From Paracoccus denitrificans (GTDB lineage: Bacteria; Pseudomonadota; Alphaproteobacteria; Rhodobacterales; Rhodobacteraceae): a stretch of 64,000 nt of DNA. Shown in pieces: positions 1 to 64,000 of this stretch. The first letter of the stretch is position 1. The number at the start of each line of letters is the position of its first letter. The notes under the pieces were generated by a model, which saw only the letters and a list, made by a program, of their open reading frames with translations, ran no database searches and was not told the DNA's origin. The DNA is taken from positions 1-64,000 of the forward strand of contig NZ_FNEA01000020.1 of assembly GCF_900100045.1 (NCBI RefSeq). Reading direction: 5' to 3'. Made by a program: the position numbers and the translations under genes.

Positions 1-35
1 GGCGCTTTCGAGCCAGGACCGCAATAGAGCCACAT
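1..35 (-). CDS. 5' end of an unidentified gene downstream of hmgA (partial)
   Basis: An ATG at 35-33 on the minus strand is preceded by a strong ribosome binding site (AAGGAGGC, about 38-46). It opens a frame that runs out of the window, reading MWLYCGPGSKA. It lies about 70 bases after the hmgA stop in the same direction, so it could be the next gene of a homogentisate or tyrosine operon. Eleven residues are too few to name a family. The call rests on the Shine-Dalgarno sequence and the context. Confidence 0.35.
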   Translation of the reverse strand, partial: MWLYCGPGSKA

Positions 36-107
36 CCGGCCTCCTTCTTTCTTGTGCAAATATCCCCGGCTCTCGGCCCTCGGCCCTCGGCCTTCGACCT
101 TGGGGCC

Positions 108-1469
108 TCACTTGACGCCTGGCGTTCCGTCGAACTTCTTCTCGAGCCGGTTCCAGACTTCGATATAGTCCTTCTGCATCGGGGCCTCGCGCGCAGCGAA
201 TTCGGTGAGGTGCTGGGGAAAGCGGGTCTCGAACATGAAGCTCATGGTCTCCTCCAGCTTCTCGGGCTTCAGATCGGCGTTGCTGGCGCCCTCGAAGGCG
301 TCGCGGTCCGGGCCGTGCGGCAGCATGCAATTGTGCAGGCTGATGCCGCCCGGCGCAAAGCCCTGCGGCTTGGCGTCGTAGATGCCGTAGATGTTGCCCA
401 TCAGCTCGGACATGATGTTCTTGTGATACCAGGGCGGGCGGAAGCTGTGCTCGGCCACCATCCAGCGCTCGCGGAACAGCACGAAGTCGATATTCGCCGT
501 GCCCTCCTGGCCCGAGGGCGCGGTCAGCACGGTGAAGATCGACGGGTCGGGATGGTCGAACAGGATCGCGCCCACCGGCGAATAGGTGCGCAGGTCGTAT
601 TTGTAGGGGCAGTAATTCCCGTGCCAGGCCACCACGTCCAGCGGGCTGTGGTCGATCCAGGTCTCGTGGAACCGGCCGCACCACTTGATCACCACGCGCG
701 AGCGCGCCTCGCGGTCCTCGAAGGCGGCGACCGGGCATTTGAAGTCGCGCGGATTGGCCAGGCAATTGGCGCCGATCGGGCCGCGGCCCGGCAGGTCGAA
801 CTTCTGGCCGTAATTCTCGCAGACGAAGCCGCGGGCCGGGCCCTCCAGCACCTCGACGCGGTAGACCAGGCCGCGCGGCAGGATGGCGATTTCCCGCGGC
901 TCCAGGTCGATCACCCCCAGCTCGGTGCAGAAGCGCAGCCGGCCCTCTTGCGGGACCACCAGCAACTCGCTGTCGGCCGAGAAGAAATATTCGTCCTGCA
1001 TCGAGCGGGTGACCAGGTAGACATGCGACGCCATGCCGACCTGGATGTTCACGTCGCCGGCCGTGGTCATGCTGCGCATGCCGGTGATCCAGGTCAGCTC
1101 CTCCTCCGGGACCGGGATCGGGTCCCAGCGATACTGGCCCAGGCTGACGATGTCGTCGCGCAGGTTCGGCGCCGTCTTCCAATGCGGCAGATCGATCGCC
1201 GCGAAATCGCCGGTATGGCGGACCGAGGGCCGGATGCGATAGCACCAGGTCCGCTCGTTCTGGCCGCGCGGCGCGGTGAAGGCGGTGCCCGACAGCTGCT
1301 CGGCATAAAGCCCGTATTCGCATTTCTGCGGGCTGTTCTGGCCCTGCGGCAGGGCGCCGGGCAGCGCCTCGGTCTCGAAATCGTTGCCGAAGCCGGGCAT
1401 GTAGCCCGGATGCGTGCCGGTGGCGACGGCGGCGCGGGTCATGCCGGGGGGCAGGTCGTGCTGGGTCAT
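108..1469 (-). CDS. hmgA: Homogentisate 1,2-dioxygenase
   Basis: Cytoplasmic Fe(II) enzyme that opens the ring of homogentisate to maleylacetoacetate in phenylalanine/tyrosine catabolism. The 453 residues match the usual family length. The hallmark N-terminal stretch [16 protein letters not shown] is at about residues 26-41. The metal ligands known from the human enzyme can be matched to His349 (PPWYHKN), Glu355 (MSELMGN) and His385 (MLPHGPD). It is transcribed away from a MarR-type regulator gene; three TTGC-N4-GCAA repeats lie in the shared intergenic region, so repression by that regulator is likely. Maleylacetoacetate isomerase and fumarylacetoacetase are not in the window and may lie beyond the left edge. 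Confidence 0.97.
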
Positions 1470-1491
1470 GGGGCTCCTCCCTGCGGTGTCA

Positions 1492-1575
1492 TTGCAGTTG
1501 CAACGATTATGTCATTGCGATGGCAACGATGTCAATGCGGATCTGCATCCGGGCCGATCTTTATTGCAGGCGCAA
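1492..1575. promoter_or_regulatory. Three TTGC-N4-GCAA operator-like repeats between hmgA and marR
   Basis: Three dyads occur at 1492-1503 (TTGCAGTTGCAA), 1515-1526 (TTGCGATGGCAA) and 1564-1575 (TTGCAGGCGCAA). Each is flanked by a 5' A and a 3' CG. The first two are spaced 23 bases apart, the third 49 bases further on. They fill the divergent intergenic region and are probable binding sites for the adjacent MarR protein, placed to control both genes. Confidence 0.65.
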
Positions 1576-1611
1576 CGGCTTTCTGCTGTTCTGCCGGCCA
1601 AGGAGAAGCGC

Positions 1612-2043
1612 ATGTCATTCGATCTGGACCGGTTCCTGCCCTATCGCCTGTCCGTGGCGGCCGCGCGGCTGAGCCGCCGCTTTGCCGCGCTTTACGAGGC
1701 CGAAGCGGGGCTGAGCACGCCCGAATGGCGGGTTCTGGCGCATCTGGCCCATTCCGGCGCGGTGAGCGTGCGCGACATCACGGCGCGGGTGCATCTGGAC
1801 AAGTCGATGGTCAGCCGCGCCGCCTCGCGGCTGCAAGAGGCGGGGCTGGTGCGGAAATCGGGCAACGCGGCCGACCGCCGGCTGGTCGCGCTGGAGCTGA
1901 CGCCTGCGGGCCGGGCGCTGATGGCGCGGCTCGGCCGCATCGCCGAGGCCTTCCAGGCGGACCTGCTGGCCGAGCTGGGACCGGAGGCCGAAGCCCTCGA
2001 CCGCGCCCTCGCCAAAATCGACCAAAGGGAAAACCGCGACTAA
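1612..2043 (+). CDS. MarR family regulator, probable hmgA regulator
   Basis: A 143-residue winged-helix DNA-binding protein. The MarR fold is visible as a helix rich in Arg/Ala (residues 10-30), a recognition region (VRDITARVHLDKSMVSRAAS) and the wing (RKSGNAADRRLVALELT). The ATG at 1612 was chosen because AAGGAG lies at 1600-1605 and the upstream part of the frame would run through the operator repeats. It is divergent from hmgA, and MarR proteins usually control the neighbouring divergent gene; homogentisate or a related aromatic acid as ligand is inference. Its last four bases overlap the end of the next, convergent MarR gene. Confidence 0.88.
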   Translation: MSFDLDRFLPYRLSVAAARLSRRFAALYEAEAGLSTPEWRVLAHLAHSGAVSVRDITARVHLDKSMVSRAASRLQEAGLVRKSGNAADRRLVALELTPAGRALMARLGRIAEAFQADLLAELGPEAEALDRALAKIDQRENRD

Positions 2044-2534
2044 ACAGGGCGAACAGCCGGCCCAGGGCGGGGGAACGACGCGCCATGCCCGGTTTCGGGC
2101 CTGGTCGCGGTGGCGATGGCCTGGTCCAGCGCGGCGATCCCCCGCTCCAGCGCGGCACGGTCGCATGCCGGCATCGCCTGCAATATCTCGTTCGCGCGGG
2201 CCTCAACCTCGCCGAAGGCGCGGCGGAACAGGTCGCGCCCCGCCTCGGTGATGGCATAGTTCCGCAGGCGCCGGTCCGAGCCCAAGATGGCGCGGGTGAT
2301 CAGCCCCTTGTCCTCCAACCGCGAGGCGGCGCGGCTGACCTGCACCTTGTCCAGCGAGGTGCGCTGGGACAGCCGCAGCGAATCCAGCGACCCGGCATCC
2401 TCCAGCAGGAACAGCAGCCGCCATTCCTCGCGCGTGAAACCATGCTCGCGGCCATAGACCGCGACAAGCTGGCGCGAAAAGGCTTCGGCCACCACGGCCA
2501 GTTGATAGGGAAAGAAGGTCTCGATACGCATCAC
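2040..2534 (-). CDS. MarR family transcriptional regulator
   Basis: A 164-residue MarR-type winged-helix protein: MRIETFFPYQLAVVAEAF at the N terminus, HTH around LSQRTSLDKVQVSRAASRL, then the wing with the typical D-R-R-L (GSDRRLRNYAIT). It is related to the convergent MarR protein next door (both have a FxxYxLxVxA start and a SLDK/HLDK recognition helix), so the pair may derive from a duplication. The first or second Met may be used. Its upstream region holds a perfect palindrome, TTTCAATTGAAA, which suggests autoregulation. Its target genes are not evident. Confidence 0.85.
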   Translation of the reverse strand: MMRIETFFPYQLAVVAEAFSRQLVAVYGREHGFTREEWRLLFLLEDAGSLDSLRLSQRTSLDKVQVSRAASRLEDKGLITRAILGSDRRLRNYAITEAGRDLFRRAFGEVEARANEILQAMPACDRAALERGIAALDQAIATATRPETGHGASFPRPGPAVRPV

Positions 2535-2550
2535 ATAGCCCGCAAACCTG

Positions 2551-2650
2551 TTTCAATTGAAAGTGTTCGTCGATTTTCCGCCAGTTTCAATCTTCCGATG
2601 TCGAGACAGACCGAACAGGGCCAACCATAGGTGCATATTTGTTGCAACAA
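2551..2650. promoter_or_regulatory. Palindromic operator candidates upstream of the second marR gene
   Basis: Two perfect 12-base palindromes occur in the 205-base gap before this MarR gene: TTTCAATTGAAA at 2551-2562 and TTGTTGCAACAA at 2639-2650. A further TTTCAAT lies at 2585. The first sits 17 bases before the start codon, a position that fits autorepression. The second contains TTGCAA, the same half-site chemistry as the hmgA repeats. Confidence 0.5.
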
Positions 2651-2739
2651 CAACGTCACGCCGGCACGGATCTTCGCGGCGCTGCCAAGGCGACATCCTC
2701 GGCTTGCCTGCCGGCATCGGGCCTGGCCGCCTTGAGGCA

Positions 2740-3189
2740 TCAGCGCGGCAGGAACTCGGCCGAAAGCATGGCGATGCGCCAGCCTTCGGGCGTGCGGGCA
2801 AAGGTCATGTCATAGCTGCCGACCATCGCCACGCGGCCGGGACCGTCGCGGAAATCGGTGATGATCATGCGGCATTTCCCCTGGACGCCGCCCCTGCCGG
2901 CCCGCCACAGCAAGATGTCGGTCATCTGGTGCCGGCACAGCCCGCGAAAATTCCGCACCGAATATTCGGCCAGTTCCGCCAGTTCGGCCCGACCCCGCCT
3001 TTCGCCGGCGGCAATGCCCGAGCCGCCAAGCGCGGCGGGCGCGGCATTGCGGCGAATCCAGCGGCCGTCCGGGGTGAAAAGCCCGGCCCATGCCGTCGCC
3101 TCGCCCGCGTCCAGCAGATGCACATACCGGCCGAGCAGAAAGCGGATCTCGCGCTCGGCTTCCGGGTCGATCATCAGCTCGGACGTCAT
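2740..3189 (-). CDS. Nuclear transport factor 2 / SnoaL-like small protein
   Basis: A 149-residue protein with the cone-shaped NTF2-like pattern: an N-terminal helix (EREIRFLLGRYVHLLDAG), the motif AWAGLFTPDGRWIR, a middle HQMTDIL strand and a C-terminal strand ending EGWRIAMLSAEFLPR. This fold hosts dehydratases, isomerases and ring-hydroxylase small subunits. It could act as a lyase or isomerase on the same substrate as its operon partners. The ATG overlaps the stop of the upstream flavoprotein gene by four bases (ATGA), showing translational coupling. The exact reaction cannot be read from the sequence. Confidence 0.8.
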   Translation of the reverse strand: MTSELMIDPEAEREIRFLLGRYVHLLDAGEATAWAGLFTPDGRWIRRNAAPAALGGSGIAAGERRGRAELAELAEYSVRNFRGLCRHQMTDILLWRAGRGGVQGKCRMIITDFRDGPGRVAMVGSYDMTFARTPEGWRIAMLSAEFLPR

Positions 3190-4895
3190 GCGGCCGCCGA
3201 TTGCCCGATGACATATCCGAAGGTCAGCGCCGGACCCAGCGTGATGCCCGGCCCGGGATAGGCGCCGGACATCACCGAATTGATGTCGTTGCCGCAGGCA
3301 TAGAGGCCGGGTATCGTCCTGCCCCGGCTGTCCCTGACCTCGCCTTTCGCCGTGATGTCCAGGCCCATAGAGGTGCCGATGTCGCCCGGATAGATCTCGA
3401 CGGCGTAGAACGGCCCCTCCAGCGGGCGCAGGCAGGGGTTCGGCCGGTTCTCGCCATCGCCCAGATAGCGCTGATAGCTGGTCGATCCCTTGCCGAAGGC
3501 CGGGTCTTCGCCGCGTGCCGCCGCCTCGTTGAACAGGGCGACCGTCTGCCGGAACGTCGCGACGTCGATGCCGCATTGCCGGGCCAGCCCCTCCAGCGTC
3601 GCGTCGCGCTTCAGATAGCCGCTGGCGACATGCCGGCCGATCCGCGCCGGAAAGGCATGCGCGGCACCCAGCCCATAGCGCCGCATCGCCCGGTGATCGG
3701 CGACCAGCCAGGCGGATTTCTCTCCGTCGGCCAGCAGCTTCGCGATCAATCCCTGCACGAAGTCATGATAGCTGGAAGCCTCGTTGACGAAGCGCCGGCC
3801 GTCATGGCCGACGGCGATCACGCCGGGCTTGGCACGGTCCAGGAAAAGATGCGGGAAGGGCCGCACCGATCCGTCGGCATTGCGCAAGAGCGAAACCGGC
3901 GTCCAGAAACCGGCATTGGGGTTGGTGTCGACAAAGGCCGCTCCGACGGCCTCGGCCGCGGCGATCCCGCCGCCGGTGCCCGAGACCGGCGACATCGAAT
4001 AATGCGGCAGGCCGCGCCTGACATGCTCGAAGCTTTGCGCCCGACGCGCCGCATCATGCGGATAGCCGCCCGCCGCAAGAACCACGCCGCGATGCGCCGC
4101 GATCCGGCAAACGCCCCGTGGCCCCTTGAGTTCGGCCCCGACGACCCGCCCGGATTCGTCCTGCAGCAGCCGCACCAGCTCATGCCCGGTAAAAAGCGGG
4201 ATGTTCCTTGCGAACACCGTCTCGGCCAGGCGCCCCGAGACCGCCGCGCCCATCACCAGCCGCGTGTTCCGCCCCCAGGTCAGCCGGTCGCGGAAATAGC
4301 GCAGCACTGCCCCGGTCGCATAGGCCGCCGATTTCACCGACCGGGTCATGCGCAGGAAGTGAAAGATGTCCGGGCGCCCCAGCGGCATTCCGCCGAGGAT
4401 CGTGAAATCGGCGATGGGCGGGCGCATCCGATAAAGGTCCGCCCCCAGCCGGCGGCCGTCATAATCCAGCGCGTCCAGCGCCCGGCCGCCTTCGGTCGCA
4501 CCCGGCGCATCCGAATGATAGTCGGGCGACAGCGCGCGATGCGCCATCTTGAGCGCGGTTCTTTCGTGGAAAAAGCCGATGGCCTCGGGGCTCTTGTCGA
4601 GAAAGGCGTCCACCAGCTCGGCATTGAAGCGATTGCCCGTCTCGCCCCGGATATAGGCGCGCGCCGCCTCGCGGTCGTCGGTCATGCCGGCCGCCGCGGC
4701 GATCGGATTGCACGGCACCCAGATCGCGCCGCCGGAAACGGCGGTGGAGCCGCCGAAGAATTCGGACTTCTCGACGATGACCGGCTTCAACCCGTGATGA
4801 TGGGCAGAGATCGCCGCCGCCATGCCCGCGGCACCCGAACCCACGACCAGAAGGTCGCAGGTATCGGGCAGGTCCGGCAGATCAGGCTTCGGCAT
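3186..4895 (-). CDS. FAD-dependent oxidoreductase, 3-ketosteroid dehydrogenase-like
   Basis: A 569-residue flavoprotein of the fumarate reductase/KstD superfamily. The N-terminal FAD-binding motif VGSGAAGMAAA is at residues 18-28, followed by the acidic end of strand 2 (VIVEKSEFFGGST). The C-terminal signature YPGPGITLGPALTFGYV resembles that of 3-ketosteroid delta-1-dehydrogenases, whose length (about 560) also fits. Such enzymes introduce a double bond next to a ring ketone. No other steroid genes are near, so the substrate may be another cyclic ketone or enone. It sits between an SDR and an NTF2-like protein in one operon and overlaps both by a few bases. Confidence 0.85.
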   Translation of the reverse strand: MPKPDLPDLPDTCDLLVVGSGAAGMAAAISAHHHGLKPVIVEKSEFFGGSTAVSGGAIWVPCNPIAAAAGMTDDREAARAYIRGETGNRFNAELVDAFLDKSPEAIGFFHERTALKMAHRALSPDYHSDAPGATEGGRALDALDYDGRRLGADLYRMRPPIADFTILGGMPLGRPDIFHFLRMTRSVKSAAYATGAVLRYFRDRLTWGRNTRLVMGAAVSGRLAETVFARNIPLFTGHELVRLLQDESGRVVGAELKGPRGVCRIAAHRGVVLAAGGYPHDAARRAQSFEHVRRGLPHYSMSPVSGTGGGIAAAEAVGAAFVDTNPNAGFWTPVSLLRNADGSVRPFPHLFLDRAKPGVIAVGHDGRRFVNEASSYHDFVQGLIAKLLADGEKSAWLVADHRAMRRYGLGAAHAFPARIGRHVASGYLKRDATLEGLARQCGIDVATFRQTVALFNEAAARGEDPAFGKGSTSYQRYLGDGENRPNPCLRPLEGPFYAVEIYPGDIGTSMGLDITAKGEVRDSRGRTIPGLYACGNDINSVMSGAYPGPGITLGPALTFGYVIGQSAAA

Positions 4896-5667
4896 GGATG
4901 GCCTCCTGGCGCGGGAAGCGGCCGATGGCCCAGCCCCCGTCCACCGTCAGGACATGGCCGGTGATGAACGACGCCTCGTCCGAGGCGAGGAAGCGGACGG
5001 CGCGGGCCACATCCTCGGGCTTGCCGACGCGGCGCAGCGGGCAGCCGTCGATCATCTGGTGCCGCCGCCACGGCTCGCTGCGGATGCGTTCGGCCGTCAG
5101 CGGCGTCTCGATCAGGCCGGGCGCGACGGCATTCACCCGGATGCCGTTCGGGCCGAAATCGGTGGCCATCTGCCGGGTCAGCCCGATCACCGCCGCCTTC
5201 GACGCGGAATAGCCGCAGGAGTTCTGCGCGCCGATCAGCCCGAAGATCGAGGCGGTGTTGACGATGGCGCCGCCGCCCGCATCCATCATCCGCTGCACGG
5301 CCCAGCGTGACAGGCGGAAAAGGCCAAGCACGTTGATGTCGAAATAGCGGGTGAAATCCTCGTCGCCGGTATGCAGCGCATGGGCGCCGCGCGCGATCCC
5401 CGCATTGTTCACCAGGATGTCCAGCCGCGCCCGGGCGCCGTCCAGGACCGCGCCGATCTGCTCCGGCAGGCCCGGGTCGGTGACATCGCCCAGGACGGCC
5501 GTTACCCCGGGGCGGGCCGCCAGCGCCTCGATGCCCGCCGCTTCGCGATCGACGGCCAGGACATGCGCGCCCGCTGCAAGCAGCGCCTCGGCGATCGCAA
5601 GGCCGATCCCCTGCCCCGCGCCGGTCACGATGGCCGTCCGTCCGTCCAGATTGCTTGGTTCCAGCAT
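4882..5667 (-). CDS. SDR family oxidoreductase
   Basis: Classical short-chain dehydrogenase/reductase of 261 residues. It has the nucleotide-binding TGAGQGIG motif at residues 15-22, NNAG in the middle, and the catalytic Ser/Tyr-x-x-x-Lys represented by YSASK. The C-terminal segment FITGHVLTVDGGWAIG is typical. The Asp at the end of strand 2 (AVDRE) suggests NAD(H) rather than NADP(H). It overlaps the start of the KstD-like gene by 14 bases. It probably oxidises an alcohol made in the same unknown pathway. Confidence 0.88.
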   Translation of the reverse strand: MLEPSNLDGRTAIVTGAGQGIGLAIAEALLAAGAHVLAVDREAAGIEALAARPGVTAVLGDVTDPGLPEQIGAVLDGARARLDILVNNAGIARGAHALHTGDEDFTRYFDINVLGLFRLSRWAVQRMMDAGGGAIVNTASIFGLIGAQNSCGYSASKAAVIGLTRQMATDFGPNGIRVNAVAPGLIETPLTAERIRSEPWRRHQMIDGCPLRRVGKPEDVARAVRFLASDEASFITGHVLTVDGGWAIGRFPRQEAIHAEA

Positions 5668-5682
5668 TTCCCCTCTCCCGTT

Positions 5683-6420
5683 TCAGAATGCCGCGGTGCC
5701 GCCGACCGAGCGGCCGCCATCGACGATCAGCACTTGCCCGGTGACATATTCCGCACGCGGATCGGCGAAAAAGGCGACCGCATGGGCGATATGCTCGGGC
5801 GTGCCCAGCTTGCCGGTGGGTTGCTGGACGCGCAGGCCCTCCAGCCCCTCGGACCGTTCCAGCAGCATGTCGGTCGCGATCACGCCCGGAGCCACCGCAT
5901 TCACGGTGATCTGCCGCCCGGCCAGTTCCAGCGCCAATGCCTTGGTCAAGCCGGCGACCGCCGCCTTGGAGGCGACGTAATGCGCATAGTTCCGCGCCCC
6001 GAAGGCCGCGCGCGACGCAAGGTTCACGATCCGTCCGCCCTCGGGCAGCACGCGGGCCGCCTGCTGGCAAAGGGTGAACATGGCGACCAGGTTGACCTCA
6101 TACATCCCGCGGAAATCGTCGGCGGTCAGCGCATCGAATGCGCAGGTGTTGAAGATGCCGGCATTGTTGACCAGCACGCGCAGGTTTTCCGCGCCGTCGA
6201 TCAGCGCCTGCGTCGCCGCCGGGTCGGTGATGTCCAGCACGGCGGCGCGGGCGCTGCGGCCCATGGCGACAAGCTGGCGCACGGTTTCCTGCGCCCCCTC
6301 GGCGGCACGGTCGGCCACGACGACGGCATGGCCCTCGTCAGCCAGGCGATGCGCGATAGCCCGGCCTATGCCCGAGCCTGCGCCCGTCACGATTGCGGTG
6401 GTAAGCGGTTGAGAGGTCAT
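5683..6420 (-). CDS. SDR family oxidoreductase
   Basis: A 245-residue classical SDR: TGAGSGIG near residue 12, Asp after strand 2 (VVADR), NNAGIF, the active-site YVASK, and the C-terminal VTGQVLIVDGGRS. It is distinct in sequence from its two SDR neighbours, so this is not simple tandem duplication. It is separated from the upstream TRAP binding-protein gene by 72 bases that contain a GC-rich hairpin (6458-6486), so expression may be lower than that of the transporter genes. Confidence 0.88.
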   Translation of the reverse strand: MTSQPLTTAIVTGAGSGIGRAIAHRLADEGHAVVVADRAAEGAQETVRQLVAMGRSARAAVLDITDPAATQALIDGAENLRVLVNNAGIFNTCAFDALTADDFRGMYEVNLVAMFTLCQQAARVLPEGGRIVNLASRAAFGARNYAHYVASKAAVAGLTKALALELAGRQITVNAVAPGVIATDMLLERSEGLEGLRVQQPTGKLGTPEHIAHAVAFFADPRAEYVTGQVLIVDGGRSVGGTAAF

Positions 6421-6457
6421 GATTCACCAGTCGGTCCGGCAGTTGACGGTAAGTATC

Positions 6458-6486
6458 GCCCCCGGCCCGCTAACGCGCCCGGGGGC
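6458..6486 (-). terminator. GC-rich hairpin after the TRAP binding-protein gene
   Basis: GCCCCCGG at 6458-6465 pairs with CCGGGGGC at 6479-6486 around a 13-base loop, just past the stop of the gene at 6493. There is no clear U run. Inside the operon it may act as a processing or attenuation site that keeps the binding protein in excess. Confidence 0.4.
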
Positions 6487-6492
6487 CCGGCA

Positions 6493-7611
6493 TCATTCGA
6501 CGCCAAAGGTGTTTTCGTCGATCTTGTCGTACAGGTTCGCCTTCAGGATCGCGGCGACCGCGTCGGCATCGGTGCGGTCCACGTCGGCGACAAGCGCGCG
6601 CCACTTCTCCTCCAGCGCGACGAACTCCTCCAGCACATCGGTCGGGTCCTCGATCCCCCGTTCGGCCACGGCCTTGGCCGGCAGCTTTTCGACCACCTGC
6701 GCCTGGAAGGCCGCCAGCGTATCCTGCAATTCCTGCGTGGGCTCGCCGATCTTCAGCCCACGCTCTGCCGATCCGGCCAGCGCCGCCTCGACGCCGACGT
6801 GATAGGCGACCTGCGACCGGGCCAGGCCAAGCGCGATGTTGTCCAGCAGGACGCGCCGCTGCGCCGGTTCCAGCCCGGCCCAGAAATCCTTGTTGAAGAC
6901 ATAGGTCGCGCCCAGGACCACGCCCTGCGGCAGCACGTTCACGGTCTTGGCGACCTCCCAGAACTTGTTGCCCTTGTCGAGGTTGGTGGCATCCGAAAGC
7001 GTGCAGTCGATCGAGCCGCGCTCGAGCCCGGAATAGACATCGGCGATGGGAACCGAAACCGGCACGCCGCCCAGGGACTGGATCCATTCCGTTTGCGCCG
7101 TGCCCGCCACCCGGACCTTCTTGCCGGCGACATCCTTGGGCGAGACGATCTCGCCCATGCAGATGAAATTGTAGAAGGGCGTCGAATAACCGCCCAGGAA
7201 AATGCCGCCGTTCCTTGCCCATTCGGCGCGGATCTTTTCATTGGTCAGGGCCAGTTCCGTCCAAGCGAAGGCCGCGGCAAGATCGTCCTTGGCGACAAAG
7301 GCCAGGTCGTTCACCGTGTTGTTCAGCGGCAGTTCCGACGGCGTATAGGGCGGATAGACGATGCCCAGTTGCGCCACGCCGTCCGCGATGCCTTGCATCG
7401 TCGTGGGGGCGGGCACCAGCGCGCCCGAGGAATAGATCTCGAACTCCATCGCCCCGTCCGTCGCCTCGGCGACATCCTTGGCGAATTGCTGATAGGGAAA
7501 CTCGTTCAGGATATGTGCAGGCGCCATCCAGTTGGTCGCCTGCCAGGTTTCGGCCGAGCCCGAAGCGGCCAGGACGGGCAGCAGGCCGATGCCCAGAAGC
7601 AGTCTTTTCAT
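6493..7611 (-). CDS. TRAP transporter substrate-binding protein (DctP family)
   Basis: Periplasmic receptor of a tripartite ATP-independent transporter. The 372-residue product starts with a Sec signal (MKRLLLGIGLLPVLAASGSA, cleavage likely before ET). The central DctP core includes GKKVRVAGT and the conserved Arg in that block that normally salt-bridges a carboxylate ligand, followed by ADVYSGLERGSIDC. The preceding genes encode the large and small membrane subunits, so the three form one transporter, likely for an organic acid handled by the SDR/KstD-like enzymes downstream. The start at 7611 was chosen because the signal peptide begins there. Confidence 0.9.
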   Translation of the reverse strand: MKRLLLGIGLLPVLAASGSAETWQATNWMAPAHILNEFPYQQFAKDVAEATDGAMEFEIYSSGALVPAPTTMQGIADGVAQLGIVYPPYTPSELPLNNTVNDLAFVAKDDLAAAFAWTELALTNEKIRAEWARNGGIFLGGYSTPFYNFICMGEIVSPKDVAGKKVRVAGTAQTEWIQSLGGVPVSVPIADVYSGLERGSIDCTLSDATNLDKGNKFWEVAKTVNVLPQGVVLGATYVFNKDFWAGLEPAQRRVLLDNIALGLARSQVAYHVGVEAALAGSAERGLKIGEPTQELQDTLAAFQAQVVEKLPAKAVAERGIEDPTDVLEEFVALEEKWRALVADVDRTDADAVAAILKANLYDKIDENTFGVE

Positions 7612-7676
7612 GGTTCTCTCTCCCCAGGGTTGGACATGGCCGTGCCGCATTTCCACCGCGGCACGGCGAAGGATAA

Positions 7677-8987
7677 TCAGCGGGTGGTGGTCATCATTCC
7701 CGGCAGCCAGAGGCTGATCTGCGGAAAGGCGATCAGGGCAGCCAGGACCAGCAGGTCGACCATGATGAACCAGGTCACGCCGCCGAAGATCTGGTTCAGC
7801 GTGACTCTGTTGCCGAGCGACGTCTTGATCACGAAGACATTCATGCCGACCGGCGGGCTGATCAGGCCGATGGTCATCAGCTTGATGACCAGGATGCCGA
7901 ACCAGATCAGGTCGATGCCATGCTGCGCCAGCAGGGGCGCCAGCACCGGCATGGTCAGCAGCATGATCGAGATTTCCTCCATGAAGGTTCCCATCAGCAC
8001 CAGGATGATGCAGATCAGGATCACCACGGTCATGGCGCTGTAGCCGTCGAAGAAGCCCATCACCCAGGTCGGAATGGTCGCGAGCGCGATGAAGCGCGCG
8101 AAAAGCGCCGCGCCCAGCACGATCATGAAGATGGCCGAGGTGCCGGCTGCGGTGTCGATGATCGACCGCTTCAGCATGGCAAGGTTCATCCTGCCGCGCG
8201 CGAGGGCGATCAGGCAGGCCAGGAAGGCACCGACGGCGCCGGATTCCGTGGCCGTGAAGGCGCCGGTAAAGATGCCGCCCATCACGATGAACGTCACCAG
8301 GGGCAGCGGCCACGCATCGCGCAGCAGGGCGATCTTTTCGGCGCGCGTCGTGTGGTCGACATAGCGGGGGGCAAGCCCCGGATTCAGCATGCAGCGCGTG
8401 GTGATCATCAGGATGAAGGCCGTCGCCGTCAGGATGCCGGGGATCACGCCGGCCATGAACAGCGTGTTGATCGAGGTGTCGACCAGCAGGCAATAGACGA
8501 TCATCAGCACCGAGGGCGGGATCAGCGCGGCCAGCGTGCCCGAGGCCGCGACGGCACCCGTCGCAAGGCCGGGATTGTATTTGCTGTCCAGCATCTCGGG
8601 CACGGCGATGCGCGAAAAGGCGGCCGAGGTCGCAACGCTCGACCCGCTCGCCGCGCCGAACAGGGCCGATGCGAAGACGGTCGATGAGGCAAGCCCGCCG
8701 GGGATGCGCGCCAGGAAGATGCGGGCCGCACCGAACAGGCCGCGGGTCAGCCTGGCCTCGACCGCGACAAAGCCCATGAACAGGAACATGGGGATCGCCG
8801 AGAGGTTCCAGTCGCCGATCAGGTTGAACGGGATGGCCTTGGTGATGCCGATGGCGGGCTTCAATCCCATCATGGCCCAGATGCCGAAGAAAGCAGTCGA
8901 GCCCATGGCCACCCCGATGGGCACGCGGATGCCGATCAGAAGCAGGATGGCCGCAACGCCGGCTAAGCCGATTTCAAGACGTTCCAT
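7677..8987 (-). CDS. TRAP transporter large permease (DctM family)
   Basis: A 436-residue inner-membrane protein with about a dozen hydrophobic segments. It shows the DctM signatures ALFGAASGSSVATSAAFSRIAVPEM, GTLAALIPPSVLMIVYCLL and ISPPVGMNVFVIK. It drives Na+- or H+-coupled uptake together with the binding protein and the small subunit. It lies 9 bases downstream of the small-subunit gene and 65 bases upstream of the binding-protein gene, in the usual Q-M-P order for this operon type. Confidence 0.93.
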   Translation of the reverse strand: MERLEIGLAGVAAILLLIGIRVPIGVAMGSTAFFGIWAMMGLKPAIGITKAIPFNLIGDWNLSAIPMFLFMGFVAVEARLTRGLFGAARIFLARIPGGLASSTVFASALFGAASGSSVATSAAFSRIAVPEMLDSKYNPGLATGAVAASGTLAALIPPSVLMIVYCLLVDTSINTLFMAGVIPGILTATAFILMITTRCMLNPGLAPRYVDHTTRAEKIALLRDAWPLPLVTFIVMGGIFTGAFTATESGAVGAFLACLIALARGRMNLAMLKRSIIDTAAGTSAIFMIVLGAALFARFIALATIPTWVMGFFDGYSAMTVVILICIILVLMGTFMEEISIMLLTMPVLAPLLAQHGIDLIWFGILVIKLMTIGLISPPVGMNVFVIKTSLGNRVTLNQIFGGVTWFIMVDLLVLAALIAFPQISLWLPGMMTTTR

Positions 8988-8996
8988 GACGCGTCC

Positions 8997-9506
8997 TCAG
9001 ATGTCCAGAGCATGGGCAGCGGTGCGGATGCGACCCCGGTCCCCCAGGACCAGCCGCAACAGGATGACCACGACCGCCAGGAAAAAGCCGAAGGGCAGCA
9101 GGAACTTGGCCGGCCAGGTGGTGATCCGCCAGATGCCGTCCACCGTTTCGTTTATGCGCCAGGCATGCGTGGCCACGCCCCAGGAGAACCAGCCGAGGAT
9201 CGCGTAGTAGACGACCGAGACCATATCGGCGAGCCTGAGCATGACCGCCTGGGCGCGGGGCGGCACCTTTTCATAGACGACCTCGACGACGATCGAGCCG
9301 CCCGCAGCCTCGACCCAGGCCAGCGGCAGGAACACGCAGGCGATCATGTAATAGGCCGCGACCACTTCGGCCGTGCCCGGCAAGGGCGCGTTGAAGGCAT
9401 ATTTGCCGATCACGTCGATCATGACGTGGAACATCATCAGCAGAACCGTCACCCCCGCTATCCATCCCAGAAGATGCGTCAGTTTTTCCGTCAGCTTGAC
9501 CATCAC
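8997..9506 (-). CDS. TRAP transporter small permease (DctQ family)
   Basis: A 169-residue membrane protein with four predicted transmembrane helices (about residues 12-32, 48-66, 90-108 and 132-152). It contains the family-typical MIDVIGKYAFNAPLPGTAEVVAAYY region. It partners the large subunit encoded next. Two Met codons stand at the start (MMVKLTEK); either may be used. The gene begins 13 bases after the stop of the SDR gene upstream, so the SDR and the transporter are co-transcribed. Confidence 0.88.
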   Translation of the reverse strand: MMVKLTEKLTHLLGWIAGVTVLLMMFHVMIDVIGKYAFNAPLPGTAEVVAAYYMIACVFLPLAWVEAAGGSIVVEVVYEKVPPRAQAVMLRLADMVSVVYYAILGWFSWGVATHAWRINETVDGIWRITTWPAKFLLPFGFFLAVVVILLRLVLGDRGRIRTAAHALDI

Positions 9507-9519
9507 GTCCTCCCCGGCG

Positions 9520-10278
9520 TCATTGCATGCGATAGCCGCCGTTCACGTCGACGACGGCGCCGGTGATGTATGCCGCATCCGGCCCCATCAGGAACGACAC
9601 CGCCCCCGCCACGTCCTGCGGCGTGCCGATGCGGTTCAGCGGAATGTTGGCCGCGACCGTCGCGTCCCGTTCCGGCGGCAGCGACTGCCGCAGCATCGGC
9701 GCATCGATCAGGCCCGGCGCCACCGCATTCACGGTAATGCCCAGGTTTGCCGCCTCGCGCGCGCCGGCCTTGACCAGCGCCATCACCGCCCCCTTCGAGG
9801 CGATATAGGCCGAGCTGGAGCGATAGCCGCCAAGCTGGGCCGCCACCGAGGCAAAGCCCACGAAACGTCCGCCCGCCATGGCCCGGCGGCTGGCGCCACG
9901 CAGATATTCCCGCAGCAGAAGGAAGGTGCCGGTGGAGTTGACGGCCTGCGTCCGCTCCCAGTCGGCCAGCTGGATGTCGGTGATCGGCGGGCGGTCGCCA
10001 TTGGCGGCGAACAGCAGGATCCCGGCGGCGGCGACCACATGGTCGATGGGCCGGCCCAGCGACCCGGCCTCGGCGAAGGCCGAGATCACCGCGGCTTCGT
10101 TCGCGACATCCAGCGCGATGGCCCGATGGCCCCGCCCCGGCAGCGTATCCGCGACCCGCTCCGCCGCCTCCTGCGACAGGTCCGTGGCAAGGACCGCAAA
10201 GCCGTCCTGAGCCAGGCGATGACAAACAGCTTCCCCGATGCCACCGGCGGCGCCGGTGACAAGCACGATTCCAGACAT
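9520..10278 (-). CDS. SDR family oxidoreductase (first gene of the operon)
   Basis: A 252-residue short-chain dehydrogenase: TGAAGGIG near the N terminus, Asp after strand 2 (LATDLSQ), active-site YIASK and C-terminal ITGAVVDVNGGY. The usual NNAG motif reads VAAAG here, a tolerated variation. As first gene of the operon it faces the GntR regulator gene, so it is probably induced by the pathway substrate. Confidence 0.86.
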   Translation of the reverse strand: MSGIVLVTGAAGGIGEAVCHRLAQDGFAVLATDLSQEAAERVADTLPGRGHRAIALDVANEAAVISAFAEAGSLGRPIDHVVAAAGILLFAANGDRPPITDIQLADWERTQAVNSTGTFLLLREYLRGASRRAMAGGRFVGFASVAAQLGGYRSSSAYIASKGAVMALVKAGAREAANLGITVNAVAPGLIDAPMLRQSLPPERDATVAANIPLNRIGTPQDVAGAVSFLMGPDAAYITGAVVDVNGGYRMQ

Positions 10279-10302
10279 GGCTTGAGGCTCCTCCCTCTCG
10301 TT

Positions 10303-10380
10303 GCAAACGTAATGAACACATTCCTGTGGTTATTGCAAAGAGAATCTGCATCAGATACAGTTTTTGGATACATTTTATCC
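10303..10380. promoter_or_regulatory. Divergent promoter region of SDR operon and gntR
   Basis: The gap between the two divergent genes holds two direct TTGCAAA repeats (beginning about 10304 and 10334) and the perfect dyad GGATA-CATTT-TATCC at 10366-10380. The dyad overlaps the first possible start codon of the GntR gene, which is compatible with autoregulation or with translation starting further downstream. GntR/FCD proteins bind short dyads of this kind. Assignment is by position only. Confidence 0.45.
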
Positions 10381-11143
10381 CAACCCGACCGGGGGCCCCT
10401 TGAGCCAGGCACATACCAGCACCGAAGTGGCGACGCAGAAGCTGCGCGAGGCGATCCTCAGCGGCGAGCTCTTGCCGGGCGACAAGCTGCACCAGGACCG
10501 GCTGGCGGAAATGCTGGGCATCTCGCGCACGCCCTTGCGCGCCGCACTGACGGCGCTGGCGCAAAAGGGACTTGTCTCATACGCGAGCAATCGCGGCTTC
10601 TATGTGCGCGAGTTCTCGTTTGCCGAAGTGTCCGGCGCCTTCGAGGTGCGCGCCGAGCTGGAGGCGCTGGCCTGTCGCCTGGCCGCCGGCAACATGACGG
10701 ACGAGGCGCGACGCCACCTGGCCGATCTGGTGGCCGAGGGCGACAGGCTCCTGAGCCCCGGCGCGTTGCTGCCCGAAAACCTGGCCGACTATCGCCGGAT
10801 GAACGTGAATTTCCACACCGCGGTGATGGCGCTTTCCGGCAATGCCTGGATCATGGAATTCGTGCAAAGCCTCCACAACGTGCCCGCCGCATCCGACCGC
10901 GTGATCATGTGGCGCGATTTTCGCGTGCTCGAACGATCCCATGACGATCACCACCGCATCGCCCATGCCCTCTCCAAGGGCCAGGGCGAACGCGCGGCCG
11001 CCCTGATGCGCGAGCACATCACCTTCGCGCTGGAGCATCTGCACGAGCAGATGAAGCTCTACCCGCAGGATTTTCTGCGCATGCCCAGCTTTGACAAACC
11101 CGCAAAAGGCCGAAGCGGCCAACGCAACCGGAGGACCACCTGA
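10364..11143 (+). CDS. GntR family regulator with FCD ligand domain
   Basis: Up to 259 residues. The winged HTH is at about residues 18-80 (LREAILSGELLPGDKLHQDRL, then ISRTPLRAALTALAQKGL), the GntR signature. The C-terminal all-helical FCD domain shows the metal-site residues in NVNFHTAVM, DHHRIAHAL and REHI. FCD proteins bind small organic acids. The frame opens with TTG at 10364; a second TTG at 10400 (LSQAHTS) would avoid the dyad at 10366-10380 and is equally plausible. It is divergent from the SDR/TRAP operon, its likely target, and overlaps the following GST gene by one base. Confidence 0.88.
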   Translation: MDTFYPNPTGGPLSQAHTSTEVATQKLREAILSGELLPGDKLHQDRLAEMLGISRTPLRAALTALAQKGLVSYASNRGFYVREFSFAEVSGAFEVRAELEALACRLAAGNMTDEARRHLADLVAEGDRLLSPGALLPENLADYRRMNVNFHTAVMALSGNAWIMEFVQSLHNVPAASDRVIMWRDFRVLERSHDDHHRIAHALSKGQGERAAALMREHITFALEHLHEQMKLYPQDFLRMPSFDKPAKGRSGQRNRRTT

Positions 11144-11757
11144 TGACCATCCGCCTATTCTTCTCTCCCGCCTCACCCTTCGTGCGCAAGGTCATGGTCG
11201 CCGCGCATGAGCGCGGTGTCGGGATCGAGAAGCTGCCCTCGGCGGCCTGGCCGGTCAAGCGCGACCCCGAGATCGTGCGCCACAACTCGACCGGCAAGGT
11301 GCCCTGCCTGCTGCTTGACGACGACACGCCGGTCTTCGACAGCCGGGTGATCTGCGCCTATGTCGATGCTAGGGGAACGGTCGGCGAGACGCTATACCCG
11401 CAGGACAAGCGGCGCTTCGCCGTCCTGACGCTGGAGGCACTTGGCGACGCGATTCTGGAAGCGGCCTTGCTGCACCGCTACGAAAACGTGCTGCGGCCCG
11501 AGGAGAAGCGCTGGGACGACTGGTCGCGCGGGCAGATGGAAAAGGTCGATTCCGGCCTCGACGACCTGGAAGGGCGCTGGTTCGACGTCCTTTCCGACGG
11601 CTTCCATGCCGGCAGCATCGCCGTGGCCTGCACCTTGGGCTATCTGGACTTTCGCTTTGCCGAGAAGGACTGGCGCACAGCCCATCCAAAGCTTGCCGCA
11701 TGGTTCGCCGAGGTTTCGGCGCGCCCGTCGCTGGCCGCATCGGTGCCCGCGGCCTGA
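11143..11757 (+). CDS. Glutathione S-transferase family protein
   Basis: A 204-residue protein with an N-terminal thioredoxin-like domain (MTIRLFFSPASPFVRKVMV; glutathione-site segment TGKVPCLLLDDDTPVFDSRVI) and an all-helical C-terminal domain. Ser at residue 8 or 11 could be the thiol-activating residue. It starts inside the stop codon of the GntR gene (TGATG), so the two are translationally coupled. A GST paired with the regulator of an enone-forming pathway could remove electrophilic intermediates or perform a cis-trans isomerisation; this is inference. Confidence 0.85.
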   Translation: MTIRLFFSPASPFVRKVMVAAHERGVGIEKLPSAAWPVKRDPEIVRHNSTGKVPCLLLDDDTPVFDSRVICAYVDARGTVGETLYPQDKRRFAVLTLEALGDAILEAALLHRYENVLRPEEKRWDDWSRGQMEKVDSGLDDLEGRWFDVLSDGFHAGSIAVACTLGYLDFRFAEKDWRTAHPKLAAWFAEVSARPSLAASVPAA

Positions 11758-11765
11758 AGCACATT

Positions 11766-11808
11766 CCGGATCGCGGGCCCCATGCCAAAGGCGGGGCCCG
11801 CGATCCGG
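11766..11808. terminator. Perfect 16-bp stem terminator between convergent genes
   Basis: CCGGATCGCGGGCCCC at 11766-11781 is the exact reverse complement of 11793-11808, with an 11-base loop. It lies just after the GST stop and before the end of the convergent permease gene, so it probably terminates transcription from both sides. Confidence 0.75.
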
Positions 11809-11834
11809 CGATCTTGCCGACCGCCTTCGCAGCC

Positions 11835-12887
11835 TCACCTGCCTGCCGGGGCAGTCCTTTCGCCCTGCCCCAGCAGCCAGACCAGATACAGCCCGCCGCA
11901 CAACCCGGTCATCGTGCCGATGGGCATCAGCAGGCCGAAGGGTGCCCATTGCCCGATCAGATCGGCCGCCATCAGCAGCGCCGCCCCCGTCAACGCCCCG
12001 GACAGCAGCGGCAGTTCGGGCGAGCGGGTCAGGCGACGCGCGATCTGCGGCCCGGCCAGCGCGACGAAGGCGATGGGACCGGCGCTGGCGGTCGCGACCG
12101 AGGTCAGCCCGATGGCCACGATCACCAGCGTCACCCGGGTCCGGCCGACATTCAGCCCAAGCTGCGCGGCCAGGGCCTCGCCCATCTCCAGCAACGCGAG
12201 GCGGCGCGCGTTCCGCAGAACCAGCGGCGCAAACAGCACCAGCCCCGCCAGTGCCGGCCAGACATGACCCCAGCTTCGCGCGTTCAACGAGCCGGCCAGC
12301 CAGATCTGCGCCGACATCGCGCGCTCGAGGCTGCCCATGACCATCAGCACGTTGTTCACCCCGGTCAGCACCGCACCGACGCCGATGCCGACCAGGATCA
12401 GGCGATAGCCGCCCTCGGTCCCCTTGCGCCGCGACAGCATCAGCACGACCAGCGCCGTCGCCAGGCCCGAGATCACCGCCGCCGATGCGACCTGGAACGT
12501 CCCGGCATTGAACAGGGTGATCTGCACGATGGCCCCCGTCGCGGCCCCGGTGGTGAAGCCGATCACGTCGGGCGAGCCAAGCGGATTGCGCGACAGCGAC
12601 TGAAAGACCGCCCCCGCCATGCCCAGAGAGGCCCCGACCATCGCCGCCGTCAGCACCCGCGGCAGCCGGATGCGGCGCAGCACGCGCGTTGCGGTGGCAT
12701 CGTCCGATGAGCCGATCAGCCCCTCGACCACCTGTCCGGGCGACAGCCGGGCCGTGCCGGTGCCCAACAGCAGCAGTGCCAGCACAAGGCACAGCAGGCA
12801 CAGCGCCAGGCAGACGGTCACGCTGCGCGGGCGCCACAGGACCGAGGCGCCGCCGATGCGAAGGGCACGGGTCCGGGGCAGAATCAT
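11835..12887 (-). CDS. Fe-siderophore ABC transporter permease (FecCD family), system A
   Basis: A 350-residue inner-membrane protein of the BtuC/FepG type with about ten hydrophobic segments. Conserved family blocks are present: LRRIRLPRVLTAAMVGASLGMAGAVFQ, RNPLGSPDVIGFTTGAATGA and GPIAFVALAGPQIARRL. It is the last gene of the operon SIP, binding protein, permease, permease. Its start overlaps the preceding permease stop by four bases. It should pair with the frameshifted permease to form the channel. Confidence 0.93.
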   Translation of the reverse strand: MILPRTRALRIGGASVLWRPRSVTVCLALCLLCLVLALLLLGTGTARLSPGQVVEGLIGSSDDATATRVLRRIRLPRVLTAAMVGASLGMAGAVFQSLSRNPLGSPDVIGFTTGAATGAIVQITLFNAGTFQVASAAVISGLATALVVLMLSRRKGTEGGYRLILVGIGVGAVLTGVNNVLMVMGSLERAMSAQIWLAGSLNARSWGHVWPALAGLVLFAPLVLRNARRLALLEMGEALAAQLGLNVGRTRVTLVIVAIGLTSVATASAGPIAFVALAGPQIARRLTRSPELPLLSGALTGAALLMAADLIGQWAPFGLLMPIGTMTGLCGGLYLVWLLGQGERTAPAGR

Positions 12888-13925
12888 AGCCGTGCCAGCC
12901 TGAAGCGGCGCACGACATGGATGAAGAACGGGCCACCCAGGATCGTCGCGACGATGCCGGCCGCGATCTCGTTCGGGGGCGCGACGATACGGCCCAGGAT
13001 GTCCGCCCCCAGCAGGGTCGAGGCCGCGAACAATGCGGAAAGCGGCAGCACGCGGCGATTGTCCGGCCCGGTGACGGCGCGCGCGATATGCGGTGCGACC
13101 AGCCCGACGAAGCCGATGGGACCGGCGGCGGCGGTGGCGGCGCCGGCAAGGATCATCACCGACAGGCAGGCGGCCGCCCAGAAGCGTTCCGGCCTCAGCC
13201 CCAGCGCGCGGCCGGTGTCATGTCCCAGCGCCATGGCGTTCAGCCCCGGCGCCAGCGCCAGGGCCAGCGCCCCCCCCCAGGACCAGCGTCACGCCCATGG
13301 TCAGCGCGACGGCGCGGCCGCGCCCCTCCAGGGCGCCGGCGCCCCAGTTGCGAAACAGGTCCAGCACCTCCAGCGCCGAATTCAGGATGACCAGGCTGGC
13401 CGCCGCCCCCAGCAGGACCGAGATTCCTGCCCCCGCCAGCACCAGCCGGACCGGATCGGTGCCGCTTTCATGCGCCCGTCCCAGCAGGAACACCGCGACG
13501 CCCGCCAGCCCCGCGCCCAGAAAACCGAACCAGACATATTGCGCCATCTGCGTCAGCCCCAGCGCCGAGGCGCCCAGCACCACCGCGATCGCGGCCCCCG
13601 AGTTCACGCCCAGCAACCCCGGTTCGGCCAGCGGATTGCGGGTGACGGCCTGCATGACCGCCCCGGCAAGGCCAAGCGCCGCCCCTGCGAAAACCGCCAG
13701 CAGGGTCCGGGGCAGGCGCAATTCGCGCACGATCAGATGCAGGTCGTTGCCGGGATCGAAGTCGAACATCGCCGCAAGCACCTGTCCGGGCGGCACCGCG
13801 CGCGAGCCGATGGCAAGGCTGGCCAGCGCCAGCACAGCCAGCACCGCGATCCCCAGCGCATAATGCCGGCCCGCCGGGGCCTGCCGCAGCAGCGGAGGAT
13901 GCGGGATCGGGCCTTGCGGGGTCAT
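12884..13925 (-). pseudogene. Fe-siderophore ABC permease, split by a G9-run frameshift
   Basis: Two frames together make one FecCD permease. The first, 13218-13925, gives 235 residues from MTPQGPIPH through LVLGGGAGPG and ends prematurely. The second, 12884-13234, gives MALGHDTGRALG onward, including GPIGFVGLVAPHIARAVTG. On the coding strand the join lies in a run of nine G (13270-13278). With eight G the frame reads LVLGGALALALAPGLNAMALGHDTG, exactly the expected family sequence. The cause may be a sequencing/assembly error, a true mutation, or a slippery run corrected at RNA level. Neighbouring genes are intact, and the downstream permease overlaps the end by four bases. Confidence 0.85.
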
Positions 13926-14866
13926 TTCGCAAAGATTTGCCGGACGGTCTCGACGATCTGCAGGCCGGAATAGTAATCCACCCGGAACGAGGTCGGACCC
14001 AGCGGATAGACCCGGCCCGCGCGCACGGCGGGCAGGTTCGCCAGCACAGGATCGGCGCTGAAGCTGCGCACCATCGCATCCGTGCCGTTGAGCAGGAAGA
14101 CACTGTCGCCGCTGATCGCGGCGGGCAGGTTCTCATGCGAGATGAAGTCGAAATCGGCCGAGCGCGAGACGTCGCCCTGCATTCCCTCAGGAATGCCCCT
14201 GACCGAAAAGCCAAGCGCCGCCAGGACCTTGGCCTGCGGGCTGCTGGGCTTGCCGACGGCATAGGTGCCGGCGAAGTTGTAGGACACGACGCTGACATCC
14301 CCCTCGGGCAGCGCCAGGGTCGATTTCACCTCGGCGGCCTGCCGGGCGAAATCCTGGGTGACGCGGGCGGCGTCGACTTCGTGCCCGGTCGCGCGGCCCA
14401 GCACCTGGGCCAGGTTCTCCCAGCTCTGGGCCGAGTAATCCAGCACGATCACAGGCACGCCTTGCGCGCGCACCTGCTCCAGGTAGGGCATGATGCTGTC
14501 GCCGCCGACCGATGAGGCGACGACCAGATCCGGTTCCTGCACGATCAGCGATTCGATGTCGAAATTCAGGTTGGGATACAGGACCTCGACCCCACGCCGG
14601 TCGGCCACCTCGGCCCATTGCGTGAAAAAGCCCTTGTCGTCGGTCAGCGGCCCGACCAGCGCCGCGGCCGTCGCCGCGACCGGCGCGTCGATGGCCAGCA
14701 GGATACCGGTCAGGCTGGGCGAGGCCGAGACGATCCGCAGCGGCGGGGCGGCCACCGTGACCTCGCCCGTCGCATCGGGAATGCTGCGCGGCCAGCCTTC
14801 GGCCAGCGCCACGGCGGGCAGGATCAGCACAAGCAGCAGCGGCGTCAGACGACGAAGCATCGGCAT
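13922..14866 (-). CDS. Fe-siderophore ABC transporter substrate-binding protein, system A
   Basis: A 314-residue periplasmic binding protein with a Sec signal ([22 protein letters not shown]). It has the class III (BtuF/FepB) layout, including [25 protein letters not shown] and a long helix linker near the middle ([18 protein letters not shown]). It delivers the ferric siderophore to the permease pair. It lies four bases after the SIP gene and overlaps the following permease gene by four bases. Confidence 0.92.
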
Positions 14867-14869
14867 CCC

Positions 14870-15736
14870 TCAGATCGGCAATTCGGCATCGTCGAGGTCT
14901 TCCAGCCTCAGCCCGCGCTTGCGTATCTCGGCATATTCGCGCAGGCGGATTCGGTCGATCTCGGAACTGCTGGCGCCATGCTTCCAATAGCCGAAGACGC
15001 GCAGATCGTCGCGCGCCAGCCCCAGTGCACGGAAATGGCTGCGAAATTCGCGCATCTCCTGCCGCTCGCCGGCAGCCCACAGCGTCCAGCCGCACGCCGA
15101 GCCGATGGCGGCGCGCGCGGCGGCCAGCAGTGCCCCGGTGGTCCCGGCCGGCTGGTCGGGGCTGCGGCGGATCAGGTGATAGTCGATGCCCGGCAGCCGC
15201 GGCAGTTCCTGAAAGGCGCCGGCTTCGCCCGTCTCGATCCACAGGCTGCCGCGAACGCCTTCCGGCCAAGCGTTCAAAATGGCATGGACGGCGGGAATGG
15301 CAGTTTCGTCGGCAAAGACCGCTACGCGTTTCAGCGGGTCTTGCGCGGGGACCAGATGCTGACGCGGGCCGATCATCCACACCGTGGTGCCGGGCCTGGC
15401 AGCCGCCAGCCAGCGCATCGCCGGACTGTCGTCGTCATGGATCACGAAGTCGATCTCGACCGTGCAGGCGGCGGGATCGAAGCTGCGGATGGTATAGATC
15501 CGCGAGACCGGGCGCTGGCCCTCGGGTGTCTCGACCTCGATGCGCACCGCCAGGTTGGCCGGCTGCCATGCCCCGGGGTCGGAGGGCGCGATGCGCCCGA
15601 CCAGCCGCGCGACCGAGGCGAAGGGGTGCCGTATCCCGACGACCTCCATCTGGACCCTGTCCATGTCCCGCATGTGGTCCTGCTGCGACAGCAGGCCCTC
15701 GGGGTCTTCGACGGATTCCTTGTTCGGGCTGGCCAT
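14870..15736 (-). CDS. Siderophore-interacting protein (FAD-dependent ferric-siderophore reductase)
   Basis: A 288-residue cytoplasmic flavoprotein of the ViuB/SIP family. The FAD-binding R-x-Y-T-x-R motif is present as RIYTIR at residues 79-84. The C-terminal half carries the NAD(P)H-binding SIP domain ([14 protein letters not shown], and [18 protein letters not shown]). It reduces the imported Fe(III)-siderophore so iron is released. The ATG at 15736 follows a GGAAAGGAT ribosome site; the longer frame upstream is read-through over the divergent promoter. It is the first gene of the system A operon and faces the ATPase gene. Confidence 0.93.
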
Positions 15737-15843
15737 GGCATCCTTTCCGCCCGCGGCTGGATTCGCGGGACCGCTGGTCGTGAAATGCGATGGCTGATCG
15801 CCGGACCGGGCTCCGGCGCAATGGCTGAAACCATATTGCAGAG

Positions 15844-15857
15844 CGCATTCCGCAATG
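15844..15857. promoter_or_regulatory. 14-mer CGCATTCCGCAATG, probable IclR operator (copy 1)
   Basis: A dyad GCATT-CCGC-AATGC sits at 15845-15858. It lies between divergent promoter-like elements: TTGCAG at 15836-15841 (plus strand) and TTGCAT read on the minus strand at 15860-15855 with CAATAT at 15838-15833. The 14-mer differs by one base from that at 17603-17616 before the TonB receptor. Shared position in both divergent promoters of system A makes it a good candidate site for the IclR protein encoded between them. Confidence 0.7.
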
Positions 15858-15901
15858 CAATACACAAGCCCACCCAAAAGGCGATCGAGGAAGGAGCCGG
15901 A

Positions 15902-16684
15902 ATGTCCCATCGCCTGCATGCCGACGCCGTGACGCTGCGCTATCAGGCGCGGGTGATCTCGCAAGACCTGTCGCTGGCGATCCCGGACGGCTCGTTCACC
16001 GCCATCGTCGGGCCGAACGCCTGCGGCAAGTCCACCCTGCTGCGGGCGCTGTCGCGGCTGCTGGTCCCCGATGCGGGACAGGTGGTGCTGGACGGCAAGG
16101 CGATCTCGGCGCTTCCCAGCCGCGAGGTCGCCCGCAAGCTGGGCCTGCTGCCGCAATCGCCGGTGGCGCCGGACGGGTTGACGGTGGCCGAACTGGTGGC
16201 GCGCGGCCGTTTCCCGCATCAAAGCTTCCTGCGGCAATGGTCGCCGGACGACGAGCGCGCGGTGCGCTCCGCGCTGGAGGCGACGGGCACCCTGCCCCTG
16301 GCCGAGCGCCCGGTGGCCGAGCTGTCGGGCGGCCAGCGCCAGCGGGTCTGGATCGCCATGACGCTGGCGCAGGAAACCGACATCCTGCTGCTGGACGAGC
16401 CCACGACATTCCTGGACATCGTGCATCAGGTCGAGCTGCTGGAACTGCTCGCCGGCCTGAATGCGCAGGGGCGGACCGTCGTCGCGGTGCTGCACGAACT
16501 GAACCTGGCCTTTCGCTATGCCTCGCATCTGGTGGCGATGTGCGAGGGCGCGGTGGTTGCCGAGGGCGCGCCGGAAACCATCGTCACCGACCAGTTGATG
16601 CGGCAGGTGTTCGGGCTTGATGCGCTGGTGCAGCCCGATCCGCTGACCGGCCGGCCGATGGTGATTCCCCGGCCGCGCCGATGA
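15902..16684 (+). CDS. Fe-siderophore ABC transporter ATP-binding protein, system A
   Basis: A 260-residue ABC ATPase: Walker [10 protein letters not shown] at 37-45, Q-loop LLPQSP, signature LSGGQRQR at 141-148, Walker B ILLLDEP at 161-167, and the switch His in VLHELN. The sequence is of the FepC/FecE type. The ATG at 15902 is preceded by AAGGAG at 15891-15896. Unlike the rest of system A it is on the plus strand, divergent from the SIP operon, and convergent with the IclR gene. Confidence 0.94.
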
Positions 16685-17482
16685 TCACTCGAAGGTGCTT
16701 TGCCCGCCCGTCGCGCGGTTGATCAGCCGCGCGGCATCGCGCAACGCCAGCCCCGCCTGGGGCGAGTTCAGCTTGCCCAGATCGGCCGCCGTGGTGACGA
16801 CGCAGGTCAGCTCGCCCTGCGCATCCAGGATCGGCGCGGCCTGCCCGGTCACGTTCGACAGCAGGTGGCTGGTCAGTTCGGCCCAGCCCTCGGCGCGGAT
16901 GCGGTCGATGACGGCCTTGCCGGGCGGCGTGCCGCGGAAATGCCGCGGCTGGATGCGGCGCGCGGCCTCGATCTGGGCGCGGGGCAGATAGGCCTGGAAC
17001 ACCATGCCGCAAGCGGTGTTGTCCACCGGCAGGATGTCGCCCAGGCTGACGGCGGTGATCGAGAATTGCGCGCTGCGATACCAGCGCACGATGGTCGGCC
17101 CGCGCTCGGTCCAGATGCAGACGCCACTGCTGAGCCCATGGTTCTCGGTCAGCTGCTTCATCTGCGTCCCGGCGATTTCGACCGCATCGACGCGGCGCAG
17201 GGCGGCGATGCCGATGCTCAGCGCCGCCGGGCCGAGATCGTAGCGGCTGGAGGCGGGGTCCTGCACCGCCAGCCCTTCTTTCACCAGGCTTTGCATGTAG
17301 CGATGCGCGGTCGAGCGGCCGGTCCGCGACAATTGCGCCAGCTCGGCCAGCGGCAGCGCGCGCTGTGCGGTGGCCAGGATGTTCAGGAAGCGCATCGCGA
17401 TCGAGATGGACTGGATCGTCGCAGACCGCTTCTGGCCCAAGCGCTTGTCATCCTCGTCAAGGAAGGGCTCGAACTCCATCAT
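16685..17482 (-). CDS. IclR family transcriptional regulator of siderophore system A
   Basis: A 265-residue regulator with an N-terminal winged HTH (about residues 25-85; LPLAELAQLSRTGRSTAHRYMQSL) and a C-terminal IclR effector domain (GLSSGVCIWTERGPTIVRWY, then a Cys in NTACGMVF, and ELTCVVTT). IclR proteins usually control carbon catabolism. One placed inside an iron-uptake cluster suggests that the system responds to the chelator itself. It is divergent from the TonB receptor and probably binds the shared CGCATT(C/G)CGCAATG sites. The first or second Met may be the start. Confidence 0.9.
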   Translation of the reverse strand: MMEFEPFLDEDDKRLGQKRSATIQSISIAMRFLNILATAQRALPLAELAQLSRTGRSTAHRYMQSLVKEGLAVQDPASSRYDLGPAALSIGIAALRRVDAVEIAGTQMKQLTENHGLSSGVCIWTERGPTIVRWYRSAQFSITAVSLGDILPVDNTACGMVFQAYLPRAQIEAARRIQPRHFRGTPPGKAVIDRIRAEGWAELTSHLLSNVTGQAAPILDAQGELTCVVTTAADLGKLNSPQAGLALRDAARLINRATGGQSTFE

Positions 17483-17589
17483 GGCCGTGTCTCCTGTGCC
17501 TGCGGCTGGCTCGCGTGCGGGGCGTGCGGCAGCGCGGCAACACTAGCGCGCCGTCGCGCGGATGGCAAAGGGGTGCCGTCGACGACGAA

Positions 17590-17616
17590 TTGACATGCGG
17601 AACGCATTGCGCAATG
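17590..17616 (+). promoter_or_regulatory. TonB receptor promoter with 14-mer CGCATTGCGCAATG (copy 2)
   Basis: A consensus -35 TTGACA is at 17590-17595. The 14-mer at 17603-17616 occupies the -35/-10 spacer, where a repressor would block RNA polymerase. The dyad here is CATTGCGCAATG, a perfect 12-base palindrome. One base distinguishes it from copy 1 at 15844-15857. Confidence 0.7.
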
Positions 17617-17689
17617 TGGGATTCGATTGAACGCCGCCAGCAACCTTCCTCGTGCCAGCCCGCGCTTCGCTGACAAGCCCGAGGAACAT

Positions 17690-19774
17690 ATGTCGAAGAT
17701 TCATCTCAGGCGGCTTGCGCAAGGGGTCGGCCCGATCCCGCTTCTTGCCGCGCTTTCCGCCCTGCCCTTGCAAGCACAGGAAACGGACCAGGCTCCCCTT
17801 GTCCTGGATACGGTCATCATCACCGGCGACAACATCACGCGCGACATGATGCAGACCGCCAGTTCGGTCTCGGTCGTGACCGCCCGGCAGTTGGAAAGGG
17901 AAAAGGCCGGCAACGACGAGCTGCGCACCGCCATCGCCGGAACGGCCAACGTGATCTATACGGACAATGTCAGCACCCCGGTCATCCGGGGCCAGGACGC
18001 GCAGGGTCCGCATACCGGCGCCAACGCCTTCTTCGCCGGCTCGGTGCCGCGGGCGACGATCAACCTGGACGGCCATTATCTCAGCTATAACGAGCTGTAT
18101 TTCGGCGCCACCTCGACCTGGGACGTGGACAGCATCGAGGTGTTCCGGGGGCCGCAGACCACCTCGCAAGGGGCGAATGCCATCGCCGGCGCGATCATCG
18201 TCAGCACCCGGGATCCCAGCTTCACGCCCGAAGGCGCCTATCGGCTGGAGGGCGGCAACTACAACCAGCGCGCCGCCTCGTTCATGTGGTCGGGGCCGCT
18301 GACCGACGAACTGGCTGCGCGGGTCTCGCTGGACTATTCCGCCCGCGACAGCTTCATCGACTATGTCAGCCCGACCTTCGTGCAGAACGAGATCGGCCAG
18401 GATTTCGTGAACGCCAATGCGCGCGTCAAGCTGTTGTGGCAGCCGGCCGAGCTTGCGGGCCTGTCCGCCAAGCTGACCTACAGCCACAGCCGGATGCAGC
18501 GCCCCAGCGCCGAAGGCGCCTCGGAACCCTATGACGAGCTGGAGTCCATCGCCACCTGGATGCCCGGCTGGGACCAGACCACCGATACCGCGATCCTGGA
18601 TGTGGATTACGACACCGGCAACGGCATGGTGCTGAGCAGCAAGACGCAATACTCGACCTCGGATGTCGAGCGCCGCATCGGCACGGTGAACATGGGCGAT
18701 GCGGATGTGTCGCAGGACAATTACTCGAACGAAAGCAAGCTGACCTTCGGCACGCCGGACGACCGGCTCAGCGGCGTGGCCGGCATCTATGTCGCCTTCA
18801 CCGACCAGGACGAAACGCTGGAACAGGGCGGGCTTTCGACCTTCAGCGACAAGAAGTCGAACCTGGGACTCTACGGCGAGCTGAACTGGCGCATGGACGA
18901 ACGCTGGACGCTGTCGGCCGGGCTGCGCTATCAGCGCGACCACATCCGCAGGCAGGGCGATGTCTCGCCGCTGTTCGCCAACAGCGACGTGGACTACGAC
19001 CACACCTTCGACGTGCTGCTGCCCAAGCTGACGCTGGCCTATCAGGCGACGCCAGACTGGACGGTCGGTGCGCTGGTCAGCAAGGGCTACAACCCCGGCG
19101 GCATCTCGCTGGATTTCGGCTATTCCAAGGAATGGACCGAGTTCGACGCCGAGACCGTCTGGAACTATGAGCTGTTCACCCGGGCCGAGCTGATGGAGGG
19201 GCGGCTCGCGCTGACCGGCAACCTGTTCTACATGGACTACCAGAACGCCCAGCACAACATCGCGCATCTGGTCGATGGCGTGACCTATCTGCAGACGGTG
19301 AACGCGCAGGACGCAAGGGCCTATGGGCTGGAGCTTGGCGCCGATTACCGCGCGACCGATGCGCTGACGCTGCGCGGCAGCCTTGGCCTGCTGCATACCG
19401 AATTCGAGCGTTTCGACCAGATGCCCGCCTATGAGGGCAACGAATTCGCCCGCGCGCCCGGCAAGATGCTAACCCTTGGCGCAAGCTGGGATGCGACGGA
19501 CAGGCTGAACCTGGGCGGACAGGTGCGCTATGTCGACGGCTACTACTCGAACACCGCCAACACCCCCGCCTATGAGGTGGACGGCTTCACGCTGGTCGAT
19601 GTGCAGGCCAGCTACCAGGTCAATGACAGGGTCGCGCTTTACGGCTATGTCAACAACCTGCTGGACGAACGCACGCCGACGCTGCTTGAACCGGCGCGGG
19701 GGAATGTGGTCTTTACCCAGGGCAGCCTGACCTCGCCCCGCATGGTGGGGATCGGCATCCGCGGCACCTTCTAG
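17690..19774 (+). CDS. TonB-dependent siderophore receptor, system A
   Basis: Outer-membrane ferric-siderophore gate, 694 residues from the ATG at 17690 (GAGGA at 17681-17685). Signal peptide MSKIHLRRLAQGVGPIPLLA with cleavage near AQ-ET. The plug domain follows (LVLDTVIITGDN, then VFRGPQTTSQGANAIAGAIIV), then a beta-barrel with alternating aromatic strands and a C-terminal Phe (GIGIRGTF). It is divergent from the IclR gene and followed by the LLM monooxygenase gene after a hairpin. The ligand cannot be predicted. An in-frame start at 17627 is possible but would bury the signal peptide. Confidence 0.93.
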   Translation: MSKIHLRRLAQGVGPIPLLAALSALPLQAQETDQAPLVLDTVIITGDNITRDMMQTASSVSVVTARQLEREKAGNDELRTAIAGTANVIYTDNVSTPVIRGQDAQGPHTGANAFFAGSVPRATINLDGHYLSYNELYFGATSTWDVDSIEVFRGPQTTSQGANAIAGAIIVSTRDPSFTPEGAYRLEGGNYNQRAASFMWSGPLTDELAARVSLDYSARDSFIDYVSPTFVQNEIGQDFVNANARVKLLWQPAELAGLSAKLTYSHSRMQRPSAEGASEPYDELESIATWMPGWDQTTDTAILDVDYDTGNGMVLSSKTQYSTSDVERRIGTVNMGDADVSQDNYSNESKLTFGTPDDRLSGVAGIYVAFTDQDETLEQGGLSTFSDKKSNLGLYGELNWRMDERWTLSAGLRYQRDHIRRQGDVSPLFANSDVDYDHTFDVLLPKLTLAYQATPDWTVGALVSKGYNPGGISLDFGYSKEWTEFDAETVWNYELFTRAELMEGRLALTGNLFYMDYQNAQHNIAHLVDGVTYLQTVNAQDARAYGLELGADYRATDALTLRGSLGLLHTEFERFDQMPAYEGNEFARAPGKMLTLGASWDATDRLNLGGQVRYVDGYYSNTANTPAYEVDGFTLVDVQASYQVNDRVALYGYVNNLLDERTPTLLEPARGNVVFTQGSLTSPRMVGIGIRGTF

Positions 19775-19797
19775 GCCGCCGCAAGACGAAATTCCGG

Positions 19798-19820
19798 CCG
19801 GCGCCACCCGTGGGCGCCGG
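19798..19820 (+). terminator. Hairpin after the TonB receptor gene
   Basis: CCGGCGCC at 19798-19805 pairs with GGCGCCGG at 19813-19820 around a 7-base loop, 24 bases past the receptor stop. No U run follows. It may act as a partial terminator or mRNA stabiliser between the receptor and the LLM gene. Confidence 0.45.
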
Positions 19821-19852
19821 TCGCCTTGATTGATCCGCAGGCAGGGCATGTG

Positions 19853-21154
19853 ATGCTTCGACCAAGACTGTGCATCGGCATGTCCGTTGCCCCCACCTGG
19901 CTCAGCGGCGAGGGCTGGCGCCACCAGGGCAGCGGCATCGAGGGGCTGTATTCCAGCGACCTGGCGCTTGACGTGGCCCGGCGGGCCGAGGCGGCGCATC
20001 TGGATTTCGTCTTTCGCCCCGATGCCAGCTTCCTGCCCCTGTCGGTGATGGAGCAATCCTTCGGCTTTTCCAGCCTGGACCCGACGCTGCTATTGGCGTC
20101 GATCGCGCGGGAAACCAGCCGGATCGGGTTGGTCACGACCATCTCGACCACCTTCGGCCATCCCTATCACGCCGCGCGCCAGCTGATGTCGCTGCATTGG
20201 CTCAGCCGGGGCCGGGCGGGATGGAACGTGGTCACCGCCTTGCAAGGCAACGAGAATTTCGGCCTGCCCGACATGCCCTCGTCCGAGGCGCGCTATGCCC
20301 GCGCCGCGGAGTTCACCCAGGTCGTGCGCCGGCTCTGGGGCAGTTTCCCGTCGCGCGCCCTGCTGGTCGACCGCGAGGCCGGGCATTACGCCGATACCGA
20401 CCTGATCCTGCCCATCGACCATCAAGGCGCGAATTTCCAAGTGCGCGGCCCGATGAACCTGCCGGAATATCCCGGCGCCGACATCCCGCTGATGCAGGCG
20501 GGCGGCTCTGCCCTGGGGGTCGATTTCGCCGGGCAGGTCGCCGACATGGTCTTTGCCCAGACGCCGGACCTGGCCGCCGCGCTGGCGATGCGCCGACAAC
20601 TGAGCGACCGCGCGCAGGCCCATCGCCGGCAACCGCGCGACGTGCGGCTGCTGCCGGGCCTGAGCCTCTATCTGGGGGACACGAGGGAAGAGGCGCGGGC
20701 CCTTTTCCTGGCCACGCATCACCGCCTGGACCGCCAGCAACGCATGGCGCGGGTGCGGGATTTCCTGGGGCTGGACCTTGCCGATTGGCCCGACGACCGG
20801 CCGATCACAAACGCGGACCTGCCCGAGAACCACCGCTCGCCGCGCTGCGCCAGCCAGTGCGACGCATTGCGGAGGATCATCCGCGACGACCGTCCGACGC
20901 CGCCCGACCTGCTGGCGCGGCCCGAGATCCTCGCATCGGTCCATTGGCAGGTGATCGGGACGGTGGACGACGCCGTGGCCGAGATCGCGACCTGGTTCCG
21001 AGCTGGCGGCATCGACGGCTTCATCGCCGTGCCGGGCGGCTCGGTCCGCTCGCTGGATCTGCTGCTCGACGCGCTGATCCCAAGGCTGGTCGAGGCGGGC
21101 CTGTTCCGGTCGCGCTATACCGCCGACACATTGCGCGGCCATCTGGAGGACTGA
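19853..21154 (+). CDS. LLM-class flavin-dependent monooxygenase (NtaA/SnaA/DszA-like)
   Basis: About 433 residues, TIM-barrel flavin monooxygenase of the bacterial luciferase-like class. The NtaA-type features are FVFRPDASFLP, LVTTISTTFGHPYHAARQLMSLHWLSRGRAGWNVVTA, and EARYARAAEFTQVVRRLW. Known relatives use FMNH2 to oxidise aminopolycarboxylate chelators, sulfones or streptogramins. Next to a siderophore system, with an IclR regulator, it may oxidise or cleave the imported chelator. Start is uncertain: TTG 19826, GTG 19850 or ATG 19853. A flavin reductase partner is not obvious; the SIP could be considered. Confidence 0.85.
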   Translation: MLRPRLCIGMSVAPTWLSGEGWRHQGSGIEGLYSSDLALDVARRAEAAHLDFVFRPDASFLPLSVMEQSFGFSSLDPTLLLASIARETSRIGLVTTISTTFGHPYHAARQLMSLHWLSRGRAGWNVVTALQGNENFGLPDMPSSEARYARAAEFTQVVRRLWGSFPSRALLVDREAGHYADTDLILPIDHQGANFQVRGPMNLPEYPGADIPLMQAGGSALGVDFAGQVADMVFAQTPDLAAALAMRRQLSDRAQAHRRQPRDVRLLPGLSLYLGDTREEARALFLATHHRLDRQQRMARVRDFLGLDLADWPDDRPITNADLPENHRSPRCASQCDALRRIIRDDRPTPPDLLARPEILASVHWQVIGTVDDAVAEIATWFRAGGIDGFIAVPGGSVRSLDLLLDALIPRLVEAGLFRSRYTADTLRGHLED

Positions 21155-21366
21155 CCCGACCCACATGGCCGCCGGCACCGTTGATGGTCGCCGGCCTGGG
21201 CTGGTCCGGCCCGATGCTCGCGATGCACGGCGATCAGAAGCTTGCCGATGGCCTGGCAACCATATCCCGGCCCTTGCAGGCTTGAGCGTCGGGATGTCGG
21301 CCATGGCCCGATGCGCGATCCGTCGCTTTCGCGGCACAGGTCGGCGCTTCTTAATGGCGGGCCAAC

Positions 21367-22230
21367 CTAGCGCATCGGGTCGTCGTGCAAGGTGCCTTCC
21401 GGCATGGCCGATGCGGCGGTCGGGCCGCTTGTCCCGACACGGTGCCGACCTATGGGCAGCATCATCGGCTTGCCCGAAATGGGATCGGTCACCACGCGGC
21501 TGTCCAGCCCAAAGACGGCGCGCAGGGTGCCGGCGGTCAGCACCTCCTCGGGCGGACCCGAGGCGTAGAGCCGGCCCTCGCGCATCGCCACCAGCAGATC
21601 GGCATAGCGCGCCGCCAGGTTCAGGTCGTGCAGCACCATGACGATGGTGGTGCCGCGCGTCATGTTCAGATCGACCAGCAGGTCCAGCACCTCGACCTGG
21701 TGGCTGACGTCCAGGAACGTCGTCGGCTCGTCCAGCAGCAGGATGCCGGTCTGCTGCGCCAGCGCCATGGCGATCCAGACGCGCTGGCGCTGGCCGCCGG
21801 AAAGCTCGTCCACCGGGCGCTCGGCCAGCTCGGCGGTCTGGGTCGCATCCAGCGCGGCGGCGACGGCGCGGTCGTCCTCGGCGCTCCAGCGCGTCATCAG
21901 CCCGTGATGCGGATGCCGGCCGCGGCCGACCAGCTCGGCCACGGTGATGCCCTCGGGCGCGATGGGCGACTGCGGCAAGAGACCGAGCGTGCGGGCCAGT
22001 TCGCGCGCGGGAATGCGGTGGATGGCGCGGCCGTCCAGGGTCACCTGCCCCTGCGCGGGGGCAAGCAGCCGCGACAGGCTGCGCAGCAGCGTGGACTTGC
22101 CGCAGGCATTGGCCCCGACGATGGCGGTGATCCGGCCCGGCGCGACGGCAAGGTCCAGGTCGCGCAGGATGGCGGCATCGCCATAGCCGGCGGTCAGATG
22201 CTCGGCGATCAGTCGGTGGTCGGCGGTCAC
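21367..22230 (-). CDS. Fe-siderophore ABC transporter ATP-binding protein, system B
   Basis: A 287-residue ABC ATPase of the FepC type: Walker A GANACGKST at 39-47, [14 protein letters not shown] at 143-150, Walker B ILLLDEP at 163-169, switch His in MVLHDLN. It starts at GTG 22230, overlapping the upstream permease stop as GTGA. The C terminus extends about 25 residues beyond the PMMLPI motif that ends many relatives. It is the last gene of the four-gene system B operon. Confidence 0.93.
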   Translation of the reverse strand: MTADHRLIAEHLTAGYGDAAILRDLDLAVAPGRITAIVGANACGKSTLLRSLSRLLAPAQGQVTLDGRAIHRIPARELARTLGLLPQSPIAPEGITVAELVGRGRHPHHGLMTRWSAEDDRAVAAALDATQTAELAERPVDELSGGQRQRVWIAMALAQQTGILLLDEPTTFLDVSHQVEVLDLLVDLNMTRGTTIVMVLHDLNLAARYADLLVAMREGRLYASGPPEEVLTAGTLRAVFGLDSRVVTDPISGKPMMLPIGRHRVGTSGPTAASAMPEGTLHDDPMR

Positions 22231-23273
22231 AGCGAGCCTCCTGCGCGGTTCACCCGCACGATCAGGTAGATCAGATAGGGCGCCCCCAGCGCCCCGGTGA
22301 CGACGCCGACCGGATAGCGGCCCGGCATCAGGAATTGCCCGCAATAGTCGCCGACCAGCACCAGCGCCGCGCCGACCAGTGCCGAGGGCAGCAAAAGCGA
22401 GCCGCCGCTGCCCATGATCCGCGCAGCGATCGGTCCCGACAGGAAGGCGACGAAAGAGATCGGCCCGGTGATCGCCGTCGCCACCGCGATCATGCCGACG
22501 GCGCAGGCGATCACCAGCGTCCGCGTCGGCCCGACCCGGACGCCGAGGGCGGCGGCGGTGTCCTCGCCCATGCGCAGCGCCTCGAGATCGCGGGACCGGG
22601 ACAGCAACACGCCGCCCGCCAGCGCCAGCACCGCCAGCAGCGGCAGCGCCTGCCCCAGCTGGGCACCGTTGACGCTGCCGGTCAGCCAGCGCAGCGCCTG
22701 CTGCAGATCCCAGGCCGGCGCGCGCGACAGCGTATAGGCGATGAAGCTGTGCAGCATGGCGGCGACCCCGATGCCGATCAGGATCAGCCGGGTGCCAGCG
22801 ACGCCGCCGCGAAAGGACAGCCCATAGATGGCCAGCGCCACGCCCAGCCCCGCCGCCACGGCCAGGATCGGCACCGCCGGCCCGCTGATCCCCAGCACCA
22901 CGATGGCGAACACCGCCGCCGCGCTGGCGCCCGAGCTGATGCCGATGATGTCGGGACTGGCCAGCGGGTTGCGCAGCATGATCTGGAAGGCGACGCCGCC
23001 CATGCCGAAGCAGAACCCGGCCAGCACCGACAGCACCGCCCTTGGCAGCCGCAATTGCCGCACCGTGAACGAGGCGCCGGGCACCTCTTGCCCGGCAAGC
23101 ACGCGGATGACTTGCCCCGGCGGGGTGAAGGACTGGCCCAGCATCAGCGTCAGCGCAAGCATCCCCGCGATCAGCAGGACCAGGCCGGCAAGGATGGCCC
23201 GGCGCCGGCGGCCGCGCCGATGCCGCGCGGCGGCGATGGTGGCAAGGGTGGTGGTGGTGATGGCCATGGTCAC
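22227..23273 (-). CDS. Fe-siderophore ABC transporter permease, system B
   Basis: A 348-residue FecCD-type permease with about nine to ten transmembrane segments; motifs VRQLRLPRAVLSVLAGFCFGMGGVAFQ, RNPLASPDIIGISSGASAAAVF and GPISFVAFLSGPIAARIMG. The N terminus has a Thr- and Arg-rich cytosolic stretch (ITTTTLATIAAARHRRGRRRR). It overlaps both neighbours by four bases. Confidence 0.93.
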   Translation of the reverse strand: MTMAITTTTLATIAAARHRRGRRRRAILAGLVLLIAGMLALTLMLGQSFTPPGQVIRVLAGQEVPGASFTVRQLRLPRAVLSVLAGFCFGMGGVAFQIMLRNPLASPDIIGISSGASAAAVFAIVVLGISGPAVPILAVAAGLGVALAIYGLSFRGGVAGTRLILIGIGVAAMLHSFIAYTLSRAPAWDLQQALRWLTGSVNGAQLGQALPLLAVLALAGGVLLSRSRDLEALRMGEDTAAALGVRVGPTRTLVIACAVGMIAVATAITGPISFVAFLSGPIAARIMGSGGSLLLPSALVGAALVLVGDYCGQFLMPGRYPVGVVTGALGAPYLIYLIVRVNRAGGSL

Positions 23274-24295
23274 AGCTCGCGCAGGCGCTGGCGGCGCACG
23301 ATCCAGATGAAGAAGGGCGCGCCGACAAAGGCGGTGACGATGCCCACGTCAAGCTCGCCCGGCCGGGCCAGGATGCGGCCGAGGATGTCCGAGGCCAGCA
23401 GCAAGCCCGCCCCCGCCAGCGCCGAAAACGGCAGCAGCCAGCGATGGTCGGTTCCGACCAGCAGGCGGCAGAAATGCGGCACCACCAGTCCGACGAAGCC
23501 GATGGGCCCGCAGACCGCCGTGGTCGCCCCGCACAGCAGGATGGCGCCAAGCCCGGCGATGGCGCGGGTGCGTGCGACATTCTCGCCCAGCCCGGCGGCC
23601 AGGTCGTCGCCAAGCGCCAGCGCGTTCAGCTTGCGCGCCCAAAGCAGGCTGATCGCGAAGCCCGTGGCCAGGAAAGGCAGCACCGGCGCCAGGCGTACGA
23701 AGGTCGCCCCGCCCACGCCGCCAACCTGCCAGGACTGGATGCCCCCGGCGATGTCTCCGCGCGGCAGCACCACCGCGATCACCAGCGAGGCGAAGGCGAC
23801 CGAGGTCGCGGCCCCCGCCAGCGCCAGCTTCAGCGGCGTCGCTCCGCCCCGGCCCAGCGAGCCGATGACATAGACGAACACCGCCGTCAGCCCCGCGCCC
23901 AGGATCGCCGCCCAGATATAGGCCTGTGCCGAGGTGATCGAGAACCAGGCGACGCCCACTACTACCGCCAGCGCTGCGCCCATGTTGATGCCCAGGATGC
24001 CGGGATCGGCCAGCGGATTGCGGGTGACACCCTGCAACAGCGCCCCGGAAAGCCCCAGCGCCGCTCCGGCCAGAAAGGCCAGCGCCGTGCGCGGCAGCCG
24101 TGCGGCGCTGGCGGCCTGGCCGATGGTCTCGGCCCGGCCGGCCAGCGCGGCGGCGATGTCGTCCCAGCCGACATCGCGGGTGCCGATCGCCACCGACAGC
24201 GCGCAAAGCAGTGCCACCAGCAGCACGACCGCCGCCAGCGCCAACGTGTTCCGCGCCGCCCGACGGCCCGGCATGGCGCCGGCCCGCGCCGTCAT
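23270..24295 (-). CDS. Fe-siderophore ABC transporter permease, system B
   Basis: A 341-residue FecCD-type permease. Family blocks are ARLPRTALAFLAGAALGLSGALLQGV, RNPLADPGILGINMGAALAVV and GPIGFVGLVVPHFCRLLVG. It is the intact counterpart of the permease that is frameshifted in system A. Four-base overlaps on both sides show tight coupling with the binding-protein and second permease genes. Confidence 0.93.
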   Translation of the reverse strand: MTARAGAMPGRRAARNTLALAAVVLLVALLCALSVAIGTRDVGWDDIAAALAGRAETIGQAASAARLPRTALAFLAGAALGLSGALLQGVTRNPLADPGILGINMGAALAVVVGVAWFSITSAQAYIWAAILGAGLTAVFVYVIGSLGRGGATPLKLALAGAATSVAFASLVIAVVLPRGDIAGGIQSWQVGGVGGATFVRLAPVLPFLATGFAISLLWARKLNALALGDDLAAGLGENVARTRAIAGLGAILLCGATTAVCGPIGFVGLVVPHFCRLLVGTDHRWLLPFSALAGAGLLLASDILGRILARPGELDVGIVTAFVGAPFFIWIVRRQRLREL

Positions 24296-25293
24296 CTGGC
24301 CGGGCCGGCGGCCCTGGCCAGCCGCGCGACGTAATCGTCGAGCACCCAGGGGATCGACAGCGGCGTCGGGTTGGCCGCCGTGCCCATCGGATCGCTGCCC
24401 AGCATCACCAGCGCATCGTTCCTGACCGCCGGCATGTGCGAGATCAGCGGATCGTGCCGCATCGCCTCGAACAGGTCGCGGCTGCCATAGGTCACGAGGA
24501 TGTCCACGTCGTCGAAGGCGTCGATCCGCTCGGCGCTGACCTGCCCGGAAAAGCTGCCGTCCGCCGAGGCCGCGACCACGCTTTGCGGCGAGCGCAGCCC
24601 CAAATCGGCAAAGAACTGCACGCGCGTGTCATGGGTGGTGTAGAAGCTGACGAGGCTCAGGTTCGTGGTGTCCAGATGGGTCACGAACATGGCCGACTTG
24701 CCGGCAAGCTGGGGATGGGCGGCAACGGCCTCGGCGATCCGGCCCTCGATGCGCGCGATCAGCGCGTCGCCCTCGGCCTCCATGCCCAGGCCGGCGCTGT
24801 TCAACCGGATCATGTCGCGCCAGTTCGTCGCCCAAGGCGTCTTGGGATAGGCGATCACCGGGGCGATCTGGCTGAGCATGTCGTAATCGGCCCGGCTGAG
24901 CCCGGAATAGGCGGCCAGGATCACGTCCGGGCGGGTGGCGGCGACCGCCTCGAAATCGATGCCGTCGCCCTCGTCGAACAGGACCGGGGTTTCGGCGCCC
25001 AGCTCCTCCAGCCGCTCCTCGACCCAGGGCAGGACGCCGTCGCCGTCGTCATCGCCGAAATTGGCGGCGGCAAACCCGACCGGCACGATGCCGAGCGCCA
25101 GCGGAACCTCGTGGTTGGCCCAGGCGACGGTGGCGACCCGCTGGGGCCGGGCAGGAATGGTGGTGGTGCCGAAGGCATGTTCGACAGCGACCGGAAAGCG
25201 CTCCTCGGCCCCCTGGGCCCAGGCCGTGCGCAGGCCAGCCAGCGACAGGAGGGCGACGGCCAGCGTCAGGCAGATGCGGGTTTTCGACGGCAT
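24292..25293 (-). CDS. Iron-siderophore ABC transporter substrate-binding protein, system B
   Basis: A 333-residue periplasmic protein with a Sec signal (MPSKTRICLTLAVALLSLAG, cleavage near AWA-QG). The motif HAFGTTTIPARPQRVATV at the mature N terminus is typical of FhuD/FatB-type ferric-siderophore receptors. The lobe linked by the long helix follows. It is the first gene of the system B operon and is divergent from the TonB receptor gene. Confidence 0.92.
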   Translation of the reverse strand: MPSKTRICLTLAVALLSLAGLRTAWAQGAEERFPVAVEHAFGTTTIPARPQRVATVAWANHEVPLALGIVPVGFAAANFGDDDGDGVLPWVEERLEELGAETPVLFDEGDGIDFEAVAATRPDVILAAYSGLSRADYDMLSQIAPVIAYPKTPWATNWRDMIRLNSAGLGMEAEGDALIARIEGRIAEAVAAHPQLAGKSAMFVTHLDTTNLSLVSFYTTHDTRVQFFADLGLRSPQSVVAASADGSFSGQVSAERIDAFDDVDILVTYGSRDLFEAMRHDPLISHMPAVRNDALVMLGSDPMGTAANPTPLSIPWVLDDYVARLARAAGPAR

Positions 25294-25566
25294 GGCAAGC
25301 CTCGCAATCGCAGAAAGAACGCGGCCGAGGTTTCATCTCGGGCCGGATGCGTCAAGCACAAGATCGGTTCCTGACCAAAACCGGCGACATTTTCCCGTGG
25401 ATTCCGACAAAAAGAATAGGATTATTCAATACAGCAGCGGCCGATCCGGCGTAGGACGCGCAATGAACGATGCTGGGCACCCGACGGACCCGCCGCCGGA
25501 TTCGCCGCCAGTCCCTGGCCAGCGCGCTGTCCCGCATCGCCATCACAACGAAACTGGACCCTTGTC
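25294..25566. promoter_or_regulatory. Divergent promoter region of siderophore system B
   Basis: A 273-base gap with no gene that I can support. It holds an AT-rich patch and the dyad GAATA-GGAT-TATTC at 25414-25427, which may be a binding site for the AraC protein or for an iron regulator such as Irr or RirA. The system A 14-mer is absent here, so the two systems seem to be controlled separately. Confidence 0.4.
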
Positions 25567-27666
25567 ATGCCGATTGAACCCCGATTCAGAAATGCCCGGC
25601 CCCGCTGCCTGACCGCCGCATTGCTGGGCTGCACCGCGCTGGTCGCCGCCTTCCAGCCCCAGGCGGTGCATGCCCAGGACAACCGCAGCATCGTTCTGGA
25701 CACCGTCGTCATCGAGAGCAACCGCACCGACGACGACGCAGGCTCGATCGTCGCGACCCGGACGATGGCGGGCAGCAGGATGGCGACGGATGTGCTGGAC
25801 ACGCCCGCCTCGGTCTCGGTCATCACCAGCAAGGAGATCCGGCAGCGCGGCGCGGAAACCGTCGAGCAGGTGCTGCGCTATACCGCCGGCGTCACGACCG
25901 ACTTCTACGGCGGCGACGACCGCTTCGACTATTACAAGCTGCGCGGCTTCGACGCCTCGGTCTATCGCGACTGGCTGCCGATGCAGAAGGCGTTCGGCGG
26001 CATCCGCGAGGACGCCTTTGCCTATGAGCGGGTCGAGGTGGTCAAGGGCGGCAACTCGACCGTCGGCGGTCCCTCGGAACCCGGCGGCGCGGTGAACTAT
26101 GCCACCAAGCTGCCCCGCACCCAGCGGTTCGGCGAAGCCTATGTGACCGCCGGATCCTTCGACCACCGCGAGGTCGGGGTCGATTTCGGCGACAACCTGA
26201 CCAGGGACGGCACGCTGTCATGGCGCCTGACCGGCCGGGTGCAGAGGGCGGACAAGGAGCTCGACTACAGCAAGAACGACGCCAGCCTGCTGATGGGCGG
26301 CCTGACCTGGCGGCCCAGCGACCGGACCTCGCTGAGCGTGGTGCTGGATTACATGAAGCGCGACGGCTCGACCGGATCGGGCTTTCCGCCGGGCACGAAC
26401 TTTTCGCGCGACCGCTTCTTCGGCGAGCCGGATTTCAACTATCTGGAGAACGAGCGCACATCGCTGAGCGTGCTCTTCGACCATGATTTCGGCAATGGCC
26501 TGAAATTCGGGGCCAATGCGCGATACAGCGACGAGGACCGCGGCTTCGGCTATGTCTATATCTGGGATGCCGACGGCCTGAACCCGGCGGACCGCTATTA
26601 TTTCGCCAACGCCTCTTCGGCCGAGCAGTTCGCGGCGGACGTGCATCTGCAATACGACGCAGATTTCGGCACCGTCGGCAGCCGCACGCTGGTCGGCCTG
26701 CAATACAGCGACATCTCGGCCGATTCGAGGACCTGGTATGCGCCGGCTTCATCGATCGACTACACCGACCCGGTCTATACCGGCGGGCTCGATCTGGACG
26801 CGCTCGCCCCCTATACCGGGACCAGGACCGACGACAGCATCGCCTCGATCTACCTGCAGGAAGAGCTGACCTTCTCGGACCGGCTGATCGCCACCATCGG
26901 CCTGCGCCACGACCGGATGGACCTGTCGCGCACGGCGCTTGACGGAACCAGGACCCAGGCCGATTTCAACAAGACCACCTCGCGCCTGGGCCTGACCTAC
27001 AAGATCACCCCCGAGCTTTCGACCTATTTCAGCTATGCCGAATCGGTGCTGCCCGCCGCTTTGACCGTCGAGCCCGAGGAAGGCGAGCAATACGAACTGG
27101 GGATGAAATACCGTCCGGCCGCCATGAACGCATTGTTCACGGCGGCGGTCTATGACCTGCGCAAGACAAATATCACCCGGCAGGACACCTCCGAGAACCC
27201 GCCCGTGCCCCGCACCATCGGCGAAATCCGGGCCCGCGGCATCGAGCTGGAGGCGCGGGCCGAGATCTCGCCCGAACTGAACCTGATCGCGGCCTATTCC
27301 TATACGGATACCGAGATCACCGACCGGCTGTCGCCCAACCAGGGCAACAGTCTGGGCAACGTCCCGCGGCATCTGGCCTCGGTCTGGATGGACTATACGC
27401 TGCAAGGCCACGGTGCCCGCGGCGACATGACCTTCGGCATCGGTGCACGCTACAAGGGCACGGCCTATAACGGCGATGACAACGGCTCCAAATCAGATGC
27501 CGCGGTGCTGATCGATGCCGCCTACAGCTATGCCCTGCGCAAGGACACGGTGCTTTCGGTCAATGTGACCAACCTGCTGGACGAAAAGCATCGCGAGGCC
27601 GCCTCGGGCGCCATCACCTACAATCCCGGCCGCGAGATCACCGCCACGTTGCGCCGGACCTGGTAA
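25567..27666 (+). CDS. TonB-dependent siderophore receptor, system B
   Basis: A 699-residue outer-membrane receptor. The signal region ends at VHA-QD near residue 38. The plug domain includes DTPASVSVITSKEIRQRGAE and RVEVVKGGNSTVGGPSEPGGAVNY, then a beta-barrel ending in an aromatic residue (LRRTW). The sequence belongs to the FhuA/FpvA/FoxA-like TonB siderophore family, but the ligand is not predictable. An AraC-type regulator convergent downstream and an ABC operon divergent upstream complete the system. Confidence 0.94.
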   Translation: MPIEPRFRNARPRCLTAALLGCTALVAAFQPQAVHAQDNRSIVLDTVVIESNRTDDDAGSIVATRTMAGSRMATDVLDTPASVSVITSKEIRQRGAETVEQVLRYTAGVTTDFYGGDDRFDYYKLRGFDASVYRDWLPMQKAFGGIREDAFAYERVEVVKGGNSTVGGPSEPGGAVNYATKLPRTQRFGEAYVTAGSFDHREVGVDFGDNLTRDGTLSWRLTGRVQRADKELDYSKNDASLLMGGLTWRPSDRTSLSVVLDYMKRDGSTGSGFPPGTNFSRDRFFGEPDFNYLENERTSLSVLFDHDFGNGLKFGANARYSDEDRGFGYVYIWDADGLNPADRYYFANASSAEQFAADVHLQYDADFGTVGSRTLVGLQYSDISADSRTWYAPASSIDYTDPVYTGGLDLDALAPYTGTRTDDSIASIYLQEELTFSDRLIATIGLRHDRMDLSRTALDGTRTQADFNKTTSRLGLTYKITPELSTYFSYAESVLPAALTVEPEEGEQYELGMKYRPAAMNALFTAAVYDLRKTNITRQDTSENPPVPRTIGEIRARGIELEARAEISPELNLIAAYSYTDTEITDRLSPNQGNSLGNVPRHLASVWMDYTLQGHGARGDMTFGIGARYKGTAYNGDDNGSKSDAAVLIDAAYSYALRKDTVLSVNVTNLLDEKHREAASGAITYNPGREITATLRRTW

Positions 27667-27674
27667 TCCCGTCG

Positions 27675-27700
27675 CCCGCCCTGCCCGTCCTGCGGGCGGG
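27675..27700. terminator. Hairpin between convergent TonB receptor and araC genes
   Basis: CCCGCCC at 27675-27681 pairs with GGGCGGG at 27694-27700 around a 12-base loop. It sits between two convergent stops and can serve both. Confidence 0.55.
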
Positions 27701-27710
27701 GCGCCGATCC

Positions 27711-28679
27711 CTAGCCGGCAAGCCGGGCCCGGCGCCAGGTCGCCGGCGGTTCGCCGCAGGATTTGCGGAACACCCGCGTCAGATGCGCCTGGTCGGAAAA
27801 GCCGAGCTGCGCGGCGATGTCGGCCAGCCGCAGGTCGGATTCCAGCAGCAGCCGCTGGACCAGGTCGATGCGCTGGCCCAGTTGCCATTGCAGCGGCGTC
27901 GTGCCGGTCGTGTTCTTGAAGACATGCGCGAACCAGCTTTCCGACAGGCCGACGCTCTCTGCCATCTCGGCCACGGTCAGCCGCCGGTCGGGGCGGGTCG
28001 CCAGCCGCGCTTGCAGGCGCTTCATCTGCGCAGGCGTCAGCAGCGCCGCGGGACGTTCGCCGGTCTGCTGCGGCACGTCCAGCAGGGCGCTGAAGATGCT
28101 GCCGACCAGGCTTTCGGCATAGATGCCATGCTTGCGCGGCACCGCCACCTCGTCCACCAGCAGCCGCGCCAGCGCATCGACGGCGACGGCGTCCTGGATC
28201 TCGACGGGGCGGCGCAGGACGCTCAGCGCCTCGGAGCGGCCAAGCGGCGGCGACAGAAAGCGCAGCAGCCGGTCCTGGTGCACATGCAGGTCCAGATGCG
28301 AAAAGACATGCGGCGCGGTGAAGCGGGTCCACATCGGCACGCCGGCCGGCACATAGATCGCCCGTGTCATCGGCCGGCAATGGCGACCGATGCCGTCGTC
28401 GCGGTTCGAGATGCGGATATGCGAGGACACGTCGTTGAAGAAGAAGACGATGCGCGGGTCGGGCGACAGGTAATAGCCCTGGGCGCCGGTCTGGCCCTCG
28501 GCCTCCCAATAGACGCTGACCAGCCCGTCGAGTCCGCGCCACCGGACGGGCATCGTGGGCCGGATGCCCTCGGTATAGCAGGTCATGGAATGGCGATAGC
28601 TCATCGCATGCGGCTCTGGTAAGCCTTCGGGGCCGGAAGGCGTGGATGGGAAGAATACCTTAGGGAAATTCTCAGCCAT
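27711..28679 (-). CDS. AraC family transcriptional regulator
   Basis: A 322-residue regulator from the ATG at 28679, which has AGGACGG about ten bases upstream. The C terminus carries the double HTH of the AraC/XylS family: LTVAEMAESVGLSESWFAHVF and LRLADIAAQLGFSDQAHLTRVFRK. The N-terminal part is cupin-like and binds an effector. AraC proteins such as PchR or YbtA activate siderophore receptor genes when bound to the ferric siderophore; the location next to system B suggests this role. Confidence 0.88.
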   Translation of the reverse strand: MAENFPKVFFPSTPSGPEGLPEPHAMSYRHSMTCYTEGIRPTMPVRWRGLDGLVSVYWEAEGQTGAQGYYLSPDPRIVFFFNDVSSHIRISNRDDGIGRHCRPMTRAIYVPAGVPMWTRFTAPHVFSHLDLHVHQDRLLRFLSPPLGRSEALSVLRRPVEIQDAVAVDALARLLVDEVAVPRKHGIYAESLVGSIFSALLDVPQQTGERPAALLTPAQMKRLQARLATRPDRRLTVAEMAESVGLSESWFAHVFKNTTGTTPLQWQLGQRIDLVQRLLLESDLRLADIAAQLGFSDQAHLTRVFRKSCGEPPATWRRARLAG

Positions 28680-28946
28680 CGCAATCCGTCCTGTCCCGCC
28701 GCGTTCGGATTGGGCATGCCTGTCGCAAATATGCAGCACACCCAATCAGGCCGGGCTGGCCGTCGCAGCGACGAAGCGGCCTGCGCACTCGCCCAGGGTC
28801 ACGAGCTGCCCGCCTTGCAGCGCGAGCCAAGCCCCCCGGACAACAGCCTGCCGGTCGCACTGCCTACCCATCCTCATGGCGACATCATGGCGCGGACAAT
28901 GCGCTCGAACTCGGCCCGAGGCGATGTCTCGGGCCAAGATGCCGGG
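28680..28946. other. Intergenic stretch without a supported gene
   Basis: About 267 bases between the araC start and the end of the lyase gene, both on the minus strand. Only antisense or overlapping short frames are seen, none with a convincing ribosome site. It should contain the araC promoter. Confidence 0.5.
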
Positions 28947-30611
28947 TCATCGTTCCATGAGGATACGGCGCCCGGCCGCGAAATCCTCGGAGTAGATGCG
29001 ATCCTTGTCGACGAAGGGAACGTGCCGGCGATAATCGTCGAGAAGGTTCTTCGTGGCCCTCCCCAATGCCGGCCGCTTGCGCAGGTCGACGGCCTGGGCG
29101 GCATGCAGCAACTGGATCGAGGACATCCAGTAGAGATTGTCGAGGATCCGCCCCAGATTGGCGACGGAAAGCGGCGCGTGGCTGTCCAGATCCTCGATAT
29201 TCCCCGCCATCGCGACCGAGCCGGCCGGGGCCTGCGCACCGATCTGGCGGTTCTCGGCCAGAAGCGCCACGAGCGGCTTCTGGATCGCCCCGAAGGCATG
29301 GCCGTGATTGGTCTCGGCCGCAAGGAAGCGCGGCAGGTGGGTCATCTCGGGATTTTCGAAACGGATCGTCTGCATGGTGATCGCCTGGGACAGGCGCACC
29401 AACGCGGCATTCAACGCCTCGACGCTTGTCGCCACCGGCAGCATCTCGAAGCCCGCGGTCGGATAGATCGCGCCCGCGACCTCGCCCTCGATGAAATAGG
29501 CGGAGACCTGGGCCGAGGTCTTTTCATCCACCGCGCCGACGACGACCCCCGGATTGTCGTCGCTGTGGTTGATCTGAATTTCCAGCACCTTCACCAGGTC
29601 CTGCGTCGCGACCCGGGCGCCGCCCAGCACATAGGCCATGGTGCGGAACGACAGCGGATCCTGCAAGGCGCGCTCATCGGAGGGCGACCACAGATAGCTG
29701 CCCTGCAACGCATCGCGGATCGCCCGTGCGCCGGCGAGGTTTTCCGGAAAGGGGCGGATATCGTTCGTCTCGGACAGGAACGGCGCGACGTTGCCGTTGA
29801 ACCCCTCCAGCGCAAGGGCAAAGACGATGGCTTCCTTGTCCAGATAGGCGTCGACGTCATGGGCCAGCAGGGCAGCATGCCCCGCCGTCAGCGCATTGGT
29901 GCTGAGGATCGACAGGAAGTCCTTGCCGACCGGCTCCAATGGGGCGATCCCCGCATCCGACAATGCCTGCCGGGCAGCCATGCGGTCGCCGTTCACGAAC
30001 ACCTCGCCCTCGCCGATCATGGCCAGGCCGATATGCGAGGCCAGGGTGATGTCCGCCTCGCCCACCGAGCCGCGCGAGGGCACGACCGGCGTGATGCCGC
30101 GCTCAAGGAACTGGCGATACATCTCGGCCACGGCGGGCTGCACGCCCGTCCGCCCTGTCGCGATCTGGTTCAGGCGAATGGCCATCCCCGCCCGCACCGC
30201 CTCGACGGGCATCGGCTCGCCCACGCCCGCGCCGTGCGCGCGCAACGAGGTCAGGTTGAAGGCGCGCGACAGCTGCAAAAGCTCATCGTCCAGCACCCGC
30301 TTGCCGTCCTTGATCGCAAAGACCGGGCGGTCCTTGTTCCAGCCGACGCCGACCGTCAGCCCGTAGACGGCCTTGCCTTGCAGCGCCGCCTCCATCACCA
30401 GGGCGAAGCCCTGGGCGATCTGCGTGTCCGCGCCTTGAGTCAGGACGATCCTGGCGCCGTCGTCCCGCGCGATGCCCGCGACCTGCTCGACCGTCAGGGT
30501 TCGCCCGTCGATGGTCCAATCCTCGGCCCATGCGGCGGAACCGCCAAGCGCGGCCGTCAGGCAAAGGGCGGTCAGGCAGTGGTGGCGGCCGGTTCCGGTT
30601 CGAACGGACAT
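28947..30611 (-). CDS. Exported HAL/PAL-family lyase lacking the MIO triad; candidate ergothionase
   Basis: The 554-residue product has the aromatic amino acid lyase fold: an active-site loop VYGLTVGVG around Tyr83 (YGVNTGFG in histidine ammonia-lyase), GSVG at 181-184, and INHSDDNP. In MIO enzymes GSVG is followed by Ala-Ser-Gly; here it is Glu-Ala-Asp (185-187, bases 30051-30059), so MIO cannot form. Ergothionase, which eliminates trimethylamine from ergothioneine, is a MIO-free member of this family as I recall. A Sec signal (MSVRTGTGRHHCLTALCLTA, cleavage after AWA) predicts a periplasmic enzyme. The start at 30611 follows AAAGGAAA. Neighbours supply the steps expected after thiourocanate. 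Histidine ammonia-lyase is the less likely alternative. Confidence 0.85.
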   Translation of the reverse strand: MSVRTGTGRHHCLTALCLTAALGGSAAWAEDWTIDGRTLTVEQVAGIARDDGARIVLTQGADTQIAQGFALVMEAALQGKAVYGLTVGVGWNKDRPVFAIKDGKRVLDDELLQLSRAFNLTSLRAHGAGVGEPMPVEAVRAGMAIRLNQIATGRTGVQPAVAEMYRQFLERGITPVVPSRGSVGEADITLASHIGLAMIGEGEVFVNGDRMAARQALSDAGIAPLEPVGKDFLSILSTNALTAGHAALLAHDVDAYLDKEAIVFALALEGFNGNVAPFLSETNDIRPFPENLAGARAIRDALQGSYLWSPSDERALQDPLSFRTMAYVLGGARVATQDLVKVLEIQINHSDDNPGVVVGAVDEKTSAQVSAYFIEGEVAGAIYPTAGFEMLPVATSVEALNAALVRLSQAITMQTIRFENPEMTHLPRFLAAETNHGHAFGAIQKPLVALLAENRQIGAQAPAGSVAMAGNIEDLDSHAPLSVANLGRILDNLYWMSSIQLLHAAQAVDLRKRPALGRATKNLLDDYRRHVPFVDKDRIYSEDFAAGRRILMER

Positions 30612-30637
30612 GAGATTTCCTTTCCATGGTTGCCGCA

Positions 30638-31981
30638 TCAAGGATCGGCGGGGGCCGGAACGGCCCCGCGCCCGCAATTCGTCGAATAGGGCTTTGGCAG
30701 CACCAGCACCGCGATCAGCGACGCGGCGGCGGCCGCCATGACGTAGAATGCGGGCGCATGGAAACCGATCCCCGTGCTGCCCAGCCATGTCAGCGTCGCG
30801 GGGGCGAACCCGCCGAAGATCGTCACGGCGGCATTGTAGGCCAGCGACATGCCGGTGGTGCGGACATGGGTCGGAAAGACTTCGGAAAGGGTGGCGGGCG
30901 CCACGCCCACGAAGCCCGAGACCATGATGCAAAAGAGGCTTTGCACGATGACGAGGGTGGTCAGCGTCGGCGATGCCTGAAGCCACGAGATCAACGGATA
31001 GACCGCGACCAGCATCAGCGCCGCCGAGGCTCCCAGCATCAGGCGACGCCCGATCCTGTCCGAGACGGTGCCGGCGCAGACACAGCCCACGGCCAGGAAG
31101 ACGTTGCCGATCAGCGAGGCGGTGAAGGCCTGCGAGGGGGTGAAGCCGAAGGCCCTCTGGACGAAGATCGGCATGTAGATGATCAGCACGTAGACGCAGA
31201 CCGCCCACAGGATCGAAAAGGCGAAGCCCTTGATCAGGTGGCCGAGATAGTCCGAGAAGACCTGCCTGAGCGGCGCGGCGGCGGGTTCGCGCCCGGCGCT
31301 GGCCCGCTCGGCCTGGAAGGCCGGGGTTTCGTCCAGCGTCTTGCGCAGCCACAGGCCGACCGGCGCGATCAGGACACCGATGAAGAAGGGTATGCGCCAG
31401 CCCCAGTCCCCGACCTGCTGCTCGGTCAGGAGCGATGTGACGGCGAAGGCCACAAGCGCGCCCATGATGTTCGAGATCGCCATGCTCGCCTGCAACCACG
31501 AGGCGTATTTGCCCTTCTTGTCGGCCGGCGCATGCTCGACCAGAAATGCCGCCGCGCCGCCGATCTCGCCACCCGCCGAAAAGCCCTGCAGAACGCGGCC
31601 GGCAAGGATCATCAGCGGCGCGCCGATGCCCATCGCGGCATAGGTCGGCGCAATTGCGATGAGCAGCGTCCCCGCCGCCATGATCATGATCGTCAGAAAC
31701 AGCGCCGCCTTGCGGCCGGCCTTGTCGCCATAGACCCCGATCACGACGGCCCCCAGCGGGCGGATCACGAAGCCGAGACCGAAGGCCAGGAAGGCCTTGA
31801 CCAGTTCGACGGTATCGTCGCCGCCCGGAAAGAAGTTCTGCGCGATATAGATCGCGAACAGTGCATAGACGGTGAAGTCGTACCATTCGAGCGCGTTGCC
31901 GATCGAGGCCGCGGCGACCGCGCGCCCCGGCGATGATCGTTTGGCGGGCACGCTCCGCCAGTCCTGCCGTGTGGTTTCCAT
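30638..31981 (-). CDS. MFS transporter, metabolite:H+ symporter family (ProP-like)
   Basis: A 447-residue, 12-helix carrier of the MHS subfamily. Signs are NALEWYDFTVYALFAIYIA at the start, the loop motif GDKAGRKAALF, the repeated GRVLQGFSAGGEIGGAAAFLVE, and DRIGRRLML in the second half. The family imports betaines, proline, shikimate and other acids. Twenty-six bases upstream of the lyase gene, it probably imports ergothioneine, a betaine, or, if the lyase acts in the periplasm, thiourocanate. Confidence 0.9.
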   Translation of the reverse strand: METTRQDWRSVPAKRSSPGRAVAAASIGNALEWYDFTVYALFAIYIAQNFFPGGDDTVELVKAFLAFGLGFVIRPLGAVVIGVYGDKAGRKAALFLTIMIMAAGTLLIAIAPTYAAMGIGAPLMILAGRVLQGFSAGGEIGGAAAFLVEHAPADKKGKYASWLQASMAISNIMGALVAFAVTSLLTEQQVGDWGWRIPFFIGVLIAPVGLWLRKTLDETPAFQAERASAGREPAAAPLRQVFSDYLGHLIKGFAFSILWAVCVYVLIIYMPIFVQRAFGFTPSQAFTASLIGNVFLAVGCVCAGTVSDRIGRRLMLGASAALMLVAVYPLISWLQASPTLTTLVIVQSLFCIMVSGFVGVAPATLSEVFPTHVRTTGMSLAYNAAVTIFGGFAPATLTWLGSTGIGFHAPAFYVMAAAAASLIAVLVLPKPYSTNCGRGAVPAPADP

Positions 31982-32093
31982 CTTTCCTCCCCTTTGCCCG
32001 TCGGTAACCGCGGGCGCTGGTTGATTGCTGTTTGGCTTCTTCCGGGCGCAGGCGGACCCTTGGCGGGTTCTGGCTGCCGCGCCCGGCAGAGGA
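31982..32093 (-). other. Gap between urocanase-like and MFS genes with small hairpins
   Basis: A 112-base gap, the widest inside the cluster. It contains nested complementarity (GCCCG at 31996-32000 with CGGGC at 32011-32015, enclosing CGGTAACCG) and a short TGCCG/CGGCA stem near 32075. It may separate the enzyme operon from the transporter-lyase pair by partial termination or hold a second promoter. Confidence 0.35.
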
Positions 32094-33758
32094 TCAGAGT
32101 TTCAGGTGGTTGATGCCCTTGCGGGCGACTTCGTCCTGCGCCTCGGGATAGCCCGCATCGGCGTAGCGGATGACGCCAAGCCCGGTGTCGTTGTCGATCG
32201 CCTGCTCCAGCCGCACGTCCGCCGCCGCGGTGCCGTCCGCGATGATCGTGACGCCCGCCGAGGTCATGTAGCCCGCATAGCCCCCGCCCCCCGAATGGAT
32301 CGCGACCAGGTCGGCGCGCGAGGCGCAAAGCAGCATCGCATCCAGCAGCGGCCAGTCGGCGATAGCGTCCGAGCCGTCGCGCATGTTCTCCGTCATGATG
32401 TTCGGATGCGCCATGCCCGCCGAGTCGAGGTGATCGCGCGAGAAGGCGACCGGCCCCTTCAGCTCTCCCGCGGCGACGAGTTCGTTGACCCGCCGGGCCA
32501 GGGCGCTGCGCTCGCCATGGCCAAGCCATGCGATGCGGGCGGGCAGCCCCTCGAAGGGGACGTTCTCGCGCGCTAGCCGGATCCAGTTGGTGACGATCCT
32601 GTTGTCCGGGAACATTTCCAGCACCAGATCGTCGATGCGCGCGATATCGGCCGGATCCCCCGACAGGGCCATCCAGCGGAACGGCCCGATGGCGCGGCAG
32701 AAGAGCGGACGCAGATAGGCCTCGGTAAAGACGGGGATGTCGAAGGCATCCGCGACGCCGCCGGCCTGCGCCTGGGTGCGGATCAGGTTGCCGTTGTCAA
32801 AGACCTCGGCCCCCGCGCGCTGGAAGTGCAGCATCGCCCTCACATGCTGCGCAATCGACGCCCGCCCCGCCGGGATCAGTTCCGAGGGATTCTGACTGCG
32901 CAACCGGCGCACCCGCTCCAGATCGTAGCCGACCGGGACATAGCCATAGACCAGATCGTGGGCCGAGGTCTGGTCGGTCACGATATCCGGCACGATCCCG
33001 CGCGCAGCGATCCTAGGATAGATCTCGGCCGCGTTGCCGACAAGGCCGACGGACAGCGCCTGCCCCTTTGCCCGCGCCTGCTCGATCCGCGCCAGCGCAC
33101 CGTCAAGATCGGGGGCGATTTCGTCGAGATAGCCGATTTCCCGGCGCTTGCGGGCCCGTTCTGGATCGATTTCGACGCACAGGATCGCGGCGCCCGCCAT
33201 GCGTCCGGCCAAGGGCTGCGCTCCGCCCATGCCGCCAAGGCCCGCCGTCAGGACGAAGCGCCCCTCCAGCGTGCCGCCGAAGCGACGCTCGGCGATGCGC
33301 ATGAAGATTTCATAGGTGCCCTGGATGACCCCTTGCGAGCCGATATACTGCCATGCTCCGGCGGTCAGCCCGCCCCAGCAGACCAGGCCCTTGCGTTCCA
33401 GGTCGTAGAAGGTCTCAGCATTGGCCCATTGCCCGACGATATTGCAGTTGGCCATGATCACCTTTGGCGCCTCGGCCGAGGTCTTCATCAACCCGACCGG
33501 CTTGCCGGACTGGATGACCAGCGTCTGGTCCTCGTCCATGACGGTCAGCGCGCGGACGATGGCGTCATGGGCGGCCTTGTCGCGCGCAGCCTTGCCGAGT
33601 GCTGCGTAAACGACAAGGTTATCTGGATCCTCGCCTACCGCCAGCACGTTTTCCATCAGCCGCAGCAGCGCCTCTTGCCGCCAGCCCTTGGCGCGCAGTT
33701 CGGATCCCGAAGGGATCGGGAAGCCGGGATTGCGTGGATTGTCCCTGGGCATGCTCAA
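32094..33758 (-). CDS. Urocanase-family hydratase; candidate thiourocanate hydratase
   Basis: A 554-residue HutU homologue, the usual family length. The NAD+-binding block TAGLGGMGGAQPLAGRMAGA is intact, as are RDHLD, MRDGSDAIADWPLL and RYADAGY. Where urocanases usually read GSVASPNRETE after RDHLD, this protein reads SAGMAHPNIMTEN, so the substrate-contact region differs. No imidazolonepropionase gene follows. Hydration of thiourocanate to 3-(5-oxo-2-thioxoimidazolidin-4-yl)propionate is therefore more likely than ordinary histidine degradation. Its start overlaps the DUF917 stop by four bases. Confidence 0.85.
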   Translation of the reverse strand: MSMPRDNPRNPGFPIPSGSELRAKGWRQEALLRLMENVLAVGEDPDNLVVYAALGKAARDKAAHDAIVRALTVMDEDQTLVIQSGKPVGLMKTSAEAPKVIMANCNIVGQWANAETFYDLERKGLVCWGGLTAGAWQYIGSQGVIQGTYEIFMRIAERRFGGTLEGRFVLTAGLGGMGGAQPLAGRMAGAAILCVEIDPERARKRREIGYLDEIAPDLDGALARIEQARAKGQALSVGLVGNAAEIYPRIAARGIVPDIVTDQTSAHDLVYGYVPVGYDLERVRRLRSQNPSELIPAGRASIAQHVRAMLHFQRAGAEVFDNGNLIRTQAQAGGVADAFDIPVFTEAYLRPLFCRAIGPFRWMALSGDPADIARIDDLVLEMFPDNRIVTNWIRLARENVPFEGLPARIAWLGHGERSALARRVNELVAAGELKGPVAFSRDHLDSAGMAHPNIMTENMRDGSDAIADWPLLDAMLLCASRADLVAIHSGGGGYAGYMTSAGVTIIADGTAAADVRLEQAIDNDTGLGVIRYADAGYPEAQDEVARKGINHLKL

Positions 33759-34846
33759 ACCGCCAACGCATAATCGGTCAGGTTGATGCCCATGACCTTT
33801 TCGGGGTGAACATAGATCGCGGGGTCCATCAGCCCCGCGCCGACCGGGATCAGGGCCTTGGCGACATGCAGCAGATGAACCTTCATCCCCACCCTGAGTT
33901 CGCCGACCGACAGCGGCTCCATCTCCTGCGACAGGGTGGTGATGACATCCGGAAAGGTCGCAAGGCGGCTGCCGTCGGCGGCGCTGACCGCCATGTATTC
34001 GTTCATCACGTGAAGCGTCAGCGCCTTGTCGCCCGCGCCCAGCGTGACGGTGCCGACATCGAAGGCCTCGTTCGTATAGACGACATCCATGGCGGTGATC
34101 TCGCTCTCGGTCAGGATGGTGCCGCCGGTCGTCGCGATGATCGCGTCAAGCACGGCCGCGGTGCCCTTCGGTTCGGCTGCGATGATGGCGTGCCCCAGTT
34201 CCAGCGCCCTGGAGATGCCGCCAAGGGCCGCGTTTCGGGCTACATAGCCGGCGCGGACCGGATTGCGCGCCGAAGCGATGAAGCCGCCCGACATATCGGA
34301 TGCCGTGCGCAGGATGGGCGAGACGCGGCCGGTCGCCCCGCGCGCGACCAGTTCGATATAGCGGTTCTGCTCGCGATTGCCGCCGACCGCGGTCTGGATG
34401 GATTCGTCGGGCTTGCCGGCCATGCCGATCGCGCCCATGTCGCCGGTCGGATGCGCCCGCATGTCGCCGACCGCATCCAGCACCTTGCAGCCAAGAATGG
34501 CCGAGGGAAGCCAGGCGTTCAGCGTCGAGGACTTGCCGTTCTGCCCGATCATCAGCGCCGCGACCTTCGCGCCAAGCGCATCCTGCAAAAGCTGCACGGC
34601 CTTGACGTAGTCCACGCCGCGCATCTCCCATGGCGTTGTCGAGGCGGGCGCGCCGATGGCCGCGGCCGTGGCGACCCAGTCGTCCTCATGCAACTCGTCG
34701 ACCGAGACGAGTTCGGGCGCGCCGGCATTGACCGCCGCATAGCCCAGCATGCGCCCGTGATGAACCCAACCGCCGCCGCCCGCCGCATAAACCGCACCGC
34801 CGCGCACCGCGGATTCGACATCCTTTTCCGTCAGAACTCTGGCCAT
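33755..34846 (-). CDS. DUF917 family protein; candidate thiohydantoin-propionate desulfhydrase
   Basis: A 363-residue protein of the DUF917 family, recognised from GGAVYAAGGGGWVHHGRMLGY, the ALMIGQNGKSSTLNAWLPSAILGCKVLDAVGDMRAHPTGDMGA core (shown in parts: GQNGKSSTLNAW, DAVGDMRAHPTG) and the C-terminal PEKVMGI segment. The ATG at 34846 has GGGAGGG in front. In an ergothioneine-degrading Burkholderia the step that replaces C=S by C=O in the thiohydantoin was, to my recollection, assigned to a DUF917 protein. Its place between the M20 hydrolase and the urocanase homologue fits. The chemistry is inferred, not read from motifs. Confidence 0.8.
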   Translation of the reverse strand: MARVLTEKDVESAVRGGAVYAAGGGGWVHHGRMLGYAAVNAGAPELVSVDELHEDDWVATAAAIGAPASTTPWEMRGVDYVKAVQLLQDALGAKVAALMIGQNGKSSTLNAWLPSAILGCKVLDAVGDMRAHPTGDMGAIGMAGKPDESIQTAVGGNREQNRYIELVARGATGRVSPILRTASDMSGGFIASARNPVRAGYVARNAALGGISRALELGHAIIAAEPKGTAAVLDAIIATTGGTILTESEITAMDVVYTNEAFDVGTVTLGAGDKALTLHVMNEYMAVSAADGSRLATFPDVITTLSQEMEPLSVGELRVGMKVHLLHVAKALIPVGAGLMDPAIYVHPEKVMGINLTDYALAV

Positions 34847-34847
34847 T

Positions 34848-36089
34848 TCAGCCCTCCCGTTTCCTGTCCAGTTCCATGACCGTGTTCGCCAGCACCTCGG
34901 CCGCCAGGGCGAGGTCGGCTGTCTCGGCCCATTCCTCGGGGCAATGCGAGCGGCCCTCGCGGCATGGCACGAACACCATCGCCGAGGGGCAAAGCCGCGC
35001 CATGAAGGCCGCATCGTGGCCCGCACCCGACACCATCCTGCGACAGGCCGCGCCCAGCCCGTCGGCGGCTTCGGCCAGTTTCCGCTGCAAGCCGTCATCC
35101 ATGCCCACGCCGGGATTGTCCGAAATCAGCCGCGTTTCGACGGTGATGCCGGGCGCGGCTTCAAGACCCGTCAACCAGGTCACGAAGGCCTCTTTGTCCC
35201 TGGCGCGCTCGGCGCGGATATCGACAAGCATGCGGACACGGGCGGGCACGACATTGGCAGCATTCGGAGATATCTCGAATTCGCCGACCGTGGCGGTGAA
35301 ATGCGCGGGACCGGCCGACAGCTCCGTCGCGCGGGCCTCGATCTGGGTCACGATCCGGGCCGAGGCGGCAAGCGCATCGGCGCGCAGCCCCATGGGGGTG
35401 GTGCCGGCATGGTCCGGGCGGCCAGAGATCACGATCTCGACACGGGTGATGCCGACGATGGCCGTGACGATGCCAAGCCCGATCCTTTCGGCCTCCAGCA
35501 CCGGGCCCTGTTCGATATGCAGCTCCAGAAAGGCCTTCAGATCGTCGCGCAGCGGCCCGTGAAGGCTTTCGGGAACACCGCCCACATCCGCCATTGCCCG
35601 CGCAAGATCACGCCCGTCGCTGGTGCGTCCCAGCCAATCCTGCGGCAGCACCCCGGCCATTGCCCGCGAACCGATGCAAGAGACGCCGAAGACCGAAACC
35701 TCTTCGGCCAGGAAATCGACCACGGCAAGATCGTGACGCAGGACGGCACCGCGGCGGGCAAGGATGCGCGCGACCTCCAGCGCCACGACGACGCCCGCAA
35801 TCCCGTCGAAACGCCCGCCATCCGGCACGGTATCCGAATGGGAGCCCAGCATGATCGTCCCCGCCCCCGGCCGGGTGCCCTTGCGCAGGCCGATCAGGTT
35901 GCCGCCCGCATCGGTCGAGACCTGCAACCCCCCTGCGACGAAGCGCCGGCGCAGATGGTCGCGCCCCTCGTCGAAACGGGGCGAGAAGGCGCGGCGCGTC
36001 CATGGGCGCCCGGGATCGGTGATCCGGGCCAGCGCATCGATATCCCTGCCGATTGCCTCGGCCGAGGCGTCGAGATTGCGCCGCATCAC
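34848..36089 (-). CDS. M20-family N-carbamoyl-L-amino acid hydrolase; candidate N-carbamoyl-glutamate hydrolase
   Basis: A 413-residue dinuclear metal amidohydrolase of the AllC/HyuC group. Metal-site motifs are GSHSDTVPDGGRFDG (82-96), EEVSVFGVSCIGSR (129-142), ELHIEQGPVLE and, near the C terminus, CREGRSHCPEE. The dimerisation-domain substrate residues are in GRPDHAGTTPMGLRADAL and the late GAGHDAAFMA. These enzymes remove CO2 and NH3 from N-carbamoyl or ureido acids. In this cluster the product would be glutamate. It overlaps the upstream amidohydrolase gene by four bases and ends one base before the DUF917 start. Confidence 0.9.
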   Translation of the reverse strand: MMRRNLDASAEAIGRDIDALARITDPGRPWTRRAFSPRFDEGRDHLRRRFVAGGLQVSTDAGGNLIGLRKGTRPGAGTIMLGSHSDTVPDGGRFDGIAGVVVALEVARILARRGAVLRHDLAVVDFLAEEVSVFGVSCIGSRAMAGVLPQDWLGRTSDGRDLARAMADVGGVPESLHGPLRDDLKAFLELHIEQGPVLEAERIGLGIVTAIVGITRVEIVISGRPDHAGTTPMGLRADALAASARIVTQIEARATELSAGPAHFTATVGEFEISPNAANVVPARVRMLVDIRAERARDKEAFVTWLTGLEAAPGITVETRLISDNPGVGMDDGLQRKLAEAADGLGAACRRMVSGAGHDAAFMARLCPSAMVFVPCREGRSHCPEEWAETADLALAAEVLANTVMELDRKREG

Positions 36090-37468
36090 AGCAACCCTTC
36101 GCGCAGGCCGAGCGTTTCGGGCGGGCGCACGAAGATGCCGGTCCCCGGCACGGCAAGGACCTCGGTCCCGTCAAAGACCATCTCGCCCCGCCGCCAGGTG
36201 GCCGCGACCGTCCAGGGCAGTTCCATACCGTGATAGGGTGACCAGCCGGCGATGGAATGGCGGCTGCTGGCGGCGTCATAGACCGCGGGCCGGTCGACCA
36301 GCACCGTCACGTCGGCATCGCGCCCGGCCCGAAGCCCGCCCTTGCGATGATCCAGGCGGAAATGCCGGGCCGGATTTTCGGCCATCAGCCGCGCCGCCCA
36401 GACCAGCGGCACGCCGCGCGCCATCGCGCCCTTGACGAAAAGCGGCACCATCACCTCGAGCCCCGGCACGCCGGAGGCGTTCCCAAGCATATCGGGATCG
36501 GTCTTGCGATCCTCGCTCCAGCTCACATGATCGGTTGACACCATCGACACGCGGCCCTCGGCCAGGTGCCTCCAGATCGCCTCGACTTCGCGGCGGGGAC
36601 GGACGGGCGGGTTGATCTTGGCCTTGCCGCCAAGCCGCGCGACATCGTTTTCCTCATCCAGGACAAGGTAATGGATGCAGCATTCCACGGTCGAGCGATG
36701 GCCGGCGCCGCGATACATCGCCGCGATCTCGTAGCCACGGCCGACCGAGCAATGGACGACATGGGCCGGACAGCCGGTTTCGGCGCCGGTTTCGTAGATC
36801 TGCAGCATTGCCAGCGTCTCGGCCAGTTCCGGCCGCGACAGGCCATGCGCGCGCCAGTCGGTGATGCCCGCGGCCTCGACCTCGGCGATCGCCGCGCGGA
36901 CATAGGCATCGTCCTCGTTGTGAACGCCCGCCGCCAATCCGGTCTTCACGACCTCGGCAAAGCAGGCACGCAACAGCGCCGGCGGGATGCGCGGGAACCG
37001 CAGAGGATCGGTTCCGAAGGTCGAGAACTTGTAGGCGCAAACGCCCGCCGCCGCCTGTTCGGCGATACGGGCCGGGCCTTCCTCGGGGCGGATGGTGCCG
37101 TAAAGCGCGACATCGACGCGCGCATCGCTGTCGATCATCGCGACCTTGCGGCCCACGGCCTCGGCCGAGCAGACCAGATTGCCCTCGTCATAGGGCATGT
37201 CGACGATGGTAGTGACGCCGCCAGCCGCAGCAGCGCGGGTCGAGGCGGCAAAACCCTCGGCCCCCCTTTGCGACAGCGAATGCACCTGCGCATCGACCGC
37301 GCCGGGCAGGATGATGCCGTTTGCGAAATCATGCCGCTCGCGCCCCGCGGGTGCCGCGCCTTCGCCGACCAGCGCCGTCTTGCCATCGCGAATGGCAACG
37401 TAGCCCCGGGCGATCTCGCGATCCGTCAGGATGATCCGCCCCGTCAAAACCGTATCGAAATCTGCCAT
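36086..37468 (-). CDS. Dihydroorotase/allantoinase-type amidohydrolase; candidate hydantoin-propionate hydrolase
   Basis: A 460-residue cyclic amidohydrolase. The barrel metal-site residues are visible as Lys147 (AYKFSTFG, the carboxylated lysine), His183 (GVHNED), His239 (HVVHCSV) and Asp313 (STDHVSW). The first His of the usual H-x-H pair is Gln61 (PGAVDAQVHS; codon CAG at 37286-37288), an unusual substitution. Hydantoinases and allantoinases open five-membered ureide rings, so ring opening of hydantoin-5-propionate to N-carbamoyl-glutamate fits the cluster. It is the first enzyme gene downstream of the regulator. Confidence 0.88.
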   Translation of the reverse strand: MADFDTVLTGRIILTDREIARGYVAIRDGKTALVGEGAAPAGRERHDFANGIILPGAVDAQVHSLSQRGAEGFAASTRAAAAGGVTTIVDMPYDEGNLVCSAEAVGRKVAMIDSDARVDVALYGTIRPEEGPARIAEQAAAGVCAYKFSTFGTDPLRFPRIPPALLRACFAEVVKTGLAAGVHNEDDAYVRAAIAEVEAAGITDWRAHGLSRPELAETLAMLQIYETGAETGCPAHVVHCSVGRGYEIAAMYRGAGHRSTVECCIHYLVLDEENDVARLGGKAKINPPVRPRREVEAIWRHLAEGRVSMVSTDHVSWSEDRKTDPDMLGNASGVPGLEVMVPLFVKGAMARGVPLVWAARLMAENPARHFRLDHRKGGLRAGRDADVTVLVDRPAVYDAASSRHSIAGWSPYHGMELPWTVAATWRRGEMVFDGTEVLAVPGTGIFVRPPETLGLREGLL

Positions 37469-37497
37469 GCCTTCCTCCAGTCAGGTTTCGACTACGA

Positions 37498-37530
37498 GAT
37501 TTGGCGGGATTTCGGGTATATCCCAAAATC
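37498..37530. promoter_or_regulatory. Imperfect inverted repeat before the ergothioneine-type operon
   Basis: GATTTGGCGGGA at 37498-37509 is nearly mirrored by TCCCAAAATC at 37521-37530. It lies in the 153-base gap between the LysR-like gene and the amidohydrolase gene, where an operator and promoter for the enzyme operon would be expected. Confidence 0.35.
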
Positions 37531-37621
37531 AGGACACCTTATGGCGATTTCATGGACATGCGCCGGCTCGCGCTCCCGCCGAACCACATGCAACATTGCT
37601 CAAAAGGGGCAAGGGACCGGA

Positions 37622-38905
37622 TCAGAGGCCCGAAAGTATTTCCTGCGCAAAGCGCTCGGCCTTCGGCGACCGCTTCCAGGTCAGTTGCAGGAACTGGTCG
37701 AATTCGGACGGCAGATCAAGGGCGACGCATTCGGAAAGCGTTTTGCCAACGGAGCGGGGCAAGAGCGACCGATACTCGCCGCCCGCCACCATGTTGACGA
37801 TGACCGGCAGGGAATCGACCTCGACAACCGGAATGCGCGAGCGCCAGTCGGGCGTCGCGTATCTGTTCAGAAAGCTTTCGGCGCGCTGGCGCAGGCCGCT
37901 GCGCCGGGACTGAAGCACGAAGGGCTTGCGGGCCAGGATCTCCGTCAGTTCCTCTTGCTCCGGCCGCTGCCGCGGAAGGCCGCGACCGACGATGGCGACG
38001 GGGGTGCGCTCTAGCTCGTGCTGCCGATAGGCCGGGTCGTGCAGGTCGGTATCGACAAGCACCACGTCGAAGCGGCCGGTATCAAGGCCGGTCAGCAGAT
38101 CTTCGGCAATGGCCGAGGCGACGGTGATCGTGACGCCCTTCTGCATGTAGAGGCGAGAGGTGATCGTCGCCACCAGATGGGCAAGATTGCCACGTGCGGT
38201 TGCGGGAATGATCGATCCCAGGGCGAATCTGCGCGAAGCCATCGTATAGACCGGCGTCGCTTCACCCGTGAACGCCCGCCAGGCAAGCTCGAACCGTTCG
38301 ATCAGTCGCACCACCCGCTCACCTTCGGGCGTAAGGGAGATTCCCTTGCTGCCCCGGTGCAGCAGGACCTGGCCATGGTTGCTTTCGACCTGCGCGATCT
38401 GGCGAGTCAGTTGCGGCTGACCGACGCCCATTTCGGAGGCTGCGCGGCGGATGGAACCAAGTCGCGTGACAGCCGCCAGCCGGAACAGCGCAGCCAGGGA
38501 GGCCGGACATTCCGGCACCTCGTCCGGCCCAACCTGATGAATAGCACGGGCGATATCCGCCATCTCGCTGATCGCCGGTGCAAGCCGGGCCGCTTGGACA
38601 GTGGGGACAAGTCCGGTCTGGCTGCGCCGGACGAGCTTCAGCGACAGGCTATCCTCGACCCGGGTCAGAGCGGCCGAAATCGTCGAGACCGGCACCCGCG
38701 CCGCCCGCGAAGCGGCGCGCACGCCGCCGTGACGCAGGGCGAGATCCGTCAGAATCAGCGTGGAGGTCCGCAAGGTTTCCCCGTGTGTTCGATAGCTGAC
38801 ATATGCTTGACGTGTGTTCGCCCTGCAAGGCGTCGCGGCACTGCTCTCCGTCGTCGGAACCTCACGAGCCACGTCCGTCGCGTCAGGGGCTTCCAGTGGT
38901 CGCAT
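37622..38905 (-). CDS. LysR-type regulator with two tandem HTH domains
   Basis: Up to 427 residues. Two LysR-type HTH modules can be read: the first at about 46-106 (LALRHGGVRAASRAARVPVSTISAALTRVEDSLSLKLVRR), the second at 136-200 (AALFRLAAVTRLGSIRRAASEMGVGQPQLTRQIAQVESN; ISLTPEGERVV). A LysR substrate-binding domain follows (about 225-420). Quoted segments are read in pieces: GGVRAASRAARVPVSTIS and GSIRRAASEMGVGQPQLT. A second HTH is not standard. It probably senses an intermediate of the downstream pathway. The start is uncertain: ATG 38905 lacks a ribosome site; TTG 38773 (LRTSTLIL) after GGGGAAA is an alternative. Confidence 0.82.
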   Translation of the reverse strand: MRPLEAPDATDVAREVPTTESSAATPCRANTRQAYVSYRTHGETLRTSTLILTDLALRHGGVRAASRAARVPVSTISAALTRVEDSLSLKLVRRSQTGLVPTVQAARLAPAISEMADIARAIHQVGPDEVPECPASLAALFRLAAVTRLGSIRRAASEMGVGQPQLTRQIAQVESNHGQVLLHRGSKGISLTPEGERVVRLIERFELAWRAFTGEATPVYTMASRRFALGSIIPATARGNLAHLVATITSRLYMQKGVTITVASAIAEDLLTGLDTGRFDVVLVDTDLHDPAYRQHELERTPVAIVGRGLPRQRPEQEELTEILARKPFVLQSRRSGLRQRAESFLNRYATPDWRSRIPVVEVDSLPVIVNMVAGGEYRSLLPRSVGKTLSECVALDLPSEFDQFLQLTWKRSPKAERFAQEILSGL

Positions 38906-38981
38906 TGGCTGAAAGGAAGCCGTCCCATCAGGATCGCCGCGGCAATCCGGGCTCGCGCCCCTTCACCCTCACGCATATATA

Positions 38982-38996
38982 ATTTGTATTGCAAAT
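38982..38996. promoter_or_regulatory. AT-rich promoter and dyad upstream of marR-FUSC
   Basis: The dyad ATTTG-TATTG-CAAAT lies at 38982-38996 inside a strikingly AT-rich stretch (about 38974-39017) in otherwise GC-rich DNA, 28 bases before the MarR start. It is a likely MarR autoregulatory operator overlapping the promoter. Confidence 0.55.
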
Positions 38997-39023
38997 CAAT
39001 TTATATACTCCTATATCGACGCC

Positions 39024-39494
39024 ATGACCCACGATCTTTCCCTCCGCTCCCGCTTCGGCATCAGATTCTCCCTGCTTGCCCGCCGCTGGCGCCGGAGTAT
39101 CGAGGCACAGCTTGCGCAAGCCGGGCTGACCGATGCGACCTGGGTGCCGCTGGTTCATCTTCAGGAGACCGGCGGCGGGATCACCCAAAAGGATCTTGCC
39201 GCGCTTGTCGGGGTCGATGGTTCAAGCCTCGTGCGCGTGCTGGACATCCTGGCCCGCGAGGGGCTGATCGAGCGCCGCCGCGACGAAGCTGACGGCCGGG
39301 CCCGGCTGATCCACCTGACACCGGCCGGCAAGGTGCGGGTCGGCGAGATACGGAAGGAACTGGGGCGGGCCGAAGAGGCGATCCTGGTCGATCTTTCGGA
39401 TACGGAGATCGGCGACATGCTGCGGCATTTCGAGACGATCGAGCGGCGCATGATCGCCCTGGATGGCAAGGCCGACCCGGGAGGCAGGCCATGA
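39024..39494 (+). CDS. MarR family regulator of a FUSC-type exporter
   Basis: A 156-residue MarR protein with HTH (ITQKDLAALVGVDGSSLVRVLDIL) and wing (ERRRDEADGRARLIHLT) followed by a C-terminal dimerisation helix. MarR genes paired with aromatic-acid efflux genes (as with FUSC/AaeB proteins) respond to phenolic acids. Its stop overlaps the exporter start by four bases. It carries its own AT-rich promoter with a dyad. Confidence 0.87.
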   Translation: MTHDLSLRSRFGIRFSLLARRWRRSIEAQLAQAGLTDATWVPLVHLQETGGGITQKDLAALVGVDGSSLVRVLDILAREGLIERRRDEADGRARLIHLTPAGKVRVGEIRKELGRAEEAILVDLSDTEIGDMLRHFETIERRMIALDGKADPGGRP

Positions 39495-40618
39495 TGGCCG
39501 GAAAGGCCGTCGCGCTGCGCCGCCGCGATGCCCTGCGCCACCTGCTGCATCCGCGCCAACTGACGGACAGCATGGCGCTGTCGAAGCAACCTTCCCTGCG
39601 AAACTCGGTGCTGGCCGGGGCGCAGGCCGCAATCACCGCGGCCATCGTGCTGCCGCTCGTCCACCTGTCGCCCTGGCCGCATCTCATCGGCTTTGCCTCG
39701 CTCGGGGCGCTCGTGGCCCTGTTCGGCCGCTTCGCACCGGCGCAAGGCCGCAAGCGGATCGTGTTCCTCTGCGCGCTCTGGCAGGTGCTGGCGGTCCTTG
39801 CCATGTCCGGCCTTGCCTGGCTGGGCGCCCCGGTCGTCATGCAACTGGTCCTGCTGGCGCTTTCCTGCGGAGTCTTTCTGTTCGTCTGCACGACCGGCGG
39901 GTTCGGCGCGCCCGGCGCGCTGATCTTCGTCTTTGCGGCCGGTGCCTCGATGTCCGCGGACCTGAGTCTCGAGCAATTGGTCGCGCGCGTATCGGCGACG
40001 GCAGCGGCGGCGGCGCTCGCCTGGGCGATCTGCGCCGCGACCGAGGGCTTGCGCCACCTGCCCACCGCGATGCGCCCGTTTCCGGCAGAACCGCAGCACC
40101 CGCTGAACCATCGCCTGTCGGCAGCGTCGCGCAGCGCTGCCGGAGCCGGAATCGCGATCCTTGCGAGCCATGCCTTTGGCGCGAACCACCCGGCCTGGGC
40201 CGCGATGGGCACGCTGGCGGTCATGCAGGGGGCGCATCTTCACATCACGATGAGCCGGGCGATGCAGCGCATGGCCGGGACGGTCCTTGGGGCCATGCTG
40301 GCCTGGACCCTTTTGCTGCAAGAGCCCTCGGTCTGGGCCATGATCGCCGTGCTGGCGATGCTTCAGCTGCTGACCGAAGTCGTGATCGGCATCAACTATG
40401 CCTTCGGCCAGGTGTTCGTCACCCCGATGGCGCTGCTGATGACCCATCTCGGCACCCCGCATGGCGCCGGGCCGGACATCGCGCCAGAACGCGTGTTCGA
40501 CACGCTTCTTGGTGCCGTGATCGGCATCGCGATGTCGGTCCTGCTGTCGACGGTCGACGACCGCCGGCACCTGGCGGTGCTGAGGAATGGTGCCAGGATG
40601 GGCGGATCGAAACCATAA
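39491..40618 (+). CDS. FUSC family inner-membrane protein (aromatic acid efflux type)
   Basis: A 375-residue membrane protein with two groups of hydrophobic helices (about 40-165 and 205-350). It matches the FUSC/AaeB-like fold in a short form without the large cytosolic insert. The segment AAWAAMG-type (NHPAWAAMGTLAVMQ) before helix 2 of the second half is characteristic. Such proteins export aromatic carboxylates or toxic phenolics, which suits a genome rich in aromatic catabolism. It is translationally coupled to the MarR gene. Confidence 0.85.
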   Translation: MMAGKAVALRRRDALRHLLHPRQLTDSMALSKQPSLRNSVLAGAQAAITAAIVLPLVHLSPWPHLIGFASLGALVALFGRFAPAQGRKRIVFLCALWQVLAVLAMSGLAWLGAPVVMQLVLLALSCGVFLFVCTTGGFGAPGALIFVFAAGASMSADLSLEQLVARVSATAAAAALAWAICAATEGLRHLPTAMRPFPAEPQHPLNHRLSAASRSAAGAGIAILASHAFGANHPAWAAMGTLAVMQGAHLHITMSRAMQRMAGTVLGAMLAWTLLLQEPSVWAMIAVLAMLQLLTEVVIGINYAFGQVFVTPMALLMTHLGTPHGAGPDIAPERVFDTLLGAVIGIAMSVLLSTVDDRRHLAVLRNGARMGGSKP

Positions 40619-40700
40619 CCGGATGACATGCGCCCCAAATGTTGCGGGCAAGGGGCAAGTCTCGGCGGCATCGGCCCGCCCCCGCCCATGTCGTTCGGGC

Positions 40701-40727
40701 GGGGAGCAGGCTGCGCTCTCCCCTTTT
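40701..40727 (+). terminator. Intrinsic terminator after the FUSC gene
   Basis: GGGGAG at 40701-40706 pairs with CTCCCC at 40718-40723 and is followed by TTTT. An overlapping alternative stem, CCCCGCCC (40680-40687) with GGGCGGGG (40697-40704), could serve the convergent pirin gene. Confidence 0.6.
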
Positions 40728-40781
40728 GCTACGTTCCCATTCCGGGGCCGATGCCGCGTGCCGTGTCCGAAGCGCGTCCCT

Positions 40782-41726
40782 TCACCTCAACCGATCGGGC
40801 AAGGGAATGAACTCGTCCTCGTCGCCCGGCGGCAACCGGAAGCGGCCGTGCTCCCAGTCGCCCTGCGCCCATGCCTCCTTGGCGGCATCGATCCGTTCCT
40901 GCGACGACGCGACGAAGTTCCAGGAAATGTAGCGCGGCCCGTTCATGGTCTCGCCGCCCAGAACCATCAGCCGGGCGCCGGCCTCGCCGGCCTTCAGGCT
41001 GATGCGGTCGCCGGGGCGGAACACCATCATCCGGCCGGCCTCGAAGGTTTCGCCGGCCACCAGGATGCTGCCCTCGACCACATAGACGCCGCGATCCTCG
41101 TGATCGTCGGGCAGCGGCAGGCTGGCGCCGGCGGCAAGGACCACATCGGCATAGAAGGTCTCGGTAAAGGTCTTGACCGGCGCGCGCTCGCCCCAGGCCG
41201 AACCCAGGATCAGCCGCACCTGCTTGCCCCCGTCCTCGAGGAAGGGCAGCGCGTCGCGGCCGTGATGCTCGAAACCCGCGGCGCGGTCCTCCTCGCCCTC
41301 CGGCAGCGCGACCCAGGTCTGGATGCCGAAGAGCGAGCCGGGCCGCTTGCGCATCTCCTCGCTGGTGCGCTCGGAATGGGTGACGCCGCTGCCGGCGATC
41401 ATCCAGTTGACCTCGCCGGGATAGACCATCTGGTCGGCGCCGGTGCTGTCGCGATGATGGAACTCGCCCTGGTAGAGATAGGTCACCGTCGCCAGCCCGA
41501 TATGCGGGTGCGGGCGCACGTCGATGCCGCCGCCGGTCAGGAATTCGGCCGGGCCCATCTGGTCGAAGAAGATGAAGGGGCCGACCATCTGCCGGCGCGG
41601 CGCGGGAAGCGCGCGGCGCACCTCGAAGCCGCCCAGGTCGCGGGCGCGCGGAATGATCAGCGTCTCGATGGATTCCAGGCCCTTGCGGTCGGGGCAATCC
41701 GGGTTCTGCGTGGGGTTCCAGCTCAT
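40782..41726 (-). CDS. Pirin family protein
   Basis: A 314-residue double-cupin protein. The N-terminal metal site matches pirins: HPHIGLATVTYLYQGEFHHRDS (read as HPHIGLATV and EFHHRDS) plus the later SGVTHSERT. Bacterial pirins can have quercetin 2,4-dioxygenase activity or act as stress-responsive regulators. It begins the row of minus-strand detoxification genes with a DoxX gene 44 bases upstream. Confidence 0.93.
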   Translation of the reverse strand: MSWNPTQNPDCPDRKGLESIETLIIPRARDLGGFEVRRALPAPRRQMVGPFIFFDQMGPAEFLTGGGIDVRPHPHIGLATVTYLYQGEFHHRDSTGADQMVYPGEVNWMIAGSGVTHSERTSEEMRKRPGSLFGIQTWVALPEGEEDRAAGFEHHGRDALPFLEDGGKQVRLILGSAWGERAPVKTFTETFYADVVLAAGASLPLPDDHEDRGVYVVEGSILVAGETFEAGRMMVFRPGDRISLKAGEAGARLMVLGGETMNGPRYISWNFVASSQERIDAAKEAWAQGDWEHGRFRLPPGDEDEFIPLPDRLR

Positions 41727-41770
41727 GTCGGGCTCCTTTCGTGGGTCCGGGGATGCGAAGGCTTACGGTA

Positions 41771-42163
41771 TCAGGTCTTGCGCAAGGCGGCATCGAGGCT
41801 GATCGGGCCAGCCCCCGCCGCCGCAAGGTACAGGAAGACGAAGCAGAACAGGATGGCGGGAACGCCGCCGTTCTGCGCCGGATAGAACCCCTGCGGCGCA
41901 TGTGCGAGGAAATAGGCGAAGGCCATGACCCCGGACAGGACGAAGGCCGCGATGCGGGTCCGGAACCCGACCAGGACCATGAACCCCGCGACCAGTTCGA
42001 AACCCCCCGCGATCCATGGCAGCGAGCCGGTTGGCGGCACCCGGTCGCTGGCCGGAAAGCCGAGGATCTTCTGCGTGCCGTAGCTGAAGATCACCAGCGC
42101 GGCCACGATCCTGAGGATGCTGAGCAAAACGGGTTCACAGGGTTTCAGGGCTTGCTTCATCAT
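41771..42163 (-). CDS. DoxX family membrane protein
   Basis: A 130-residue protein with four predicted transmembrane helices: ILRIVAALVIFSYGTQKILG, LPWIAGGFELVAGFMVLVG, IAAFVLSGVMAFAYFLAHA and AILFCFVFLYLAAAG. It is followed by the PISLDAALRK tail common in DoxX proteins. DoxX proteins are linked to thiol/oxidative-stress handling and often co-occur with pirin, as here. Confidence 0.9.
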   Translation of the reverse strand: MMKQALKPCEPVLLSILRIVAALVIFSYGTQKILGFPASDRVPPTGSLPWIAGGFELVAGFMVLVGFRTRIAAFVLSGVMAFAYFLAHAPQGFYPAQNGGVPAILFCFVFLYLAAAGAGPISLDAALRKT

Positions 42164-42203
42164 GCCGGTCCTTGGTTGGTGTCATTTTCAAACGCCGGCC
42201 GGG

Positions 42204-43784
42204 TCAGGACGGCCGCAGCAGGTGCCTGACCAGCGGCGGCGCTTCGCCGATATGGAAGGCGTTGAGCATCTGCTGGTCCAGTTGGTCGGCATGGGTGACG
42301 CGGGCGTGCTGGCGCTGGTGCTCGACCCAGCTTTCCACCACGAAAGCCTCGACCAGCCGCCCCGGCTCGGCGACGTCCTCCCACAGATCCCAGCGGATCG
42401 CGCCGTCGCGCTGGCGGGTGGCACTGAACCGGCGCAGCGCGGCCGTGAACTCGGCCGTCCGGGCCGGATCGACGCGATACTCGATCTCGATCAGCACCGG
42501 CCCGCGATCATCCCCCGGCGGGACGGCGACGACGGGTTCCGCCCAATGGTTCGAGGGGGCAAGGTCGGTCGTCGCATCCTTCGGCAGCCGCCAGACCCGC
42601 GCCAGCAGCACCGAGGCGACCAGCCCCACCGACGCGGCCGCCAGCGCCGCCGGCACGCCGGCCGCCGAGGCGACGGTGCCCCAAAACACGCTGCCGCCCG
42701 TCATCGCGCCCTGGAAGACCAGCAGATAGACGGCCAGCGCCCGCGCCTTCACCCAGCCCGGAGAGGCCGTCTGCGCCGCCACGTTCAGCGAGGTCAGCAT
42801 CCCGATCCAGGCCAGTCCCGCCAGGAACATGACCGCGCCCGCGATCCAGGCATTGGGAACAAGGCTCAGGGTCAATGTCGCCAGCGCAAACAGCAGCGTC
42901 GCCCAGACCGAGATGCGGTTGGCGGGAACCGTCCTGCGCAGCCTCTTCAGCAGCAGCGCGCCAAGCACCGCGCCCGCACCCATGCAGCCCAGAAGCGCGC
43001 CATAGCCTGCGGCGTCCAGCCCCAGCATCCGGCGGCCGACCAGCGGCAGCATGGCCCAGAGCGCGCTGCCGAACAGAAAGAACCCCGCCGCCCGGATCAG
43101 CACCAGCCGCATGGCAGGCGAATGCCGCGCATAGCGGTATCCGGCCTTCAGGGCGCCGAAGAAGTGCTCGGGCGGCAGGCTGTGCGCCGTCTCGGCACGC
43201 CTCCAGAGAAACAGCACGCCCAGGACGGCAAGCACCGAAACAGCATTCAGCGCAAAGACCGCCGGGGTGCCCGCCAGCGCGACGATCACGCCGCCCAGCG
43301 CCGGGCCGATGGCGCGCGAGATGTTCACGCCCAAGCTGTTCAGCGCCACGGCATCGGGCAGCGCCTGCTTGTCCACCAGTTCGGGGACGATGGCCTGGAA
43401 CACCGGCGCGCTGATCGCGGCCGAGACGCCCAGCACGAAGGTCGCGGCCAGCAGGACCCAGGGGCCGGTCAGGCCCAGCAGGGTCAGGACCGAAAGCGTC
43501 GCCGCCGCGGAAAGGCCAAGCACCTGCGCCGCCAGCAGCAGCTTTCGCCGGTCGACGATATCCGCCATCGCCCCGGCGGGCAGCGCCAGCAGGAACATCG
43601 GCAGGGTCGTCGCCGCCTGCACCAGGGCGACCAGAAGCGGGCTGGGCGACAGCGAGGTCATCAGCCAGGCGGCGCCGACATCGTGCATCCAGGTGCCGAT
43701 GTTGGATATGATCGTCGCGATCCACAGCGCGCGAAAGACCGGGAAAGTCAGGGGACCGGATGTCCCGGGGTTCGGTTCGGCCAT
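42204..43784 (-). CDS. MFS transporter fused to a C-terminal ABM-like domain
   Basis: A 526-residue protein. The first 420 residues form an EntS-like (MFS_3) 12-helix exporter: FPVFRALWIATIISNIGTWMHDVGAAWLM, DIVDRRKLLL and SRAIGPALGGVIV. About the last 100 residues form a soluble ferredoxin-like domain of the antibiotic biosynthesis monooxygenase type (VLIEIEYRVDPARTAEFTAALRRF, then IRWDLWEDVAEPGRLVEAFVVESWVEH). The cargo is unknown. The start at 43784 follows GAGAGG. It is separated from the amidohydrolase gene by a 24-base palindrome. Confidence 0.88.
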   Translation of the reverse strand: MAEPNPGTSGPLTFPVFRALWIATIISNIGTWMHDVGAAWLMTSLSPSPLLVALVQAATTLPMFLLALPAGAMADIVDRRKLLLAAQVLGLSAAATLSVLTLLGLTGPWVLLAATFVLGVSAAISAPVFQAIVPELVDKQALPDAVALNSLGVNISRAIGPALGGVIVALAGTPAVFALNAVSVLAVLGVLFLWRRAETAHSLPPEHFFGALKAGYRYARHSPAMRLVLIRAAGFFLFGSALWAMLPLVGRRMLGLDAAGYGALLGCMGAGAVLGALLLKRLRRTVPANRISVWATLLFALATLTLSLVPNAWIAGAVMFLAGLAWIGMLTSLNVAAQTASPGWVKARALAVYLLVFQGAMTGGSVFWGTVASAAGVPAALAAASVGLVASVLLARVWRLPKDATTDLAPSNHWAEPVVAVPPGDDRGPVLIEIEYRVDPARTAEFTAALRRFSATRQRDGAIRWDLWEDVAEPGRLVEAFVVESWVEHQRQHARVTHADQLDQQMLNAFHIGEAPPLVRHLLRPS

Positions 43785-43834
43785 CTCGATACCTCTCGAA
43801 AAGGGAATGGACACCAGGCATCGGTATCCGTGGA

Positions 43835-43858
43835 CGGCGGGATGCGCGCATCCCGCCG
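43835..43858. terminator. Perfect 24-base palindrome between ytcJ-like and MFS genes
   Basis: CGGCGGGATGCG followed directly by CGCATCCCGCCG, without a spacer, 17 bases past the stop of the amidohydrolase gene (minus strand). It can form a very stable hairpin and may terminate or attenuate transcription. A protein-binding dyad is another possibility. Confidence 0.55.
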
Positions 43859-43875
43859 CTACGATCCTGTCCGGC

Positions 43876-45735
43876 TCAGACGGCCCAGCAGCCGCAGCCG
43901 AAGCTGCCCCAGAAGGTCCGGGCGTCCGAGGCCGGCACATCGGCGCCAAGCGCGGCGGCGTGGTCATGGCCATGGACCGCACAGCCCTGCCCGCAACCGC
44001 AGGCGGCGGCGAACCGGGTCCGGTCCTGCTGCAGCTCCGCCGTGCGATAATAGCCGCCGAACCGCGCCACCGGCGACCAGTCGGGCATCGGCGCGGGCAG
44101 CGCCGGGGCCAGAGGGCCGAACTCGTCCCCACCATGCACGACCTTGCCGCCCAGCACGGTCAGGACCGAGCGCAGGTGCACGATCTCGTTCTCGGGGACC
44201 GAGAAGTAATCGTCCGACAGCAGCGCCAGGTCGGCCAGCTGTCCCGCCTCGATCTGGCCCTTCTTGCCCTGCTCGTTCGAGAACCAGGTGTTCGCCTCGG
44301 TCCAGAGCCGCAGCGCCGTCTCGCGGTCCAGCCGGTTTTGCGCCGGATAAAGCCGGGTGCCGCCCAGGGTCTGCGAGGTCACCAGCCAGGACAGCGAGAC
44401 CCACGGGTTGTAGCTTGCCACCCGCGTCGCATCGGTGCCGGCGCCGACGGGCAGGCCCGCCTCCAGCATCCGCCGGATCGGCGGCGTGTTCTCGGCCGCC
44501 TTCGCGCCGTAGCGTTCGATGAAATATTCGCCCTGATACATCATCCGGTGCTGCACCGCGATGCCGCCGCCCAGCGCCGCGATCCGGTCGATGCTGCGCT
44601 CGCTGATCGTCTCGGCATGGTCGAAGAACCAGTTGATGCCTTGCAGGGGCACGTCGCGGTTCACCTTCTCGAACACGTCCAGCGCGCGGCTGATCGTCTC
44701 GTCATAGGTCGCGTGCAACCGCCAGGGCCAGCGGTTCTCGGCCAGCAGGCGGATGACGGGTTCGAGGTCGGCCTCCATGTTCGGCGGCATCTCGGGGCGC
44801 TCCACCCGGAAATCCTCGAAATCGGCGGCGGAATAGACCAGCATCTCGCCGGCACCGTTGTGGCGATAGGTGTCGTCGCCCTGCCCGGGGCTGACCTGCT
44901 TTACCCAGCCCGAGAAATCGGCCAATTCCTCCTTGGGCTTTTGCGTGAACAGGTTGTAGCTGATGCGCACCGTCAGCTGGTCCTCGGCATGCAGCCTTTC
45001 GACGATCTCGTAATCGTCGGGATAGTTCTGGAACCCACCGCCAGCGTCGATGACCGAGGTGACGCCCAGCCCGTTCAATTCGCGCATGAAATGGCGCGAG
45101 GAATTGAGCTGGTATTCCGGGTCGAGCTTCGGCCCCCTGGCCAGCGTCGAGTAAAGGATGGTCGCATTGGGCTGCGCCAGCAGCAGGCCGGTGGGATTGC
45201 CCTTGGCGTCGCGGACGATCTCGCCCCCCGGCGGATCGGGCGTGTCCTTCGTATAGCCCACGACCCGCAGCGCGGCGGCGTTCAGCAACGCCCGGTCGTA
45301 GAGATGCAGGATGAAGACCGGCGTGTCGGGGGCCACGGCATTCAGCTCGTCCAGCGTCGGCAGGCGCCTTTCCGCGAACTGGTGCTCGGTAAAGCCGCCG
45401 ACCACGCGCACCCATTGCGGCGCGGGCGTGCGGGCGACCTGGTCCTTCAGCATCCGCATCGCCTCGGCCAGGCTGGGCACGCCGTCCCAGCGCAACTCCA
45501 TATTGTAGTTCAGCCCGCCTCGGATCACATGGGTATGGCTGTCGATCAGGCCGGGGATCAGGCGGCGCCCGCCCGCGTCGATGATGTCCGCCTCGGGCGC
45601 GGCGGCCCGCACCTCGGCTTCCGGGCCGACGGCAAGGAACCGGCCGTCGCGGATGGCCACGGCCTCGGCCGAGGGGTTCTGCTTGTCGAGCGTCGTCACC
45701 TTGGCATTGACGATGATCAGGTCTTTTTCCGGCAT
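43876..45735 (-). CDS. Amidohydrolase family protein (YtcJ-like) with Cys/His-rich C-terminal tail
   Basis: A 619-residue amidohydrolase_3 protein. The first metal pair is GLIDSHTHVIRGG; further sites include FFDHAETIS and GAGTDATRVASYNPW. Relatives are usually 530-570 residues. The extra tail (about 574-619) carries CGCGQGC (579-585), HGHDH (588-592) and CGC (614-616), which looks like a soft-metal binding segment. The substrate is unknown; homologues are exoenzyme-like amidases, but no clear Sec signal is seen here. Confidence 0.88.
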   Translation of the reverse strand: MPEKDLIIVNAKVTTLDKQNPSAEAVAIRDGRFLAVGPEAEVRAAAPEADIIDAGGRRLIPGLIDSHTHVIRGGLNYNMELRWDGVPSLAEAMRMLKDQVARTPAPQWVRVVGGFTEHQFAERRLPTLDELNAVAPDTPVFILHLYDRALLNAAALRVVGYTKDTPDPPGGEIVRDAKGNPTGLLLAQPNATILYSTLARGPKLDPEYQLNSSRHFMRELNGLGVTSVIDAGGGFQNYPDDYEIVERLHAEDQLTVRISYNLFTQKPKEELADFSGWVKQVSPGQGDDTYRHNGAGEMLVYSAADFEDFRVERPEMPPNMEADLEPVIRLLAENRWPWRLHATYDETISRALDVFEKVNRDVPLQGINWFFDHAETISERSIDRIAALGGGIAVQHRMMYQGEYFIERYGAKAAENTPPIRRMLEAGLPVGAGTDATRVASYNPWVSLSWLVTSQTLGGTRLYPAQNRLDRETALRLWTEANTWFSNEQGKKGQIEAGQLADLALLSDDYFSVPENEIVHLRSVLTVLGGKVVHGGDEFGPLAPALPAPMPDWSPVARFGGYYRTAELQQDRTRFAAACGCGQGCAVHGHDHAAALGADVPASDARTFWGSFGCGCWAV

Positions 45736-45978
45736 GGTCGTCTCCTGCGCGAATGTGCGGGTTGAGGACAGCAGGGCCGAAGCGGCGGCCCCATGAGGGT
45801 CTGGCGGCGTGTGGGGCGGAACATCTGCGGCTCCTTTCTCGCGGGAAATGGCCCGGGTCGGTGAGGGCGGGCCGGCCGGGGTCAGGCAGCGGGCGTCACA
45901 TGCCCGACGAGCAGGCCGTGGCGCGCCAGACCGGCAAGGCCCGCCCCCCGTGGCCGGGAGGACGCGAAAGGGCCAGCT
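45736..45978. other. Intergenic stretch without a supported gene
   Basis: About 243 bases between the amidohydrolase start and the end of the small DoxX-like gene. It is GC-rich with several short inverted repeats and should hold the promoter of the amidohydrolase gene. No frame has a convincing start and family resemblance. Confidence 0.45.
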
Positions 45979-46263
45979 TCATGCCCTTGCCCCTTGCGCC
46001 CTTTCGGTCGGGTCCAGCCAGGCCACCAGCAGGAAGCCCCCGGCCAGACCCAGATGTTCGTAGAAGGAATTGGCGGCCATGAACCGCTCTTGCCCGGCGG
46101 GCAGTTGCCAGTAACGCAACGCGATCATGGTGGCCGCCAGCGTGAAGCCGGCAAGCGCCAGCGCGCCCAGCCAACGCCGGAATCCGGTCAGGATCATGGC
46201 CGAGGCGATCAGTTCCAGCGCGATGAACTTGACCGGGCCGGCGGGGTCAGTTCTGGATGACAT
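45979..46263 (-). CDS. Small DoxX-like membrane protein
   Basis: A 94-residue protein beginning MSSRTDPAGPVKFIALELIA. Three hydrophobic segments are visible (FIALELIASAMILTGF, WLGALALAGFTLAATMIAL and LGLAGGFLLVAWL). The pattern ERFMAANSFYEHLGLAGGFLLVAW is typical of DoxX proteins. It is shorter than the usual 120-130 residues, lacking one N-terminal helix. It overlaps the end of the GNAT gene by 17 bases. Confidence 0.7.
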   Translation of the reverse strand: MSSRTDPAGPVKFIALELIASAMILTGFRRWLGALALAGFTLAATMIALRYWQLPAGQERFMAANSFYEHLGLAGGFLLVAWLDPTERAQGARA

Positions 46264-46549
46264 CGGACCATTCCGGATGGCGAAGGGACTGCGCGCGCAC
46301 GAAGGGGCACAGCGGCACGATCCGCTGCCCCTTGGCACGGGCATCCTCGATGAGCCGGTTCACCAGCGCCGAGGCCGCGCCGCTGCCCCGCATCGTATCG
46401 GGAACATAGGTGTGGTCGGCAATGATGAGCACGTCCGACACTTTCGAGATGGTCAGCTCGCCTTCGCCCTCCACCCCCTCGATGCGGGCCACATAGCGGC
46501 CCTTGCGATCCTGGTCTTCATAGGAAATCTGCACGATGTTCCGGGACAT
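46247..46549 (-). CDS. Short GNAT-type N-acetyltransferase
   Basis: A 100-residue minimal GCN5-related protein. The acetyl-CoA binding portion reads YVPDTMRGSGAASALVNRLIEDARAKG, then QRIVPLCPFVRAQSLRHPEW (quoted in pieces: RGSGAASALVNRLIEDARA and IVPLCPFVRAQ). This matches the YjdJ-like small GNAT family common in stress operons. A degraded second copy lies directly upstream. Confidence 0.87.
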   Translation of the reverse strand: MSRNIVQISYEDQDRKGRYVARIEGVEGEGELTISKVSDVLIIADHTYVPDTMRGSGAASALVNRLIEDARAKGQRIVPLCPFVRAQSLRHPEWSDVIQN

Positions 46550-46869
46550 GGTTCCAATCCTTGTTTTCGCTTAGCTGGCCGACGCGGCGTCGCTCGGGTG
46601 CGTCCGGCCATGGTTTCCGCTTCCGGGCGCCCGGCGCATTGGCGCCGGACGAAGGGGCAAGGCAAGACGATCTGCCGGTTCCTTTCCCGAGCGTCCGCGA
46701 CAAGGCGCTCGACCAAGGGCCTGCATGGCCTTCCCGCTTCTGGTTCCCCTGGGAATGGCCGGGTAATAGGCCATGACGGCATCATCGGAAAAACCGGTGA
46801 CGACCAGTTCCGCATGGGGCTCTTGCGGCGCGGGGACATGGCTGGCCGCCGCCTCCCCGCGCCCATGCC
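46550..46869. other. Gap containing a decayed GNAT copy
   Basis: This 320-base gap between the GNAT gene and the YcaC-type hydrolase gene has no intact gene. On the minus strand it holds remnants of a second small GNAT gene (see the pseudogene at 46640-46822). The ribosome site and promoter of the intact GNAT gene should be near its right-hand side. Confidence 0.6.
46640..46822 (-). pseudogene. Degraded duplicate of the small GNAT gene
   Basis: Frame one gives LVERLVADARERNRQIVLPCPFVRRQ, read here as LVERLVADARERNRQ and IVLPCPFVRRQ (about 46640-46716). It aligns with LVNRLIEDARAKGQR and IVPLCPFVRAQ of the intact GNAT next door. A second frame upstream (about 46742-46822) gives EPHAELVVTGFSDD and AVMAYYPAIPRGT. 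The frames are not continuous and the acetyl-CoA loop is missing. A tandem duplicate broken by frameshifts and deletion is the simplest reading. Confidence 0.65.
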
Positions 46870-47559
46870 TCATGCGGGCTTGGGATCAAGGCGCGGCGCG
46901 TCGTGGATGCTGCGCGAGGGGGCCTTGTGAACCATGGTATAGGCGTAATCCACGCCCATGCCATAGGCGCCGGAATGCTCCCTGACGATGGCGAGCGTCG
47001 CGTCGTAGGTTTCCTTGCGGGCCCAGTCGCGCTGCCATTCCAGCAGCACCTGCTGCCAGGTCACCGGCACGACGCCGACCTGGACCATGCGATCCATGGC
47101 ATATTTGTGCGCATCGACCGAGGTGCCGCCCGAGGCATCGGCGACCATGTAGATCTCGTAGTCGGTATCCTTCAGGCAGGAGAGCGCAAAGGTCAGGTTG
47201 CAGACCTCGGTCCAGAGCCCCGAGACGACGATCTTCCTGCGCCCCTCGGCGGCGCCCCTAGCCAACGCCTCGCGCACCTTGAGGTCGTCCCAGGAATTCA
47301 TCGACGTCCGCTCCAGCAGCGGGGCGTCGGGAAAGACATCGAGCAGTTCCGGGTAGGTCGGCCCCGAAAAGCCGTCGGTCTCGACCGTGGTGATGGTCAC
47401 CGGCACGCCAAAGACCCTGGCCGCCTTGGCCAGCGCCACGGTATTGTTCTTGAGCGCCTGCCGGTCGATCGACTGCACGCCGAAAGCCATCTGCGGCTGG
47501 TGGTCGATGAAGATCACCTGACTGTTCTGCGGGGTCAGGACGTCGAGCTTGCTGGACAT
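46870..47559 (-). CDS. Isochorismatase-like cysteine hydrolase (YcaC type)
   Basis: A 229-residue cysteine hydrolase. Catalytic Asp is in FIDHQPQMAFGV and the nucleophilic Cys in VSGLWTEVCNLTFAL; the C-terminal WQRDWARKETYDA block is typical of YcaC-like proteins. The physiological substrate of this family is unknown. Homologues are often found in stress loci with DoxX and pirin genes. Confidence 0.9.
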   Translation of the reverse strand: MSSKLDVLTPQNSQVIFIDHQPQMAFGVQSIDRQALKNNTVALAKAARVFGVPVTITTVETDGFSGPTYPELLDVFPDAPLLERTSMNSWDDLKVREALARGAAEGRRKIVVSGLWTEVCNLTFALSCLKDTDYEIYMVADASGGTSVDAHKYAMDRMVQVGVVPVTWQQVLLEWQRDWARKETYDATLAIVREHSGAYGMGVDYAYTMVHKAPSRSIHDAPRLDPKPA

Positions 47560-47604
47560 GGAGTTCCTCCTGAAGAATGGGATTGATGGGGATGCAGGAT
47601 GCGC

Positions 47605-47853
47605 TCAGGCGGCATCATGCTCCTTCGCCTTGTCATCGGCATGAAGCGCGAAGGATTTTTCATGCAGGCAGGACTGCACGAAATTCTTGTGGCCCCTGAG
47701 CCATTGCACGCCCGCCTCTCCCGCCAGCATCCCCAGCAGGCCCAGAAGGGCGATGATCGGCGGGGCGGGAGAGCGGACCGACAGCAGGCCGTAGAGCACG
47801 CCGATTCCCAGGCCCACGACCAGGGACAGCAGATAGGGTTGAAGATTGCTCAT
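47605..47853 (-). CDS. XapX domain-containing small membrane protein
   Basis: An 82-residue protein with two hydrophobic helices (LLSLVVGLGIGVLYGLLSV and PPIIALLGLLGMLAGEAGV, joined by RSPAP), matching the XapX domain with a charged C-terminal tail. Function unknown. Its ATG at 47853 overlaps the esterase stop by four bases, so it is coupled to it. Confidence 0.85.
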   Translation of the reverse strand: MSNLQPYLLSLVVGLGIGVLYGLLSVRSPAPPIIALLGLLGMLAGEAGVQWLRGHKNFVQSCLHEKSFALHADDKAKEHDAA

Positions 47854-48479
47854 GCCTGCATCTCCGATTGCGGGGCGGCGCGCAAAAGGCGCATCAGGCC
47901 GCCGATCTCGGCCGGGTGAAGCTGGTGGCCGCCCGGGCTGGCCTCGACATCGACGTCCGCGCCCTGATCCACCAGCCAGTCGATCAGCCGGTGCGACAGC
48001 GGCAGCGGGCAGATCGGATCGTTCAGGCCGATGCCGACCAGGATCGGCAGGCCGGCCAAGCCGGGCTGCGGATCGGGCACCCACGGGATCAGGGGATGCA
48101 GAAGCGCGGCCCGGTCGAACAGGTCCGGCCGCTTGAACAGCATGGCGGCAAGGATGTTCGCACCGTTGGAATAGCCGAACGCATAGAGCGGGCGGCCGGG
48201 AAACCGGCCCCGGACATCCTGGACGAAACCCAGCATTTTCTCGGTGCGGAAGGCCAGATCCTGCATGTCGTAGACGCCTTCGCCGGTGCGACGGAAAAAG
48301 CGGTTGGCACCGTATTCCAGGACGTCGCCGCGCGGGGCCACAAGGCCGGCATCGGGCAAGGCGTGTCGCACCAACTGGACGAACTGGTGTTCATCCCCGC
48401 CGGTGCCGTGCAGGGCAAGGACGACCGGGCTGTCCGGCCGGCCCTCGTGCAGGTAGCTGTGATAGGTGCTTTCTGCCAT
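47850..48479 (-). CDS. Alpha/beta hydrolase, carboxylesterase (MhqD-like)
   Basis: A 209-residue hydrolase of the phospholipase/carboxylesterase group. The oxyanion segment is LALHGTGGDEHQF, the nucleophile is in FGYSNGANI, the acid is the Asp in GLNDPICPL, and the His is in GGHQLHPAE. Its pairing with a ring-cleaving VOC dioxygenase gene mirrors the mhqO/mhqD pair of Bacillus, induced by quinones. Confidence 0.9.
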   Translation of the reverse strand: MAESTYHSYLHEGRPDSPVVLALHGTGGDEHQFVQLVRHALPDAGLVAPRGDVLEYGANRFFRRTGEGVYDMQDLAFRTEKMLGFVQDVRGRFPGRPLYAFGYSNGANILAAMLFKRPDLFDRAALLHPLIPWVPDPQPGLAGLPILVGIGLNDPICPLPLSHRLIDWLVDQGADVDVEASPGGHQLHPAEIGGLMRLLRAAPQSEMQA

Positions 48480-48503
48480 GCGAACTCTCCTTCCATCATG
48501 GAC

Positions 48504-48524
48504 CCCGGAGCGTTGCGCTCCGGG
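48504..48524 (-). terminator. Stem-loop between ring-cleaving dioxygenase and esterase genes
   Basis: CCCGGAGCG (48504-48512) and CGCTCCGGG (48516-48524) form a perfect 9-bp stem with a TTG loop, 12 bases after the dioxygenase stop. It may reduce read-through into the esterase gene. Confidence 0.5.
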
Positions 48525-48536
48525 AAAGACCGGGGC

Positions 48537-49469
48537 TCAGGCGGCGAGGGAAACCAGATGCGCCTCGATCTTGTCGCGATAGGGTTCGTAGCGGGTCGGC
48601 AGCTTCAGCGCCTCGCCCAGATGGGCCGTATCCTCGTCCCGATCGAAGCCGGGCTCGTTGGTGGCGATCTCGAACAACACGCCGCCGGGCGTGCGGAAAT
48701 AGATCGCCCAGAAATAGTCGCGGTCGATCACCGGCGTGACCTGGTAGCCGGTATCCATCAGCGCCTTGCGCACCTGAAGCTGAGCCGCCCGATCCGGAAC
48801 GGCAAAGGCGATGTGGTGCACCGAGCCGGCCCCCTGCCGGGCGAATTGCGCCTGCGGCAGCGCCTCTAGGTCGATCACGTCGGCACCGTTCCCGCCGGGA
48901 ATGACGAAGCGGGTCACGTCGCCCTCGGCCCCGGCGCGCTGATAGCCCATGAAGCCCAGCAGTTCCGCCGTCGCCGCGGTATCGTGCAGCCGCAGCCTTG
49001 CGCCGCTGAAGCCACGGATGGCGGCCTCCTCGGCGATGCCGCCTTCGGTCCAGGGCGTGCGCAGGTCGTCGACACTTTCGATCAGCGCGAACCCGTCGCC
49101 GTCAGGCCCCTGAAAACGCAGGCGTTCGGCGCCGAAGGTCTTGTCCAGTTCCAGCCCGGTCACCCCCTTGGCCGCCAGCCGGTCCTGCCAGAAACCCAGC
49201 GCCCCCTTGGGCACCGAGAACTGGGTCTCGCCCACCTCTCCGACGCCGGGCCGGCCGCGCATCAGATCCGGAAAGGGGAAATACGTCATCACCGAGCCGG
49301 GCGTGCCGACCTCGTCGCCGTAATAGAGGTGATAGACGCTGGGCTCATCGAAGTTCACCGTCTTCTTCACCCGGCGCAGGCCCAGCGTATCGGTGAAGAA
49401 GGCGTTGTTCTGCCGGGCATCCGCAGCCATCGACGTGACGTGATGCAGGCCCTTGATCTGATCGAGCAT
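48537..49469 (-). CDS. Ring-cleaving dioxygenase of the VOC superfamily (MhqO-like)
   Basis: A 310-residue double-VOC protein. The metal ligands fit His in LHHVTSMAADA, His in GSVHHIAFAVPD and Glu in GGVLFEIATNEPGF; YHLYYGDEVGTPGSVMTYF is also characteristic of the MhqO group. These proteins are linked to degradation of hydroquinones/catechols and quinone resistance. It starts at 49469, divergent from a LysR gene. Confidence 0.9.
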   Translation of the reverse strand: MLDQIKGLHHVTSMAADARQNNAFFTDTLGLRRVKKTVNFDEPSVYHLYYGDEVGTPGSVMTYFPFPDLMRGRPGVGEVGETQFSVPKGALGFWQDRLAAKGVTGLELDKTFGAERLRFQGPDGDGFALIESVDDLRTPWTEGGIAEEAAIRGFSGARLRLHDTAATAELLGFMGYQRAGAEGDVTRFVIPGGNGADVIDLEALPQAQFARQGAGSVHHIAFAVPDRAAQLQVRKALMDTGYQVTPVIDRDYFWAIYFRTPGGVLFEIATNEPGFDRDEDTAHLGEALKLPTRYEPYRDKIEAHLVSLAA

Positions 49470-49543
49470 GATCTTGCCTTTCTGCGGTTTTGCCGCCGTT
49501 CGATCCGTTGCAGCCAATCTAGACCCGTTGATACTTGCAGAGA

Positions 49544-49573
49544 ATTGCGCCATTAATCTCGAATGTATTGCGC
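49544..49573. promoter_or_regulatory. Direct ATTGCGC repeats in the LysR/dioxygenase divergent promoter
   Basis: ATTGCGC occurs at 49544-49550 and 49567-49573, spaced 23 bases (about two helical turns). This is a plausible LysR regulator binding region within the 121-base divergent gap. Confidence 0.4.
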
Positions 49574-49590
49574 TGGACGTAATAATCGCC

Positions 49591-50487
49591 ATGAACGAGC
49601 TCAAAGCCCTGAAGACCTTTCTGCTGGCCGCGGAAAAGCGGAACTTCGCGCAGGTCGCGCGGGAACTGGACATGACCCCGGCCTCGGTCACGCGCACCAT
49701 CGCGGCACTCGAGGACATGCTGGGCGTGCAGCTTTTCGTGCGCACGACGCGGCAGGTCTCGCTAACGGGGGACGGGGCGATCTTCGCCTCGCGCATCGAG
49801 CAGGCCGTCGAGGCGCTGGAGGCCGCGCGCACGGAAATGGCCAATGCACACAAGGCCGACGAGGGCCGGCTGCGCATCAATGCGCCGATGTCGCTGGGGC
49901 AACGGGTGCTGCCGCAGATCCTGTGCGGCTTTCGCGACCTTTATCCCAGGATCGACGTGGAGATCCGGCTGACCGACCGTTTCCTCGACATGGTCGAGGA
50001 GGATTTCGACCTGGCGATCCGCATCTCCGCCGCGCCTTCGGACAAGTTCACGATCTGGCGCAAGATCTGCCCGGTCAAGCGCTTGCTGGTCGCGGCGCCG
50101 GGCACGCCGCATGCCGAGGTCAAGCATCCCAACGAGTTGTCGCCCGGCGATTGCCTGGCCTACAGCGCGGACAGTCACCGGGAAAACTGGCAGCTCTCGG
50201 ACGGGAATGCCTCGGTCACCATCGCGGCGGGGCGGTCCATCAGCGCGAATAACGGCGATCTGCTGGCGCATATGGCGGCCGATGGCGCGGGCGTGGTGCT
50301 GCTGCCGGTCTTCATCCTGGCGCAATACCTGCGCAGCGGGCGGCTGGTGCAGATCCTGCCCGACTGGACGCCGCCGCAGATCTGGCTGACGCTCTATTAT
50401 CCGCCCTACCAGAAGCTGCCGCCCAGGATCGCCGCGTTCTCGGATTTCTTCGAGCGTCAGATCCCCGCACTGGTCACCACGCTATGA
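49591..50487 (+). CDS. LysR family regulator of the quinone/detoxification genes
   Basis: A 298-residue LTTR. The N-terminal HTH is MNELKALKTFLLAAEKRNFAQVARELDMTPASVTRTIAALE (for example RNFAQVARELDMTPASVTRT), followed by an effector domain (LRINAPMSLGQRVLP). The length is standard. It belongs to the DsdC/CrgA-like LTTR group whose members often sense electrophiles and control divergent oxidoreductase genes. The dioxygenase gene and the esterase behind it are its probable targets. Confidence 0.9.
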   Translation: MNELKALKTFLLAAEKRNFAQVARELDMTPASVTRTIAALEDMLGVQLFVRTTRQVSLTGDGAIFASRIEQAVEALEAARTEMANAHKADEGRLRINAPMSLGQRVLPQILCGFRDLYPRIDVEIRLTDRFLDMVEEDFDLAIRISAAPSDKFTIWRKICPVKRLLVAAPGTPHAEVKHPNELSPGDCLAYSADSHRENWQLSDGNASVTIAAGRSISANNGDLLAHMAADGAGVVLLPVFILAQYLRSGRLVQILPDWTPPQIWLTLYYPPYQKLPPRIAAFSDFFERQIPALVTTL

Positions 50488-50528
50488 TGCATATGGCCGG
50501 CTGTGGCCCAGCCGGCCAGGGCGGGCGC

Positions 50529-51848
50529 CTATCCCAGCGCCCGCACCAGTCCCAGGGTGATCGCCGGAAAGGCGACCAGCAGCACGATCCGCAGCAGGTC
50601 CGAGATCAGGAAGGGCATGACCCCCTTGAAGCTTTCCCACATCGGCACGTCCTTGGCCATGGCGTTGATGACAAAGACGTTCATCCCGACCGGAGGGGTG
50701 ATCAACCCGACCTCGACCACGACGACCGCCAGGATGCCGAACCAGATCAGCGTATCCTCGCGGCCCATGCCGAAATCCAGCCCGGCGATGATCGGATAAA
50801 AGATCGGGATGGTCAGCAGCAGCATGGACATGGAATCCATCACGCAGCCCATCGCCAGATACAAAAGCAGGATGGCGACCAGCACCATCATCGGCGACAG
50901 CCCCGCCTCGACGATCATCTGCGAGGCAAGCATCGGCGTCTGCGTGGCCGAAAGGAAGGCGTTGAACATCTCGGCACCCAGCATGATCAGGAAGATCATG
51001 GCCGAGGTCCGCGCCGTGCCCTGCAGGCAATCGATCAGCCCCTTCAGCCGCAGCCCGCCATGCAGAACCGCCAGCACGAAGGCACCGAAGGCGCCGACCG
51101 CTGCGGCCTCGGTTGGCGTGAACCAGCCGCGATACATGCCGACGATCACCAGCGCGAAGATCAGGATGATCGACCAGGTTTCCTTCAGCGACGCCAATCG
51201 CTCGGACCAGCTGGCGCGGGGCCCGGCCGGGCCGGCCTCGGGGCGGCGGCGCACGAAGATGGCGACCGCCAGCATGTAGCCCAGCGCCGCGATCACGCCG
51301 GGCACCATGGCCGCGACGAACATCTTGGCGATGCTTTGTTCGGTCATCAGCGCGTAAAGCACCAGGATCACCGAGGGCGGGATCAGGATGCCCATCGTGC
51401 CGCCCGCGGCCAGCGAGCCGGTGGCCAGCGCGCCCGAGTAGTTATAGCGCTTCATCTCGGGCAGGGCGACCTGGCCCATGGTCGCCGCCGTCGCCAGGGA
51501 CGACCCGCAGATCGCCCCGAAGGCCGCGCAACCCCCGATCGAGGCCATGGCCAGCCCGCCGCGCAGATGCCCCATGAAGGCCGCGGCGGCGCGGTAAAGC
51601 GCCCGGCTCATCCCCGCATGGGTGGCGAATTCGCCCATCAGCACGAAAAGCGGGATCACCGACAGCGAATAGGTGGAGAACTGGTAATAGGTATTGGTCT
51701 TGAGAAAGGCGAGCAGCGGCATCCACCCGCTGACCAGCCCGTATCCCACGATGCCCGTCGCAAGCATCGCGACCGCGATGGGGATGCGGATGGCCATCAG
51801 CGCCAGCAATACCCCGAAACCCGTCAGCCCGGCGGCGATCCCGGTCAT
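50529..51848 (-). CDS. TRAP transporter large permease (DctM) of the pca operon
   Basis: A 439-residue membrane protein with DctM signatures: AFGAICGSSLATAATMGQVALPEM, GGTMGILIPPSVILVLYALMTEQ and GLITPPVGMNVFVIN. It is the last gene of the pobA-pca-TRAP operon and overlaps the small-subunit gene by four bases. Likely cargo is 4-hydroxybenzoate, protocatechuate or a related aromatic acid. Confidence 0.93.
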   Translation of the reverse strand: MTGIAAGLTGFGVLLALMAIRIPIAVAMLATGIVGYGLVSGWMPLLAFLKTNTYYQFSTYSLSVIPLFVLMGEFATHAGMSRALYRAAAAFMGHLRGGLAMASIGGCAAFGAICGSSLATAATMGQVALPEMKRYNYSGALATGSLAAGGTMGILIPPSVILVLYALMTEQSIAKMFVAAMVPGVIAALGYMLAVAIFVRRRPEAGPAGPRASWSERLASLKETWSIILIFALVIVGMYRGWFTPTEAAAVGAFGAFVLAVLHGGLRLKGLIDCLQGTARTSAMIFLIMLGAEMFNAFLSATQTPMLASQMIVEAGLSPMMVLVAILLLYLAMGCVMDSMSMLLLTIPIFYPIIAGLDFGMGREDTLIWFGILAVVVVEVGLITPPVGMNVFVINAMAKDVPMWESFKGVMPFLISDLLRIVLLVAFPAITLGLVRALG

Positions 51849-52366
51849 GCGCGCGCCTTTCCGACATGGCCGATCAGGGTAAAGAAGGTCGTCACGATCA
51901 GCAGTGCCATCGCCGGCATGGCGATGATGAAGCTCCACCAGATCGGGATGCGCAGCACCATGGTCTGTTCCCCATAACTGTAGAAATCCACCGCCCCGTG
52001 CCACAGCCGCCAGGTCAGCAGCACCCCGATCGCCAGGTAGACCAGGTCGCCCAGCGCCTCCAGCGCGTGGTTGGTGCGCGGGCCGGCCTTCATGGTGAAG
52101 AAATCGACCAGCACGTTGCCGCCTATGACCTGGCACCAGGGCAGGAAGCAGAAGATGGTGATGGCCGAAAGAACCTCGACCAGCTCGAAATCGCCGGGGA
52201 TCGGCCAGCCCAGGACGGATCGCAGCCCGACGCTGGCCACGGTCATCAGCATCATCGCCAGCAGCGCCACGCCCCCGATGGCGGCAAACCAGCGGCAGAG
52301 GGCGACCAGCCAGCCGGGCACCGGCACCGGATGGGGCTGTTCGGTCAGGGGTTCGGCTTCGGTCAT
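51845..52366 (-). CDS. TRAP transporter small permease (DctQ) of the pca operon
   Basis: A 173-residue protein with four transmembrane helices. The conserved VEVLSAITIFCFLPWCQVIGGNVLVDFF region and a C-terminal helix (WWSFIIAMPAMALLIVTTFF) identify the family. The start at 52366 follows the binding-protein stop by 17 bases. Confidence 0.88.
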   Translation of the reverse strand: MTEAEPLTEQPHPVPVPGWLVALCRWFAAIGGVALLAMMLMTVASVGLRSVLGWPIPGDFELVEVLSAITIFCFLPWCQVIGGNVLVDFFTMKAGPRTNHALEALGDLVYLAIGVLLTWRLWHGAVDFYSYGEQTMVLRIPIWWSFIIAMPAMALLIVTTFFTLIGHVGKARA

Positions 52367-52383
52367 GTCGCCCTCGCCTCCCC

Positions 52384-53409
52384 TTACTCGGCGCCGGCCG
52401 CGGCCAGCATGGCGCGCGCGTCGTCCAGCATCGCCTGTCCGTCCAGGCCGCGGCCGTCCATGGCCTTGACCCAACCGTCCACCACCGGCTGCACCGCGCT
52501 GCGCCATTCCTCCATCTGCTCGGCCGGGATCACGTTGATCTGCGCGCCAGCGTCCAGGGCTTTCTGCCGTTCCTCGGCCTCGACCCGGTCCAGGGCCTCG
52601 CCGGCCAGCACCGCCAGGTTGGCACCGGAATTGTCGTCGATCACCTTTTTCAGGTCGTCGGGCAGGCTGTCGTATTTCGCCCGGTTCATCACCAGCGCCA
52701 TGACCGCGGTGGAAACGCCGCCGTTCTCGACCCCGATTTCGCTATGGGCGTTGGTGATCTCGTTGACCCGCAGCGAGCCCACGACCTCCCACGGGATCTG
52801 GGCGCCGTCGATCACGCCGGTGGTCAGGGCCTGAGCGACCTCGGGCACCGGCATGCCCACCGCAGTGGCGCCCAGCGCGTTCAGCGCATCGGTCATCGCG
52901 CGCGAGGGGGCGCGGATCTTCTTGCCCTTGAGGTCGGCCAGCGAGGTGATCGGGCCGCTGCGCATGTGGAACTTGTAGCCCGCCGGGGCATGCAGCAAGA
53001 GCGGCTTCACCTGCCCCATCTCGTCGCCCAGGTATTTCGCCTGGAAGTCTTGCAGCGCGGCGGTGGTCTGGACGGCGGTGCCGGACATGAAGGGCAGCTC
53101 GAACACCTCGGCCACGGGGAAGCGGCCGGGCGTGTAGCCCAGCAGCGTCCAGGAAATGTCCACGATGCCGTCGCGGGCCTGGTCGAACAGCTGCGGCGGC
53201 TTGCCTCCCAATTGCATCGAGGGAAACAGTTGCACGTCGATGCGGCCGCCCGACTGTTCCTCGACGGCCTTTTCCCAGGGGATCAGGATCTCGGTTTGCA
53301 GCGGCGCATCGGCCGACAGGAAGTGATGGACGCGCAGCGTCACATCGGCGGCAAAGGCCGCGCCGCCCAGCGAAAGCGAGGCGATGGCCGACAGGATCAG
53401 GGTTTTCAT
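52384..53409 (-). CDS. TRAP transporter substrate-binding protein (DctP) of the pca operon
   Basis: A 341-residue periplasmic receptor with a Sec signal (MKTLILSAIASLSLGGAAFA, then ADVTLR). The core includes KFHMRSGPITSLADLKGKKIRAPSRAMTDAL with the ligand-carboxylate Arg, and GVIDGAQIPWEV. Placement directly after pcaB suggests an aromatic-acid ligand. The P-Q-M order differs from the other TRAP operon in the window (Q-M-P), so the two are not recent copies. Confidence 0.92.
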   Translation of the reverse strand: MKTLILSAIASLSLGGAAFAADVTLRVHHFLSADAPLQTEILIPWEKAVEEQSGGRIDVQLFPSMQLGGKPPQLFDQARDGIVDISWTLLGYTPGRFPVAEVFELPFMSGTAVQTTAALQDFQAKYLGDEMGQVKPLLLHAPAGYKFHMRSGPITSLADLKGKKIRAPSRAMTDALNALGATAVGMPVPEVAQALTTGVIDGAQIPWEVVGSLRVNEITNAHSEIGVENGGVSTAVMALVMNRAKYDSLPDDLKKVIDDNSGANLAVLAGEALDRVEAEERQKALDAGAQINVIPAEQMEEWRSAVQPVVDGWVKAMDGRGLDGQAMLDDARAMLAAAGAE

Positions 53410-53430
53410 GGTTTCCTCCCGTTGCGTTGT

Positions 53431-54732
53431 TCAGATCGGTCGTGCGGCGCGCGCCTGGTCTGGCGCGGCGCCGGTCAGGTTTTCGGGCCGCAGCGCCTCG
53501 GCCCAGTCCCGGCCGGGCGCAAGCCGCGCCAGCGCATCGGCCAGCGTGGGCGCCTCGCCCCCGGCGACCTGCGCCAGCGCCTGCGCCACGATCCGCAGCG
53601 CCTCGGCGCGGGGCAGGGTCTGGGCCAGCAGAAAGCCTGCGGCCTCGGCCGCCATCCGTCCGCGGTCGGCGGCGAATGTGGCGGCGATACGGTCGGGCCG
53701 GGGAACCAGCGTTCCGGCCAGATCGCAAGCGATCCGCAGCGCCGCGGCCGAGCGTTCCAGCATTCCCGGCAGCAGGTTCCATTCCAGCCCCAGCGCGATG
53801 CCGTCGCGTTCCTGCGCATGGACCAGCGCCTGATGCATCCCCGCCAGATCGCCGGCATTCAGCCGCGCCAGCGTCGCCAGCGCCTCGGCCGCAACGGGGT
53901 TCTGCTTTTGCGGCATGGTGGACGAGCCGCCCCCTGCCCCGGCCGCAACCTCGGCGATTTCGCTTTGGCCAAGCTGCACCAGGTCAAGGCCCATCTTGCC
54001 AAGCGCGCCCGTGACCAGCGACAGCCATCCCGCCAGTTCCGCGATGCCGTCGCGGGCCGCGTGCCAGGGCCCCGCCGGCACCCCCAGCCCCAGCGCCGCC
54101 GCCATCGAGGCGCGCAGCGCCGGGCCGTGGCCGGCCAGCGCCGCCTCGGTCCCCGCCGCACCGTGCAGCGAGACCAGCAGCAGCCGCGGCCGCAGCTCGT
54201 CCAGCCGTTGCCGGTTGCGCGCCGCCATCCCGTGCCAGACCGCGATCTTGGCGCCCAGCGTGGTCGGTGCGGCGATCTGGTGGCGGGTGCGCGCCGGGAT
54301 CGGCAGGTCGGCATGATCGGCGGCCTTCTGCACCAGCAGCGCCGTCAGTCGGTCCAGCCGCCCGCCCAACAGGTCCAGCGCCGCCACCAGTTGCAGCGCC
54401 AGCGCCGTGTCCACGATGTCCTGCGAGGTGGCGCCGTAATGGGCGAATGCCCCGGCCTCGCCCGCCGCGGATTTCAGCGCCGCGATGACCGGCTGCGCGG
54501 TAATGCCGGCCCGGGCCACCGCCGCGGCCAGTTCCGCCGGGTCGGGGTCCAGTGCCTCCGCCGCCTTGGCGATCACCTCGGCCGCCGCCGCCGGGATCGC
54601 CCCCAGATCGGCCTGCGCGCGGGCCAATGCGACCTCGACCCGCAGCATGGCCAGGATGGCCGAGCGATCCGACAGGATCGCTGCCATCTCGTCGTCGCCG
54701 TAAAGCTGTCCGAACAAGGTGCCCACCGCCAT
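53431..54732 (-). CDS. pcaB: 3-carboxy-cis,cis-muconate cycloisomerase
   Basis: A 433-residue member of the fumarase/aspartase superfamily that lactonises 3-carboxy-cis,cis-muconate. The signature GGSSTMPQKQNPVAAE is intact, as are AHYGATSQDIVDT and PARTRHQIAAPTT. The length is close to the pcaB norm (about 450). Its ATG overlaps the stop of the BKACE gene by one base (TGATG). Confidence 0.95.
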   Translation of the reverse strand: MAVGTLFGQLYGDDEMAAILSDRSAILAMLRVEVALARAQADLGAIPAAAAEVIAKAAEALDPDPAELAAAVARAGITAQPVIAALKSAAGEAGAFAHYGATSQDIVDTALALQLVAALDLLGGRLDRLTALLVQKAADHADLPIPARTRHQIAAPTTLGAKIAVWHGMAARNRQRLDELRPRLLLVSLHGAAGTEAALAGHGPALRASMAAALGLGVPAGPWHAARDGIAELAGWLSLVTGALGKMGLDLVQLGQSEIAEVAAGAGGGSSTMPQKQNPVAAEALATLARLNAGDLAGMHQALVHAQERDGIALGLEWNLLPGMLERSAAALRIACDLAGTLVPRPDRIAATFAADRGRMAAEAAGFLLAQTLPRAEALRIVAQALAQVAGGEAPTLADALARLAPGRDWAEALRPENLTGAAPDQARAARPI

Positions 54733-55577
54733 CAGACCATCCGCAGCCCAAGGATCTGCCGCGCCTGCCGCCATGTCGCGACGGGGCGTTCGTATTTCTC
54801 GCACAGTTCGACCGCACGGCCGACCAGCGCGGCATTCGAGGGCGCCAGCCGGTCCCGGTCCAGCCGCACGTTGTCCTCGAGCCCGGTGCGTGCGTGCCCG
54901 CCCGAGGAGATCGCCCATTCGTTCAGCACGATCTGGCTCGGCCCGATCCCGGCCGCGCACCAGGGCGCGTCCTCGCCGAAGAGCCGCCTGACCGTATGGA
55001 TGTAATAGTCGAAGACGTCGCGGTCGGCGGGCATGGCGTTCCTGACCCCCATCACGAATTGCACATAGGGGGTGCCGGCCAGCCGCCCGTCCCCGGCCAT
55101 CCTTTTCGCTTGCAGGATATGGGACAGGTCGAACGCCTCGATTTCCGGCTTGATGTCGTATTTCAGCATCTCGGCGGCCAGCCAGTCCACCAGGTCCGGC
55201 GGGTTTTCATAGACCCGGGTCGGGAAGTTGTTGGACCCCACGGACAAGGACGCCATGTCGGGACAAAGCGGCAGCATGGCCCCCCGCGCCTGCCCCGCCC
55301 CCGACCGCCCGCCGGTCGAAAGCTGGACGATCATGCCGGGGCAATGCCTCTCCAGCCCTTCCTTCAGTGCGGCGAAGCGGTCCGGGTCGCTGGTCGGGCG
55401 CCCCTCGTCGTCGCGGACATGGCAATGGGCGATCGAGGCGCCGGCCTCGAACGCCTCATGCGTCGATTCGACCTGTTCGGCCAAGGTGATCGGCACCGCC
55501 GGGTTGTTTTCCTTGGTCGGCAGGCTGCCGGTGATGGCGACGCAGATGATGCAGGGTTTGCCGGCCGGGTCAGACAT
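54732..55577 (-). CDS. Beta-keto acid cleavage enzyme (BKACE, DUF849)
   Basis: A 281-residue zinc enzyme of the 3-keto-5-aminohexanoate cleavage family. The zinc-binding H-x-H is in GASIAHCHVRDDEGRPTSD; further family blocks are QLSTGGRSG, ASLSVGSNNFP and WCAAGIG. BKACEs condense a beta-keto acid with acetyl-CoA to give acetoacetate and a new acyl-CoA. Inside the pca operon the obvious substrate is beta-ketoadipate, giving succinyl-CoA plus acetoacetate. No pcaIJ or pcaF gene is in the window. It overlaps pcaG by eight bases. Confidence 0.92.
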   Translation of the reverse strand: MSDPAGKPCIICVAITGSLPTKENNPAVPITLAEQVESTHEAFEAGASIAHCHVRDDEGRPTSDPDRFAALKEGLERHCPGMIVQLSTGGRSGAGQARGAMLPLCPDMASLSVGSNNFPTRVYENPPDLVDWLAAEMLKYDIKPEIEAFDLSHILQAKRMAGDGRLAGTPYVQFVMGVRNAMPADRDVFDYYIHTVRRLFGEDAPWCAAGIGPSQIVLNEWAISSGGHARTGLEDNVRLDRDRLAPSNAALVGRAVELCEKYERPVATWRQARQILGLRMV

Positions 55578-56280
55578 CGAAGAACACCGTCTCGTCCTCG
55601 CCCTGCAGGCGAATGTCGAAGCGATAGACCGGGACACCGTCGCGCATGGTGCGTTTCGCGATCAGCGTGGCGCGGCGGCGTTCCCATTCGATCAGGTTCA
55701 GCACCGGATCGGTGGCGTTGGCCGGAGCCTCGTCGTCGAAATATATCCGAGTGTTCAGGCCGATATTGATGCCCCGGGCAACGATCCACAGGTTCAGGTG
55801 CGGCGCCATCGGGGCCGCGTCCTCCTGCGCGCGGCCCTGCCAGTCGGGATGGCTGTCGCGCACCCGCTGGCTGACGCCCGATTCCATGCGGGCCCGTGCC
55901 CTGACCGGGCCCGGCTTGACGGTGTCAAAGCCCCATTCGCCGGTCTCGAAATCGGTGATGACCCTGCCCCAGCCGCGAAAGCCCTCCTCGACCTCGCCGC
56001 CCGCCTCGGGATGGGCATAGATGCCGGCGGCATTGGCCTGCCAGACCTCGATCAGCACGTCCTTGACCGGGCTGCCGGTGCCGTCGATCACCACGCCCTC
56101 GACCCGGATGCGTTCGCCCGCGGCATTGGGTCCGGCAATGTCCCAGCCCAGTTCGCGGTCGAAGATCCGAAAGCCCGCCGCCCCCGGCGCCAGCCCGATA
56201 TGGACATAGGGGCCGGCGGTCTGCGACGCGGTTTCCTGCAGGTATTGCGGGCGGTTGGCCCGTGCATCGACAACCTTCAT
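55570..56280 (-). CDS. pcaG: Protocatechuate 3,4-dioxygenase alpha subunit
   Basis: A 236-residue intradiol dioxygenase alpha chain: ETASQTAGPYVHIGLAPGAAG at the N terminus (read as SQTAGPYVHIGLAP), VLIEVWQANAAGIYAHP, and LNLWIVARGINIGLNTRIYF. As in other alpha chains, the position matching the beta-chain metal-ligand His pair is not His-x-His, so iron sits in the beta subunit. It starts within the pcaH stop (one-base overlap). Confidence 0.96.
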   Translation of the reverse strand: MKVVDARANRPQYLQETASQTAGPYVHIGLAPGAAGFRIFDRELGWDIAGPNAAGERIRVEGVVIDGTGSPVKDVLIEVWQANAAGIYAHPEAGGEVEEGFRGWGRVITDFETGEWGFDTVKPGPVRARARMESGVSQRVRDSHPDWQGRAQEDAAPMAPHLNLWIVARGINIGLNTRIYFDDEAPANATDPVLNLIEWERRRATLIAKRTMRDGVPVYRFDIRLQGEDETVFFDV

Positions 56281-57002
56281 CAGTTCCCCTCCAGCCGGTT
56301 CTCGAACATGGTCGAGCGGCGCCCGCGCAGCACGATGTCGAAACGATAGGCGATGCTGTCCAGCGGCACCGTGGCGTTCATGTCCAGCTTCGCGGTCAGG
56401 CGGTCGACGGCCTCGGGGTCCGGGATGGTCTGCACGATGGGGCAGATCGGGATCAGCGGGTCGCCCTCGAAGTAAAGCTGGGTGATCAGCCGCTGGCAGA
56501 AGGCATGGCCGAAGACCGAGACATGGATATGCGCCGGGCGCCAGTTGTTGACCCAGTTGCGCCAAGGATAGGCGCCGGGCTTGATGGTGCGAAAGAAGTA
56601 ATAGCCGTCCGCATCGGTGATGGTGCGCCCGCAGCCGCCGAAATTGGGGTCGATGGGGGCCAGATAGCTGTCCTTCTTGTGGCGATAGCGGCCGCCGGCA
56701 TTGGCCTGCCACACCTCGACCAGCGTGTCGGGCACGGGCCGGGCATTTTCGTCCAGCACGCGGCCATGGACGATGATGCGTTCCCCGATGGGGTCGCCGT
56801 CCTTGGCGTAGTTCTTGATCAGGTCGTTGTCGATCGGGCTGATGTCGCCATGGCCGAAGGTCGGGCCGGTGATCTCCGACATCGAGCCTTGCAGGCTGAT
56901 CAGGCTGAAGCGCGGGCTGCGCGCGACCGAGGTCTTGTAATCCGGCGTCAAAGCCGGCGGGTGGATGCGCCGGTCGCGCTGGTAATACTCGGCGGGGGTC
57001 AT
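56280..57002 (-). CDS. pcaH: Protocatechuate 3,4-dioxygenase beta subunit
   Basis: A 240-residue intradiol dioxygenase beta chain carrying the non-haem Fe(III) site. The four ligands fit Tyr106 (GGRYRHKK), Tyr145 (GAYPWRN), His158 and His160 (RPAHIHVS). It cleaves protocatechuate to 3-carboxy-cis,cis-muconate. Start ATG at 57002 overlaps the pcaC stop by four bases. Confidence 0.97.
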
Positions 57003-57430
57003 CGGCTCTCCTCCTCTTCCATCTCGGCAAAGGTCTGCTTGGCCAGTTTCAGCGCGTGGTTCGCCCTGGGCACGCCGCAATAGATGGCGACATGCTGGAA
57101 CGCCTCGACGACGTCGCGCCGGCTGGCTCCGGTGCGGGCGGTGGCGCGGATATGCATGGGGATCTCCTCCCAGTTGCCGGTCGCCGCCAGCAGCGCCAGC
57201 GTCAGCATGGAACGCTCGCGCCGGCTGATGCCGTCCGAGGCCCAGACCGTGCCCCAGGCGGATATCGTGATCAGGTCCTGGAACGGCCGGTCGAGATCCG
57301 AGGTCTGCTCTTCGGCCCGGTCCACATGCGTATCACCCAGCACCTCGCGGCGGGTTTTCATGCCGGTCGCATGGCGGTCGGGGACGGGATGGTCGGGGAC
57401 GCCATGGTCGGGGACGGGGCAATCAGACAT
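56999..57430 (-). CDS. pcaC: 4-carboxymuconolactone decarboxylase
   Basis: A 143-residue protein of the AhpD-like fold. The family core includes [45 protein letters not shown] and [16 protein letters not shown]. The N terminus from ATG 57430 begins [19 protein letters not shown], encoded by a 15-base tandem repeat; the conserved part starts near [10 protein letters not shown] (ATG 57361), which gives a more standard length. It overlaps pcaD by eight bases if the first ATG is used. Confidence 0.93.
57374..57418. repeat. Three-copy 15-base tandem repeat in the pcaC N terminus
   Basis: Units at 57374-57388, 57389-57403 and 57404-57418 share the core GGTCGGGGACG. On the coding strand they give the VPDxP-type repeats [15 protein letters not shown]. 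Such a repeat can change copy number in frame. Confidence 0.75.
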
Positions 57431-58211
57431 GGCCGATGTCCTTGAAAAAACGGTTGAGGATGGCCGCATGGGCGGCGGGCGCCTCCACGCAGGGAATATG
57501 CGCGGCATCCGCGATCAGGTCGAAGCGCGCGCCGGGGATCAGCGCGGCGGTGGCCTGCACCAGATCCGGCGGGGTCGAGCCGTCCAGCCCGCCCGCGATC
57601 ACCTGCACCGGCAGGTCCAGCGCACGGGCCGCATCGGTCAGGTCGGCCCCGGCAATGGCCTGGCAGCAGGCGACATAGCCCCCCTGCGGCTGTCGGGCGA
57701 GCATCCGGCGCCAAGGCGCGTCAAGCCCCTTGGCCCGGAAGGCGGGCGAGAACCAGCGCTCCATCGTCGGCGCCGCGATACTGGCCAGCCCCTCGTCGCG
57801 GATCGCCTGGATCCGGGCGTTCCACATCGCCGCATCGCCGATCCTGGCGGCCGAGTTCGACACCACCAGCCCCGCCAGCAGGCCCGGATGGCGGGCGGCC
57901 AGCGACAGGCCGATCAGCCCGCCGATGGACAGGCCCACGAAGACCACCCGCCCCAGCCCCAGCGCCGAGATCAGCGCCGCGGCGTCGTCGGCCAGCATCT
58001 CGATGCCGTAGGGGCCGGACGTTTCCTGGGACAGCCCGTGGCCGCGCTTGTCATAGCGCACCAGCCGCAGGCCCGGCGCCAGATGCGGGATCAGCCCGTC
58101 CCAGACCCGCAGGTCGGTGCCCAGCGAATTCGCAAAGACCACCGCCGGCCCGGTTTCCGGTCCCGACACCGCGACATGCAGATCCGCGCCGTTTGCCATG
58201 ATCGTCCGCAT
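57423..58211 (-). CDS. pcaD: 3-oxoadipate enol-lactonase
   Basis: A 262-residue alpha/beta hydrolase. Oxyanion-side segment FANSLGTDLRVWD, the nucleophile Ser in VGLSIGGLIG, and His in DAAHIPCVEAP are visible. It hydrolyses beta-ketoadipate enol-lactone. Its ATG overlaps the pobA stop by one base. Confidence 0.95.
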   Translation of the reverse strand: MRTIMANGADLHVAVSGPETGPAVVFANSLGTDLRVWDGLIPHLAPGLRLVRYDKRGHGLSQETSGPYGIEMLADDAAALISALGLGRVVFVGLSIGGLIGLSLAARHPGLLAGLVVSNSAARIGDAAMWNARIQAIRDEGLASIAAPTMERWFSPAFRAKGLDAPWRRMLARQPQGGYVACCQAIAGADLTDAARALDLPVQVIAGGLDGSTPPDLVQATAALIPGARFDLIADAAHIPCVEAPAAHAAILNRFFKDIGHV

Positions 58212-59380
58212 CAGTAAGGCAACCCCACATAGTTTTCGGCGAATGCGCGCTGCTGCGATTCGTTGTCGCGCAGGAAGGCGATATCGGCCTTTTGCATCTT
58301 CAGGTCGAACGGGCTCTGGTGGGGATAGCGGTGCAGCAGGCCGCTGAACCACCAGCTGAAGCGTTCGGCCTTCCACACGCGCAGCAGCGCCTTTTCGGAA
58401 TAGCGGTCGATGCCCTCGCTGTCCTTGTCCCGGTAATATTGCACCAGCCCGTTATACAGGTATTGCACGTCGCTGGCCGCCGTGTTCAGCCCCTTGGCGC
58501 CGGTCGGCGGCACGATATGGGCGGCGTCGCCGCACAGGAACAGCCGGCCCCAGCGCATCGGCTCGGTCACGAACGAGCGCAGCGGCGCGATGGATTTCTC
58601 GATCGAGGGCCCCGTGACCAGCCGGTCGGCCACGTCTTCGGGCAGGCGGCGGCGAAGCTCGTCCCAGAAGGCGGCGTCGGTCCAGTCGCTGGTATGGTCC
58701 GACAGCGCGCATTGGATGTAATAGCGCGACAGGTTGGCGTTGCGCATGGAGCACAGGGCAAAGCCGCGGTCGGAACTGGTGTAGATCAGTTCCTCGTGGA
58801 CCGGGGGCGTTTCCGACAGGATGCCCAGCCAGCCGAAGGGATAGGTCTTTTCGTATTCGCGCCGGACGTCCAGCGGGATGGTCTGCCGGCTGATGCCGTG
58901 GAACCCGTCGCAGCCGGCGACGAAATCGCAATCGATGCGGCGGCCTTGCCCGGCGCGGGTATAGGTCACATGCGGGCGGTCGCTGTCGGCATCGTGGATC
59001 ACCACGTCCTCGACCTCGAAGATGGTCTGCGCGCCTGCGGCCTCGCGCGCGTCGTAAAGATCGCGCGTCACCTCGGTCTGGCCATAGACCACCACCGGCG
59101 TGCCGGTCAGCTGCTTGAAGTCGATGTGGAACATGCCGCCGTCCCAGGCGATCTGGGTGCCGTCATGAACGAAGCCCTCGCGGTGCAGCCGGTCGGAGAC
59201 GCCCGCTTCCTCCATCAGCCGGACAAGGCCGGTCTCCAGCACGCCGGCCCGGATGCGGCCCAGCACATAGTCCCGCGTCTTGCGCTCCAGCACCACCGCC
59301 TCGATGCCCTTGCGGTGCAGAAGCTGGCCCAGAAGCAGCCCCGACGGCCCGCCACCGATGATAACGACCTGAGTGCGCAT
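58211..59380 (-). CDS. pobA: 4-hydroxybenzoate 3-monooxygenase
   Basis: A 389-residue FAD monooxygenase that makes protocatechuate from 4-hydroxybenzoate with NAD(P)H. Dinucleotide motif GGGPSG at 9-14, the family DG motif region (VAGCDGFHGISR), and GDAAHIVPPTGAKGLNTAASD in the C-terminal FAD block. It is the first gene of the pca operon and divergent from pcaQ. Confidence 0.97.
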   Translation of the reverse strand: MRTQVVIIGGGPSGLLLGQLLHRKGIEAVVLERKTRDYVLGRIRAGVLETGLVRLMEEAGVSDRLHREGFVHDGTQIAWDGGMFHIDFKQLTGTPVVVYGQTEVTRDLYDAREAAGAQTIFEVEDVVIHDADSDRPHVTYTRAGQGRRIDCDFVAGCDGFHGISRQTIPLDVRREYEKTYPFGWLGILSETPPVHEELIYTSSDRGFALCSMRNANLSRYYIQCALSDHTSDWTDAAFWDELRRRLPEDVADRLVTGPSIEKSIAPLRSFVTEPMRWGRLFLCGDAAHIVPPTGAKGLNTAASDVQYLYNGLVQYYRDKDSEGIDRYSEKALLRVWKAERFSWWFSGLLHRYPHQSPFDLKMQKADIAFLRDNESQQRAFAENYVGLPY

Positions 59381-59436
59381 GACAGTCCTCCCTCTGTCGC
59401 CGAACTTGACCTGTCACGCACCGCAAGTAAAATGAG

Positions 59437-59455
59437 TAATCGGGTTTGACGATTA
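59437..59455. promoter_or_regulatory. Inverted repeat TAATCG-N7-CGATTA, candidate PcaQ site
   Basis: A perfect 6+6 dyad with 7-base spacer at 59437-59455, between divergent pobA and pcaQ, 17 bases before the pcaQ start. It fits a LysR T-N11-A type site and could serve both activation of pobA-pca and autorepression of pcaQ. Confidence 0.6.
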
Positions 59456-59471
59456 TCAGAAACGGCAAGTA

Positions 59472-60464
59472 TTGGAGCGCAGGATCCGGCTGAGACATGT
59501 GCAGGCCTTTGTCGAGATCGTCCGCCAGGGCAATCTCAAGCGTGCGGCCGAGGCGCTGTATCTGACCCAACCGGCGATTTCGCGCACCATCGCCGAGCTG
59601 GAGGAGATCGTCGGAGCAAGGCTGATGACCCGCAGCCGGCGCGGCGTGGCGCTGACCGCGCAGGGCGAATTCTTCCACGGCTATGCGCTGAACGCGCTGT
59701 CAGCGCTGTCGCAGGGGCTGGCGGGAATTTCCGGCGAGGTGCAGGCGGCCGAGCTGTCCCTGCGGGTCGGGGCGCTGCCTTCGGTCTTGGCGCGGCTGAT
59801 GCCCGAGGTGGTCGCCGAACTGCAGCAGACCGCGCCGCATCTGCGGCTGTCCATCGCGGATGGCGGGCATGGGCATCTGATGGGATTGCTGCGTTCGGAC
59901 GACCTTGACGTGGTGATCGGCCGGCTGGGTGCGCCCGAAACCATGCAGGGGCTGAGCTTCACCCAGCTTTACCTGGAGGATGTTGCGGTTGTGGTCCGGC
60001 CCGGCCATCCGATCCTGTCCGATCCCGACCTGCGCCGGATCGGCGATTATCCGGTGATCTACCCGACCGAGACCGCCGCGATCCACCCTTTCGTGGAACG
60101 GCTGCTGATCGCGCATGGCATCCTGCGCCCCGCCCGGCGGATCGAGACCGTCTCGGATGCATTCGGCCGCGTCTTTACCCGGCAGGGCGATGCGGTTTGG
60201 TTCATCTCGGCCGGGGTGGTGGCGCGCGAGATCGCCGAGGGGCGGCTGGTGCGGCTGCCCCTGGACACGACGCTGACGCAGGGTCCGGTCGGGCTGATGA
60301 CCCGCGCCAGCCAGCCCGAGACCAATGCCCAGCTGTTGTTCCGTCAGGCGGTGATGCGGGTGATCGCCGACGGCTTCGGGCCGCGACCAGGGCCGGGACC
60401 GGCAGATGCCGGCCCGACCCGCGGCCAGGACGCAGGCAAGGCCGGCCGCCGCACCGCGACCTAG
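59472..60464 (+). CDS. pcaQ: LysR-type regulator PcaQ
   Basis: A 330-residue LTTR from a TTG start at 59472; this start is needed to keep the HTH complete (RIRLRHVQAFVEIVRQGNLKRAAEALYLTQPAISRTI, for example LKRAAEALYLTQPAISRT). The effector domain follows the pattern of PcaQ/GbpR-type proteins (PVIYPTETAAIHPFVE). PcaQ activates the pca operon with carboxymuconate or carboxymuconolactone as co-inducer in related alphaproteobacteria. The last about 30 residues are a Gly/Pro/Arg-rich tail. Its stop overlaps the convergent monooxygenase stop by four bases. Confidence 0.93.
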   Translation: MERRIRLRHVQAFVEIVRQGNLKRAAEALYLTQPAISRTIAELEEIVGARLMTRSRRGVALTAQGEFFHGYALNALSALSQGLAGISGEVQAAELSLRVGALPSVLARLMPEVVAELQQTAPHLRLSIADGGHGHLMGLLRSDDLDVVIGRLGAPETMQGLSFTQLYLEDVAVVVRPGHPILSDPDLRRIGDYPVIYPTETAAIHPFVERLLIAHGILRPARRIETVSDAFGRVFTRQGDAVWFISAGVVAREIAEGRLVRLPLDTTLTQGPVGLMTRASQPETNAQLLFRQAVMRVIADGFGPRPGPGPADAGPTRGQDAGKAGRRTAT

Positions 60465-62368
60465 CCCGCCAGCCGCAGCACGCCCGCGAAATATTCGCCC
60501 AGCGTCGCGTCATCCTCCAGCGGCAGGACCTGGGCGACATATTGGTCGGGGCGCACCACCACCATGCAGCCCCGCTCGCGGTCGATGCCGCGCAGATCGA
60601 AGATGTCGCCCGCGGCCGGATCGGCGCAGAACGCCTTTTCATAGTCGCGCAGCCCGTGGCGACCCTTGCGCGGCCACAGCAGCCCCGGCAGGTCGTCCAT
60701 CGACAGCGACTGGTGGGGCTGCTGCAACACCGCGCGGATGTCGAACACCGCATCGGGATTCGCGCCCGCGGGGGTATGGCGCCGCAGGACCGAGCCCTCC
60801 CGGTCCAGCCGCTCGCAAAGCCGCGCCAGCCCCGAGCCGGGCGCCACCCCCTGCGCGTCGGCGAACAGATAGATCCGCCAGCGCCCGTCCGCCTGGGCGA
60901 CATGGCCCAGTTGCATGGGCCGCGCATCGGCCAGCCGCACCACCGGCGCCGAATGGAAGCGCATCCCGACCGGAAAGCCGGTGGCCAGATGCCGATGCGT
61001 ATCCGCGCCGGTCAGTTCCGAACGGCGATAACGCGTCGCCGTGCCGGCGGTGAAACGGCCATGCTGGACGAAATAGCGCTGGAACTCGGCCGGATCGACG
61101 CCCTCGCCGTCATCCTCGGCGGTCTTGGGGCGGGCGCTGAACATCCGCGCGAATTCGCGGTCGAAGTCGATCAGTTCCCGCGCGACCTCCTGCCGCTCGG
61201 CCGAATAGCTGCGCAGCAGCCCGGCATCGGCCTGTCCGCTCAGCACCGCCGCCAGTTTCCAGCCAAGGTTGAAGCTGTCCTGCATCGAGACGTTCATGCC
61301 CTGCCCCGCCTTGGGACTGTGGGTGTGGCAGGCGTCGCCGGCGATGAACACCCGCGGCATGCGCGAGGCGGGGGCATCGGCAGGCAGGTCGTCGAAACGG
61401 TCGGTCAGCCGCTGGCCGATTTCATAGACGGACCACCAGGCGACCTCTTTCACCTCCAGCACATAGGGATGCAGGATCCGCTGCGCGGCGGCGATCAGGG
61501 TTTCCCGGGTGATGTTCTTCGAGGCGACGCGCTCATCCTCGGCCAGCTTGTCCAGCTCGATGTAAAGCCTGACCAGATAGCCGCCTTCGCGCGGGATGAT
61601 CAGGATATTGCCTTCATGCGCGGAATGGATCGCGGATTTCAGCCGGATGTCGGGAAAGTCGGTATAGGCCAGAACGTCCATCACGCCCCAGGCCTGGTTC
61701 GCCGCCTCGCCGCGCAAGTCCCGCCCGATCCGGCGGCGGACCTGGCTGCGGGCACCGTCGCAGCCGACGACATAGCGGGCGCGGACGATCTGGTCGCGGG
61801 AATCGTCCTCGGCCCCCACAGGGCGCAGCCGTGCCTCGACCGGCTGCGCGGGATCGTCGGGAATGGTCAGATCGGCCAGTTGCAGGCCGTAATCCGGTTG
61901 CAGCGGGGCCCGAGCGTGACGCATCGCTTCAAGATAGAAGTCATGCACCCGCGCCTGGTTCAGGATGACATGGGGAAATTCCGAAAGCCCCTCCTCGGTG
62001 TCGCGGATACGGCCGTGGCGCATGATCGGGCCATCGCCGTCCTGCGGCTTCCAGAAGGTGACCTCGTTCACCCAATAGGCTTCCTTCATCACCCGGTCGG
62101 CAAAGCCGAAGGCGTTGAACATCTCCATCGTGCGGCAGGCGATCCCGTCGGCCTGGCCCAGTTCCAGCGGTCCCGGCTTCCGCTCGACGATGCGGGTGCG
62201 GATCGAGGGGAACATCGCCAATTGCGCCGCCAGCGTCAGCCCGGCCGGACCGCTGCCGACGATCAGCACATCCACGTCCGCACCGTTCCCGGCCGGATCG
62301 TCCTGCGCGGTGGCGGCCGGATGATGGGTCGGGTCGCCGGGCCGAAAGCCGTCAAGGTGAAACTGCAT
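60461..62368 (-). CDS. FAD-dependent monooxygenase, 3-hydroxybenzoate 4-hydroxylase-like
   Basis: A 635-residue aromatic hydroxylase of the phenol hydroxylase/MobA type. FAD motif VGSGPAGLTLAAQL near residue 37, the DG region VVGCDGARSQVRRRIG, and GDACHTHSPKAGQGMNVSMQD. The last about 180 residues form the thioredoxin-like domain of this family. MobA converts 3-hydroxybenzoate to protocatechuate, which would feed the adjacent pca operon. The ATG at 62368 follows GGGAGGA. It faces a MarR gene, as in mobA-mobR. Confidence 0.88.
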   Translation of the reverse strand: MQFHLDGFRPGDPTHHPAATAQDDPAGNGADVDVLIVGSGPAGLTLAAQLAMFPSIRTRIVERKPGPLELGQADGIACRTMEMFNAFGFADRVMKEAYWVNEVTFWKPQDGDGPIMRHGRIRDTEEGLSEFPHVILNQARVHDFYLEAMRHARAPLQPDYGLQLADLTIPDDPAQPVEARLRPVGAEDDSRDQIVRARYVVGCDGARSQVRRRIGRDLRGEAANQAWGVMDVLAYTDFPDIRLKSAIHSAHEGNILIIPREGGYLVRLYIELDKLAEDERVASKNITRETLIAAAQRILHPYVLEVKEVAWWSVYEIGQRLTDRFDDLPADAPASRMPRVFIAGDACHTHSPKAGQGMNVSMQDSFNLGWKLAAVLSGQADAGLLRSYSAERQEVARELIDFDREFARMFSARPKTAEDDGEGVDPAEFQRYFVQHGRFTAGTATRYRRSELTGADTHRHLATGFPVGMRFHSAPVVRLADARPMQLGHVAQADGRWRIYLFADAQGVAPGSGLARLCERLDREGSVLRRHTPAGANPDAVFDIRAVLQQPHQSLSMDDLPGLLWPRKGRHGLRDYEKAFCADPAAGDIFDLRGIDRERGCMVVVRPDQYVAQVLPLEDDATLGEYFAGVLRLAG

Positions 62369-62426
62369 TCCTTCCTCCCTCTGGGTTCGCCCGATCATCG
62401 GACAGGATATCGGGGCATAATAGGAT

Positions 62427-62468
62427 GCATACTTATCATAAGCACACTAGTCAATATGATAAGTATGC
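62427..62468. promoter_or_regulatory. Perfect 14-base inverted repeat between mobA-like and marR genes
   Basis: GCATACTTATCATA at 62427-62440 is the exact reverse complement of TATGATAAGTATGC at 62455-62468, with a 14-base spacer. Each arm contains a TTATCATA-type half-dyad (CTTATCATAAG around 62432-62442). It lies in an AT-rich patch of the 155-base divergent gap and is a strong candidate for a MarR operator controlling both genes. Confidence 0.75.
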
Positions 62469-62523
62469 TTGCCATCATGCGCCCACTTGCCTAGCCTGCG
62501 ACGAACCCAAGCGAGCCGGTGCC

Positions 62524-62997
62524 ATGACGACGCTTTACGACCTGCCGGGCCACCTGATCCGGCGCCTGAACCAGATCTCGACCGCGATCTTCGCCGCCCG
62601 GATGGACGAGGCGGGGCTGGACCTGACGCCGGTGCAATATGCGGCCCTGGCTGCACTGGCCGAACATCCGGGGGTGGATCAGGCGACGCTGGCCGGGCTG
62701 ATCGCGCATGATCGCGTCACCATCGGCGGGGTGGTGGACCGGCTGGAGGGCAAGGGGCTGCTGTCGCGCGGCATCAGCGCGCAGGACCGCCGCGCGCGGG
62801 TGCTGGAACTGACCGCGGCGGGGCAACAGACGCTGGCCCGGCTTGCCCCCGCCATCGCCGAGGTGCAGCAGCGCACGCTGGCCGGGCTGACTCCGGCCGA
62901 GGCCGAGGCATTCGTCGCGCTGCTGCGCAAGACGACCGAGGCCGGCAACGAATACAGCCGCGCGCCCCTGCGGACCGGAGCGCGCGGAGAGGATTAG
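62524..62997 (+). CDS. MarR family regulator (MobR-like)
   Basis: A 157-residue MarR protein: HTH VDQATLAGLIAHDRVTIGGVVDRL and wing SRGISAQDRRARVLELT. The ATG at 62524 is preferred; an ATG further up at 62425 lies in the operator. Divergent to the 3-hydroxybenzoate hydroxylase-like gene, it probably represses it until the aromatic acid binds. Confidence 0.88.
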   Translation: MTTLYDLPGHLIRRLNQISTAIFAARMDEAGLDLTPVQYAALAALAEHPGVDQATLAGLIAHDRVTIGGVVDRLEGKGLLSRGISAQDRRARVLELTAAGQQTLARLAPAIAEVQQRTLAGLTPAEAEAFVALLRKTTEAGNEYSRAPLRTGARGED

Positions 62998-63013
62998 CCC
63001 GAGGATAGGGGTC

Positions 63014-63034
63014 GGCGGGCCGTGCCGGGCCGCC
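63014..63034. terminator. Imperfect GC hairpin between convergent marR and cupin genes
   Basis: GGCGG at 63014-63018 pairs with CCGCC at 63030-63034, extended by further G-C pairs with one bulge. It follows the MarR stop by 17 bases. The rest of the 193-base gap (62998-63190) shows no gene. Confidence 0.35.
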
Positions 63035-63190
63035 CCGCTCGGGGACGATCCGCGAAATGGGCCGTGGCGGGGCACCTTGGCTGCGGACCTGCCGGCGCAA
63101 GCCTAGAGGCCTGCAAAGCCGAACCGGCCATCAGCGTCCCAAGGGATGCGCCGAACCGACCGCCCGTTGCAGGCGGCGGCTCCGCCTGCC

Positions 63191-64000
63191 TCAGCGCCGG
63201 GAGATCACCGGATAGTCGGCATCGTTCAGCACCCAGCCGTCCTGCATCGAGAAATCCAGCCGCGGCGGACAGAAGATGTCCACCAGCACATTGTCGCCCG
63301 CCCCGCTGGCTTCGGTCGTGTGGACGACCGGCGGTGGGATCACCAGCGACGAAGGCGAGCCGACCGCGATATGCCGGTCCTGGCGCCAGTCGCTGCGATC
63401 CACCGTCCAGGGCCAGCGCAGGTGATGGACGAAGCTGCCGGCAAGCGCCAGCGAGCATTGCTCGAAATCGTCGTGGTGATGGGGCGACAGCTTCCTGGGG
63501 TCGCGCGGGCCTTTCTGCACGTCAAGCAGGTTCACCATGAAGGTCGTGCAGCGGAAGATGCGGCCGAAACGTCCCTCCTGCGGCTTCACGTCCAGGTCAT
63601 AGGCGCGGATCCTGAAGCCCCCGACGGGTTCGGGCCATGGCTCGAAGGGCGGGATATGGCTACGCCCCGCCGCATAGGCATCGGCATTGGGACACAGGGC
63701 GACCAGATCCGCGGCGGCGGCGGTGAACAGCCGGACCACCCTGCCCCCTTCGGGCAGCGTCACCCGGCTGTCGCCCGGCGGCACGAAGACGATGGAATTG
63801 GCGGCGACCTCGCAACTCTCGCCATTCGCCTCGATCAGCGCGGGATGGTCGGGCAGCAGCACGACATATTCATCGGGCTGGCCCGCGCGGACGAAAGCCG
63901 CGCCCGGCTGCGCCTCGGCATGGGCCAGCACGAAATTGCAGCCGCGCTGATACCAGACCTTGCGGCCGTCGGCATCCTCCTGCGGCGGGGTCTTGTCGAA
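63191..64000 (-). CDS. Cupin-fold protein, 5' end beyond the window
   Basis: At least 270 residues, entering the window as FDKTPPQEDADGRKVWYQRG and running to the stop at 63191. Cupin motif 1 is visible in KLSPHHHDDFEQCSLALAG (H-x-H, Glu, Gly spacing) and motif 2 in LVIPPPVVHTTEASG. The N-terminal half shows a second cupin-like segment (EYVVLLPDHPALIE). It is convergent with the MarR gene. I do not recognise the exact family; it lacks the motifs I know for gentisate dioxygenase. It may act on a sugar acid or aromatic acid. Confidence 0.75.
   Translation of the reverse strand, partial: FDKTPPQEDADGRKVWYQRGCNFVLAHAEAQPGAAFVRAGQPDEYVVLLPDHPALIEANGESCEVAANSIVFVPPGDSRVTLPEGGRVVRLFTAAAADLVALCPNADAYAAGRSHIPPFEPWPEPVGGFRIRAYDLDVKPQEGRFGRIFRCTTFMVNLLDVQKGPRDPRKLSPHHHDDFEQCSLALAGSFVHHLRWPWTVDRSDWRQDRHIAVGSPSSLVIPPPVVHTTEASGAGDNVLVDIFCPPRLDFSMQDGWVLNDADYPVISRR

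What the first reader, a model, noticed from the sequence alone, without database searches (positions are those of the whole stretch)
28947..38905. Complete candidate ergothioneine-to-glutamate catabolic operon
Seen: seven minus-strand genes encoding a MIO-less HAL-family lyase, a betaine-type MFS carrier, a urocanase homologue, a DUF917 protein, an M20 N-carbamoyl-amino-acid hydrolase, a hydantoinase/allantoinase-type amidohydrolase and a regulator. Most junctions overlap or nearly touch. No hutI, hutF or hutG is present. Known: the ergothioneine route described in Burkholderia goes through thiourocanate, a thiohydantoin propionate, hydantoin propionate and N-carbamoyl-glutamate to glutamate, releasing trimethylamine and sulfide. 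Each step has one matching gene here. Inferred: this host can use ergothioneine as carbon, nitrogen and possibly methylamine source.
Basis: partly seen in the sequence, partly recalled or inferred. Interest (0 to 1): 0.88.

Follow-up and report, generated by a model that had tools for sequence, protein, structure and literature searches.

The report
Ergothioneine-breakdown operon with exported first enzyme
Seven neighbouring genes in Paracoccus denitrificans look like a complete set for breaking the antioxidant ergothioneine down to glutamate, and the first enzyme carries an export signal, which suggests that the break-down starts outside the cell's inner membrane and that the carrier takes up the half-digested product.

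Summary
In detail: seven minus-strand genes at 28947-38905, tightly packed. Four enzymes pass curated NCBIfam equivalog cut-offs for ergothioneine utilisation, and the hydratase and desulfurase fail their S-methyl variants. The lyase lacks the MIO triad; its nearest solved structure is Treponema ergothionase by sequence and by fold. The genome also has a separate full hut cluster. The pathway is known, so the core is a new member in P. denitrificans.

Two corrections. The lyase has a Sec-type signal peptide, shared by its Pseudomonadota relatives, and the carrier is not specifically betaine-type. In surveyed loci with the desulfurase, exported lyases go with this MFS (6 of 7) or TRAP-like genes (1 of 7); a second, signal-less MIO-less lyase lineage does not (0 of 10) and in 3 of 10 sits with a betaine ABC importer. 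My reading: ergothioneine is split in the periplasm, trimethylamine is shed, thiourocanate is imported. No trimethylamine monooxygenase or dehydrogenase was found, which weakens the methylamine-source idea. Nothing biochemical was tested.

The parts
37622..38905 (-). LysR-type regulator with two helix-turn-helix matches (427 aa)
   Evidence: Pfam HTH_1 in two stretches plus LysR_substrate; homologues at 29-36% identity in 14 of the 24 other surveyed loci that carry the desulfurase
36086..37468 (-). ErtD, hydantoin-5-propionate amidohydrolase
   Evidence: NCBIfam NF058538 758 bits, cut-off 600; second ErtD model NF058539 375.7 of 650; allantoinase 263.7 of 357.85
34848..36089 (-). ErtE, N-carbamyl-L-glutamate amidohydrolase (M20)
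   Evidence: NF058540 594.3 bits, cut-off 520; also NF009531 'Zn-dependent hydrolase' 709.6 of 486 and TIGR01879 329.6 of 204
33755..34846 (-). thiohydantoin desulfurase (DUF917, Pfam S-Me-THD)
   Evidence: NF058529 552.4 bits, cut-off 440; S-methyl version NF058532 271.9 of 450, fails
32094..33758 (-). thiourocanate hydratase (urocanase family)
   Evidence: NF058530 1045.7 bits, cut-off 930; S-methyl version NF058531 751.2 of 880, fails; hutU TIGR01228 698.6 of 375, passes; nearest solved structure 7ned (labelled urocanate hydratase), 780 bits against 628 for the next
30638..31981 (-). MFS carrier, metabolite:H+ symporter family; proposed thiourocanate importer
   Evidence: TIGR00883 378.4 of 443.45, TcuC model 355 of 445, ProP 271.5 of 544: none of the three passed
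28947..30611 (-). MIO-less HAL-fold lyase, proposed periplasmic ergothionase
   Evidence: PF00221 406.5 bits; best solved structure 6s7j ergothionase 279 bits, next 149.8; model pTM 0.85, top fold match 6s7j
30525..30611 (-). Sec-type signal peptide of the lyase, residues 1-29, predicted cut after AWA
   Evidence: read in the sequence; heuristic; residues 1-28 under pLDDT 50 while the folded body begins at about residue 30
30045..30071 (-). GSVGEADIT, residues 181-189, in place of the MIO-forming G-S-V-G-A-S-G of true HAL
   Evidence: alignments; the host's own HutH has GSVGASGDL
30330..30350 (-). GVGWNKD, residues 88-94, identical in Treponema ergothionase; the host's HutH has GFGKLAS
   Evidence: alignments

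Best explanation
This is an ergothioneine (EGT) catabolic operon of the known five-step kind with an exported first step. EGT that enters the periplasm is split there by the MIO-less lyase into trimethylamine, which is shed, and thiourocanate. The MFS proton symporter carries thiourocanate, an acid, into the cytoplasm. There thiourocanate hydratase makes the thiohydantoin propionate, the DUF917 enzyme removes sulfur as sulfide to give hydantoin-5-propionate, ErtD opens the ring and ErtE removes the carbamoyl group to give glutamate, ammonia and CO2. The LysR-type protein probably senses EGT or an intermediate. Shown by sequence: gene content and order, family assignments, signal peptide. Inferred: substrates, location, direction and cargo of transport, regulation; the step chemistry is recalled and follows the family names.
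For: Four enzymes above curated equivalog cut-offs for these steps; hydratase and desulfurase below those of the S-methyl route. The lyase lacks the MIO triad and shares GVGWNKD, GE[A/G]DIT and QDPLSFR with Treponema ergothionase, its best match in sequence and in fold (TM 0.90 on the target, Z 40.0). Separate full hut cluster in the genome. No EgtD found, so the host probably scavenges EGT. A signal peptide was scored in 40 of 47 lyase rows of this lineage, against 0 of 9 in the other MIO-less lineage, 0 of 5 of other kinds and 3 of 35 true HALs, these three with a start far upstream of the domain. Among 25 loci with the desulfurase, the operon's MFS type goes with the exported lyase in 6 of 7, with the signal-less lyase in 0 of 10, and is absent from the 8 loci without a MIO-less lyase; the seventh exported lyase has TRAP-like genes, and OsmF-type betaine-binding proteins, all above their cut-off, were seen in 3 signal-less loci only. 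In 30 of 30 Shewanella loci the exported lyase lies between a flavoprotein, in the tested copy nearest to urocanate reductase, and a small c-type cytochrome; a twin-arginine pattern was found in 28 of 30. This fits thiourocanate being made in the periplasm. Burkholderia arboris is a more distant example of the same plan (MFS 67%, exported lyase 41%; hydratase, desulfurase and ErtD above their cut-offs).
Against: No enzyme, carrier or location was assayed. The signal-peptide call rests on a home-made rule; SignalP was not available. Seven of 47 lineage rows failed it: three by threshold (L007, L010, L011), two because the matching frame lacks the N-terminus (L082, L039), two Bacillota proteins with no extension (L037, L038). 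The MFS/lyase association is not independent: five of the six MFS cases are close relatives; with these collapsed (the signal-less side left uncollapsed) it is 2 of 3 against 0 of 10, p = 0.04. Seven of the 10 signal-less loci have no betaine ABC importer in the operon, so the contrast is partial. The TRAP genes of L006 are in broken frames and below their cut-offs. Exported lyases 70% and 41% identical also sit in other contexts, such as Paracoccus saliphilus beside a full hut cluster and a sulfate-exporter-type protein, so the lyase alone does not fix the substrate. The MFS could equally carry intact EGT if some lyase stays in the cytoplasm.
Confidence: 0.72

Rival explanations
1. Same ergothioneine pathway, all in the cytoplasm: the signal-like N-terminus is not used, the MFS imports ergothioneine itself and the lyase acts inside.
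For: The betaine carrier model ProP matches the MFS at 271.5 bits, below its cut-off of 544. The crystallised Treponema enzyme has no comparable N-terminal extension (alignment).
Against: N-terminus with basic start, hydrophobic core and A-X-A-like site, conserved in type though not in letters across Paracoccus, Agrobacterium, Photobacterium, Shewanella, Sinorhizobium, Burkholderia and Paraburkholderia; MFS nearer TcuC than ProP; carrier type differs between exported and signal-less lyase operons.
Confidence: 0.2
2. The operon serves a relative of ergothioneine: S-methyl-ergothioneine or ergothioneine sulfonate.
For: Close lyases lie near an ornithine-cyclodeaminase-type protein and a sulfate-exporter-type protein in P. 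saliphilus (there beside a full hut cluster) and in Polaromonas JS666 (YeiH family; no hut genes in the stretch), which fits a desulfonating route; an ergothioneine sulfonate pathway is in print (title seen in the reference list of PMC13405746; paper not held).
Against: The S-methyl models of both hydratase and desulfurase are not passed; a thiohydantoin desulfurase would have no place in a route that loses sulfur earlier (inference); hutI, hutF and hutG are absent from this operon.
Confidence: 0.06
3. Paralogous histidine or other hydantoin utilisation genes with mis-specific models.
For: The urocanase also passes the hutU model (698.6 of 375), and the M20 enzyme scores higher on a general Zn-hydrolase model (709.6 of 486) than on ErtE.
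Against: Complete separate hut cluster in the same genome whose HutU scores 950 on hutU and only 668.8 of 930 on thiourocanate hydratase; lyase far below hutH (238.9 of 539.15) and without the MIO triad.
Confidence: 0.02

Closest known systems
Five-step bacterial ergothioneine catabolism (Burkholderia sp. HME13, recalled; Beliaeva et al. 2021, title only, seen in the reference list of PMC9732360; not held) and the NCBIfam ergothioneine-utilisation models (NF058529, NF058530, NF058538, NF058540)
   Same: Each of the four steps after the lyase has one gene above the curated cut-off
   Different: Here the lyase carries a signal peptide and the operon has a metabolite:H+ MFS carrier; whether the published systems share this could not be read (papers not held)
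Ergothionase of Treponema denticola (PDB 6s7j, 6s7q)
   Same: HAL fold without MIO triad, GVGWNKD and GEGDIT motifs, best sequence and fold match
   Different: 33-34% identity; the crystallised chain has no comparable N-terminal extension
Signal-less MIO-less lyase (GSIGC[A/G]D) operons of other Alphaproteobacteria (L111, L112, L102)
   Same: Same hydratase, desulfurase, ErtD and ErtE families
   Different: Lyase of another lineage (27-28% identity to the window's for the three aligned, L094, L102, L097), no signal peptide seen, with OsmF-type betaine ABC importer in these three
Histidine utilisation (hut)
   Same: Fold families of lyase and urocanase
   Different: No MIO triad; no hutI, hutF or hutG in the operon; separate hut cluster in the genome

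Membership tests
ergothioneine catabolic operon | thiourocanate hydratase (NF058530) | tested here: met
   1045.7 bits, cut-off 930; host HutU 668.8 as control
ergothioneine catabolic operon | thiohydantoin desulfurase (NF058529) | tested here: met
   552.4 bits, cut-off 440
ergothioneine catabolic operon | hydantoin-5-propionate amidohydrolase ErtD (NF058538) | tested here: met
   758 bits, cut-off 600
ergothioneine catabolic operon | N-carbamyl-L-glutamate amidohydrolase ErtE (NF058540) | tested here: met
   594.3 bits, cut-off 520; a general Zn-hydrolase model scores higher, 709.6
ergothioneine catabolic operon | growth on, and induction by, ergothioneine | not testable with these tools
   needs cultures
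ergothionase | HAL fold without MIO-forming Ala-Ser-Gly | tested here: met
   GSVGEADIT in place of GSVGASGDL; fold match 6s7j first
ergothionase | nearer to solved ergothionase than to any solved ammonia-lyase | tested here: met
   279 against 149.8 bits; Foldseek 5.6e-32 against 2.7e-25
ergothionase | trimethylamine elimination from ergothioneine | not testable with these tools
   no assay
histidine ammonia-lyase (hutH) | MIO triad and TIGR01225 cut-off | tested here: not met
   no ASG; 238.9 of 539.15 bits
S-methyl-ergothioneine route | S-methyl thiourocanate hydratase and S-methyl thiohydantoin desulfurase cut-offs | tested here: not met
   751.2 of 880 and 271.9 of 450
ergothioneine sulfonate route | lyase acting on the sulfonate | not testable with these tools
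   no such model among the lyase's NCBIfam matches; gene context differs from L077 and L081
betaine MFS carrier (ProP) | NF007927 cut-off | tested here: not met
   271.5 of 544 bits
exported (periplasmic) enzyme | N-terminal signal peptide | tested here: met
   own heuristic and by eye; low pLDDT 1-28; SignalP not run
exported (periplasmic) enzyme | found in the periplasm | not testable with these tools
   needs fractionation or reporter fusions

The most novel reading that the evidence does not exclude
Bacterial ergothioneine breakdown comes in two topologies built on one set of four core enzymes: an exported MIO-less lyase that cleaves ergothioneine in the periplasm, sheds trimethylamine there and feeds thiourocanate to a carboxylate carrier (MFS or TRAP), and a second, separately descended cytoplasmic MIO-less lyase that in some cases follows a betaine ABC importer. 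The exported lyase was also coupled to a periplasmic urocanate-reductase-like flavoprotein in Shewanella, which would make ergothioneine a source of respiratory electron acceptor.
Probability: 0.55. Interest if true: 0.7.

Novelty: new variant of a known kind. Interest (0 to 1): 0.5.

Why it matters
Ergothioneine is a diet-derived antioxidant whose microbial loss and release of trimethylamine are under debate. A 2026 survey that searched with the Burkholderia enzyme found only HAL/PAL/TAL-like similarities and judged ergothionase restricted to few genera, while allowing for divergent homologues (PMC13405746, passages). The motif, signal-peptide and neighbour rules found here separate candidate ergothionases from histidine ammonia-lyases and show two lineages. 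If the first step is periplasmic, trimethylamine and thiourocanate are released outside the cytoplasm, so cross-feeding becomes likely and the carrier to look for is an acid carrier, not a betaine carrier. Paracoccus denitrificans is a laboratory organism (recalled), so the idea can be tested directly.

Tried and rejected
Histidine pathway: rejected by scores, motif and the separate hut cluster. S-methyl route: models not passed. Betaine-type carrier: ProP model not passed; a PDB search with the MFS gave only weak matches, best 35 bits to a phosphate transporter. Trimethylamine use: MauB found, Tmm and trimethylamine dehydrogenase not found (of the five OYE-type places, the three with frames near 700 aa were scanned, two of them also against PDB); other demethylases were not sought. 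Broad lyase search: 1 of 398 phylum genomes at E <= 1e-70, the host itself; 5 of 125 Paracoccus genomes at 1e-60, the host included and one a partial match. Promoter and terminator scans: 2 promoter-like sites (shuffles 1.5) and 2 terminator-like sites (shuffles 5.0), no more than chance. Composition: no step in GC at the operon. Carriers beside signal-less lyases: three multi-helix proteins of L106 and L107 gave no NCBIfam match at 1e-20. VIA-align lists only HAL-type lyases above Z 28 and more distant folds below Z 15. Papers: Zhou 2025, Maurer 2019, Muramatsu 2013, Feng 2025, Beliaeva 2021 and Yan 2022 are not held; 'ergothionase' with 'periplasm' gave one paper, where the two words are unrelated. 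So the claim that the exported lyase is undescribed is limited to the listings.
Full report
What was checked. The 10,159-base stretch is 100% identical to the 1.73-Mb replicon of Paracoccus denitrificans HAMBI_2443, and the window's genome (5.19 Mb, 95 contigs) fits that species.

Enzyme identities. NCBIfam release 20 holds dedicated equivalogs for this pathway. The hydratase (1045.7 bits, cut-off 930), the DUF917 desulfurase (552.4, 440), ErtD (758, 600) and ErtE (594.3, 520) all pass. The S-methyl versions of hydratase and desulfurase do not (751.2 of 880; 271.9 of 450). Against this, the hydratase also passes hutU (698.6 of 375), and the M20 enzyme scores higher on a general Zn-hydrolase model (709.6 of 486). 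A built-in control is the host's own histidine cluster on contig C80: hutF, hutI, hutH, hutG and hutU pass their models, and its HutU scores only 668.8 of 930 on the thiourocanate-hydratase model. Five of 385 genomes drawn from the class, the host included, pass that model. For the desulfurase model, 2 of 292 genomes of the order and 6 of 398 of the phylum pass, the host included in each.

The lyase. It belongs to the aromatic-amino-acid-lyase family (406.5 bits) but is far below hutH (238.9 of 539.15). The MIO-forming triad is replaced: GSVGEADIT instead of GSVGASGDL. Its best solved relative is Treponema ergothionase 6s7j, 279 bits against 149.8 for the next, with shared GVGWNKD, GE-DIT and QDPLSFR stretches. 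A model built on 15 sequences (mean pLDDT 83.0, pTM 0.85) has 6s7j as first match by Foldseek (5.6e-32; next family 2.7e-25) and by VIA-align (Z 40.0, rmsd 2.6, 485 aligned; next Z 38.7). The fold is shared with HALs, so it is the ranking, not the fold, that speaks for ergothionase. NCBIfam gave no ergothionase hit for it. The second lyase lineage (L094) also has 6s7j as best PDB match, by less: 162.3 against 136.8 bits.

The signal peptide. The protein begins with a basic stretch, a hydrophobic core and an AWA cut site 29 residues in. In the model residues 1-28 are under pLDDT 50, and the fold starts at about residue 30. A home-made rule found such a peptide in 40 of 47 rows of this lyase lineage. 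The seven misses are L007, L010 and L011 (missed by threshold), L082 and L039 (matching frame lacks the N-terminus) and L037 and L038 (Geosporobacter, Bacillota, no extension). It found none in 9 rows of the second MIO-less lineage (one with a cut N-terminus), none in 5 rows of other kinds, and 3 in 35 true HALs, these with starts far upstream of the domain, probably over-extended frames. A tree of 28 lyases puts the exported lineage (with the two Geosporobacter rows), the signal-less GSIGC[A/G]D lineage and the true HALs in three groups: 84/93 support for the first, 100/100 for the others, with some long branches, the root unknown and one MIO-less row (L048) in no group.

Neighbours. I compared 25 loci that hold the desulfurase gene; one of them, L076, is the window's own operon in the named record. 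Seven carry the exported lyase, ten the signal-less MIO-less lyase (two of them read in full), and eight show no MIO-less lyase nearby (one of these has a true HAL beside it). The window's MFS type is found in 6 of 7, 0 of 10 and 0 of 8. The seventh exported lyase (Photobacterium, L006) has TRAP-like genes in broken frames, below their cut-offs, and also a second, broken MIO-less lyase without signal. An OsmF-type betaine-binding protein was seen only in three signal-less loci (L092/L111, L093, L102), all three above the model's cut-off. Fisher's test gives p = 0.0006 for 6 of 7 against 0 of 10, but five of the six are close relatives; with these collapsed, 2 of 3 against 0 of 10, it is 0.04. 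In six other signal-less loci I saw no carrier inside the operon, and L110 has an MFS whose best match is the efflux pump NepI, below its cut-off. A Neisseriaceae contig (L013), which ends before any desulfurase, also has the exported lyase, an MFS at 53% identity and a hydratase piece. Burkholderia arboris has the same content (MFS 67%, exported lyase 41%) with ErtD- and ErtE-like genes divergent; its hydratase (1050), desulfurase (608.3) and ErtD (693.6) pass their models.

Other settings of the exported lyase. All 30 Shewanella loci examined have the gene between a flavoprotein (76-100% identical to that of L020, whose best solved relative is urocanate reductase, 249.4 bits; a twin-arginine pattern in 28 of 30) and a small cytochrome c; in one (L039) the lyase frame is broken. 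In P. saliphilus a 70% identical lyase adjoins a full hut cluster, and there and in Polaromonas JS666 an ornithine-cyclodeaminase-type protein and a sulfate-exporter-type protein are near; this may be an ergothioneine sulfonate route. So the lyase lineage is a module used with different downstream chemistry, and the substrate of the window's operon is fixed by its four other enzymes rather than by the lyase.

Mechanism. Shown: genes, families, signal peptide, conserved neighbourhoods. Inferred: periplasmic cleavage, shedding of trimethylamine, thiourocanate import by the MFS, then hydration, desulfuration, ring opening and decarbamoylation to glutamate. That no EgtD was found fits a scavenger. 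Methylamine dehydrogenase is encoded, but I found no Tmm-type monooxygenase and no clear trimethylamine dehydrogenase, so use of the trimethylamine is unsupported.

Literature. PMC13405746 (passages) lists ergothionase in few organisms and cites the Treponema structure, the Burkholderia work, the sulfonate pathway and two gut pathways. PMC9732360 (passages) describes an ergothioneine ABC transporter and cites the five-step reconstitution. PMC12771579 (passages) mentions a xanthine-oxidase homologue in the gut pathway. PMC4621440 (passages) mentions an ergothionase homologue in Methylobacterium. The primary enzyme papers that I looked up are not held, so I cannot say whether a signal peptide or periplasmic location has been reported there.

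Noticed in passing
L020:8330-11997 and 29 further Shewanella loci: Urocanate-reductase-like flavoprotein (twin-arginine pattern in 28 of 30), exported MIO-less lyase and small cytochrome c in a row in 30 of 30 Shewanella loci: a candidate periplasmic ergothioneine respiration cassette.
   Followed up: partly
L077:2122-13611; L081:10679-16554: Exported lyases (70% and 41% identical) with an ornithine-cyclodeaminase-type protein and a sulfate-exporter-type protein, in L077 also a full hut cluster: possible ergothioneine sulfonate route.
   Followed up: partly
L098, L100, L101, L103, L104, L105, L109: Desulfurase-bearing operons without a MIO-less lyase nearby, several beside TRAP or amino-acid-type ABC carriers: possible thiourocanate scavengers; a lyase elsewhere in these genomes was not sought.
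   Followed up: no
L037:7717-11533: Geosporobacter: signal-less ergothionase-like lyase directly after a xanthine-dehydrogenase-type molybdenum subunit (XdhA model 609.7 of 780); the gut pathway is said to use a xanthine-oxidase homologue (PMC12771579, passages).
   Followed up: partly
L006:15702-17289: Photobacterium: a second, frame-broken MIO-less lyase (GSIGVAD) without signal peptide after the hydratase pieces.
   Followed up: no
window 25567-28745: TonB-dependent siderophore receptor (TIGR01783 316.8 bits, cut-off 223.5) and AraC-type regulator next to the operon; no link to it seen.
   Followed up: no
window 39024-42163: MarR-type regulator followed by frames at 39491-40618, 40782-41726 and 41771-42163 that look by eye like FUSC-type, pirin and DoxX proteins (not scanned).
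   Followed up: no
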